This document shows, one piece after another, positions 1 through 35,707 of a DNA stretch of 35,707 bases. Positions within the stretch are counted from its first letter, which is position 1. Every line of letters starts with the position of its first letter. The DNA is from a virus. Both the position numbers and the translations under genes were made by a program. Location: the IMG/VR virus record IMGVR_UViG_3300030333_004663, positions 1-35,707 of that record, one strand, 5' to 3'. The notes under the pieces were generated by a model. The model did not search any database. It had not been told where the DNA came from and saw only the letters and a program-made list of their open reading frames with translations.

Positions 1-114
1 GCTCTAACTTTTTTTAATATAGAAAGAGATGCTGGTTCTGATACTATGGCAGAAGATGCAAAACTTATAGGAATAAAAATATTCTATACAGTAGATGATG
101 TCCACGAGGCGTAA
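1..114 (+). CDS. C-terminal end of a virion (tail or fibre) protein, partial
   Basis: The frame is open from the first base and ends in TAA at 112-114, giving 37 residues. The end (AEDAKLIGIKIFYTVDDVHEA) has the alternating pattern ..GDAKLxGIxIxYT.. that I associate with the C-terminal beta strand of tail or fibre surface proteins of marine phages. The next gene follows after 3 nt and has fibre-like features, so a virion surface role is likely. The N-terminal part is missing because the window is cut here. The family assignment is from memory. Confidence 0.6.
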   Translation, partial: ALTFFNIERDAGSDTMAEDAKLIGIKIFYTVDDVHEA

Positions 115-117
115 GCC

Positions 118-702
118 ATGGTAGGACCTACAACATTTGGTTATCAAAACTTAGGCTTCGGTGCAGGTGGTGCAGACGCTGGTCAATTAGAATTACTACG
201 AACACAAACTATATCAAGTAATGTATCAGCAGTAGAGTTTACTTCACTTCAAGAAAGTATATACAAAGTTCATTTGTTAACACTACATAAAGTAGAATCA
301 GATGCAGATAATAAAGCAATAGAAATAGGGCTTTCAAATGATAGTGGTAGTTCTTATGAAACTTCTAATTATCATTGGGCTTGGATGTATATGAAATCAA
401 ACGGTACATTTACAGAAAAAACAAATACAAGTGGTGGAGATTTTACAATAGTTCAAAATATAGGTAATAATACAGCAGAAAATTTTGGTGGCTATGTATA
501 TTTATATAACTTAGGTGAAAGTTCTCAATATTCAAATGTCACTTGGCACGGAACAGGAATGACACAAGACCCTGATTATATTTCAGTTTATGGTAGTGGT
601 ACATATCATGTTGCAGAAACAGTAAATGCTTTGCGTATAAAATTTTCAAGTGATAATGTTGCTAGTGGTGTATTTTCTTTATATGGAGTTAAAGGTATCT
701 AA
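118..702 (+). CDS. Fibre-like virion protein, first of three tandem paralogs
   Basis: 194 aa, rich in Ser, Asn, Gly and Tyr, with no membrane segment, as expected for a beta-rich phage fibre protein. It shares a scaffold with the two genes that follow: a start like LELLRTQTISSNVSAVEFTS, then YKVH, a Leu/Ile-rich strand followed by SNDSGSSYETSNYHWA, a central NNTAENFGGYVYLYN segment, and the end FSLYGVKGI. Similar proteins ending in xLYGVK are common beside tail genes of marine phages (from memory). The ATG lies 3 nt after the previous stop. It is slightly longer than its paralogs because of a Gly-rich N-terminal extension (TTFGYQNLGFGAGGADAG). Probable role: receptor contact or decoration of the tail tip. 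Confidence 0.6.
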   Translation: MVGPTTFGYQNLGFGAGGADAGQLELLRTQTISSNVSAVEFTSLQESIYKVHLLTLHKVESDADNKAIEIGLSNDSGSSYETSNYHWAWMYMKSNGTFTEKTNTSGGDFTIVQNIGNNTAENFGGYVYLYNLGESSQYSNVTWHGTGMTQDPDYISVYGSGTYHVAETVNALRIKFSSDNVASGVFSLYGVKGI

Positions 703-1223
703 TGGCAGGTAATTTAGAATTAATAAAAAATGCAACATCAAGTAGTAATGTTTCAAATGTTGATTTAACAAATGTGTTTTCTGCTGATTATGATGTTTAT
801 AAAGTTGTTTCACAAATAACAACAGACGTAGCTTTTCACGAAGTAGCAATGAGATTTTTTGATAGTGGTGGAAGTATAATAGACCAATCAGAATATAGAC
901 ATGCATTTCAAGAGTTAAGGTCATCAACTACTTTTGGCGAAGGTAAAAGTAACTCAACAGATAAAATTTATAGACCAATGAGAACAGGTAGTGGTGCTGC
1001 AGCAGTTGGAAGTAATGTTTTATATATTTTCAATCCTTATGACAGTTCTAGTTTTACTTTTACACAAATGCAAGTAGCTGCTTGGAGTTCAAGTACACCA
1101 CAAATGGGTGGACAAAAAGGTATAAATATTCACGAAGTAGCAGAAACAATTACAGGTTTTAGATATCTTGTTTCATCAGACAATATAACATATCATAATG
1201 TATCAGTATATGGAGTTAAATAA
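702..1223 (+). CDS. Fibre-like virion protein, second paralog
   Basis: 173 aa. The start overlaps the previous stop (TAATG), and the gene begins MAGNLELIKNATSSSNVSNV, parallel to LELLRTQTISSNVSAV in the gene before. Shared landmarks are DVYKVV near residue 31, a strand ending MRFFDSGGS, an ..SNVLYIFNPYDSSSF.. strand in the middle, HEVAETITGFRYLVSSDNI near the C-terminus and the end SVYGVK. No catalytic motif is visible. Translational coupling through overlapping stop and start suggests the three paralogs are made in a fixed order, perhaps as parts of one tip. Confidence 0.6.
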   Translation: MAGNLELIKNATSSSNVSNVDLTNVFSADYDVYKVVSQITTDVAFHEVAMRFFDSGGSIIDQSEYRHAFQELRSSTTFGEGKSNSTDKIYRPMRTGSGAAAVGSNVLYIFNPYDSSSFTFTQMQVAAWSSSTPQMGGQKGINIHEVAETITGFRYLVSSDNITYHNVSVYGVK

Positions 1224-1744
1224 TGGCAGGTAGTTTAATAAAAATACAAGAAGACTTAGTTACATCAGCAAAAGCAACTGTGACTTTAACAGGCATTGAT
1301 AGCACTTATGATGTATATAAAGTTGTAGGTTCAAATATAAAATCTGCATCAGATGATAAAGATTTACTTATGAGAGTTACTGCTAGTGGTACTGCACAAT
1401 CTACTTCTAACTATGATGAGGCAACAAAAAATATGAGAACTGACACAACTTATTCTAACAGTTATTTAACAAACATGGACAAATGGCAACCATTTTCTGC
1501 TTTAGGTAATGCAGCAGGAGAAAATGGAAATTTAATATGTTGGTTATATAATTTTAACGATTCAAATGAATATAGTTTTTGTACAAGAGAAAGTTTATAT
1601 CGTGTATCAGATTTAGAATTATTTGGTATGCAAGGTGGTGGAGTTTATACAGTAACAGAAGCACATGATGGAGTAAGTTTTTATTTAGAAAGTTCAACTA
1701 ATTTTACATCAGGAAATTTTACTTTATATGGTTTGAAGAAATAA
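1223..1744 (+). CDS. Fibre-like virion protein, third paralog
   Basis: 173 aa, the same length as its upstream neighbour and again joined by TAATG. It starts MAGSLIKIQEDLVTSAKATV, has STYDVYKVVGSNI near residue 27, then LLMRVTASGTAQSTSNYDEA, a NLICWLYNFNDSNEYSF strand, YTVTEAHDGVSFYLESSTNF and the end FTLYGLKK. It is clearly homologous to the two preceding proteins but strongly diverged, as expected for receptor-binding parts under diversifying selection. Function beyond virion surface is inference. Confidence 0.6.
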   Translation: MAGSLIKIQEDLVTSAKATVTLTGIDSTYDVYKVVGSNIKSASDDKDLLMRVTASGTAQSTSNYDEATKNMRTDTTYSNSYLTNMDKWQPFSALGNAAGENGNLICWLYNFNDSNEYSFCTRESLYRVSDLELFGMQGGGVYTVTEAHDGVSFYLESSTNFTSGNFTLYGLKK

Positions 1745-1768
1745 AATTATGGTAATATAGGAGATATT

Positions 1769-2071
1769 ATGGCAACAAAAGAAGAACTTCAAGTACAAGC
1801 AGACGCAGAAATAGAGGCAGCTAAACCTCTTAATAAATCAGTTAATGGTGTTGTGTCTGAATTTTCTGATGAAGATTATGCACAAGCTAAAATAGATTTA
1901 GGAAATTCTAAATGGAATGACCAACAGTTTGGCTACATTGATGCTAGACAATCAGCTTATCCATCTGTAACAGACCAATTAGATATGCAATATTGGGATG
2001 CTGTTAATGATACAACTACTTGGAAAGATGCAATAGCCAAAGTTAAATCAGATAATCCTAAACCTTCATAA
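1769..2071 (+). CDS. Small fibre-associated protein with YPSVTDQLD motif
   Basis: 100 aa, mostly helical and acidic. It has a clear ribosome binding site (GGAG at 1760-1763, 5 nt before ATG). The C-terminal half contains RQSAYPSVTDQLDMQYWDA followed by a Trp-rich helix ending in VKSDNPKPS. The YPxxxDQLDxxY motif is typical of small proteins encoded just after tail fibres in many phages, some of which are described as fibre assembly proteins; which applies here is unknown. It is the last gene before an apparent internal promoter. Confidence 0.55.
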   Translation: MATKEELQVQADAEIEAAKPLNKSVNGVVSEFSDEDYAQAKIDLGNSKWNDQQFGYIDARQSAYPSVTDQLDMQYWDAVNDTTTWKDAIAKVKSDNPKPS

Positions 2072-2077
2072 CTAATA

Positions 2078-2086
2078 TGATATAAT
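2078..2086 (+). promoter_or_regulatory. Extended -10 promoter for a leaderless transcript
   Basis: TGATATAAT is a perfect extended -10 box (TG at 2078-2079, TATAAT at 2081-2086). Exactly 7 nt follow before ATG at 2094, so transcription should begin at or next to the start codon. No Shine-Dalgarno sequence precedes that ATG. No convincing -35 box is visible, which is usual for extended -10 promoters. It would start the lysis and secretion block separately from the fibre genes. Confidence 0.5.
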
Positions 2087-2093
2087 CCGCTTT

Positions 2094-2243
2094 ATGGATT
2101 TTGTATTATTTTTTTTATTAGGTTATTGTTCAAGAGATATTTTTGATTATATAAAATCTATTGTTAATAATTCTAATTTTGATAAAGAATTTAAAGATAT
2201 TATTGAGTTAGATGCCGAATGGAATTCTGATGACCTCCCCTAA
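2094..2243 (+). CDS. Small membrane-anchored protein (49 aa)
   Basis: ATG at 2094 lies directly after the extended -10 box, with no ribosome binding site, so it appears leaderless. Residues 2-11 (DFVLFFLLGY) form a short hydrophobic N-terminal segment, too short to be a sure membrane span; the rest is helical and acidic (NSNFDKEFKDIIELDAEW). The stop at 2241-2243 overlaps the next start. Sitting first in a block of membrane and lysis genes, it could be a holin accessory or antiholin, but nothing in the sequence proves this. Confidence 0.5.
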   Translation: MDFVLFFLLGYCSRDIFDYIKSIVNNSNFDKEFKDIIELDAEWNSDDLP

Positions 2244-2421
2244 CGGCAATGGGTTTACTCAAAAAGAAATGCTTACTTTAATATTGGAAGGACAAAAAAC
2301 TATTAATAAACGTATAGATGAATTACATGAAAAGGTTAATCAGAAAATATCAAGACAAGAGCTATCTGGTTGGTTAGTTGCAATCTCGGCACTGGTGGTG
2401 TTAATCAATAATTTAATGTGA
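2230..2421 (+). CDS. XhlA-like coiled-coil membrane protein, holin accessory candidate
   Basis: 63 aa from ATG 2230; an in-frame ATG at 2212 would add six residues. Residues about 15-40 (KEMLTLILEGQKTINKRIDE and following) are a charged amphipathic helix, and residues 45-63 (ELSGWLVAISALVVLINNLM) are one C-terminal membrane span. This helix-then-TM plan is that of haemolysin XhlA-type phage proteins that work with holins. The gene lies 1.6 kb upstream of a two-span holin candidate. Its last bases overlap the GTG start of the next gene. Family placement rests on architecture only. Confidence 0.5.
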   Translation: MTSPNGNGFTQKEMLTLILEGQKTINKRIDELHEKVNQKISRQELSGWLVAISALVVLINNLM

Positions 2422-4052
2422 ATAAGTTTGCTGCATTAATTGCAGCTTTTCTACTTGTAACATACCCTGTAATTGCACAAGATGTACCTTATGAAGTTAC
2501 AGTTAATGAGGCTTTTGAAGATAGCACATATGAAGAAGGCCTTACTGTTAGTGGAGGTAATAGTCCTGCATTTATTTATTGTAATGAACAAAATCAATAT
2601 GGAACTACAGGTTGTGCATTAGCTATACAAAGTGGCACTTATGTCTTTGAATTTTCAGAAGATGTATATGAAGTAGGGTTTTTAATAGGTGCAGTTAACC
2701 AAGCTTATAGTGTTAAGTATTATTATTCAGATGATACAGATGAAACTGTAAACAAATCAGGTCAAGATAACTCTAATTTTTCTACTATGTATGATGAATT
2801 TTATAAATCATTTACAGATTATAATAATGATGAAGCTAACACAGATAAGTTTATTACTAAGTTTGAAGTTACATTATCTGACATATCTGTATTAGATACA
2901 TTATACTGGCAATATGCTGATATACCTGTTACAACAACATCTAGTACGACAACAACTACTACCACAACAACAACGACAACGTTACCTAAGGCGGAAGATG
3001 TGGTCGAAGATGGTATCACTACGTATTTGGCTTGGGACGAAAATGGATGTGAACACCCAAATAATCCTTTATCGTATAAACAATATTTGGAAGCCATAGA
3101 AAGTGGAGATTGGTTTGGTTATCAGCCCGATGATTGCACTGATATACCTGATGTTATTGTTGATATTGTCGAAACCGAAGAAATAGATGATGAGCTGGAC
3201 GAAGAGATACCTGAAGATGACACCTTCACAGAGGAAATTATTGAAGAAGAAGTTATTGAACTCACAGAAGAAGAGATAGCTGCTATTGAAGCAGAAGAAG
3301 AACGTCTCCTCCAAGAGCAACTTGATGCTGAAAAGAAAGAAGAAATCTTATTAGAGCTTGAAGATACTCCTATTACTGAAGATTTATCTGAAGAAGAAGT
3401 TGAAGAATTAGTTGAAGCTATTAAAGAAATAGAAGAGACTATTGAAATTATTGAAGTTGAAGAAGACGTTATAGATATTCCTGAAGTTATTATAATAGAA
3501 ATAGAGGAGGTAGAAGATGAACCTATTGATGTGGTGGAAACTGAAGAAGTGGTCGAGGAAGTTTTGGTTGAGCCAGTACAGGAAATTATTGAAGAAAAAC
3601 CTGTAGAAGAATATACTGAAGAAGATATAGAGATAGTTCAAGCTGTTGTTGAGGAGGCCATAGAAGATGTTGAAGACCTTACACCAGAGCAAGTTGAAGT
3701 TGTTGCTGAGGTATTACAAGTTGAAACTGAAGATGTTGCTATTATTGCAGAAGCTGTTAAATCAGACGAAGTAGTAGCTGAAGCTGTAGAAGTATTCGTA
3801 GAACGTGCTGTAGAAAATGCAGATGTAGAAAACTACACTCTTGCTGATGTAGTTACAGAAATACAGTTTGAACAATTTTTAGAAGACCCATTAGAAGTAA
3901 TACTAGATATTGACATACAAGATATAAACATTACTGACATAGGTAGTGACATGACTACTGACCAAAAGGAAAAAGCTCAAGAAGTTGTAGTCCCAGTTAT
4001 TTTGACTAGAATAGCAACAATGGCAAGTTTTATGTTTAGGAAAACATTATGA
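2418..4052 (+). CDS. Large acidic secreted protein with poly-Thr linker
   Basis: 544 aa, GTG start overlapping the previous TGA. Residues 1-20 (MNKFAALIAAFLLVTYPVIA) are a textbook signal peptide. Residues 21-170 form a beta-rich domain with two Cys (in YCNEQNQYGTTGCA) and many Tyr and Asp. Residues about 172-190 are a nearly pure Thr run, encoded by ACN repeats at 2929-2980. Then a short segment with two further Cys (ENGCEHPNNP..PDDCTDIPD), followed from about residue 235 to 500 by an extreme Glu/Val/Ile-rich region, probably a long acidic helix or coiled coil. The C-terminus changes to VILTRIATMASFMFRK, positive and hydrophobic. No enzyme motif is seen. It may be exported during infection or sit on the virion; poly-Thr linkers are frequent in secreted actinobacterial proteins. 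Confidence 0.65.
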   Translation: MNKFAALIAAFLLVTYPVIAQDVPYEVTVNEAFEDSTYEEGLTVSGGNSPAFIYCNEQNQYGTTGCALAIQSGTYVFEFSEDVYEVGFLIGAVNQAYSVKYYYSDDTDETVNKSGQDNSNFSTMYDEFYKSFTDYNNDEANTDKFITKFEVTLSDISVLDTLYWQYADIPVTTTSSTTTTTTTTTTTTLPKAEDVVEDGITTYLAWDENGCEHPNNPLSYKQYLEAIESGDWFGYQPDDCTDIPDVIVDIVETEEIDDELDEEIPEDDTFTEEIIEEEVIELTEEEIAAIEAEEERLLQEQLDAEKKEEILLELEDTPITEDLSEEEVEELVEAIKEIEETIEIIEVEEDVIDIPEVIIIEIEEVEDEPIDVVETEEVVEEVLVEPVQEIIEEKPVEEYTEEDIEIVQAVVEEAIEDVEDLTPEQVEVVAEVLQVETEDVAIIAEAVKSDEVVAEAVEVFVERAVENADVENYTLADVVTEIQFEQFLEDPLEVILDIDIQDINITDIGSDMTTDQKEKAQEVVVPVILTRIATMASFMFRKTL

Positions 4053-4264
4053 TTAAAAAAATTTGGAATTGGTTTATAACAATAATTAAAGAAACATTAA
4101 ACCTTAGCTGGACATTAGTCGGTTTGGTTATTGCGACCCTAACGCTAACTGGTAGTGCCCAGCAGATTACAGGTCTTGCGACTATAATAACATTAGTAGT
4201 CTGGTTGTTAACCATAGGTTTTAGAAAAGATAAACCTGATAACAAAGGAAAAGTGAGTAGATAA
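4049..4264 (+). CDS. Two-span membrane protein, holin candidate
   Basis: 71 aa, ATGA overlap with the preceding stop. Two hydrophobic segments are visible: residues about 19-35 (LSWTLVGLVIATLTLTG) and 41-58 (ITGLATIITLVVWLLTIG), with a short turn containing SAQQ and a positively charged C-terminus (FRKDKPDNKGKVSR). Size, two spans and a basic tail fit a class II holin. It lies just before a DUF5675 gene and after an XhlA-like gene, consistent with a lysis block. No specific family signature is recognised. Confidence 0.5.
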   Translation: MIKKIWNWFITIIKETLNLSWTLVGLVIATLTLTGSAQQITGLATIITLVVWLLTIGFRKDKPDNKGKVSR

Positions 4265-4302
4265 TGGACTGTTGTGGTAGCGGTTGTTGCGGCGGAAGCT
4301 AA
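4264..4302 (+). CDS. 12-residue Cys/Gly peptide
   Basis: MDCCGSGCCGGS, start joined to the upstream stop by TAATG and its own stop joined to the next start by TAATG. Four Cys in 12 residues could bind metal or form disulfides. The overlap at both ends and the conserved junction style of this virus favour real translation, although the length is minimal. I have a memory of similar CCGxGCCG mini-proteins in marine phages but cannot check it. Confidence 0.4.
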   Translation: MDCCGSGCCGGS

Positions 4303-4403
4303 TGTGCATGGTAACACAAGAGGTGGATGGGTCATTTATACAGATTTGTAATTGTAAATACGGAAGCGAGAGTTGTAATGGAATTAGAAGTACTAAGATT
4401 TAG
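4302..4403 (+). CDS. Small Cys-rich protein (33 aa)
   Basis: Starts by TAATG after the 12-residue peptide and ends with TAG inside the beginning of the DUF5675 gene (26-nt overlap in another frame). It has four Cys: C2, and C16, C18 and C25 in QICNCKYGSESC, suggesting a small metal site. No family is recognised. Its reality rests on start-stop coupling and the Cys pattern. Confidence 0.4.
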   Translation: MCMVTQEVDGSFIQICNCKYGSESCNGIRSTKI

Positions 4404-4962
4404 TTCACAAAAAGATTCAACATCTGGAATTTTATTTGATGTTGTTAATGGTAAAAGAAATTTTCTTTGCTATACATTAGAAGATGAACAACGTGACGTA
4501 AAAGTCTGGGGTGAAACAAGAATTCCTGCTGGTAAATATAAACTTTCATTAAGAAAAGAAGGTGGATTTCATACAAGATATCAAGCTAAGTATGGCAATA
4601 TGCACCAAGGTATGATACATGTTAATGATGTACCAGGATTTCAATATATCTTATGGCATACGGGTAATACTGATGAAAATACTGCAGGTTGTTTACTGTT
4701 AGGAGATTCACAAACTAGTAACCTTGTGCAAAAAGATGGATTTGTAGGGTCTAGTGTTAATGCTTATAAAATAGTTTATCCTTATGTAGCAGCAGCTATA
4801 CAACAAAGTGATGTATGGGTGACATATATAGACTACGATGGAACTATCAATAGTAATGACACAGATAATGTACAGACCAATGACATATTAGAAAAGCTAG
4901 AAGAGATAAGTGGAGAAATTCAGGTAGTTGGTGCTAAACTTGATAAGAAAGTTATTTTATAA
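4378..4962 (+). CDS. DUF5675 family protein, probable lysis-associated
   Basis: 194 aa from ATG 4378 (MELEVLRFSSQ), preceded by GCGAGAG; an in-frame ATG at 4327 would add 17 residues not typical of the family. The core matches DUF5675 as I know it: CYTLEDEQRDVKVWGETRIP near residue 40, AGKYKLSLRKEGG, a HQGMIHVNDVPGFQYILWH block with HTGNTDENTAGCLLLG. The conserved HxGNxxxxTxGC pattern resembles L,D-transpeptidase-like His/Cys centres, so cell wall work is plausible, but biochemical function of the family is not settled. The C-terminal 40 residues are a helical extension (DILEKLEEISGEIQVVGAKL). Position between two holin candidates supports a lysis role. Confidence 0.65.
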   Translation: MELEVLRFSSQKDSTSGILFDVVNGKRNFLCYTLEDEQRDVKVWGETRIPAGKYKLSLRKEGGFHTRYQAKYGNMHQGMIHVNDVPGFQYILWHTGNTDENTAGCLLLGDSQTSNLVQKDGFVGSSVNAYKIVYPYVAAAIQQSDVWVTYIDYDGTINSNDTDNVQTNDILEKLEEISGEIQVVGAKLDKKVIL

Positions 4963-6968
4963 TGAGAGAAATTAAACGTATTGCTAAGTTTGGATTTGAT
5001 AATAAATCAGTTTTTAATTTGGAAGATACTCCTGACGACAGTGACCTTCCTGAGGATATGGGTAAAAATGTAGATGATACACCTTTAAGACAAGAAACTA
5101 AAGCTGAAGCACGACAAAAAGTAATTGATAAATTACGTGCAGGTAAAGATGCCAATGTAAGCGATGTTTTTTCTCCAACTACAACACCTAAAGCAACAAC
5201 GCTGCATGTGAAAAAAGAAACAACAACCGATTTTGGTTTTAAAGATACAAAGATAATAGACACAGGTCAACCACTTGATACTACATCTGCTAAAAATTTG
5301 TTAAGTGAATATGATGCAAGAATTCAATTAGCTGAAGAAGTTTTACAATATACGGACCCAGATACTAAAGAAAAAGTTCTAGGTACTAGTGATATTGGTA
5401 TAGATACGGGAAATGTTATTGGTAGTGAAGATATAACAATAGAATCAAAAGACAAATGGATAGCTGAATTAGATGAAGCAACACAAGCTAAAGCTGATTA
5501 TATTGCTGAGATAAATAGAAAATCTGGTTGGGTTGGAGCTGATGATTTAATTGATTTAGAAACAGAAAAGAAACTTAGACATCAAGCATTTACTACTGGA
5601 GTAATAAGTGATTTAAATACTGATAAGCCTGAAGATATTGCAGCTATGGTTAATATGAAAAATACTGGAGAATTTACTCCTGAAGAATTAAGAGTTGCCG
5701 CTGGTCATGGTAGTGTAGCAAATGAAGCACTTGAACTTAATACAAAAGGAATACCTGTACAAGTTGGAAGAGATGTTAGGTTTGCTTTATCTACAGTTGA
5801 AGACCATCAATCTGGCTGGCAACCAGAAAAATCAAGTGTAGCCCGTGATATGCATGTAGAACAAATGGGAGTAGGTAACTTTCATGAAACTACTCTAGAA
5901 GAACGTGCTGCTGTATCTGGTGTTGAAGCACAATATGAATGGATAGAAGACCCAGATACTGGTAAAAAGAAAAGAACTCTTATTGCACCAGATTTAGGTG
6001 GTGGTGGTCCAAAACTTGGTGGTATGGGTGGTCAAGATTATAAGTTAAGTTCTAAAATGGCTGCGTTAGTACAAGGATTTGGTATTCCTCCAGGTGCACG
6101 AACTAGAAGTGGAATGGTATATGGTCAAGAAAAATGGACAGCTGAACAACCAAAGTTTAGTATTAAAGATTGGGAAGATGCAGCTAGTCAACATTTTGGT
6201 GGAAAAAGAACACAAGGATATTTATCATATATGGAAGCAGCTTTAACACCTAGTATTGATAGCGGTAGTGTAGGTCTTAATGTACTTGATAGTCCACAAA
6301 TGAAAGAATTAAGAACTATTCATAATACAATTATAAATAATGCAGTATATCGTAATGTTATTAAAAAAGATATATTAGCTTCCGCTGCTGGACAACCTGG
6401 GTATGGTCATAGAACTGATTGGAAACATGGTATTGATAGTCAAAAACCTAAAACTGATGTTACTAAAAAAATGACTGAAGCTTATTTCAGAGGAGATTTT
6501 GGAGAATCACCTATACGTAACCTACACTCAGCAGAAGTAATGGGTGTTAGTAATTTGAGAGGTATTAACGTACCGTTAGAAAATCCTACTCAAACATACT
6601 TTGACTCACACAGAAGTATATATGATGATGTAGTATTTAGTGGTGCTTTAGGTAGCGGCGATGCGACGAAGAATGCACGTGTTGCTTTTGCTGGGGCAGG
6701 TTTAGCTGAAAAACCGATTCTTCAAGGTGATTTATCTTCAGGAACAGTTGTGCCAAATCCAGAATCAAGTAGTAATAGATTAGCTGATGGTAGAAACAAT
6801 ACACAATTTCCTAGAAAAGAAGATGTTTCTAGTGCAAGAGATGCTACAATAAGAAGGAACATATTAAAATTTAAAGGTGGTCATAGATTTATACCAGGAG
6901 CAATAGCTTTAAAAGGTATAATAGGATTACATAAAGGTAGTGGTGGAAGTGGACAATTTAGTAAATAA
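4962..6968 (+). CDS. Large protein of unknown function, probably virion-associated
   Basis: 668 aa, start by TAATG. Residues 1-90 are acidic and disordered-looking; the middle contains KKLRHQAFTTGVIS, a Gly-rich stretch (LGGGGPKLGGMGGQDYKLSS) near residue 350, and RTQGYLSYMEAALTPSIDSG; the C-terminus is basic (RRNILKFKGGHRFIPG). No signal peptide and no recognised catalytic motif. Lying among late rightward genes after the lysis block and before the small basic cassette, a virion or maturation role is inferred. The last 29 nt overlap the next gene. Confidence 0.55.
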   Translation: MREIKRIAKFGFDNKSVFNLEDTPDDSDLPEDMGKNVDDTPLRQETKAEARQKVIDKLRAGKDANVSDVFSPTTTPKATTLHVKKETTTDFGFKDTKIIDTGQPLDTTSAKNLLSEYDARIQLAEEVLQYTDPDTKEKVLGTSDIGIDTGNVIGSEDITIESKDKWIAELDEATQAKADYIAEINRKSGWVGADDLIDLETEKKLRHQAFTTGVISDLNTDKPEDIAAMVNMKNTGEFTPEELRVAAGHGSVANEALELNTKGIPVQVGRDVRFALSTVEDHQSGWQPEKSSVARDMHVEQMGVGNFHETTLEERAAVSGVEAQYEWIEDPDTGKKKRTLIAPDLGGGGPKLGGMGGQDYKLSSKMAALVQGFGIPPGARTRSGMVYGQEKWTAEQPKFSIKDWEDAASQHFGGKRTQGYLSYMEAALTPSIDSGSVGLNVLDSPQMKELRTIHNTIINNAVYRNVIKKDILASAAGQPGYGHRTDWKHGIDSQKPKTDVTKKMTEAYFRGDFGESPIRNLHSAEVMGVSNLRGINVPLENPTQTYFDSHRSIYDDVVFSGALGSGDATKNARVAFAGAGLAEKPILQGDLSSGTVVPNPESSSNRLADGRNNTQFPRKEDVSSARDATIRRNILKFKGGHRFIPGAIALKGIIGLHKGSGGSGQFSK

Positions 6969-7245
6969 ATTTAAACGAAAAAGAAACTCTGATGGGACGT
7001 TCAAGAAGGATGTGGCGTGGACCCCTTGGAATGAAGCATGGAGTTATAAAATGAGTGATGACTTAAAAGATATGTTAGAGCGTACTGCTTGGACATTCAT
7101 TGAAGCATTTATCGGAGCGTTAACAGTTGCTCCATTAGTTGGTGTAGAAGCTGAAACACTTCAGTTAGCTGCACTTGCTGGTGGTGGTGCTGCATTAGCA
7201 GTTATTAAAACATACGCTAAGAAACAAATTACAAAGAATAGCTAA
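6940..7245 (+). CDS. r1t-like holin
   Basis: 101 aa if it begins at GTG 6940; GTG codons at 6943 and 6949 and ATG 7051 are alternatives, and no strong ribosome binding site decides. Residues about 48-90 read ERTAWTFIEAFIGALTVAPL, a Val-Glu-Ala-Glu turn, then AALAGGGAALAVIKTYAKK: two membrane spans with small residues at the second, as in the phage r1t holin family. The N-terminus is basic (NKFKRKRNSDGTFKKD). It is the second holin candidate in the window, 2.7 kb after the first. Confidence 0.6.
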   Translation: MVEVDNLVNKFKRKRNSDGTFKKDVAWTPWNEAWSYKMSDDLKDMLERTAWTFIEAFIGALTVAPLVGVEAETLQLAALAGGGAALAVIKTYAKKQITKNS

Positions 7246-7439
7246 TGGCTAATACAACTAAACATATAGAAGGTGTTGGTAATCAAAAAAAGGCATTTAA
7301 AAAGCTTATAACAACACCTCCATATAAACAACCTGTACCAGAACGTACGAAACGTGCTATAAAAAAACAAAAAGGCTATGTTTCTTCATATTTGGATTTA
7401 AGTGTTAATACTCCTGGTAAGTATGGAGTTGATTACTAA
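7245..7439 (+). CDS. Small basic protein with C-terminal PGKYGVDY tag, copy 1
   Basis: 64 aa, TAATG start. Very basic (many Lys). It begins MANTTKHIEGVGNQKKAF, parallel to MAKGTKKIEGGGKPKD in the next gene, and ends DLSVNTPGKYGVDY. The same last 14 residues occur in the next two proteins, while the middle parts differ. Probably a small virion or DNA-binding component; the shared tail suggests a common docking partner. No known family. Confidence 0.6.
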   Translation: MANTTKHIEGVGNQKKAFKKLITTPPYKQPVPERTKRAIKKQKGYVSSYLDLSVNTPGKYGVDY

Positions 7440-7822
7440 TGGCTAAAGGAACTAAAAAAATTGAGGGTGGTGGAAAACCTAAAGATAATAAAGTTTGGCA
7501 TGATAAAGGTGGTAAAAATTTTGAATGGCAACCAGTAGATTCCCCAAATAAAGCACTTACTACAGCTAAATCAGGATATAGCCCTCCTGGTAGTAAATCA
7601 TATATTTTGGGATGGGTTAGCGAAGGTACTTCATTTGTTCAAGAAGGAAAAGGTACAAGTCATTGGATGTCTAAAGATTATAATTCGTGGATGAGAACAG
7701 CTGCTTACCATGCAATGAAAGATGCGTACAAACACTTTCAAAAACCAGCTCCGCCAAACACATACTTTCCTCGTCCAGATTTAAGTGTTAATACTCCAGG
7801 TAAGTACGGAGTTGATTACTAA
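7439..7822 (+). CDS. Basic protein with C-terminal PGKYGVDY tag, copy 2
   Basis: 127 aa, TAATG start. N-terminus MAKGTKKIEGGGKPKDNKV is related to the previous protein; the middle is aromatic and basic (WHDKGGKNFEWQPVD, SKSYILGWVSEGTS, SHWMSKDYNSWMRTAAYHAM). The end is DLSVNTPGKYGVDY, identical to the previous protein over 14 residues. No enzyme motif. Confidence 0.6.
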   Translation: MAKGTKKIEGGGKPKDNKVWHDKGGKNFEWQPVDSPNKALTTAKSGYSPPGSKSYILGWVSEGTSFVQEGKGTSHWMSKDYNSWMRTAAYHAMKDAYKHFQKPAPPNTYFPRPDLSVNTPGKYGVDY

Positions 7823-8337
7823 TGGCTAAAGCAGACCCACCTAAAAAAGAAAAAAATACAGTAGGACAAGCTGGTTTAATAGGTGGTGGTAGTTACTTAA
7901 ATAAATTAGGAACCATTGCTCAAGGACCTTATATAAATGCATATTCAAGAGGATTTAGAACTCCTAATAGACCTTTATATTTTAAACCTGGAAAAGGGCG
8001 TGTTATGGGTAGTGCTGCTTGGAATAACTATATATGGCGTGCAGAAGGCTATGCTGACATTGCTTGGAAATCAAAACGTGCAATTAATTCTGATATGGCC
8101 CCAGCTTATAATTGGAAAGCAACAGAAAAAGTTGGAAAACTTCGTAAAGTAGGTAAAGCTATGCGTGTACTTGGGAAAGCTTCTAGTGGAATAGGTACTG
8201 CGTGGGCTTTATATGATGCTTATAAATGGGGTGAACAATGGCATAAAGATAATCCCGATTATGCTAAACAAACAAACAAAATTTATGGTGTAGATTTAAG
8301 TACTAACAAACCTGGAAAATATGGAGTTGATTACTAA
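7822..8337 (+). CDS. Basic protein with C-terminal PGKYGVDY tag, copy 3
   Basis: 171 aa, TAATG start. It begins MAKADPPKKEKNTVGQ, parallel to MAKSDPPKKKNPLQ in the next gene, and ends DLSTNKPGKYGVDY. The central region is Trp/Tyr-rich with repeated small-residue helices (VGKAMRVLGKASSGIGTAWA) that could insert in membranes or pack in the capsid. So this protein shares its tail with the upstream pair and its head with the downstream gene, which makes the cassette look modular. Confidence 0.6.
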   Translation: MAKADPPKKEKNTVGQAGLIGGGSYLNKLGTIAQGPYINAYSRGFRTPNRPLYFKPGKGRVMGSAAWNNYIWRAEGYADIAWKSKRAINSDMAPAYNWKATEKVGKLRKVGKAMRVLGKASSGIGTAWALYDAYKWGEQWHKDNPDYAKQTNKIYGVDLSTNKPGKYGVDY

Positions 8338-8714
8338 TGGCTAAATCTGACCCGCCAAAGAAAAAAAATCCACTTCAAGTAATACTTGATGCACCTGAAG
8401 CTTTTAATGAATGGTATTCAAATATACCTGTTGGTCCTATAACACAAAAAGTTAGAGATAAATATAATGAAAATCCACAAAAAGGATTAAAAGAAAGTTG
8501 GCCAGGTATAGTTAAGAATGTAAGAAATGTTTATTATCATGCTGACCAATATCTTGGTGGATTATTACCTGGTGGTGCTCCTCCTTTTATGGGTAAGATT
8601 GTTAGAGATGCCTGGAAGAAACAAGATAAAATGTGGCAAGAACAAGATAGACAACATCTTGAATTTAATAAAGATATAATTGAACATGTCAGGAAACAAC
8701 AAGATGGCTCGTAG
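8337..8714 (+). CDS. Small basic protein lacking the PGKYGVDY tag
   Basis: 125 aa, TAATG start. It begins MAKSDPPKKKNPLQVILDAP, clearly related at the N-terminus to the gene before, but ends EHVRKQQDGS without the shared tail. The body is helical and charged with WPGIVKNVRNVYYHADQYLG and a Pro/Gly turn (LLPGGAPPFMG). Its TAG overlaps the start of the next gene. Unknown function. Confidence 0.55.
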   Translation: MAKSDPPKKKNPLQVILDAPEAFNEWYSNIPVGPITQKVRDKYNENPQKGLKESWPGIVKNVRNVYYHADQYLGGLLPGGAPPFMGKIVRDAWKKQDKMWQEQDRQHLEFNKDIIEHVRKQQDGS

Positions 8715-9180
8715 TAGAAGAAATCCTAGAAAACCTCTTTATAATAAAGAATTAGCTAAAATGTTTGATGCTTCAGATGCAGCTGCATATAAAAAATCTG
8801 CTTTGCAACCATATGTAACTGCTTTAAAAAAGGCTAAAAATACTTTTAAACAAGAACAACCTTCACATACTGCACCTGGAAGAACAACACCTATAACTTC
8901 AGGTTTAAATCTTGCAGAAATGGCCAGCAGAACTCGGCAAAACAATATTTTAGAACAAAAAAAATATGAAGCTTTGTCATCAGTTTACTCTGGGCCAGGT
9001 GCACAACATCATAGCGTACCTGATTGGATGAACCGTACAGACAATAATCCATGGGTATTGAAAAGTGCTAATAAATTACAAATTTCAGAATATCAAAAGA
9101 ACTTACAAAATATGTATGGACTTAGTAAAAATAACAGGAACAAACCTACTGGTGGTTCTGGTAAAAAAAGGATGGTATAA
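8704..9180 (+). CDS. Basic protein of unknown function (158 aa)
   Basis: ATG 8704 is chosen because AGGA lies 8-9 nt upstream and the protein then begins MARSRRNPRKPLYNKELAKM, like the MAK- starts of its neighbours; an in-frame TTG at 8680 is less likely. Strongly basic, Gln/Asn-rich, with little hydrophobic core and a C-terminus KPTGGSGKKRMV. Probably structural or nucleic-acid binding. No family recognised. Confidence 0.55.
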   Translation: MARSRRNPRKPLYNKELAKMFDASDAAAYKKSALQPYVTALKKAKNTFKQEQPSHTAPGRTTPITSGLNLAEMASRTRQNNILEQKKYEALSSVYSGPGAQHHSVPDWMNRTDNNPWVLKSANKLQISEYQKNLQNMYGLSKNNRNKPTGGSGKKRMV

Positions 9181-9251
9181 TGCCTATAACTAAATCAGGT
9201 AAGAAAAAAGCCTATAAGGTCAAAAAAAGTACACGTTACAAGAAAAGATAG
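9180..9251 (+). CDS. 23-residue polybasic peptide
   Basis: Starts by TAATG and ends with TAG at 9249-9251. Eleven Lys or Arg in 23 residues (MPITKSGKKKAYKVKKSTRY then KKR). It is the last rightward gene before the convergent junction. It could condense DNA in the head or bind RNA. The coupled start and the Lys/Arg pattern, similar to the preceding basic proteins, support it. Confidence 0.5.
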   Translation: MPITKSGKKKAYKVKKSTRYKKR

Positions 9252-9261
9252 GCTTCCTGAG

Positions 9262-9280
9262 ACTTAGAGTATATCTAAGT
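9262..9280. terminator. Hairpin at the convergent gene junction
   Basis: ACTTAGA (9262-9268), loop GTATA, TCTAAGT (9274-9280): a perfect 7-bp stem that overlaps the stop codon of the leftward gene and lies 10 nt after the rightward stop. There is no U-run on either side, so it is at best a weak or factor-assisted bidirectional terminator. Confidence 0.35.
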
Positions 9281-9893
9281 CATCAGGATAAGACCATGCC
9301 TGTTCAGGCACAAAGTATGAACCTCCCATAGGGAATTCCCATACTTGTAATATGTCTTGTATTGTTGGGTATGTATTTGAACTTTCGTAATCACCTGTAT
9401 AGATTACATCAGTAACATATCTAGTCATGAGAGTACTGACCTTACCATTATCATAAGCTTTATTAAACTTAATATCATTAAGATTTTTAAGTCTCATAAG
9501 ATGATTTAATGTTTGTTCTGTCACTTCTTGATTGTTCTTTTTCTGTGGTGTACGTGTCATATGGTCAATACTTGTTGTTATTGACGTACCACGTCTAGTG
9601 CTATATCTATTGTTAGCCAATTTAGCACCGTCCTTTAGCAAGATACTTGGTTTATGACTAAAGTCCATTTGTATTGTCATAGTGTCTCTGTCAATTATAT
9701 AATATACATAGACTTCGGCACCCTTTGGTGTCAAGCCAAGAAAACGCTTGCCCCCAAATTCATTAAGCTTTTCGGCATTCGCTATTCTCTTGTCCATTAC
9801 TTTCTGTGCTGCAGAAGAAATTTCTCTTCTTTCTGGTACACGTCTGTCTTCCCTGGTAGTAAAGGCCTTCCCTTTACGTAAGTTCATAGGCAT
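9264..9893 (-). CDS. Unknown early protein (209 aa)
   Basis: Start ATG 9893 has an excellent ribosome binding site (GGAGG, 6 nt away); a second in-frame ATG at 9887 overlaps the upstream stop. The N-terminus is basic (KGKAFTTREDRRVPERREIS), the middle has beta-like segments (GAEVYVYYIIDRDTMTIQMD) and the C-terminus is acidic and aromatic (VPEQAWSYPDDLDIL). It is the last gene of the left early operon. No family recognised. Confidence 0.6.
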   Translation of the reverse strand: MPMNLRKGKAFTTREDRRVPERREISSAAQKVMDKRIANAEKLNEFGGKRFLGLTPKGAEVYVYYIIDRDTMTIQMDFSHKPSILLKDGAKLANNRYSTRRGTSITTSIDHMTRTPQKKNNQEVTEQTLNHLMRLKNLNDIKFNKAYDNGKVSTLMTRYVTDVIYTGDYESSNTYPTIQDILQVWEFPMGGSYFVPEQAWSYPDDLDIL

Positions 9894-9967
9894 ATATGTC
9901 CTCCTTCTTCTAAATCTTCAAAACAATCTTCACAAAAGTACTCCATTCCGGGTACAGGATGTGACAT
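9884..9967 (-). CDS. 27-aa CxxC mini-protein
   Basis: ATG 9967 overlaps the previous stop (TAATG), and its TGA lies inside the start of the next gene. The sequence contains YFCEDCFEDLEEGGHIC: a CxxC followed by another Cys and a His, a possible half zinc site. Its coding sequence includes the GGAGG used by the next gene. Coupled on both sides, so likely translated. Confidence 0.5.
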   Translation of the reverse strand: MSHPVPGMEYFCEDCFEDLEEGGHICL

Positions 9968-10173
9968 TATTCTTCCTCTGCTTGTTTTTGTTTTTCCCAT
10001 TGATTGTTGTAATCTGACACAAATTGTGTGATTAATTCATCAACTTTCTCTATGTTAGGTATTTGTTGTAAAGCTGCGTTACCTAAAACGCCTATTAAAT
10101 TAACTGCCCAATTGCGTAATAACATAGGACTGTCAAATATATTTGATACTGGTATGTCTTTCTTTTCTGTCAT
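9967..10173 (-). CDS. Small helical protein ending in EEE
   Basis: 68 aa from ATG 10173, chosen because GGGAGA lies 4 nt upstream and ATGA overlaps the lytic transglycosylase stop; a TTG-initiated longer form from 10188 is unlikely. Middle LRNWAVNLIGVLGNAALQQI is amphipathic, and the C-terminus is KQKQAEEE. It follows a transglycosylase directly, so a role in lysis control is conceivable. One of six early proteins with a Glu-Glu-Glu C-terminus. Confidence 0.6.
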   Translation of the reverse strand: MTEKKDIPVSNIFDSPMLLRNWAVNLIGVLGNAALQQIPNIEKVDELITQFVSDYNNQWEKQKQAEEE

Positions 10174-10580
10174 TTGTTCTCCCAACAATGCTTACTACTA
10201 TTCCAGTGGTGCCAACCATCGTGTTTTATTAGCCATGCAGCTACTGCAGTTGACACTTCAGGGTTAGTTCTATTACTTGTAAGATTAAGCTTAGGTGTTA
10301 ACCAAGCCCATGTGTCGTCGTTAAACTGCCACAATCCTACATCTTTTGTACCGTCTCTGTTCTTACCTACTGCGTTCGCTTTACCTTTACTTTCACAATA
10401 TATAATCTTTAGAGACTTTATTTGGTCATCAATATTGTCAAAGTATTTAGCTATTGTAGGTTGCCAATCGTAAACGTATTCAACCATATGCTTCTCTTGT
10501 AAACAATATTGATAGTTACTAATATCGTCAATTGTAGGACTAGTTAGTAACATACAACTAACGATACTATTAAGTAACAT
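10170..10580 (-). CDS. Secreted lytic transglycosylase-like lysozyme
   Basis: 136 aa. Residues 1-14 (MLLNSIVSCMLLTS) look like a short signal or lipoprotein-type leader with Cys 9. The catalytic core is of the SLT/lysozyme-like fold: IIYCESKGKANAVGKNRDGT with E63 as the probable acid, then KDVGLWQFNDDTWAWL, the conserved GLWQFN stretch, and AAWLIKHDGWHHWNSSKHCW. Cys 62 and Cys 132 could pair. It would cleave peptidoglycan glycan strands. Its place in the early arm, away from the holins at 4-7 kb, suggests entry or superinfection effects as well as lysis. Confidence 0.75.
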   Translation of the reverse strand: MLLNSIVSCMLLTSPTIDDISNYQYCLQEKHMVEYVYDWQPTIAKYFDNIDDQIKSLKIIYCESKGKANAVGKNRDGTKDVGLWQFNDDTWAWLTPKLNLTSNRTNPEVSTAVAAWLIKHDGWHHWNSSKHCWENK

Positions 10581-10583
10581 AAA

Positions 10584-10856
10584 TTATTTTGTAGCTTTAG
10601 TTCTCATCTTAGGCATACTTTGTAATTGATATTTAAAATGACCTCTACCTTTTGCAGGCATAGTCATGATATCAAAACCTCTGTCCCTTAATTCAAACAA
10701 TACGCTACCAAATCTAGTAGCACGTAAGTCAAATACAAACTCACTGTTACTAATAGGTTCGTCGTCCATAAATTCAATCAATACATATTCTATTAATTGA
10801 CTTTTGTTTTTAATGTGTTCAGGAATCTTCTTCCCACGAAATGATTTCACTATCAT
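10584..10856 (-). CDS. Winged-helix/HTH DNA-binding protein
   Basis: 90 aa, with a near-consensus ribosome binding site (AAGGAGG, 6 nt before ATG). Residues about 22-75 follow the pattern of small phage winged helix proteins (HTH_39 type in my reading): LIEYVLIEFMDDEPISNSEF, then ..GSVLFELRDRGFDIMTMPAKG.., where ELRxRGFxI is the recognition helix end and wing. The basic C-terminus (MPKMRTKATK) may contact DNA. Probable early regulator or recombination accessory factor. Confidence 0.6.
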   Translation of the reverse strand: MIVKSFRGKKIPEHIKNKSQLIEYVLIEFMDDEPISNSEFVFDLRATRFGSVLFELRDRGFDIMTMPAKGRGHFKYQLQSMPKMRTKATK

Positions 10857-10982
10857 TTATTTCCTCCTTATAATCATGTTGTATTTTACACAACCAACAT
10901 TCTGACAGCCTATAACTTTCCTGTCTGACTTTGTAAAATCTGTTAAAGCTTGGTTGCAAGATTTACAGAATCTCTTTGTCAT
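10857..10982 (-). CDS. Zinc-ribbon mini-protein (41 aa)
   Basis: Begins inside the end of the upstream gene (20-nt overlap in another frame) and ends directly before the next ATG. It has two Cys pairs, FCKSCNQ and GCQNVGCVKY, spaced like a treble-clef or ribbon zinc site, with basic residues throughout (MTKRFCKSCNQALTDFTKSD). A nucleic-acid binding role in the annealing operon is likely. Too short for most gene finders. Confidence 0.6.
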   Translation of the reverse strand: MTKRFCKSCNQALTDFTKSDRKVIGCQNVGCVKYNMIIRRK

Positions 10983-11499
10983 TGATACCCCATTCATCTG
11001 GTATATCACTGTTATCTAACCACCAAGACTTACGCCACCTGCCTGTGTGTCCACCGCATATAGCAGGGTCATTGGTGCTACAAACAAAGTCTGGACTCTT
11101 ATCAGACTTCTTGTTATTTCTGTTGTCATAGACTAGTGCCTTACAATAAGGACACTTTAAGTCATCACGAAATTTCTTTCTTTCTTCCAATTCGCTTACC
11201 ACCTTATCAACTGTGCCAGATAAAGGATTATCTCCACCTTTAATTTCTACAGGTCCCATTATACTTTCTATTCTATCGACTACATCATCTTCTTGAGTTA
11301 AATCAGGAAGAGTGCTTGACTTTTCTACAAAGGTAAGGTACTTATCTACTTGGTCATTAGACCATAAAGCCCTATCTTCTGGGTATTTCATTACTGTTGC
11401 ATACTTATTAGCGTATCCAATAATAATTTTTATCTGTTCTGGCTTACAATCTCTTAAGATTTCTGCTACTGATTTAGCTATGAACTGTACGTCAGCCAT
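10963..11499 (-). CDS. Zinc-binding protein next to the annealing protein
   Basis: 178 aa. The N-terminal 70 residues are helical (VAEILRDCKPEQIKIIIGYA). The C-terminal third is a putative zinc ribbon: KCPYCKALVYDN, then FVCST and ICGGHTGRWRKSWWLDN. It starts by ATG overlapping the stop of the Rad52/Sak-like gene, so they are translationally coupled and may act together in recombination. No named family. Confidence 0.6.
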   Translation of the reverse strand: MADVQFIAKSVAEILRDCKPEQIKIIIGYANKYATVMKYPEDRALWSNDQVDKYLTFVEKSSTLPDLTQEDDVVDRIESIMGPVEIKGGDNPLSGTVDKVVSELEERKKFRDDLKCPYCKALVYDNRNNKKSDKSPDFVCSTNDPAICGGHTGRWRKSWWLDNSDIPDEWGINDKEIL

Positions 11500-12059
11500 T
11501 AGAATGGTGCCTGTTGTTCTGTATCATCATCGTCTTCAGTACCAAGTATGCTGTCCATAATATCATTCATACGTTGTTCATCTTCTTTAGTAGGTTTATG
11601 TTCTTTCAAACGCATATCTACTTTAGTTACTTCTATTCTGTCTTCAGGTGGAACAACTGCTGTAGCTTCTTCTTCTGATTCTACTGAACCAGACCATAGT
11701 TCTACACCTAATCCGAATCTCATACATGCACGTTTGAATGCGTCAGACTCTGCGTCTTTGAGATTTGTACCGTCATTAAACTTATCGTTGTTTAATTTAA
11801 ACGTATCTATATCGCCAAAGCCTTCATATGTTCCCATATGGTCTCCGTCATGTATTGTTATAATACCTTTCGCACCTACAATTCTTTTCTCTCCATTGTG
11901 TGTGCTGTATATTGGTTCACAAAACCAACTGTATTTAACTCCACTATCACGTAATCTTTCTACATAATGTGCGTGTGGTACATAATCACCGAACTTTCCT
12001 GCTGGTGCTGGCTTAACCAACTCCTTAGGAAATGGTGCAAGTAATTTATCTTTACTCAT
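11499..12059 (-). CDS. Rad52/Sak-like single-strand annealing protein
   Basis: 186 aa. The core reads LAPFPKELVKPAPAGKFGDY, VPHAHYVERLRDSGVKYSWF, a beta strand pair around GAKGIITIHDGDHMGTYEGFGD, and NLKDAESDAFKRACMRFGLG followed by VELW. The DAxxDAxKRAxxxFGLG helix is the strongest mark of the Rad52/ERF/Sak annealing superfamily. It would pair complementary single strands in phage recombination. The C-terminus is acidic and ends DDDDTEQQAPF, resembling the DDDxPF tip of bacterial SSB that recruits partners. RBS AAAAGGAGA precedes ATG. A hairpin leader lies 25 nt upstream. Confidence 0.7.
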   Translation of the reverse strand: MSKDKLLAPFPKELVKPAPAGKFGDYVPHAHYVERLRDSGVKYSWFCEPIYSTHNGEKRIVGAKGIITIHDGDHMGTYEGFGDIDTFKLNNDKFNDGTNLKDAESDAFKRACMRFGLGVELWSGSVESEEEATAVVPPEDRIEVTKVDMRLKEHKPTKEDEQRMNDIMDSILGTEDDDDTEQQAPF

Positions 12060-12083
12060 ATTCTCCTTTTCATATTCATATCA

Positions 12084-12121
12084 GGGACAGAAAATTGACC
12101 CCTGAAAGGGATGACTGTCCC
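12084..12121 (-). promoter_or_regulatory. Structured leader of the annealing gene
   Basis: GGGACAG at 12084-12090 pairs with CTGTCCC at 12115-12121; inside, CCCT-GAA-AGGG (12100-12110, plus strand) forms a second stem with the same triloop seen in the three-way junction leaders near 22 kb. It lies between the stop of the 56-aa gene and the start at 12059. There is no U-run, so a post-transcriptional role fits better than termination. Confidence 0.6.
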
Positions 12122-12137
12122 GTGAAACTATTTTAGC

Positions 12138-12308
12138 TTATTCTTCTTCTAAAGCCAAAAGTTGCCTTAAGTTTGTTATACCTCTTTCAACTGGTACAAA
12201 CTTAAAGTCTCCACTGTCATTTAAGAGTATGAATTGTGGTACGTCTCCCATTCCACTATATTCTATGCTCTGTAATCTCCATTTGTCTTTGACATTTATA
12301 TCTGTCAT
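12138..12308 (-). CDS. Small protein ending in EEE (56 aa)
   Basis: ATG 12308 with a weak GGATAG upstream; the gene starts 17 nt after the metallophosphoesterase stop. Sequence MTDINVKDKWRLQSIEYSGM, a beta-like QFILLNDSGDFKFVPVERG, and end LLALEEE. The GDFKFVPV part looks like a small beta fold. Unknown function; one of six early proteins with this C-terminus. Confidence 0.6.
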   Translation of the reverse strand: MTDINVKDKWRLQSIEYSGMGDVPQFILLNDSGDFKFVPVERGITNLRQLLALEEE

Positions 12309-12324
12309 ATACTATCCAAACGTT

Positions 12325-13380
12325 CTATACATCATCTAATTTTACCAAGTATTCTGCTGTCACGCCAGTACCTGGCTTACAAAAAAGTAACCATTGACAT
12401 GGTCTACCCATACTTGCTAATTGTTCTAATGCATATGTATTGTAGCTTTCTGTACTTCCATTAACCCATAACCTTATATCATTAAGATACATAGTTGTTG
12501 GTGTATGAAAGTGGCCAGCAATTGCGTAATCAAAGTCAGGCATTAAACCATTTGCAGCTAATGTCTTCCAACCCTGTAGCTTCTTACCAAACCCGTACCA
12601 AGGAAAGCCACTAAATCCTCGTACGTTATCGCCATGCCAGATAAAAAATTTACATTTTCTACCCAGATTAGCTATGTCGAACCAATGGTTATCGCCTGTA
12701 CTATCAGGTATAGTCCATTTAATTCTCTTTTCATCTCTATATATCATTGACATTATGCTTCCTAGCATTCTGTCAGCGTTAGAATCTGGATGGTAATCTT
12801 TTCTATTACGTCCACCCAAGTGTCCATGATTTCCTATAACCCAATGAACATCTACTTCTTCAAAGTTAGCTAACAATATGTCAAAAAATTTTGTCATAAT
12901 TCTAGGACCGTCTAATGTCACTTGTTTATATAGACTTGAATCTATTAAGTGTTGTTGTCCTGGAAAGATTAGCTCACCTTCTATAATGTCGCCTGCTGCA
13001 AATACTGCAACCTTGCGTATAGGATGTGCTTTACGCTGTATGTTGGCCAATTCGACCACTTTCTTAGCATATGCTACAACTCGTCTCTCAGCTACCTCTG
13101 TGTTGTATTCAGGGGTAATTTTAGCTAATTGTATGTCACTAAGTACAGCTATAGCTATTTCTTCGTGTTTAGTTTTCTTAGAACTAATAGGTTTAGGAAC
13201 TTTTGGTTTGTTCCATAAGTTTAAATTAGTTTGTACAGCACTATATATAGCGTCAATTAAATCTTCTTTACGATTTTTAGCTTTATCTAGTTGCTTAAGT
13301 AATTTAAGGTTATCCTTTTTTAGTTCTTGTATCTGTTTGCTTTCAGCTTCAGCTAATAGGTCATCTATATTTTTACTCAT
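12325..13380 (-). CDS. Calcineurin-like metallophosphoesterase
   Basis: 351 aa. After a coiled N-terminus (residues 10-50) the metal-site motifs appear in order: LSDIQLAK (D82, with Gln where DxH normally has His), AAGDIIEG (GD 130-131), VIGNHGH (183-187), WHGDN, and IAGHFHTP near residue 290. This is the Mre11/SbcD-type phosphoesterase layout, so nuclease or phosphodiesterase activity is probable. The D-x-Q variant at motif I may alter one metal site. It overlaps the upstream HTH gene by 8 nt. Phage homologs often lie with recombination genes, as here. Confidence 0.75.
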   Translation of the reverse strand: MSKNIDDLLAEAESKQIQELKKDNLKLLKQLDKAKNRKEDLIDAIYSAVQTNLNLWNKPKVPKPISSKKTKHEEIAIAVLSDIQLAKITPEYNTEVAERRVVAYAKKVVELANIQRKAHPIRKVAVFAAGDIIEGELIFPGQQHLIDSSLYKQVTLDGPRIMTKFFDILLANFEEVDVHWVIGNHGHLGGRNRKDYHPDSNADRMLGSIMSMIYRDEKRIKWTIPDSTGDNHWFDIANLGRKCKFFIWHGDNVRGFSGFPWYGFGKKLQGWKTLAANGLMPDFDYAIAGHFHTPTTMYLNDIRLWVNGSTESYNTYALEQLASMGRPCQWLLFCKPGTGVTAEYLVKLDDV

Positions 13381-13612
13381 TGGATGTCTCCAATTTTTTA
13401 AGATACTTTCTAATAGCTGATTCAGATATTTGTATATTAAAGTGTTCGTCTAGTAACCTATGTACTACATATGGTTTCATAACTACACCGTCCTTTACCC
13501 TGTCCTTTAAAGCAATCCAAAAAGGCATAGCGTCTTTTGTTATTTTACTTTCAACAAAATGTGCTCCTCGTTTACCTTCACTGGCTTCCTTTAGTAATTG
13601 TTCTATATCCAT
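13373..13612 (-). CDS. HTH-like early protein, first gene of the left operon
   Basis: 79 aa, no ribosome binding site, ATG exactly 7 nt after a TATTAT box, hence likely leaderless. The C-terminal part KPYVVHRLLDEHFNIQISES followed by AIRKYLKKLE looks like a helix-turn-helix with the second helix at SESAIRKYLKK. N-terminal part is basic and helical. As the first gene after the regulatory island it could regulate its own operon. The next gene overlaps it by 8 nt. Confidence 0.55.
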   Translation of the reverse strand: MDIEQLLKEASEGKRGAHFVESKITKDAMPFWIALKDRVKDGVVMKPYVVHRLLDEHFNIQISESAIRKYLKKLETSNE

Positions 13613-13619
13613 ATAAATG

Positions 13620-13625
13620 ATAATA
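13620..13625 (-). promoter_or_regulatory. -10 box for a leaderless early transcript
   Basis: On the minus strand TATTAT is followed by CATTTAT and then ATG at 13612, a 7-nt gap that places the transcription start on the start codon. A TTGAAG at about 13641-13646 could be the -35 box, with a short 15-nt spacer. The same spacing is found at 2081-2094. Confidence 0.5.
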
Positions 13626-13678
13626 ACAGAAAAAAAACGTCTTCAAGTTATTAAAAAAGAATATAAACCTTTCCTTAG

Positions 13679-13780
13679 CTTTCCACACCGGACAGCACCT
13701 AAGCACAGCTTTCCGCTGCATAATGAAATCTTGAAATTTTTTTAGGCCTCACCTTTCCGCACCGAACCCGACCTTAGCCC
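13679..13780. repeat. Imperfect C-rich direct repeat pair (13679-13706, 13753-13780)
   Basis: Two 28-bp units, both starting CTTTCC and containing CACCG..AC...ACCT.AGC, agree at 21 of 28 positions. A related unit with CGAACCCAACCTGACCCCAG lies at 18.80 kb. These are GC-rich islands in an otherwise AT-rich genome. A CAGC-TTTCC-GCTG hairpin (13707-13719) sits between the units. Iterons for replication or a protein-binding site are possible. Confidence 0.55.
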
Positions 13781-13797
13781 TGCTAACCAAGCCGAAG

Positions 13798-13840
13798 CGG
13801 AGTACCTTGTAACACACTTTATATATTACAAGCTACTCCG
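13798..13840. repeat. 15-bp stem inverted repeat
   Basis: CGGAGTACCTTGTAA (13798-13812) and TTACAAGCTACTCCG (13826-13840) are complementary at 14 of 15 positions around a 13-nt AT-rich loop. No U-run follows on either strand. It is one of the longest hairpins in the window and lies inside the noncoding island between two early operons. Confidence 0.7.
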
Positions 13841-13857
13841 TAGGTCTGTTTGGTTAA

Positions 13858-13915
13858 GAGACTCTATTAGTGTAGCTTAATCATGAGACTCCCTTATGTA
13901 GCTTTATACTCATGA
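13858..13915. repeat. Tandem direct repeat of about 30 bp
   Basis: Unit 1 (13858-13886) and unit 2 (13885-13915) both run GAGACTC..TTA.TGTAGCTT.AT..CATGA, with small indels. They are head to tail and share two bases. On the minus strand each encodes a possible start followed by a few codons (MSIKLHKGVS and MIKLH), but these are too short to call. Confidence 0.65.
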
Positions 13916-13933
13916 AAGAATTTAAATACATAC

Positions 13934-13995
13934 GATGAACCCTGCTTAACAAAGGAAAGGAGGACTTCGCACTGTTGCCAGTTACAAGGTTCATC
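13934..13995 (-). ncRNA. Candidate stem-loop RNA with anti-Shine-Dalgarno loop
   Basis: GATGAACC (13934-13941) and GGTTCATC (13988-13995) form a perfect 8-bp stem, supported by a second TAAC/GTTA stem inside. Read on the minus strand the loop contains CCTCCTTTC (complement of 13955-13963), identical to nine bases of the usual 3' end of bacterial 16S rRNA. On the plus strand the same stretch is a perfect Shine-Dalgarno sequence but has no convincing reading frame after it (a TTG 11 nt on opens 27 codons). Whether it is transcribed is unknown. Confidence 0.35.
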
Positions 13996-14021
13996 TTATA
14001 TGTATATGTATATATGATATA

Positions 14022-14043
14022 TCTAAGAGTTCTCACTCTTAGA
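14022..14043. terminator. Terminator hairpin after the VWA gene
   Basis: TCTAAGAGT (14022-14030), loop TCTC, ACTCTTAGA (14035-14043): a perfect 9-bp stem. The leftward gene ends at 14046, directly before it. On the plus strand it is followed by TTTTATT, so the U-run favours termination of rightward transcripts; for the leftward transcript it is a hairpin with an AT-rich but not U-rich tail. Confidence 0.55.
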
Positions 14044-14045
14044 TT

Positions 14046-15593
14046 TTATTGTAGCTGATTTATCTCCAATGCAAAGCGTTTAACTTCATTGATATCAGCC
14101 AACCTTGTAATGTTGTGTTTCTTTAACTTTTGTTGACAATCTTTAAGTAGGTTTACAGAGTTATCATTTCTTTTACCAAATACGTACATATCTGATACCC
14201 ATATCCTAGCTGGTGGTTGTTTACCTAACCAATCTAATGCTGGTCCGTCAACTAAGTTACCACCACCTGAATGTTTGTCTAGGTACTCTTCTGTTACACG
14301 CTTACCGCCTTGTGCGATAATACGTAATACACCTACGTCCCACCTAGATTGTCCGACTGCAAGTGGTCCGTCATATCTGTCATTGTACATAGCTATAGTT
14401 ACAGCTGGTAGTTCTGACATTATATCTAGTATATCTTGACCACTAAAATGCATTGAACCTGATGCGTCAATTAATATTGTTCCACCATAAGTTCTTTGCT
14501 TTTGTTTGAATATCTTTTTATCAATACAATATCTATTAATGTATTTAGGATTAGTCCCGTAATCCATAGGTCTATATTCACGACCTTTCTTAAGTAGTGA
14601 TTGCAAGTTAACTTGAAGTGGACCTTTAATCTCTTTCATAATACCCCAAGCACCTGAGTAATCAGCTGTTGGATTATACTTCATGTTACCTTGCGTACCT
14701 CGCATAAGTTCCATTTTGGTATTGTATTGTGCTTCAGCTAAAGTTTCTGCACTATCGCCTTCACCTTCTCCTTCACCACTATTACCTTCATCCATGTTTG
14801 CATAACTAGACTTTGATTTCTTTGCAGCTTCCGCCTTACGACGTTCTGCTTCATATACTTCTTCTAATTCTGGTACGTCGCTAAAGTCTTCATACAATGC
14901 ATGTAATTCTTTAGCTACTTGTCTAACTTTACGATATGAAGGTTTGTAATACCTATCACCACCATATGAATTTCTACTTTTAGTAGTAATTCTTTTATAG
15001 AACCATTGTGCTTTACTTATAGCAAAGTTGATTTGCATTTTACGTAATGTTGTCAACAAACTATGTCCGTTTTCAGTTCTTTCTTTAAGTTCTTCAACGG
15101 TGTCAAGTAATGCACGCCATTCTAAATTGTTAGGTTGTGTGTCGCCATATGTTTCCATACCTGTAGAGTTCCACATGCTAGCCATCATATAACATATCAT
15201 GTCGTATTCTGACCAAGATAAAAGCATATCTTCAAATTGTTTACGTGCTTTTTTCTCACACATTATCCAATCATTAACAGGTACTTTACGTTGTGATAAT
15301 AAGTAACCTATACGTACTTCTTCACAAACTTCTACCGAAGTTTCGCCTTCATCTGGTCCAAGCTTACCTATAGTTTTAGGTGACCATTTAACGTGACCCA
15401 TTTCATGTCGTCTTATCATCTTGTCATGAAAAGAACCACAATCTTCACATTTGTCCCCTAAAGGTACATACATTTCCTTTGATAAGTTACTTGTACGTGG
15501 CAACTTGGTTTCTTCAAAGACTTTCCAATTGCCGTCGCCTGTAACTATCGCAGGAAATGGTAATTTTTGTTTATCTTTAGGTGTTCGTTTCAT
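14046..15593 (-). CDS. VWA-domain protein with HEMGH zincin motif, CobT-like
   Basis: 515 aa. Two halves are visible. N-terminal: a CEDC pair (49-52) and RRHEMGHVKW (HExxH at 63-67) followed by SVEVCEEVRIGYLL (87-99), the spacing of a metallopeptidase-like zinc site with a downstream Glu. C-terminal: YGGTILIDASGSMHFS, a MIDAS DxSxS at 376-380, then GGGNLVDG (443-450) and WVSDMYVFG (Asp 468), the VWA metal-site order. An acidic Gly/Glu linker lies at 268-285. It overlaps the AAA+ gene by 17 nt. In MoxR/VWA pairs the ATPase and VWA protein act together as a chaperone or metal-insertion machine; phage CobS/CobT-type pairs are known, but their role is unproven. The zincin part suggests proteolysis. 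Confidence 0.75.
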   Translation of the reverse strand: MKRTPKDKQKLPFPAIVTGDGNWKVFEETKLPRTSNLSKEMYVPLGDKCEDCGSFHDKMIRRHEMGHVKWSPKTIGKLGPDEGETSVEVCEEVRIGYLLSQRKVPVNDWIMCEKKARKQFEDMLLSWSEYDMICYMMASMWNSTGMETYGDTQPNNLEWRALLDTVEELKERTENGHSLLTTLRKMQINFAISKAQWFYKRITTKSRNSYGGDRYYKPSYRKVRQVAKELHALYEDFSDVPELEEVYEAERRKAEAAKKSKSSYANMDEGNSGEGEGEGDSAETLAEAQYNTKMELMRGTQGNMKYNPTADYSGAWGIMKEIKGPLQVNLQSLLKKGREYRPMDYGTNPKYINRYCIDKKIFKQKQRTYGGTILIDASGSMHFSGQDILDIMSELPAVTIAMYNDRYDGPLAVGQSRWDVGVLRIIAQGGKRVTEEYLDKHSGGGNLVDGPALDWLGKQPPARIWVSDMYVFGKRNDNSVNLLKDCQQKLKKHNITRLADINEVKRFALEINQLQ

Positions 15594-16332
15594 TATTAAG
15601 CTCCATATTGTTTAAGTCTTTGTCATCAACTTCGTCTGATAATATGATTGCGTCTAATAATTCATCAGCTCTATCTCCAAAGATAAGATTAGCTGCAGTC
15701 TCTTTATCAAGACCTTTACCTATAAGTTCAAAGAACTCACGCCAAGCTCTAATAGATAGCCTAGTGTCCATATCTTCTGATAAAGATGTTTCTACAATGA
15801 TACTTCTCCAGGCTTCTGGAAACATTTCCAAAGCTTTAGGATGTATTTCATTGACGTTAATTTTGACAGGGAACCTATCTTTAAGGGCCATAGGTAAGCT
15901 CTCAGGTAGAGAGTTTGTAGTTGCTATGACTGTAAATCCTTCAGCTGGTCTTACAGTTTCCTTATTGTCGTTGTTCAATGTCAATTGTGCAATGTCTTTG
16001 TCATCTAATATAGCGTGCAAGAATGTCATTGCGTCTGGTGATGCGTGGTCAATTTCGTTAACTACTAATCTACCACCATTACGCCATGCTTGTATTGCTA
16101 TACCGTCATGCCATTCAAATCCACCGTCTGAACTTGGTTTATAGAAACCTTCCAAGTTAGCTGACGCTGTATCTTCCGTCATTGTTATTTGATATACATT
16201 TGGTTCACCTTGCATTGTGTAACCAATTGCATTTGTTGCAGCTGCATATGTTTTACCTGTACCCGGTGGGCCGTATAACAATATTCTGTCTGCATTTCCA
16301 ATAGCATTTGCTACTAAATTCCAACAATCCAT
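15577..16332 (-). CDS. MoxR/CobS-type AAA+ ATPase
   Basis: 251 aa. Walker A is GPPGTGKT (21-28) very near the N-terminus; Walker B region is RLVVNEID (87-94), with Asn where Asp is usual; sensor 1 is TVIATTN (133-139); ALKDRFPVKI carries the likely arginine finger (R152). The MTEDTASANLEGFY segment fits the helix-2 insert of MoxR ATPases. Start ATG 16332 has GAAGGAG upstream and overlaps the previous stop. It should form a ring working with the VWA protein encoded next. The Asn in Walker B could slow hydrolysis. Confidence 0.8.
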   Translation of the reverse strand: MDCWNLVANAIGNADRILLYGPPGTGKTYAAATNAIGYTMQGEPNVYQITMTEDTASANLEGFYKPSSDGGFEWHDGIAIQAWRNGGRLVVNEIDHASPDAMTFLHAILDDKDIAQLTLNNDNKETVRPAEGFTVIATTNSLPESLPMALKDRFPVKINVNEIHPKALEMFPEAWRSIIVETSLSEDMDTRLSIRAWREFFELIGKGLDKETAANLIFGDRADELLDAIILSDEVDDKDLNNMELNNETNT

Positions 16333-16640
16333 TATTCTCCTTCCGTTGCTGGTACAAACTTACAATATATATCTATATCTCCGTCTGTATTTTTTCTTTG
16401 TGATATAACGAACTTACCTTTGTCAGCTAAGTGTGCTATATTTCTTTGAGTCATATTCTCAATGTTTGCTTTAACTCCTGATATCCAAGTATCAGTTGTT
16501 GCTATTACATACCATACATTAGGTGTTGACAATAAAGTTCTTACCTTATCATCAGTTAAAATTTGTGGACGTTTGCCCTTTTTATTTAAACCCGCAGCAG
16601 GTGGTTCTTGCCTACTCAGACTCGTCTTCTTTATTACCAT
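16332..16640 (-). CDS. Small protein of the AAA+/VWA operon (102 aa)
   Basis: Starts at ATG 16640 with AGGAAGGAAGT upstream, inside the end of the previous gene (29-nt overlap). Basic N-terminus (KKTSLSRQEPPAAGLNKKGK) and a compact C-terminal part (NVWYVIATTDTWISGVKANI, MTQRNIAHLADKGKFVIS). The last part, about residues 45-95, may be a small winged-helix fold (NIENMTQRNIAHL then a beta wing), but this is weak. Coupled to the ATPase, so probably a partner or adaptor. Confidence 0.55.
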   Translation of the reverse strand: MVIKKTSLSRQEPPAAGLNKKGKRPQILTDDKVRTLLSTPNVWYVIATTDTWISGVKANIENMTQRNIAHLADKGKFVISQRKNTDGDIDIYCKFVPATEGE

Positions 16641-17184
16641 TACTTCCTTCCTGTAACCAGTTTTCTACGTCATCAGCTACGTTAAGATGTTCTCTTAATA
16701 CGTTGCTTTGTGTTTGTTCTAAAGCTAACTTAACATTGTCAGCTTTAACACATTGTATTGTCGTAGGTTCCGTTAATAAGAACTCTGCAAAGTTACCTTC
16801 TTTTATCATATACTCTCTGAAATCTTGTAAGTTCTCATAAGTAAATGGTATATTATCATAGCCTGGTGGTGTGTCAGTAAGTATATGTATATAGTTACTC
16901 AAGTTGTCAGTTTTCCTAGCAAAGTCTATTTTCTTTGCTTGTGTTATTGCTGACCAAGTATCAGGTGCCATTACTGAATAGATAAATACAAGTACTTCAT
17001 CTTCTTCATCTTTAGCAAACCCCATACTTCCACCAAATAGTTTAGGACCTACGTCTTTCTTAAAATAAGCAAATGTAACGTGATATTCTGAATCTCGTTT
17101 TGGTTGTATCTCAATAAATTGATGTACTTCATTATGCTTATCATGTTCTCCGTCATGGTCACAACTATTAAAATGTTCTGTCAT
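16612..17184 (-). CDS. Acidic protein with His/Asp-rich N-terminus
   Basis: 190 aa with a GGAG RBS. Residues 3-22 contain HFNSCDHDGEHDKHNEVHQF, seven His or Cys among acidic residues, a likely metal-binding patch. Residues 30-110 alternate beta strands (EYHVTFAYFKKDVGPKLFGG, EVLVFIYSVMAPDTWSAITQ). The C-terminus is very acidic. It lies 75 nt after the ParB-like gene with a hairpin leader between. Could supply metal or substrate to the HEMGH/VWA partner; that is inference only. Confidence 0.55.
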   Translation of the reverse strand: MTEHFNSCDHDGEHDKHNEVHQFIEIQPKRDSEYHVTFAYFKKDVGPKLFGGSMGFAKDEEDEVLVFIYSVMAPDTWSAITQAKKIDFARKTDNLSNYIHILTDTPPGYDNIPFTYENLQDFREYMIKEGNFAEFLLTEPTTIQCVKADNVKLALEQTQSNVLREHLNVADDVENWLQEGSNGNKEDESE

Positions 17185-17197
17185 GTTTCTCCTCTCA

Positions 17198-17236
17198 GAA
17201 TTTTCGGGAATAGCCCATAAAGGGACACGAAAATTC
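17198..17236 (-). promoter_or_regulatory. Structured leader hairpin
   Basis: GAATTTTCG (17198-17206) pairs with CGAAAATTC (17228-17236); CCC/GGG (17214-17216, 17222-17224) form a small inner stem. It sits 14 nt upstream of the start at 17184, right before the ribosome binding site, in the same position as the junction leaders near 22 kb. No U-run follows on the minus strand. Confidence 0.6.
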
Positions 17237-17258
17237 GGGCCCCTTATGAACTGTTAGA

Positions 17259-18029
17259 TTAGAGATGCTTACGCAACTCTAACCAAGTATCAACTAGTTT
17301 ATCCATTTCTTTCTTAAGAACTGGTAGCTCTTTGAAATTGACATATGCATTTGCCTTAAAGAACATATTAAGTAAACGAACATAAGTGGTAGGACTTTGT
17401 CCTATCCATTTCTTATTTAAGTTTTCTTGTGCCTTTGTAACTGTCTTATTTAATTTAAGATGTCCAAGGCCTTTCTTTAAGGGTACTGCAGTACCTTTAG
17501 TAGAAGTACCAAAGTTCTTAATGATACTTTGTACTTTCTTTTCAGGCTTATTAATATCCATAGATATTACTGTCATAGACATACCTAATTCGTCTGCTGT
17601 CTTGACATATTGTTTGATTTCAATAGCTGAATAAGGTAAACCATGTTCCATATTGTGGATAAATGATTGTCTTATTGCTTCTGTATCATCTTTTGTCTCT
17701 AGATATTTAACAGGTATCTGTTTGTTACCTAGTTGTCTAGCAGCTTCGTATCTATGCCAACCGTCTAGTATTCTCCCTGTTGGTTTACCCTTCCTAGACT
17801 CAACTATAATTGCAGGAAATACGTCGCCATTTCTCATAGCGTCTTTGTAGATATTTACTCTGTTACTTTGCAACATAGTTCTAGGGTATATTGTTTCGTC
17901 GCATTTAAGCGAACTTAAATTAGTAAGCTCGTCAGCTCCAGCTGCTTTAACAAGTTTAGCTTTATTAGCCATAACTTTATTAGCTACCTTTTGCTTTCGT
18001 TCTTTACTAAGTTTTTCAGCAGTAGTCAT
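17259..18029 (-). CDS. ParB-like nuclease/CTPase-domain protein
   Basis: 256 aa. Residues about 45-110 form the ParB N-terminal domain: ETIYPRTMLQSNRVNIYKDA, FPAIIVESRKGKPTGRILDG and GWHRYEAARQLGNKQIPVKY. The GxHRxxAARxLG motif (90-101) is the nucleotide and phosphate-binding signature. A helical region follows with a possible HTH (SAIEIKQYVKTADELGMSMT) and a basic middle segment. ATG overlaps the stop of the RAMP-like gene. Phage ParB-like proteins act as DNA clamps, nucleases or regulators; the sequence does not decide. Confidence 0.7.
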   Translation of the reverse strand: MTTAEKLSKERKQKVANKVMANKAKLVKAAGADELTNLSSLKCDETIYPRTMLQSNRVNIYKDAMRNGDVFPAIIVESRKGKPTGRILDGWHRYEAARQLGNKQIPVKYLETKDDTEAIRQSFIHNMEHGLPYSAIEIKQYVKTADELGMSMTVISMDINKPEKKVQSIIKNFGTSTKGTAVPLKKGLGHLKLNKTVTKAQENLNKKWIGQSPTTYVRLLNMFFKANAYVNFKELPVLKKEMDKLVDTWLELRKHL

Positions 18030-18643
18030 TAACTCTCCTTTGCGTTAGTTACGTCGAATCTACCGAATGAACCACCTTTCTGTGGTCTATAGTCTCCAAT
18101 GCCTTGTTTCTTACCTGCGTCGCTAACTACTTTCGTAAGCACATCAAGTACTGATGTTCCTTGCAATGAATTCTCCATTAATTCTCTGTCAACTTCGACA
18201 CTAAATGTTAGTTTCCATTGGGGAACAACTGGTCTAGCACGCATAACACCTGCACGTGAGACAACTACTCTACGTTTATCAATGTTATATGATTTAATAG
18301 GTCGATTAGACAGAGATTTAAGTTCTAAGCTATCAACTGGTTCAATCATTAAGTGATTAAGTAGAGTCTTTAAGTTAGTTCTACCTAACTTAAAAGCTTT
18401 AGATGCTTCTAATATAGAAGCTCTGATTTGTGCTGAAGGAACAACTAAGTTACCTTTGTCATTCCTATATGTTCTCATTTCAGCCTCATCCTCATCGTTA
18501 TACTTTTTAGTACTACGTGTTTGTGTGACTTCGCCTGAATTCGCACCCATCATAGATGGATTATTGAACATAACACCAGGCTCTTTACCTTGTATTTCAA
18601 ACGTATATACGTCAACTGGTGACGTAAATGTGAGTTTTGCCAA
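18029..18643 (-). CDS. Cas7/RAMP-like phage protein
   Basis: 204 aa, TTG start preceded by AGGAAGGAGA, 5 nt away. Motifs of a widespread phage family are visible: VMFNNPSMMG near residue 24, NLVVPSAQIRASILEASKAF (65-84), RRVVVSRAGVMRARPVVPQW with KLTFSVEV, and KQGIGDYRPQKGGSFGRFDV at the C-terminus. The Gly-rich GxGDxRPxxGGxFGRFxV end resembles the glycine-rich loop of Cas7-like RAMP proteins, which is why I call it RAMP-like; this is recollection plus motif reading, not a search. No CRISPR array is present. It is coupled with ParB by a one-base overlap and has a tRNA-like element just upstream. Confidence 0.5.
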   Translation of the reverse strand: MAKLTFTSPVDVYTFEIQGKEPGVMFNNPSMMGANSGEVTQTRSTKKYNDEDEAEMRTYRNDKGNLVVPSAQIRASILEASKAFKLGRTNLKTLLNHLMIEPVDSLELKSLSNRPIKSYNIDKRRVVVSRAGVMRARPVVPQWKLTFSVEVDRELMENSLQGTSVLDVLTKVVSDAGKKQGIGDYRPQKGGSFGRFDVTNAKES

Positions 18644-18682
18644 TGCAATCTCCTTCCTGCTTTCGCTTTTTATTTGTTTGAG

Positions 18683-18755
18683 TGGACGTGCTGGGAATTG
18701 AACCCAGGTATATAGTACTTCAAAGGGGAAATTCTATATCTGACCTATCACGCCC
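18683..18755 (-). tRNA. tRNA-like element with abnormal D and anticodon arms
   Basis: The 73-nt element has a 7-bp acceptor stem (GGGCGTG with CACGTCC, one G-U), discriminator A, and a perfect T arm: CTGGG, loop TTCAATT, CCCAG. The middle does not fold as a tRNA: instead ATATAG pairs with CTATAT around an 18-nt loop, and AGGT with ACCT around that, so there is one long arm instead of D and anticodon arms. No credible anticodon with U33 is found. No encoded CCA. It may be a degenerate tRNA or a tRNA mimic recognised by RNase P or RNase Z. It ends 39 nt before the RAMP-like start codon. Confidence 0.5.
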
Positions 18756-18761
18756 GTAACC

Positions 18762-18851
18762 TTACCAAGCCTTTCCAATCCATTGCAAAGCGAACCCAAC
18801 CTGACCCCAGCTATCCTGTGCGTACCAAGTTAAATCTATATACTCAAGCAA
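18762..18851 (-). CDS. Possible Trp-rich micro-ORF (29 aa)
   Basis: TTG start overlapping the TGA of another small frame upstream; reads MLEYIDLTWYAQDSWGQVGF then ALQWIGKAW. Five Trp or Tyr in a hydrophobic context suggests a small membrane peptide. The DNA here is also one of the C-rich repeat islands (on the plus strand), so coding is uncertain. The frame is open a further 17 codons upstream but without a start codon. Confidence 0.25.
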   Translation of the reverse strand: MLEYIDLTWYAQDSWGQVGFALQWIGKAW

Positions 18852-18906
18852 TGCATAAGTGAATAAAGGAAGTAATCCACTCTCCCCACTTACTATTTTT
18901 CTTCAT
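18844..18906 (-). CDS. Possible micro-ORF (20 aa)
   Basis: ATG 18906, MKKNSKWGEWITSFIHLCIA, with only a weak ACGAG before it. Its stop overlaps the TTG of the following micro-ORF, a coupling seen all over this virus. Short, hydrophobic at the end. Low support. The 18756-19000 stretch holds no stronger gene; it has C-rich repeat-like sequence related to 13.68-13.78 kb. Confidence 0.25.
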   Translation of the reverse strand: MKKNSKWGEWITSFIHLCIA

Positions 18907-18997
18907 CTCGTAAGCACCTATACATTGCATTCAATATATAGTGCCTTACCTTGCCGATGCCGACCACACCTTATCATACCTCTGCCAAGCATGGCAT

Positions 18998-19062
18998 AAA
19001 AAATGGTAGTGTTTTCAGTAAGCACGCAACAGGGCTGTAAAGTGCCTCTTACTCACACTACC
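18998..19062 (-). terminator. Strong intrinsic terminator of the right early operon
   Basis: On the minus strand GGTAGTGT (from 19062) pairs with ACACTACC (19005-19012), enclosing a second stem AGTAAG/CTTACT and a short ACAG/TGT hairpin, and is followed by ATTTTTT (U-run 18998-19003). It comes 6 nt after the stop of the small gene at 19069. It separates the right operon from the tRNA-like and RAMP-like transcription unit. Confidence 0.75.
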
Positions 19063-19068
19063 AAAACT

Positions 19069-19152
19069 TTATTCTTCTTCTAACCAAGACATATGTACAC
19101 GTTCTCCGTCAACGTATATATATTCTCCGATTATACTATTGTTCTTCTGCAC
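19069..19152 (-). CDS. Possible small protein ending in EEE (27 aa)
   Basis: GTG start overlapping the end of the 77-aa gene; reads MQKNNSIIGEYIYVDGERVH then MSWLEEE. The GEYIYVDGERV part resembles the start of the 41-aa protein at 21167 (MYFVYVNGEF). No good ribosome binding site, so start is uncertain, but the frame runs to just before the terminator and carries the same EEE end as five other early proteins. Confidence 0.4.
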   Translation of the reverse strand: MQKNNSIIGEYIYVDGERVHMSWLEEE

Positions 19153-19369
19153 TGTTTAATCTGTCAATTGCTTTTGTTATCTGATAAAGTATAGCTTCGT
19201 CAAGCATTGCTGCATAACCTTGTACTCTATCATCAACTTCGTCATTAAGTGCCCATCTTTTGACGTCAACAATTGTCCATTGCAGTACGTTAATTTTCTC
19301 ATGAACTGGTAGCTGGTCTAGTTGTTCCCAGGTTCTATCTAATTCGTTCATTAATAGATTTTCGTCCAT
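19136..19369 (-). CDS. Small acidic helical protein (77 aa)
   Basis: ATG 19369 with GGGAAGGAAC upstream and a GC-rich leader hairpin before that. Sequence is all-helical (MDENLLMNELDRTWEQLDQL, KINVLQWTIVDVKRWALNDE) and ends LNSAEEQ. No family recognised. Confidence 0.6.
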   Translation of the reverse strand: MDENLLMNELDRTWEQLDQLPVHEKINVLQWTIVDVKRWALNDEVDDRVQGYAAMLDEAILYQITKAIDRLNSAEEQ

Positions 19370-19381
19370 ATGTTCCTTCCC

Positions 19382-19414
19382 AACTCTATATGGCGGCTTT
19401 CGCCGCCTAGAGTT
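19382..19414 (-). promoter_or_regulatory. GC-rich structured leader hairpin
   Basis: AACTCTA (19382-19388) pairs with TAGAGTT (19408-19414); inside, GGCGGC-TTTC-GCCGCC is a very stable stem. It is 13 nt upstream of the start at 19369. On the plus strand it is followed by TTTTAT and would look like a terminator, but all genes here run leftward. Confidence 0.6.
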
Positions 19415-19469
19415 TTATATTATTTACATTTTTTATAATGTTTGACATAACGACTGTACAATTACTTAA

Positions 19470-19559
19470 CTATGCTTTCGACATTGTACCTTGGGGCTCA
19501 CGAAGTCCCGACTTATACATAGTGTATCGTACCAACCTGCTACTACTCAACTGCGTCAT
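19470..19559 (-). CDS. Possible small basic protein (29 aa)
   Basis: ATG 19559 preceded by GGAG at 6 nt; MTQLSSSRLVRYTMYKSGLR then EPQGTMSKA. It overlaps the end of the 17-codon frame upstream (19543-19596) in a different frame. The GGAG spacing and coupling are the main support. No family. The gap 19415-19469 holds nothing recognisable. Confidence 0.35.
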   Translation of the reverse strand: MTQLSSSRLVRYTMYKSGLREPQGTMSKA

Positions 19560-19596
19560 AAGCAGCTCCACATGGCCTTTCCTTGGGGACTGTCAA
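19543..19596 (-). CDS. Possible 17-codon leader peptide
   Basis: TTG start with AAAGGAG just 4 nt upstream, reading MTVPKERPCGAAYDAVE. Upstream (19646-19681) are two small hairpins, GGTA-TAAA-TACC and GGCGTA/TACGCC. It might serve as an upstream frame controlling the 29-aa frame. Weakly supported. Confidence 0.3.
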   Translation of the reverse strand: MTVPKERPCGAAYDAVE

Positions 19597-19689
19597 GTTC
19601 TCCTTTCGAATTACTGTGTCCCGTGTTGGACGAAAGTTTATCGCTGGTATAAATACCATAAGGCGTACTGTTATATACGCCCTAGCTAT

Positions 19690-19863
19690 TTATTCCTCTT
19701 CTTGTATAGGAATTTCTAATCCTACAAATTTAGCTACGTGTTGTACAAGTTGAACTTGTTTCTTTAACACATCAGCTATATTTAGGAATTGCTTAATAAC
19801 TTCGTCATTAAATGCTTCTTGTTGACATTTAACGTCATCATTAGAACAACATTCATTAGCCAT
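19690..19863 (-). CDS. Small protein ending in EEE (57 aa)
   Basis: ATG 19863 is joined to the previous stop by TAATG, with AAAAAGGTGC as ribosome binding site. MANECCSNDDVKCQQEAFND has three Cys at the N-terminus, followed by a helix (FLNIADVLKKQVQLVQHVAK) and the end IPIQEEE. The Cys cluster may bind metal. Unknown function. Confidence 0.65.
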   Translation of the reverse strand: MANECCSNDDVKCQQEAFNDEVIKQFLNIADVLKKQVQLVQHVAKFVGLEIPIQEEE

Positions 19864-20147
19864 TATGCACCTTTTTCCTCTCTATAAAATTCGTTCATTT
19901 CTATCATTTGTGCTTTAATGTCATCATCGTCGCTAGTTTCATTAATAAATTCTGTAAAATCATTACGTAATTTATCATCCTCTAGCATTGCCACAACAAA
20001 TCCTTTTTGAAAATCACTTCCAAATTTGTCAGCTAGATATGTAGATAGAAATAATTGTCCTTGTGCTAATAATCTAATCTTTTTCTGCATATTTTCTAGC
20101 ATTTTGATTAAGTCATTAACTAACTCGTTCTTATCTTCTTCGTTCAT
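19863..20147 (-). CDS. Helical acidic protein (94 aa)
   Basis: ATGA overlap with the previous gene, whose last codons (GAGGAAGA) serve as the ribosome binding site. Acidic helix (MNEEDKNELVNDLIKMLENM), then KKIRLLAQGQLFLSTYLADK and an acidic end. Probably a small partner of its neighbours; no family recognised. Confidence 0.6.
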   Translation of the reverse strand: MNEEDKNELVNDLIKMLENMQKKIRLLAQGQLFLSTYLADKFGSDFQKGFVVAMLEDDKLRNDFTEFINETSDDDDIKAQMIEMNEFYREEKGA

Positions 20148-20503
20148 TCTTCCTCCATTAAACGCTCTACAATGTTAGATTGAAACATTTGGTTCCATTC
20201 TTCATGCATAACTTCTAGCTCCTCAAATGTAGCTATAAAATCACCAGCAAATATGTCATTTACTGATTCTTCCTCTTGGTTATCAAGATTAATAGCATGC
20301 ATATCAAATAAATCGCCCCAGTTATGAATAACTTTATATCCCATGTTCACGCCTAACATATCCAATTCGAAAGAAACACCGCCTCTATGTGGTGTATCAT
20401 CATGTTGTGGATGAACTACTATATTTGTAATTCTATTTCTTGTGAATTTTGGGAGATAATCTAATATAGCTCCTGCACTATATGTATTTGTTTCTGTTCT
20501 CAA
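20144..20503 (-). CDS. Early protein ending in EEE (119 aa)
   Basis: TTG 20503 is chosen as start because AAAAGGAGG lies 9 nt upstream; longer readings would run through the leader hairpin. Contents: RTETNTYSAGAILDYLPKFT, RITNIVVHPQHDDTPHRGGV with three His and Asp, SFELDMLGVNMGYKVIHNWG, and end SNIVERLMEEE. The beta-rich middle resembles no family I know. Confidence 0.6.
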   Translation of the reverse strand: MRTETNTYSAGAILDYLPKFTRNRITNIVVHPQHDDTPHRGGVSFELDMLGVNMGYKVIHNWGDLFDMHAINLDNQEEESVNDIFAGDFIATFEELEVMHEEWNQMFQSNIVERLMEEE

Positions 20504-20533
20504 TACGAACAACCTCCTTTTATAAAATTGCGA

Positions 20534-20552
20534 CATGTGGCTTGTCCACATG
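20534..20552 (-). promoter_or_regulatory. Structured leader hairpin
   Basis: CATGTGG (20534-20540), loop CTTGT, CCACATG (20546-20552), a perfect 7-bp stem located 31 nt upstream of the TTG start at 20503 and just after the upstream terminator. Loop on the plus strand is CTTGT, the same five bases as in the junction leaders at 22.0 and 22.37 kb. Confidence 0.5.
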
Positions 20553-20566
20553 CCATTTTTGCAAAT

Positions 20567-20616
20567 AAAAAAAACGTACCATATGTAGTATATCTATTGC
20601 TAGACATACTACATAT
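20567..20616 (-). terminator. Intrinsic terminator of the SSB-like gene
   Basis: A 16-bp inverted repeat with one mismatch (20581-20596 and 20601-20616, ATATGTAGTAT... arms) and a 4-nt loop is followed on the minus strand by GGTACG and eight U (20567-20574). It begins 14 nt after the SSB-like stop. The long AT stem plus U8 makes a clear terminator despite 6 nt between them. Confidence 0.75.
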
Positions 20617-20629
20617 AGTGTTAGTTCTC

Positions 20630-21049
20630 TTATTCTTCTTCTGAAGTATAAGTGAACACGTTATCGACTTTTGTTGGTGCTTGCCATATATCAAGAATAT
20701 TTAACTCATTCTTGTACACTGCTTTACCAAAACTATCGGTATAGTTATTACTTTGCAATTTTGCACGTATCATAAGCCTACCAAATGGTCTTGGTTGTTC
20801 AGCATTATGGTTAGCTTTAAGAAATGCTTCGATTTCATCTACTAACTCATTGCCATATGCAACACAAGTTTCACTAGCTTGCTTATTTTGTCTGCCGTCA
20901 GCAACAAACTTCAATCCATTGATGAATTTGTTACCTGTTTTGCTAGAAACACCAACTCTAGCACTACCGTCAGTAGTAACTGTTGTTAATGCACCTGTAA
21001 GTATCACTTCGTTTACGTTCGATAGTGTACCTGCGTACTGTTTTAGCAA
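20630..21049 (-). CDS. SSB-like OB-fold protein ending in EEE
   Basis: 139 aa from TTG 21049, the only start with a good ribosome binding site (AGAAAGGGG, 7 nt). OB-fold features of bacterial SSB: SNVNEVILTGALTTVTTDGS at the N-terminus (compare NxVxLxGxL in SSB), SSKTGNKFINGLKFVADGR, then FGRLMIRAKLQSNNYTDSFG and KAVYKNELNILDIWQAP as the last strands. The C-terminus is YTSEEE, acidic but without the PF tip of bacterial SSB. It would coat single-stranded DNA for the annealing protein. A terminator follows. Confidence 0.5.
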   Translation of the reverse strand: MLKQYAGTLSNVNEVILTGALTTVTTDGSARVGVSSKTGNKFINGLKFVADGRQNKQASETCVAYGNELVDEIEAFLKANHNAEQPRPFGRLMIRAKLQSNNYTDSFGKAVYKNELNILDIWQAPTKVDNVFTYTSEEE

Positions 21050-21120
21050 CGTGTAGCCCCTTTCTAAATCGTACTTATTGTTCCGATTATTATAGATTAT
21101 CGATAAAAAAAACTTATGGT

Positions 21121-21159
21121 CGGTCGGCGGGCTTGGCCCGTATTGGAACAAGCCGACCG
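21121..21159 (-). promoter_or_regulatory. Three-way junction RNA element, copy 4
   Basis: Plus-strand layout: CGGTCGGC (21121-21128), GGGC-TTG-GCCC (21129-21139), GTA, TTG-GAA-CAA (21143-21151), GCCGACCG (21152-21159). It lies 7 nt after the 41-aa gene stop and 72 nt upstream of the SSB-like start, and is followed on the minus strand by a U8 run (21105-21112) after 8 nt, so here it may also attenuate. A TATAAT at 21089-21094 (minus strand) could restart transcription. Confidence 0.7.
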
Positions 21160-21166
21160 GCCTTTC

Positions 21167-21292
21167 TCATCCAGTGAGAATTTCGATGCTATCTTGCGGA
21201 TATGTATGTTTAAAGTGAATAAAAATTTTATCCTCATCATAGAATTCATCAAATGCTTTAATGAACTCACCATTAACATATACAAAATACAT
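21167..21292 (-). CDS. Small acidic protein (41 aa)
   Basis: ATG 21292 with a perfect AAAGGAGAT ribosome binding site. MYFVYVNGEFIKAFDEFYDE, then DKIFIHFKHTYPQDSIEILTG. A short beta hairpin (YFVYVNGEF) plus helix. Missed by length cut-offs. No family; start resembles GEYIYVDGE of the gene at 19069. Confidence 0.65.
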   Translation of the reverse strand: MYFVYVNGEFIKAFDEFYDEDKIFIHFKHTYPQDSIEILTG

Positions 21293-21318
21293 ATATCTCC
21301 TTTTTTATAATTTATTAA

Positions 21319-21374
21319 CCAACACTCTCCCTTCAAAACCTAATCGTTATGCAATTATGGTGTTAAAGTGTTGG
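21319..21374 (-). promoter_or_regulatory. Leader stem upstream of the 41-aa gene
   Basis: CCAACACT (21319-21326) pairs with AGTGTTGG (21367-21374), and flanking TTATT/AATAA can extend it, enclosing about 40 nt without an obvious inner fold. It lies 26 nt upstream of the start. The stretch 21375-21441 has no gene. Confidence 0.5.
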
Positions 21375-21441
21375 ATAATAAATAGTCTCAAGGTTCGCTA
21401 ACTAATTTACTCGCTGAACTTTCAACTTGGATTTTTGTTTA

Positions 21442-21546
21442 TTATTTTGTTTTTCGCCTATCCGTAGAGTTAATTTTATGGAGAATGACTGAACTCCACT
21501 CTTTAGGTGAAACCTCTTTTTTACCAATGTAATACCTTTTACCCAT
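21442..21546 (-). CDS. 34-aa basic protein
   Basis: ATG 21546 joined by TAATG to the upstream gene. MGKRYYIGKKEVSPKEWSSV then ILHKINSTDRRKTK. Compact, basic, with a YYIGKKEVSPKEW start reminiscent of small phage proteins that begin with a beta hairpin. Unknown function; support is coupling and coding-like composition. Confidence 0.55.
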   Translation of the reverse strand: MGKRYYIGKKEVSPKEWSSVILHKINSTDRRKTK

Positions 21547-21704
21547 TAGTAATTCCCTTCTGCCTGATTATTTATCTGTGTATCATATTCTTCACTCATT
21601 AAACTTGCGTCTAATAAATCTTTTAATCTAATATGAAATGGTCTATCTTTATTCCATTTATCAAATAAATACCAACTTATTACTATTTTTAATTTTTTTA
21701 ACAT
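21546..21704 (-). CDS. 52-aa protein
   Basis: ATG 21704 with GAAAGGATATT upstream and a three-way junction leader 18 nt before it. MLKKLKIVISWYLFDKWNKD, RPFHIRLKDLLDASLMSEEY, end NNQAEGNY. Basic hydrophobic N-terminus could touch the membrane; acidic C-terminus. No family recognised. Confidence 0.6.
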   Translation of the reverse strand: MLKKLKIVISWYLFDKWNKDRPFHIRLKDLLDASLMSEEYDTQINNQAEGNY

Positions 21705-21721
21705 AATATCCTTTCATAAAA

Positions 21722-21763
21722 TAGCGTGCGGGCTGTAAGCCCTAGTCGGAACGACGCACGCTA
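21722..21763 (-). promoter_or_regulatory. Three-way junction RNA element, copy 3
   Basis: Plus-strand layout: TAGCGTGC (21722-21729), GGGCT-GTA-AGCCC (21730-21742), TA, GTCG-GAA-CGAC (21745-21755), GCACGCTA (21756-21763). All three helices are perfect. It sits between the stop of the 68-aa gene and the start at 21704, 18 nt from that start codon and next to the ribosome binding site. No U-run. Confidence 0.8.
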
Positions 21764-21779
21764 CTCTACTTATTATTAT

Positions 21780-21986
21780 TTAGAATTCCTGGTCAAATAC
21801 ATTACCAACTTCATCAATATTTAATTTAACTAAATCTTGATTAGTTTGACTTTGTATTTGGCCTTCATAATGAATTTGGACTTGCTTTCTTAGCATTTCT
21901 CTAATTTTATTCATATCCTCTATGGATAGAACTTCTTGTAGAGTACCAATTGCATTATTAATAGCCTTTGTATCTAAATATATCAT
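21780..21986 (-). CDS. 68-aa helical protein
   Basis: ATG 21986 with GAAAGGT 5 nt upstream. MIYLDTKAINNAIGTLQEVL, SIEDMNKIREMLRKQVQIHY, end DEVGNVFDQEF. Amphipathic helices only; possibly a small regulator or oligomer. A three-way junction leader lies 15 nt before its start codon. Confidence 0.6.
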   Translation of the reverse strand: MIYLDTKAINNAIGTLQEVLSIEDMNKIREMLRKQVQIHYEGQIQSQTNQDLVKLNIDEVGNVFDQEF

Positions 21987-22000
21987 TTTTACCTTTCATA

Positions 22001-22038
22001 GCATTCGGGCCTTGTGCCCTCGTCTGAAAGACGAATGC
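22001..22038 (-). promoter_or_regulatory. Three-way junction RNA element, copy 2
   Basis: Plus-strand layout: GCATTC (22001-22006), GGGC-CTTGT-GCCC (22007-22019), TC, GTCT-GAA-AGAC (22022-22032), GAATGC (22033-22038). Compared with copies 1 and 3, P1 is different but still pairs, and the GAA-loop stem changes from GTCG/CGAC to GTCT/AGAC: a compensated change. It precedes the ribosome binding site of the gene at 21986. Confidence 0.8.
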
Positions 22039-22104
22039 GTTCTATTATTCTTTACTAAAATCGCTGCTAGTATCAGATATCCTCATCTAGCTGGAAATAA
22101 AGAC

Positions 22105-22141
22105 AAATGGTAGCGACTATATCTTATAATCACTACCATTT
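22105..22141 (-). terminator. Hairpin after the zinc-ribbon gene
   Basis: AAATGGTAG (22105-22113) pairs with CTACCATTT (22133-22141), with GA/TC closing inside. It starts 12 nt after the stop at 22154. Downstream on the minus strand is GTCTTTATTT, only modestly U-rich, so termination would be partial. Between 22042 and 22104 only a 13-codon frame (MRISDTSSDFSKE) is visible. Confidence 0.45.
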
Positions 22142-22153
22142 ATCAAGTGTAAG

Positions 22154-22348
22154 TTATGACTTATGCATACCTTCACCACAAGGAGAACATAGAGTTTGGT
22201 CCCACTCGACTTTCTCATCAAAGTCTTGGAACTTATTACTCCACCAAGAAACTACATACTTAAAGTTAGTACCTAGTTTCTTTTCATCCTTGCATGAACG
22301 ACATACATATGATTTAGGTTTAGGTTCAACAACCTCTTCCTTATCCAT
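22154..22348 (-). CDS. Zinc-ribbon protein (64 aa)
   Basis: ATG 22348 is preferred: AGAAAGGA lies 9 nt upstream, while a TTG further up lies inside the leader. MDKEEVVEPKPKSYVCRSCK then DEKKLGTNF, a Trp-rich middle (VVSWWSNKFQDFD) and TLCSPCGEGMHKS. CxxC...CxxC makes a likely zinc ribbon for nucleic-acid or protein binding. A three-way junction leader lies 21 nt before the start. Confidence 0.65.
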   Translation of the reverse strand: MDKEEVVEPKPKSYVCRSCKDEKKLGTNFKYVVSWWSNKFQDFDEKVEWDQTLCSPCGEGMHKS

Positions 22349-22368
22349 ATCTACATATCCTTTCTTAA

Positions 22369-22408
22369 GCAAAGCGGGCCTTGTGCCCTTGTCGGAACGA
22401 CGCTTTGC
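22369..22408 (-). promoter_or_regulatory. Three-way junction RNA element, copy 1
   Basis: Plus-strand layout: GCAAAGC (22369-22375), GGGC-CTTGT-GCCC (22376-22388), TT, GTCG-GAA-CGAC (22391-22401), GCTTTGC (22402-22408). As RNA (minus strand): P1, a stem with UUC loop, a GGGC..GCCC stem, then P1' and the ribosome binding site of the gene at 22348. A 9-codon frame (MFKEYVLNI, 22422-22451) lies just upstream. Confidence 0.8.
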
Positions 22409-22522
22409 CAGTCTGACTTATCTAGATATTTAACACATATTCTTTGAACATACTAGAACATTAAGGTATCGTATTAATCTATATAGTGTGTATTTTAATT
22501 TATATCATCATACTTTTCTACA

Positions 22523-22621
22523 TATGGATTTATCCATACAATATCTTTGATATTGTTTAACTTAGGTAGGTAGAATATCTATGATATTCTTTTAGCTTTG
22601 CTAAATCCTTTGACCTACCTA
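22523..22621. other. Dense hairpin cluster between early and late arms
   Basis: In 99 bp: TATGGA-TTTA-TCCATA (22523-22538); CAATATC-TTT-GATATTG (22539-22555); then TAGGTAGGT (22563-22571) paired with ACCTACCTA (22613-22621) enclosing AGAATATC-TAT-GATATTCT (22572-22590) and TTTAGC-TTT-GCTAAA (22591-22605). The last three again form a three-way junction with triloops, but with AT-rich arms. No gene covers it. It may be a leader, a binding site or a packaging or replication signal near the terminase. 22452-22522 holds nothing recognisable. Confidence 0.6.
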
Positions 22622-22658
22622 TGTTAATCTTACCTTTCACTTTATAGTAAGTATGTAA

Positions 22659-22898
22659 TTAAAAATATGCTGGTAATTTTATAGAACGTAAGTAATCATT
22701 GGTGTTCTTTAGTCTGTTTGGGTAGGGGCGGGCATCTTTTTTATAGGTCTTAATAAGAGTTTTGAACAGTTCTTGGGTACTTAATTTGCGTTTCTACGTT
22801 ACACTATTACGAGTCTTAAGCTTTCTGCCTCCCGATGGCACCTTCACCTGTTTCTGTTTACTTGCTCCTAATGTTTGTAATATCTGGTACTTTAGCAC
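22659..22898 (-). pseudogene. Small basic protein gene interrupted by an in-frame TAG
   Basis: From GTG 22898 the frame reads 34 codons (MLKYQILQTLGASKQKQVKV PSGG.. SVT), a TAG at 22794-22796, then 44 codons in the same frame (KRKLSTQELFKTLIKTYKKD, ARPYPNRLKNTNDYLRSIKL, PAYF) to TAA. The second half looks coding and has no ATG, GTG or TTG of its own. Explanations: a broken gene, amber readthrough, or an unusual start. TAG is a normal stop elsewhere here (terminase, 8714, 9251). The start overlaps the late promoter. Confidence 0.4.
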
Positions 22899-22904
22899 TA
22901 TAAT
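22875..22904 (+). promoter_or_regulatory. Late promoter for the terminase operon
   Basis: TTGTAA (22875-22880), 18-nt spacer, TATAAT (22899-22904), followed 21 nt later by AGGAG and then ATG 22942. This is a sigma70-type promoter with a perfect -10 box. The preceding stretch 22662-22874 is covered only by the interrupted leftward frame. Confidence 0.6.
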
Positions 22905-22941
22905 AAAATCTACGCAACAATCTACAGGAGATTAGACTTTT

Positions 22942-24849
22942 ATGCCAAATTTAGTGTGTGTGGCACCTAACTGTAAAAAGAGACTATCAGGCAAACAACG
23001 TAAGTTTTGTTCAGAGCAATGTAATAAGAGAACCTGGGCACAAACAAAGCGTCATAATAAGAAAATTGAAGAAAAACCAATCAACCAGACTTATAAATCT
23101 GACGAGGGCGACTACGCAAGTGTACGTAGGGGCAAACATTATGAGGAATTCAAAGCTTTATATGCAGAATCCCTAGCCCAGGGCGACATTACCGTTATTG
23201 GTGTGGCTAATGTTTTAGACGTTAGTTCCGCTACGGTATCTAGAATGCTTGCAGCATACAAATTAGACGAGGTTACAGCAACAAAGCAGTATGATTGGAC
23301 GCAACCTGAAGAAGCAACTGAAAGTTTAAAAAATTTTTCTAGCTTCCGCTCTAAGTATTTTGCAACGGAAACTGGAGAGAAATATGAAACTGCAGATTTT
23401 CACGAAAACTGGATTAATAGTATCCTTAAAGCTATAGATGAAGGTAATGAATTATTAATATTAAGCCCCCCAAGACATGGAAAGACAGAACTTTTAATAC
23501 ATTTTGCTGTCTATCAAATTATGCTAAACCCGAATATACGTATCATGTGGGTTGGTGGAAACGAAGATATAGCAAAGAATGCTGTTAGTTCTGTATTAGA
23601 CCACTTAGAACAAAACGAAAGGTTAATAGAAGACTTTTGTGGTCCAGGAAAAAACTTTAAACCTGAGAATAGGTCAGGAAAGAACTGGTCTCAGAATCAA
23701 TTTACTGTAGGTACAAGAACAGTACCTGGTATTAAGTCTCCAACTATGGTTGCTGTAGGTAAAGGTGGAAAGATATTATCAAGAGACTGTGATTTAATTA
23801 TTGCTGATGACATTGAAGACCATCAAACAACAATGCAACCTGGTGCAAGAGAAAATACTAGACAATGGTGGACAACAACTCTTTCATCAAGAAAAGAGGA
23901 ACATACTGCTGTAGTAGTAATTGGTTCAAGACAGCACTCTGATGATTTATATCATCACTTACTTGCTAATGATGCCTTTGAATCTATTGTTGAATCTGCA
24001 CATGATATAGCTTGTCCTATACCTGACCACTTAGAAGATGAACATACCGATTGTTTATTATGGCCAGGTAAACGTACATTCAAATGGTTAATGACTAGAC
24101 AGAGAGCTGCAGAAACTACAGGTGGTAGAAAAATCTATGAGATGGTTTATTACAATCAAGCATTTGTTGAAGGTACACAAATCTTTACTATGGATATGAT
24201 TGACAACTGCATGAGGCCTGATTTAGTTATGGGACAGATACCAGGTGGTTTACATTTAGTTGCAGGCCTTGACCCTGCTTCTGCAGGTTATCAAGCAGCT
24301 GTACTATGGGGAATAAACTCCTATAGAGGTGAGCTTTTCTTAATTGATTTAGAGAATAGACAAGGTGGGGGAGTGAAGCATGCTTTACAGATTATGTCTG
24401 ACTGGTATCACAAATATGATTTACAACATTGGGTAATTGAAGAGAATGGTTTTCAGACTGCTATTAGACAAGATGATAAAATAAAAGAATTTGTTTTAAG
24501 GTCAGGTATAACTATGCAAGGACATGTTACTGGAAAAAATAAACATGACCCTATGTATGGTGTAGGTTCTATGGCAGGTTTATTTGAAAACCAGAAAATA
24601 CATTTACCTACAGGAAACTCAGAAAGTATGTCTAAAGTTAATGCTTATAAAACACAGTTATTATATTTTGATGGAAAACCTGTTTCACAGCGAAACAAGG
24701 AAAAAACTGATATAGTTATGGCAGGATGGTTTCCAATGAAAGTGTTCAGAAGAATGAATAAAGAACAATTGGCAACTATGGGATTAGACTATAATGCAAG
24801 TTATACTGATTTTGGATTTACGGAGATGAACGAAGCACCATGGGGATAG
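22942..24849 (+). CDS. terL: Terminase large subunit with N-terminal zinc finger and HTH
   Basis: 635 aa, AGGAG 11 nt before ATG. N-terminus: C6, C11, C23 and C27 (VCVAPNCKKRL, KFCSEQCNKR) form a putative zinc finger; residues 82-107 (DITVIGVANVLDVSSATVSR) are a clear helix-turn-helix. Then the packaging ATPase: Walker A SPPRHGKT (175-182), Walker B LIIADD (285-290) with ED after it. C-terminal RNase H-like nuclease: AGLDPASAGYQAAVLWG, then VIEENGFQ and TDIVMAGWF, giving the acidic metal residues. Zinc finger plus HTH are normally small-terminase functions, so DNA recognition may be built in. Ends with TAG overlapping the portal start. Confidence 0.9.
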   Translation: MPNLVCVAPNCKKRLSGKQRKFCSEQCNKRTWAQTKRHNKKIEEKPINQTYKSDEGDYASVRRGKHYEEFKALYAESLAQGDITVIGVANVLDVSSATVSRMLAAYKLDEVTATKQYDWTQPEEATESLKNFSSFRSKYFATETGEKYETADFHENWINSILKAIDEGNELLILSPPRHGKTELLIHFAVYQIMLNPNIRIMWVGGNEDIAKNAVSSVLDHLEQNERLIEDFCGPGKNFKPENRSGKNWSQNQFTVGTRTVPGIKSPTMVAVGKGGKILSRDCDLIIADDIEDHQTTMQPGARENTRQWWTTTLSSRKEEHTAVVVIGSRQHSDDLYHHLLANDAFESIVESAHDIACPIPDHLEDEHTDCLLWPGKRTFKWLMTRQRAAETTGGRKIYEMVYYNQAFVEGTQIFTMDMIDNCMRPDLVMGQIPGGLHLVAGLDPASAGYQAAVLWGINSYRGELFLIDLENRQGGGVKHALQIMSDWYHKYDLQHWVIEENGFQTAIRQDDKIKEFVLRSGITMQGHVTGKNKHDPMYGVGSMAGLFENQKIHLPTGNSESMSKVNAYKTQLLYFDGKPVSQRNKEKTDIVMAGWFPMKVFRRMNKEQLATMGLDYNASYTDFGFTEMNEAPWG

Positions 24850-26630
24850 AAAATTTAGATATAAAGAACTACAAAGAGATAGTAGATAATGCTACTCAGT
24901 TAGTTACTGGAAAACCCACTAAGCACAGACAAGTACAAAAAGCAAGAATCAAAGCTATTTTAAATGGTGGTGCTGATGGTATGAAAGCATTGTTAGGAAA
25001 TAAGATGGAGACATCTGATGCTGATTTATTACCAGCTCCTAATATGCTTCAATCAGGTATTGATAGATTAGCTCAAAAAATATCAGGAGTACCTCAAGTT
25101 AAAGTTGATATATTAAATCACAACACTTCAGATAGAGCAAAAGTTAGAGCAGAGAGATTAGAACGTATTGTTACTAGCTATGATGAAAAACAAAATTTAA
25201 ATTTACAGTTGGCTCAAGTAGCACGATGGTTGCCTGGGTATGGTTATTCTGCTTGGATAATATCAACACGCACAGATAAAAACGGATATATATACCCAAC
25301 AGCAGAATTACGAGACCCATACGATACCTTCCCAGGTAACTTTGGCCCTGACCAAGAACCAAGAGAATTAGCTGTATTACGTAGAGTACCAAGATATAAA
25401 CTTGCACAGATTTATCCTGAGTTTGCAAAAGAGATTTTAAATCCAGATGAATCTGAAAATCAACAAGAAGCAGCTTTCGGTGCTGGAGGCCTTGGCCAGA
25501 CGTATGAAAACGAGAAACAAAATAATTGGGAAGATAATACAGGCCAAGGTGTCCGCATAATTGAATATTATGATTTAGGTGGAACTTACATTGTATTCCC
25601 TGAAAAGAATATGATATTAGATTTCATACCAAACTTTTTAAGTACTCCTCCTTTTGTATTTATGAAGAGAGTTTCATTTGATGAACTAAAAGGTCAGTAC
25701 GACCACGTTATAGGTTTAATGGCTATGATGGCAAAAATAAATATTATGTCAGCTATAGCAATGGAAGACTCAGTATTTACAGAAACAAACATATCTGGTG
25801 AACTTGAATCAGGACAATATAGAAAAGGTAGATTTGCAATTAACTATCTTGCTCCTGGTACACAAGTAAGTAAACCTCAGAACAATGTTCCTTATCAATT
25901 ATTTCAACAAGTTGACAGACTTGAGAGACAGTTGCGTATGGTTGGTGGCTACCCGGTTACCGATGACTCCCAGTCTCCTAATTCCTTTGTAACTGGTGCA
26001 GGTCTGTCAGAATTAAATAGCACTATGTCATTAATGATTAATGAATATAGAGAAATCATTAGACATGGTTTGCAGAAGATGGATGAAAAACGATTAGAAC
26101 TAGATGTTCTACTATCATTACAGTTTCCTGAATTAAATAAAAAACCAATACAAGGTTTTTATGCAGGAACAGCTTTTGCAGAAAATTATTCTCCAGCTAA
26201 TGATATTGGTGGGGATTACAGAACCAGACGTATTTATGGGGTAATGGCTGGTTTTGATGAACCACAGAAAATTGTTACTGGTTTGCAGCTATTGCAAGCA
26301 GGAGTTATTGATGTTGAAACGCTACAAGATAACATTGATGGCTTAGAGAATATAGCTAAAGTGCAAGAGCGTATTAGAAAGAATAAAGCTGAGAATGTTT
26401 TATTTGAATCTGTTCTTGCAAGAAGTGCTCAGGGAGACCCTGCAGCAACTATGGCAGTCATAGCGATTTATGAATATCCAGCAGAAATGACTGAGATATT
26501 AAGAATGTTCTATACTCCTCAGGAACCACAACTTGGTCCTGCAGAAGAAGAAATGATTGCACAACAACAACAGGCTGCGTTAGCACAACAAGGACCTCCA
26601 ACAGTTGCACAAGCATTAGGAGGTGCGTAA
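24840..26630 (+). CDS. Portal protein
   Basis: 596 aa; the start ATG 24840 lies inside the terminase end (10-nt overlap), the classic terL-portal order. Features: long N-terminal helices, LLPAPNMLQSGIDRLAQKIS with VPQVKVD near residue 75 (clip/wing start), WLPGYGYSAWIIST, ELRDPYDTFPGNFG, a long stem helix region around LERQLRMVGGYPVTDDSQSP, and a Gln/Pro-rich tail (EEEMIAQQQQAALAQQGPPT). It forms the 12-mer ring for DNA entry. Size and layout match portals of actinophages. Confidence 0.85.
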   Translation: MGIENLDIKNYKEIVDNATQLVTGKPTKHRQVQKARIKAILNGGADGMKALLGNKMETSDADLLPAPNMLQSGIDRLAQKISGVPQVKVDILNHNTSDRAKVRAERLERIVTSYDEKQNLNLQLAQVARWLPGYGYSAWIISTRTDKNGYIYPTAELRDPYDTFPGNFGPDQEPRELAVLRRVPRYKLAQIYPEFAKEILNPDESENQQEAAFGAGGLGQTYENEKQNNWEDNTGQGVRIIEYYDLGGTYIVFPEKNMILDFIPNFLSTPPFVFMKRVSFDELKGQYDHVIGLMAMMAKINIMSAIAMEDSVFTETNISGELESGQYRKGRFAINYLAPGTQVSKPQNNVPYQLFQQVDRLERQLRMVGGYPVTDDSQSPNSFVTGAGLSELNSTMSLMINEYREIIRHGLQKMDEKRLELDVLLSLQFPELNKKPIQGFYAGTAFAENYSPANDIGGDYRTRRIYGVMAGFDEPQKIVTGLQLLQAGVIDVETLQDNIDGLENIAKVQERIRKNKAENVLFESVLARSAQGDPAATMAVIAIYEYPAEMTEILRMFYTPQEPQLGPAEEEMIAQQQQAALAQQGPPTVAQALGGA

Positions 26631-26803
26631 TGGAATACGAAAAAAAATTCTGGGATATGATTGAAACTGAATTTGGTATCTATGATATTTTAGATGATTC
26701 ACATTTACATCAATTACCTAATTCAAATTTTATAATGATGCAACCTGCCCCTGGAATAATAATTATGATAAATGAGGATTTTAATGGCAAAGAAGCGTGG
26801 TAG
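26630..26803 (+). CDS. Small protein after the portal (57 aa)
   Basis: Joined to the portal by TAATG. Acidic and hydrophobic: MEYEKKFWDMIETEFGIYDI, then LHQLPNSNFIMMQPAPGIII and the end NEDFNGKEAW. Its 3' end overlaps the next gene by 20 nt in another frame. Unknown; too short for common cut-offs. Confidence 0.55.
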   Translation: MEYEKKFWDMIETEFGIYDILDDSHLHQLPNSNFIMMQPAPGIIIMINEDFNGKEAW

Positions 26804-27206
26804 AGGCGGGTTTAGACAGGCAACTCCAAATAGGAAAAATGCTGTATCTGGGCCAGGTGCATTAAGTCAAAGAATTGATGGAAATCAACCAGTTATGAGA
26901 TTACCTAATGCTGATTATGGTGAGAGTGCAGCTTATGAAGCACAGCAACAAGGAGCTCCTTTAGGAGATAGTGGTGGAGCTAATATGCCGTTGCCATTAG
27001 CTAATGCTCCAGTTCCAGATGTATTTGGTCCTACTGAAAGACCAGGTCTTCCTCCAACTGATGGTGCTCCACTTGGAGCAGGTGCATCTCCAGTAAAAGG
27101 CAACATTAATGATGATGAAACTATACTATTAAATGAAATGATTGCAAGAAACCCTCATCCTATACTTTTACAGCTATTACATTCGAGACCTTGGTATGAC
27201 GAATAA
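26784..27206 (+). CDS. Actinophage-type head-region protein
   Basis: 140 aa from ATG 26784, which has AGGA 6 nt upstream; an upstream ATG (26772) would add MRIL. Basic start MAKKRGRGGFRQATPNRKNA, then VSGPGALSQRIDGNQPVMRL, a QQQGAPLGDSGGANMPL stretch, and FGPTERPGLPPTDGAPLGAG. Ends with a helix (LLNEMIARNPHPILLQLLHS). The SGPGALSxRxDGxQ signature after the portal is one I know from many actinobacteriophages, where its role (scaffold or head assembly) is unknown. The strongest single host hint in this window. Confidence 0.65.
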   Translation: MAKKRGRGGFRQATPNRKNAVSGPGALSQRIDGNQPVMRLPNADYGESAAYEAQQQGAPLGDSGGANMPLPLANAPVPDVFGPTERPGLPPTDGAPLGAGASPVKGNINDDETILLNEMIARNPHPILLQLLHSRPWYDE

Positions 27207-30200
27207 TGAGCGACAATCCATTTTTTAATGAGCAATATTATTTATATGCTCAAAATATAGCTCAAAAACGTAAAGCAGCTCAAGATTTTCTTGATGCAAA
27301 TCCTATGTATCAAGATAGATATATTCAAATTTCAAAACAATATCCTATTTTACCTACACCTGTTGTTGATGGTATAGCTAGAAGTGGTGCAGATATAGAT
27401 TCAAATGCATGTCAAGCAATTGTTCAAAAATACAGTGATGAAATGGTCAAACAAATTTGTGAAGATTATAACTATGCAAAAGCAAATTACAGTATGAAAG
27501 GTATTGAAGATGAACATAAAATCCATCTTTTAGATTTAGCTACATTTGGTTTTTGGGGATATGGAATGCAAGTTAAATCTTTTGTAATTGATAAAATAAT
27601 TCCTGATTCTTTAGTTGAAGGCAAAGATGGTATGTTTGCAAATATTAATGAATGGGCTAAAAACAACAGAGCTAAAGGACCTGGACAAGGAAGTACTATT
27701 TGGAAAGGTAGATGGGATAATCCAATAAAAAACTTTGGAAACAGTTTGGGTTGGTACTTAATGGGCGTTGAAGCTATAGGACAAAAAATAGCAGATAGAG
27801 TTCCAGGTGGTTCAATATATGCATATGCTAAACAAATGAATGCATATGATGAAATGTTATCATCAGGAATAGCTCCTGAAGTTATAGAAAAAAATCTTCA
27901 TATTAAATTTTCCTATAAAGATTTAGCAGAAATAAGAAAAAGGACTAAAGGTAAGTTTGGTCGTAAACAAAATATATTCCAAGAATTAAATGAATTTACA
28001 GAATTTTGGAATTTAGCTAAAGAAAAAGCTGGAGAACATTATATAACTGAATTTAATAGACAAATGATTCAACAAAAGCCTGTTAACTTTAGAAGAAATT
28101 TCTGGTTAGATATGGGTTCTATAAAAGCAGAAGATACTCCATATTGGGATTATTTAACAAATGTAAAAAGATATCCACCAGAAATGGTTAAAGATATTAT
28201 TTATTCAGACATTGGTGTTCCAGTAAAAAATCTAGATGACCATGGTGAAATAAATTATAGAAGTTTACAAAATCCACATGAGATATATGCATGGGCTAAT
28301 AGAGAATTTAATGATAATCCGAATAAAGCTTTAGAATACGCTCAAAGAGTTGACGAACAAGTATTAAATAAAAATAAAATAATACAATATTCTCCTGGTC
28401 GTTCTACTGCTGCTGATATTGCACCAGTTGGTTCAACAATGTATAACATAATATCAGGAACAATTGATGGTACTTTCAGAATAGCTCCTGAACTTTTAGG
28501 TGGAGGATTTATAAAAAGATTTAAATATGCAAGTAAGTTATCTAAAAGTCCAGCAGATGATGTTTATGAAATGATGAAAACAGGTGTTCATCCTGTTACT
28601 AAAGAGCCAGTTATTTTAACTAGAAAACATGCTAAAAAGTGGGGAAGCGAATGGGACGAATCATATAGTAGATTTTCTTGGCAAAGCAATCCTCAAATTA
28701 GGGCTGCAAGAAAAGCAGGCAAAGAAGCTAGAAAAGAATTCAAAATTGTTAATGCAAGAGTTGCTGGTTGGTTTGCACAGACTACTGATGAATTAATACA
28801 AAGACCATTTATGCAAACATTCTTAAAAGGATTAACAAAAACTGATAATGTATTTGAATTGAAAAAAATTGCAGTATTAGAAAATATGCCTTACAGCGTA
28901 CTTAACAGAATAGCTCAAACAACTAATATAACTGCAATGTCTAAATTATGGAAAGGACTTTTAACTACTGGTGAAATAGGAATTAAAAATTTTGAATATA
29001 AACTTCCTGTAGCTGGATTGCAAACAGGATTAAAGGGAAGTAGTTTCTTATTAAATAACACATTAAATAAAATATATGAAGCAGGAATAGAAGCACAAAA
29101 AAGTAAAAATTTTCTTAAAAAATTTATTCAAGCTCCAGCTTTAAGAGCAATAGGTTCAGAAACCGCAATGTATCCAAGTATTGGTACACAATTAGGTAGA
29201 GTGTTAAATCCAATAGGTAAACGATTAAATAGAATAACTGAACACATTACTCCTAATAAAGCAGATGTTAAAGCTAGAAAAGGTTTTATTGATAATGTTC
29301 AAGCAATAGATGATGGAGTATTAGACGTATTAGAAAAAACAGGAAAGTTAGATTTTAAAAAACATTTAGGTTTTATGCCTGCGTTTACTAGAGGATTATC
29401 TAGTTACTGGAACAGAATGGCTGGTATGAGACCTGATGATATATTAAGTATGTCGGATAGAGAAGGTGCTTTTACAAATCTATATTATAAATTATTAGCA
29501 GAAGATTGGGCTCCATCACAAGCAGACCAAATATTAAAAGAATTTGGAAGAATAATGTATTCAGATGATGTAGGAGCTTGGAACACTTTTATGTTAACGC
29601 AATTAAAAAGAGATTTAGTACATGTTAAAAAACAAGGTAAAGGTCAACATAGAGTTATTAAACAATTTATTAAACAAATAGAAACAGAAATAGAAGAAGG
29701 TAAATACTTAATAGATAGTTTTGGTGAAGAAGTATTTATCGATGGAATGCCTTTTATAGAAAAAGTTACAGATTTTGGACCAACTAAAAAAATGTTTGTT
29801 CAAGGTGCAACACAATATGCTGAGTTTACAAATCATTCTATCAGAATGTTTAACAGTGCTCATATGAGAAAACTTATGGGAAATACATTTGTTAATATGG
29901 AAGATTTTTTTGATATTCATCATTATGACAATATTATAGATGCTTGGAAAGATAAGAACTTTGATTATTTGAAATGGGGTAAAATTCCTATTTATTCAAA
30001 ATTTAATGGTATGAATCCAGTAGCAGTTTTATCAGATTTTTGGATTAGTAAATTTACTAAACCATCTTGGTTGTTTAGAAGAGCTTTAACTGTAAGACCA
30101 GGACTTGATGAACAAATAAGATTTATGTTAGACCCAGATTTAACATCTGTGTTAAACCCAATTGAATATACAAAATTCTTTTTTGCAGGAGGAAAGAAAA

Positions 30201-33163
30201 GTACTGCTAAAACTTTACTAGGTCAAAACATAGGTAAGGTTGTTAGAAAAATGGTTGATGAAGGTGAAGACCCTAGCAATATGTTAACTTCATTAGAAAT
30301 GTCTAGAGTTTATGGAGCTAATTATACATTTGAAGGTTTTGATGACTTTAGAAAACTTATGCCTAAAAATATAAAAATGGAAGTTGTTAGATGGAATGCA
30401 CCTAAATATGTTAATTATAAATTATCACAATTAGCAAGATTAAGATATTCTCCTTTAGAAAAAAAAGTAGCTGAACTTGGTTGGGGAGACGAATTATTTA
30501 AATGGTGGAATAGTGCTGAAGCATATGAATTAAAAAAACAATTCGTTAAAGGTTCAGGAGAAAAATATAAATTCTTATTAGACCCTGGTCAAGAAGCATT
30601 AGGCTTAAAACATTTAAGAGCTATTGAAGCTAAAATCAGAATGGCAACAGGACACTTAATGAGAAAAGGAACTCAAGAACCAGGTGTTGTAGATGCACAA
30701 GGAGTTATGGGAGAAATAATTGATATAGGAGATGGACTTAGTGATTTCTTAATTGATAATATTCCTTATAGAGGCAATCAAATATTACGTAATGCTATAT
30801 GGGACGAAAGAGGTTTATTAAAAAAGGGTAAACAAATAGGTTCAGAAAATCCAGATGATTATGTTAAATTTACACCATTTAGAGATGATTGGGCAACTAG
30901 ACATTTTAATAGCAAAGACCAAAGACATGCATTAAAAGAATTAAAGAAATACATAGATAGTGCAGTTGATGATGGATTTGTAGATGGATATGGTGATTTA
31001 ATAGCATCAAAATCTGGAAGAAAACAAACTCCTGGAGAAATAGGTCTTACTTGGTGGGACCAATTGTTATCAGCAGGTTATGAAAGATTTTTAACTTTAC
31101 CACTAGGAGATTTACATAGAGCTACAGCATTTAAACAATATAGACAATTTTATTTAAATTTTAATTTTAAAGAATATAGTAAAGAAGTTCAGAAACATTT
31201 TATTGACCAAGCTGTAGCAGAAGGAATACCTAAAAGACTTATAGATGAAATGCGAAAGCTTTATGATAAAGGTATTCATGGTGTTAAAGATAAAGCAGAA
31301 GTAATAGAAAGTGCAGCAAGAAGTTTTGCCGCTAGTCAAACTATGGAATTATTATATGATTCAGCTAAAAGACATAGAGTATCTGATATGTTTAGACACA
31401 TATTTCCTTTCCCTGAATTGTGGTTTGAGGTAATGAAATCATACAGTAGGTTAATTGCTAAGAATCCTTATGGAGTTAGAACTGCATCATTAGGAGTTAA
31501 AGGAGTAAGAGGTGCAGAAGTATTAGCTCATAGAGACCAAGGGTTCCTTTCAAAAGACCCTGCAGGTTCAGGTGCAGATGTTTATTTATTACCTTTTTCT
31601 TCTTGGATGTCAGGTTTAGTTTATGGTGATAATGCAAAAAAGAATTATTTAACTAATAATGGTTATGTATCAGGAGTAAACTTAATTGCTCAAAACCAAA
31701 TTCCTGGTGCTGTTCCTTGGGTAGAATTTCAAATAGATAAAGTTTTACCAGATTATGGAACTATGGGAGAAGCAAAAAGAAATATACAAGGTGGTTTTCC
31801 TGGTCCAGAAACTATAGGGCAAGCAGTTAGTGTTGAGCCAAATTGGCTTACGATATTAAGAGCTGCAAATGTTCCAAGAATAATTATGTATCTTTTAGGT
31901 CATGATGATATGCATAAAAATTATTTAGATTTTGATACAGCTACTTCAAATCACTGGGAAGAAGAGCATAGTGACTTAGATAACAAAAGAGCTGCAAAAA
32001 CAATTGAAGTTGCTCAAGGTATATTTCTTACAAATCAAGACGAAGTTTTATTAGCAGAAGGAAAACTAGATAGATATTTAAAACTTCAAAATCCATCACA
32101 ACATGAAATATATACCAAATTGGGTAAACCTGAAGGTATGAGAAAATCATATTTTACACCTGAAGAAATAAATGATGCAGTACTTGCATACTCTTTAGAC
32201 AAAGCTGGAATATTATTTTTATTCGATTTATTTTTTGCTTGGGAAGGTCCTAGTGCATCTCATCAAAAATTTTATGCAGCAGATAAACATGGAAGATTCT
32301 TTGCAATGCAAGTTTTAGCTGCTGAATTTTTTGAATTAAAAGAAAAATATTTTGGTGATACTCAAAAAGCACATAATGAATTTCAAAGAAGATATGGATT
32401 AGAGTTTGGTTGGATTGCTTCAGGTAAAAGAGATAAAACAAAATTTGAAGCATATGAAATTAAAAATATTGAATGGAGAGCCCAGAACGAAGATATACTT
32501 AGAAGCTTACCTGAAAGCGGTTGGTTATTAGCACCAGACAGTCCAGAAGCAGATAGAGATTTTAGTACTCTATATGCAGAAAATATTAAAAATCCAAGAG
32601 ATTGGCTATTTGCAGCTAATGATTTGTTAGGTACAGTGGAATACAATAAAGTTAAAGAAGATAATGAACGGTTATATGGAGATGACCCAAATGAAGTTGA
32701 TAGACAAAATAGATTAGCTAGAAATAATATTAGATACATGAGACCAGGTTTCTTAAGAAATTATGGTGGTGGATATTTAGACTTAGAAGAAACATATAGA
32801 GAAGTAAGAGAGAAATGGGAAGATGAAGCTTACGATGGTATTGAAATTGTAGAAGGATACAGAGAGTTTTTGCCTATTATTGAAGCTTTAGAAGCACGGT
32901 CAATGGAAATGAGCAATAGTGAAAATCCAGATTGGTGGAGAACTTCAGAAACTCAATATGCTGAATCATTACGTATTTGGGCATATAAACATGCTGAAGC
33001 TATATGGTCAGGAACTCCTGATTTATTTGAAGACTCAGAAGCTTCAGCAGCTTATGAAGGTCCAGGTTATGCTGATTTCTATTACTTCTGGTGGGAATTA
33101 TTAGTTAAGTTAGTAGGCCCAGGAGAACATTTGGTAGACTATGTACAAGAAGAAAGTGATTAA
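27206..33163 (+). CDS. Giant virion-associated protein (1985 aa)
   Basis: ATGA-style overlap with the previous gene. No signal peptide. Extended helical protein, rich in Lys, Trp, Tyr and Phe, with Gly/Trp-rich segments (WKGRWDNPIKNFGNSLGWYL) and a long middle of amphipathic helices. Around residues 1400-1435 occurs FRHIFPFPELWFEVMKSYSR LIAKNPYG, a block I recall from very large head-region proteins of actinophages. No clear lysozyme, protease or polymerase motif is found. Size and position right after portal suggest an internal ejection protein carried in the capsid; a major capsid protein is not recognised downstream within the window. Confidence 0.6.
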   Translation: MSDNPFFNEQYYLYAQNIAQKRKAAQDFLDANPMYQDRYIQISKQYPILPTPVVDGIARSGADIDSNACQAIVQKYSDEMVKQICEDYNYAKANYSMKGIEDEHKIHLLDLATFGFWGYGMQVKSFVIDKIIPDSLVEGKDGMFANINEWAKNNRAKGPGQGSTIWKGRWDNPIKNFGNSLGWYLMGVEAIGQKIADRVPGGSIYAYAKQMNAYDEMLSSGIAPEVIEKNLHIKFSYKDLAEIRKRTKGKFGRKQNIFQELNEFTEFWNLAKEKAGEHYITEFNRQMIQQKPVNFRRNFWLDMGSIKAEDTPYWDYLTNVKRYPPEMVKDIIYSDIGVPVKNLDDHGEINYRSLQNPHEIYAWANREFNDNPNKALEYAQRVDEQVLNKNKIIQYSPGRSTAADIAPVGSTMYNIISGTIDGTFRIAPELLGGGFIKRFKYASKLSKSPADDVYEMMKTGVHPVTKEPVILTRKHAKKWGSEWDESYSRFSWQSNPQIRAARKAGKEARKEFKIVNARVAGWFAQTTDELIQRPFMQTFLKGLTKTDNVFELKKIAVLENMPYSVLNRIAQTTNITAMSKLWKGLLTTGEIGIKNFEYKLPVAGLQTGLKGSSFLLNNTLNKIYEAGIEAQKSKNFLKKFIQAPALRAIGSETAMYPSIGTQLGRVLNPIGKRLNRITEHITPNKADVKARKGFIDNVQAIDDGVLDVLEKTGKLDFKKHLGFMPAFTRGLSSYWNRMAGMRPDDILSMSDREGAFTNLYYKLLAEDWAPSQADQILKEFGRIMYSDDVGAWNTFMLTQLKRDLVHVKKQGKGQHRVIKQFIKQIETEIEEGKYLIDSFGEEVFIDGMPFIEKVTDFGPTKKMFVQGATQYAEFTNHSIRMFNSAHMRKLMGNTFVNMEDFFDIHHYDNIIDAWKDKNFDYLKWGKIPIYSKFNGMNPVAVLSDFWISKFTKPSWLFRRALTVRPGLDEQIRFMLDPDLTSVLNPIEYTKFFFAGGKKSTAKTLLGQNIGKVVRKMVDEGEDPSNMLTSLEMSRVYGANYTFEGFDDFRKLMPKNIKMEVVRWNAPKYVNYKLSQLARLRYSPLEKKVAELGWGDELFKWWNSAEAYELKKQFVKGSGEKYKFLLDPGQEALGLKHLRAIEAKIRMATGHLMRKGTQEPGVVDAQGVMGEIIDIGDGLSDFLIDNIPYRGNQILRNAIWDERGLLKKGKQIGSENPDDYVKFTPFRDDWATRHFNSKDQRHALKELKKYIDSAVDDGFVDGYGDLIASKSGRKQTPGEIGLTWWDQLLSAGYERFLTLPLGDLHRATAFKQYRQFYLNFNFKEYSKEVQKHFIDQAVAEGIPKRLIDEMRKLYDKGIHGVKDKAEVIESAARSFAASQTMELLYDSAKRHRVSDMFRHIFPFPELWFEVMKSYSRLIAKNPYGVRTASLGVKGVRGAEVLAHRDQGFLSKDPAGSGADVYLLPFSSWMSGLVYGDNAKKNYLTNNGYVSGVNLIAQNQIPGAVPWVEFQIDKVLPDYGTMGEAKRNIQGGFPGPETIGQAVSVEPNWLTILRAANVPRIIMYLLGHDDMHKNYLDFDTATSNHWEEEHSDLDNKRAAKTIEVAQGIFLTNQDEVLLAEGKLDRYLKLQNPSQHEIYTKLGKPEGMRKSYFTPEEINDAVLAYSLDKAGILFLFDLFFAWEGPSASHQKFYAADKHGRFFAMQVLAAEFFELKEKYFGDTQKAHNEFQRRYGLEFGWIASGKRDKTKFEAYEIKNIEWRAQNEDILRSLPESGWLLAPDSPEADRDFSTLYAENIKNPRDWLFAANDLLGTVEYNKVKEDNERLYGDDPNEVDRQNRLARNNIRYMRPGFLRNYGGGYLDLEETYREVREKWEDEAYDGIEIVEGYREFLPIIEALEARSMEMSNSENPDWWRTSETQYAESLRIWAYKHAEAIWSGTPDLFEDSEASAAYEGPGYADFYYFWWELLVKLVGPGEHLVDYVQEESD

Positions 33164-33169
33164 TAACTT

Positions 33170-34402
33170 ATGTTAACTAAAGAACAAATAGAAGATAAAG
33201 TAGAATTAGAGCTAGCTGATTGGACTGTGTTATGGGATGCAGTAGAAGAAAGTGGAGACCCATTTGATATAGATAAATTTGTAACTGGTCAATATTTAAG
33301 ACATAATGATGAGTCAGCTGAATTCTTACTTGATATTATGCAAGAAGATGGTACATATGATTGGAACTCTGTTAAAAATATTTATGATATTTTTAATGTT
33401 GATGAAGACCCACCGCAAACTCCTCCTCCAAATACTGAAACAGGTCCGCAAAAAAACTTTTATGAAGGTGATGCATACGATGCTAATAGAAATATTAGTT
33501 GGGTAGAAAACAATCAAGTTACAGAACCTCAAGCTTTTACAAGTCATTTTGATGCAAATTATTTAACTAAAATATTTGCTCAAAACAATAGTCAAATAAT
33601 CGTTGAGTATCAAGATGCGTTTGTTGAAGCAGGTCTTTTAACTGCTGACGAACAAGCACAAGAATTAGGATATTGGGGTCCTTTAACTAAAAATGCATTT
33701 AAAGGATTGCTTATGTTTATTGATGACAGTTTAGATTTTGCTCTAAATAGTCCAAAATTTAATACTTTAAAAAGTGATATTCAAAGAGCATTTCAAGGCA
33801 AGACATTTGTTACTGACCCAGCAGGTATTGATTTTTATGCAGGCCATTTTAAAGAAGCAGATGAACCTATTCCTGAAAATATATTAACTGAACTTGCTAT
33901 AAGAGAAGTATTAAATATTGGTTTAAATAAGAGAATTCAAGCTAAAGAAGCAATTGAGAAACAAACTGATAGAGATTATGAAGAACAGGTACGTTTACAA
34001 AATGCTGAGTTAGATGAATATCAATTAAAAGAAGCTGTAACAACTTGGGCAAAAGAAAATGGTTACGGAGAACCAACTGAAGCTCAATTAAGCAGAGCGT
34101 TTGGAGCATATGCAGAAGCATATGACCCTTATATAAAAGCATTAGTTGACCAAAATAATGCTATAAGAAACAATACATATTTAAATCAACAATGGCCAAT
34201 GGATACTATTTCTCAATATGAACAAACAGGTTCAATGCCAGATGTACCTAAATATAAAGATTTCTTTTACAAAGAAGACCCACTTACTACAGCTGTAAAA
34301 AGTATTGAAGATGAAAAAGAAGCTGAAAGTGATATGATTACTCAAGCTCAAGAAATTGAAAATCAAAAAATAAGATTACTTAATTTAACTTTAGGTAGAT
34401 AA
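33170..34402 (+). CDS. Acidic virion-associated protein (410 aa)
   Basis: Starts 7 nt after the giant gene; weak ribosome binding site. Acidic N-terminus (MLTKEQIEDKVELELADWTV), Pro-rich linker DEDPPQTPPPNTETGP near residue 82, then helices (GYWGPLTKNAFKGLLMFIDD; a possible peptidoglycan-binding-like LGYWGPLTKNAF pattern) and a Glu/Gln-rich C-terminal coil. The LGYWGPxTxxAFK stretch hints at a PG-binding-1-like helix but is isolated. Probably a second internal or head protein. Confidence 0.5.
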   Translation: MLTKEQIEDKVELELADWTVLWDAVEESGDPFDIDKFVTGQYLRHNDESAEFLLDIMQEDGTYDWNSVKNIYDIFNVDEDPPQTPPPNTETGPQKNFYEGDAYDANRNISWVENNQVTEPQAFTSHFDANYLTKIFAQNNSQIIVEYQDAFVEAGLLTADEQAQELGYWGPLTKNAFKGLLMFIDDSLDFALNSPKFNTLKSDIQRAFQGKTFVTDPAGIDFYAGHFKEADEPIPENILTELAIREVLNIGLNKRIQAKEAIEKQTDRDYEEQVRLQNAELDEYQLKEAVTTWAKENGYGEPTEAQLSRAFGAYAEAYDPYIKALVDQNNAIRNNTYLNQQWPMDTISQYEQTGSMPDVPKYKDFFYKEDPLTTAVKSIEDEKEAESDMITQAQEIENQKIRLLNLTLGR

Positions 34403-34403
34403 A

Positions 34404-35707
34404 GTGCAAGTTAATTTTGTTAATTCATTACTAGGAGCAGAATACGACCCTGAAGAAAGAGAACGTATTCGTCAAGAACGTAAAGCAAAAATTGAAGCTA
34501 GACGTAAAGCTAAAGCTGAAGAAAGATTAATTGCTGGAGAAACTACTGCTGAAACTCCTAATCCTAAAATTTTACATGTTTACAAAGATTCTCCTGACCC
34601 ATTAGGTCGTAAATTATCTGCAAAAACTGCAGTATTTGTAGAAGGGGAATGGGCTGATAGATTAAATTTAGAAGATGCTTGGCAAAATAAAGTTAAAAAA
34701 GATACTGGAATAATTGGTTCAGATAAAAAAAGTGGTCCACCTGATAATACTGGAAAAGTTATATTTGGAGATAGACAATCAACATATGATGAATACGATA
34801 AATTATGGATGGAATGGTTTGAACAAAATCCTGATGTTTATGCAGAAGCAAAAGCTAAAAGACTTGAAGGTTATGAATTTTATGATAAATGGGCTAAAGC
34901 AGGTGATGCAAGACAAGATGAAACTATTATGCGTCTTATTGATTCTGGTTGGGAACCAGAAACTACTTCTGAAGTTAAAGATACATCAAGAATAGTTCCT
35001 AGAGGAACTCCTGGTTCAGTATTAGCTATGCGTGGTGGTGATTTACCTAATCCATTTTATTATCAAGGTGGTGGACCAGATGGAATAGTTCCTATATCAG
35101 AAGGTAGCAAAGAAGCAAGCAAAGCAAAAGTTATAGAGTTACATAAAAATTGGTTAGAAACTGGTGCTGTACCTGATGGATTGTCTGATGACCAAATAAA
35201 AAGATTAGCTGAAATGAGAGAAAAACAATTAAACATTATTGATAACTTACCTGATGATTATAAATTAGGATATTACCAACCAAATGCTACTACATCACAC
35301 GTTATAACATTAGATAACTTTATACAAGAACGTAAACAAAATGTAACTCCTGAACTTAAAACTGTAGGTTGGATAGATGAATTAGCTGATAATGAAATAT
35401 TTGTTTTTGGTAGTAATGAACAAGGAATACATGGTGCAAATGCTGCATTACAAGCTAAGAATGAATTTGGTGCTGTATCAGGAGTAGGAGAAGGATTAAC
35501 TGGACAAACATATGCTTTACCTACAAAAGCTACTCCTTGGGTAAGTTTAAGTATAGATGAAGTTAGTAAAAATATAGATACGTTTTTAGAAGTTGCTAAA
35601 AATAATCCAGATAAAATTTTTAAAATGACACCTATAGGAACTAATCTAGCTAAATTTAAACCACAAGAAATAGCAGATTTATTATTTAGTAAAAATATAC
35701 CTAGTAA
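34404..35707 (+). CDS. Virion-region protein with C-terminal A1S_2505-like domain, incomplete
   Basis: GTG 34404 follows the previous stop by one base; the frame is open to the window end (434 codons). N-terminal coiled, basic-acidic segment (EERERIRQERKAKIEARRKA). Middle has charged helices and Pro/Gly linkers. From about residue 327: LADNEIFVFGSNEQGIHGAN, then GAVSGVGEGLTGQTYALPTK, KIFKMTPIGTNLAKFKPQEI. This matches the phage A1S_2505 family pattern (xIFVFGSNxxGxHGAxAAxxA.., GVGEGLTGQSYALPTK), a macro-like fold of unknown biochemical activity (from memory). Fusion to a virion-region protein is unusual. Confidence 0.65.
   Translation, partial: MQVNFVNSLLGAEYDPEERERIRQERKAKIEARRKAKAEERLIAGETTAETPNPKILHVYKDSPDPLGRKLSAKTAVFVEGEWADRLNLEDAWQNKVKKDTGIIGSDKKSGPPDNTGKVIFGDRQSTYDEYDKLWMEWFEQNPDVYAEAKAKRLEGYEFYDKWAKAGDARQDETIMRLIDSGWEPETTSEVKDTSRIVPRGTPGSVLAMRGGDLPNPFYYQGGGPDGIVPISEGSKEASKAKVIELHKNWLETGAVPDGLSDDQIKRLAEMREKQLNIIDNLPDDYKLGYYQPNATTSHVITLDNFIQERKQNVTPELKTVGWIDELADNEIFVFGSNEQGIHGANAALQAKNEFGAVSGVGEGLTGQTYALPTKATPWVSLSIDEVSKNIDTFLEVAKNNPDKIFKMTPIGTNLAKFKPQEIADLLFSKNIPS

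Follow-up and report, generated by a model that had tools for sequence, protein, structure and literature searches.

Compensated three-way-junction leaders before putative early genes of an uncultured marine phage

The DNA analysed here (the window) is the whole of a virus record of 35,707 bases, IMG/VR IMGVR_UViG_3300030333_004663, whose source is a marine virus infecting bacteria, from an uncultured phage group. The terminase large subunit is of the PHROG-38 type, with best cultured-phage matches of only about 27-29% identity, and its relatives in the genome collection were confined to two contigs from marine MAGs, with bin assignments to Gammaproteobacteria and Actinomycetota. The 20-kb stretch from 15000 to 35000 gave zero nucleotide matches among 50,697 phage records, and a 1985-aa ORF gave no Pfam, PHROG or phage match. 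The plus strand carries the terminase and large uncharacterised ORFs, and the minus strand carries the genes for an exonuclease, an annealing protein, an ATPase and a ParB-like protein. Given the annotation of these replication-type genes, it is a reasonable inference that the minus-strand genes are early, and they are referred to here as putatively early.

Four elements lie among small genes on the minus strand (Table 1). Their coordinates in the first-pass annotation are correct, and the outer stem (P1), the UUC hairpin and the GGGC/GCCC hairpin that it described can be read directly from the sequence. In copies A, B and C, the minus-strand order is P1, GUC-N-UUC-N-GAC, N-A, GGGC-N5-GCCC and P1', with P1 being 6-8 bp long and interrupted by the junction. 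All three copies sit directly 5' of an AAAGG-type SD sequence (AAGAAAGGA for gene A), which occupies the space between the element and the start codon. The distance to the start, previously put at 15-21 nt, was measured at 14 to 20 nt, with the elements adjoining the SD as described. The three small genes downstream of this common core are unrelated to one another, and no relatives of gene B were found in viral contigs. The terminator-like hairpin that follows gene A has a canonical counterpart, with a T7 tail, in the close relative L001.

Table 1. Coordinates of the elements, genes and neighbouring hairpins in the window.
Feature	Position	Strand	Description
Element copy A	22369..22408	-	P1 GCAAAGC/GCTTTGC, GTCG-TTC-CGAC, joiner AA, GGGC-ACAAG-GCCC
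Gene A, small CxxC...CxxC protein	22154..22348	-	start 20 nt past element A
Intrinsic-terminator-like hairpin	22102..22144	-	between gene A and element B
Element copy B	22001..22038	-	P1 GCATTC/GAATGC, GTCT-TTC-AGAC, joiner GA, GGGC-ACAAG-GCCC
Gene B, 68 aa	21780..21986	-	start 14 nt past element B
Element copy C	21722..21763	-	P1 TAGCGTGC/GCACGCTA, GTCG-TTC-CGAC, joiner TA, GGGC-TTACA-GCCC
Gene C, 52 aa	21546..21704	-	start 17 nt past element C
Element 4, divergent	21121..21159	-	P1 CGGTCGGC/GCCGACCG (extends outward), weak TTG-TTC-CAA hairpin, GGGC-CAA-GCCC
Gene F, 139 aa	20630..21049	-	conserved in relatives, downstream of element 4
Further structured leader	19371..19403 (approximate)	-	adjoins SD of gene 19136-19369; AACTCTA ... 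GGCGGC-GAAA-GCCGCC ... TAGAGTT

Folded alone as RNA, the copies at 21722, 22001 and 22369 are each predicted to form a three-way junction, with energies of -27.7, -15.6 and -20.0 kcal/mol and z-scores of -5.6, -2.9 and -2.9, respectively. In the window the core pattern has three matches, compared with an expectation of 0.01 in shuffled sequence; together with the complete compensation described below, this rules out a chance repeat. The earlier statement that three copies have no U-run is borne out for A, B and C, and an intrinsic terminator at these copies was rejected because no U-run directly follows the stem.

The pairing was tested on the window copies A, B and C together with the L001 copy. 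Standard pairs were found in 59/59 pair cells, and seven pairs had both sides changed, a number reached by 0/500 shuffles. When the partner was slid by 1-3 columns, pairing fell to 22-39%. Six of the seven double-changed pairs are in P1 and the remaining one is in the UUC stem. The GGGC stem is invariant across these copies and, because it never varies, has no covariation support of its own. The bases of the junction core are conserved while P1 varies. From these alignments, selection on base pairing is well supported.

Element 4 is related to A, B and C, but divergent. It lies just past a stop codon, about 72 nt ahead of the next start and away from an SD, and a T-run starts about 9 nt downstream. 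The UUG/CAA stem is absent from its predicted minimum-energy structure, and L008, a near relative, retains the outer stem around an interior with a different fold. A model built without element 4 scored it at 23.1 bits with filters off, and missed it with default filters over 1 Mb. The single architecture ascribed to all four elements holds for A, B and C, for which the three-way junction is predicted, and less well for the fourth, which is related by model score but has a weak UUC stem, no SD nearby and only P1 kept in L008. It may still be a terminator or a chance hairpin.

The exact element is narrowly distributed. The core and copy 4 were sought as exact patterns in 2.9 million viral contigs and, outside the window, turned up only in 3300030330_002330 and 3300020471_000893. 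A looser motif scan of viral contigs returned 58 loci, mostly GC-rich chance matches without a full P1, and model matches in L083 and L084 (E 0.03) were rejected as copies since they are a different hairpin. Rfam 15, the other search suggested at the outset, gave no family in the window at the gathering threshold and, at E<=2, no family, riboswitch or known aptamer matching the elements. Termite-leu gave one weak match, with 23.6 bits where the cut-off is 51, which spans the terminator-like hairpin and reaches just into the final base of copy B.

In both close contigs (L001 and L002), the gene C orthologue is preceded by one element, with P1 GCAAGC/GCTTGC where the window has TAGCGTGC/GCACGCTA; this is an orthologous, fully compensated replacement. 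Gene B is absent from both contigs, and in the window is flanked by two element copies, a difference that represents one event only. Because the AGAACGC upstream of the window B copy matches the sequence upstream of the L001 C copy, the comparison suggests that a gene-plus-leader module was inserted at gene B. An identical 27-nt core occurs in copy A of the window and in the gene C copy of L001, ahead of different genes.

The leader of gene A takes another form in seven relatives (within L001, L002 and L010-L015), where a long stem carries hairpins or a three-way junction at its top and has the SD inside its closing part (predicted probability of being unpaired 0.09-0.34). The arms of this stem differ among relatives, yet are complementary. 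In the window, the three-way junction replaces the SD-burying stem, giving the gene A SD an unpaired probability of 0.79; the start codon of gene A may nevertheless be paired, within a distal 7-bp stem. The SDs following copies B and C are also largely unpaired in the predicted folds, and no alternative SD pairing was seen for the three window copies. In the gene A leader of L148, a G-run pairs with CACCCC, though the SD called there (AAAGG) scores open. Sequestration of the SD is established in the T4 gene e, soc, 49 and I-TevI mRNAs (PMC3014915); most gene A orthologues have leaders of this gene e type, and the window copies do not. The intergenic stretch at 22560-22625, upstream of gene A, holds a three-way-junction-like inverted repeat (TAGGTAGGT ... 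AGAATATC/GATATTCT ... TAGC/GCTA ... ACCTACCTA).

Structured leaders are enriched across the phage group. We examined the minus-strand leaders of putative early genes in about 60 terminase relatives, taking conserved early gene families with an intergenic gap of at least 60 nt (n=203). The mean folding z-score was -2.44, with 53% below -2, and this folding was stronger than in the interiors of the same early genes (mean z -1.0, 281 stretches; p=2e-13) and at overlapping starts (mean z -0.96, n=78; p 2e-7). These two controls replaced the late-strand gaps (mean z -0.3), an unfair intergenic control in that many of these gaps belong to coding sequence that had not been recognised. Relative to shuffled upstream sequence, the leaders are more paired between -65 and -20 and more open between -15 and -6, with an SD openness of 0.61 vs 0.53 (p 0.002); the SD is buried in 25 of 114 structured leaders, about a fifth. 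Only 6/113 group hairpins are followed by a U-run, with purine-rich SD sequence coming next instead, and the hairpin-to-SD spacing is maintained across leaders. A scan for sigma-70-like sites, the only promoter type covered, gave no excess upstream of the group hairpins or in the element region. The placement directly 5' of minus-strand SDs, first reported for this window, is therefore confirmed there and generalises to the whole phage group.

The sequences at this site vary widely. The further structured leader near 19371 is unlike the four elements in sequence, and several relatives have stems of 15-25 bp adjoining the SD. Six relatives (L054, L075, L076, L083, L084 and L087) carry a bulged hairpin, P1-CCUU-CCGA(C/A)-loop-(G/U)UCGG-P1', with a variable and compensated P1, in 11 distinct copies that are all on the early sense strand (11 vs 0). 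C(UAAC)G tetraloop hairpins recur in early leaders of L017-L033, with 12 sense occurrences, and a CUUAUG loop was recognised by eye as another recurring core. The UAAC loop is also found in the T4/RB69 gene 43 translational operator (PMC3014915), a likeness that may be coincidental. This group-wide occurrence of fast-changing, compensated structured leaders before putative early genes is new, and the window element looks like a very narrowly distributed member of it. Because viruses of the group place fast-changing hairpins at the same site, the fold would be one version of a group-wide handling of early messages. Three long intergenic regions (13613-14045, 18644-19135 and 19370-19862, minus strand) contain many short G-runs of the GGTTAGG, GGAAAGG and GGTAAGG types, with strong predicted minus-strand folding.

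Selection on pairing could act on RNA or on DNA hairpins. Between orthologous leader pairs, Watson-Crick pairing was restored in 117/209 double changes, compared with 48/159 in the slid control. Single changes produced 217 G-U and 181 A-C pairs, a bias towards the sense strand that is only weak, and interruptions of near-perfect stems were G-U in 19 cases and A-C in 21. Stable tetraloops numbered 19 sense vs 1 antisense, 12 of the 19 being one recurring CUAACG loop, and the sense fold was stronger than the antisense in 92/128, with the sense strands also being richer in G. The sense tetraloop excess, the sense folding, the one-strand repeat motif and the strict placement at sense SDs favour RNA, without proof; hairpins may also form in DNA, since G-U is barely preferred over A-C. 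We therefore consider the sequence evidence for selection on RNA rather than DNA hairpins to be moderate. The original description of the element as direct evidence for selection on RNA structure stands as far as pairing is concerned, and was too strong on RNA, with G-U and A-C about level in near-perfect stems and only a small G-U excess between orthologous leaders. The GAA triloops of the plus strand raised the possibility of N4-type DNA-hairpin promoters, which was rejected because the search turned up no protein resembling a virion RNA polymerase, the 1985-aa ORF having no Pfam, PHROG or phage match.

The best explanation, which we put at somewhat below an even chance, is that A, B and C act in cis as structured leader or intercistronic RNAs, insulating or protecting the site at which translation of each putatively early cistron begins. 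In its favour are the pairing, the compensated P1, the position beside the SD, the enrichment across the group, the average SD openness, the rarity of U-runs, and the sense-strand bias of stable tetraloops and of the CCUU-bulge motif; folding of the RNA in the cell, the insulating or protective effect and early timing are inferred. The minus-strand transcript of each element would fold into P1 and a two-hairpin junction ending at the 5' edge of the SD, where it would keep the SD and start codon from pairing with the upstream message and shield the 5' side of the cistron against ribonucleases. Each small gene would thereby gain an independent translation start, and P1 would turn over because the structure, not the P1 sequence, is under selection. 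The elements would then be one lineage's form of a group-wide habit of setting a hairpin against the SD, with an SD-burying stem at the same position in the gene A orthologues. Roughly one structured leader in five has a buried SD, which speaks against insulation, and a core better conserved than P1 goes beyond the need of a plain cap, being consistent with recent duplication or specific recognition. Among the three roles first proposed (stability caps, processing sites, and ligand- or protein-responsive translation control), the cap or insulator fits best, and translation control is suggested by the SD-burying orthologous leaders. Under such regulated translation, which we regard as possible though rather unlikely, the leader would switch between SD-open and SD-closed states upon a phage or host protein or a ligand, with the UUC loop and GGGC stem as the recognition site. 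The buried SDs of the gene A orthologues beside the open window leader point this way, as do the conserved core bases with a variable P1, the recurring cores with a variable P1 in relatives, and the T4 precedents of SD sequestration and of gp43 and gp32 as operator-binding repressors (PMC3014915). A switch is harder to reconcile with three window copies that show no alternative SD pairing, with one core ahead of three unrelated small genes, and with the finding of no candidate regulator and no matching Rfam riboswitch model.

The copies flanking gene B, the single element before gene C in L001, the AGAACGC match and the 27-nt core identical ahead of different genes would also be expected of a recombination or gene-shuffling module, a short repeat that lets cassettes insert between copies and makes RNA action unnecessary; the equality of G-U and A-C in near-perfect stems agrees with this. 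We consider it unlikely, as a repeat serving homology only needs no compensated P1 arms, the hairpin-SD spacing is kept, the leaders are unlike gene interiors, and there is no sigma-70 promoter excess beside the hairpins; a sigma-70 promoter cassette is likewise unsupported, with no site excess near the hairpins or in the region. Processing sites, where cutting by RNase III, RNase E or a phage nuclease would divide a polycistronic early RNA into pieces whose 5' ends are structured, are suggested by the location of the elements between co-directional genes and by the 15-25 bp stems adjoining the SD in several relatives. However, the junction-broken P1 of the window is short for RNase III, and the terminator-like hairpin between gene A and element B may mean that some of the units are transcribed separately. 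We regard processing as quite unlikely. Least probable is that these are plain terminators, or hairpins arising by chance in an AT-rich genome: the T-run beyond element 4 and its position after a stop codon, the terminator-like hairpin nearby, and early gene interiors that also fold somewhat better than shuffles are outweighed by the absence of a U-run in three copies and in nearly all group hairpins, by the shuffle expectation and by the complete compensation.

A further reading, which we think improbable, is that every early cistron of the group is tagged by a fast-evolving leader whose repeated, lineage-specific core is recognised by an RNA-binding factor of the phage or the host that evolves along with it. 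The cores would be the UUC three-way junction here and, in relatives, the CCUU-bulge, UAAC-loop and CUUAUG-loop hairpins. If true, this would amount to operon-wide translational control through a shared leader core. Phage early operons are usually described through promoters and terminators, and this uncultured marine group appears to have structures under selection, with repeated lineage-specific cores, immediately 5' of the SD in many early genes. As an insulator or a shared translational tag, the element would be a compact, portable leader that frees small genes from their neighbours, and would help to account for the gain and loss of small genes in such phages with no need to rebuild their expression.

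Early mRNAs of T7-type phages carry RNase III sites and 5' hairpins. The elements resemble these as intercistronic hairpins in a putatively early polycistronic RNA, but are short junctions, whereas the T7-type sites are long bulged duplexes. Glutamine riboswitches (glnA and Downstream-peptide RNA) are three-way junction RNAs that also occur in cyanophages, and are alike in being small junctions upstream of small ORFs; the elements differ in matching no Rfam model at the gathering threshold or at E<=2. T4 has structured initiation regions at gene e, soc, 49 and I-TevI, operators at genes 43 and 32, and split sites at genes 38 and 25 (PMC3014915). There, too, phage-mRNA hairpins at or beside the SD alter translation initiation, and the gene A orthologue leaders resemble the sequestered SDs of gene e and I-TevI. 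The T4 cases differ in being a few genes with individual structures, as opposed to a repeated one-core junction before several genes, and most leaders of the present group leave the SD open. The PeSL (promoter-stem-loop) cassettes of T4-type phages (Arbiol 2010 and Comeau 2014, cited in PMC4503421 and PMC4177764) are, as portrayed in the citing papers, also small stem-loop modules between early genes in gene-shuffling regions. Compared with that portrayal, the leaders here have no sigma-70 promoter excess, few terminator tails and a hairpin that abuts the SD.

Two other structured stretches were seen on the minus strand. Between the terminase and gene A, at about 22775-22880, a sequence (GTRAAGGTGCCATCGGGAGGCARAAAG...) is highly conserved across relatives and is probably non-coding, because the reading frames break in relatives. 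Its outer stem covaries (CTTAG/CTAAG, TTCGG/CCGAA, CTAGG/CCTAG) around an inner hairpin that has GNRA loops in some relatives, and it is possibly an unrecognised RNA, a packaging site or an origin site. At 18680-18755, a 76-nt tRNA-like or tmRNA-like fold has an acceptor GGGCGTG/CACGTCC, a T-arm CTGGG-TTCAATT-CCCAG, no D-stem and a long variable middle stem. The Rfam tmRNA model scores it at 32 bits, under the gathering score of 47, and ARAGORN called no tRNA or tmRNA gene there. The fold is conserved in L001, L002, L008 and L013, with changes in the middle stem.
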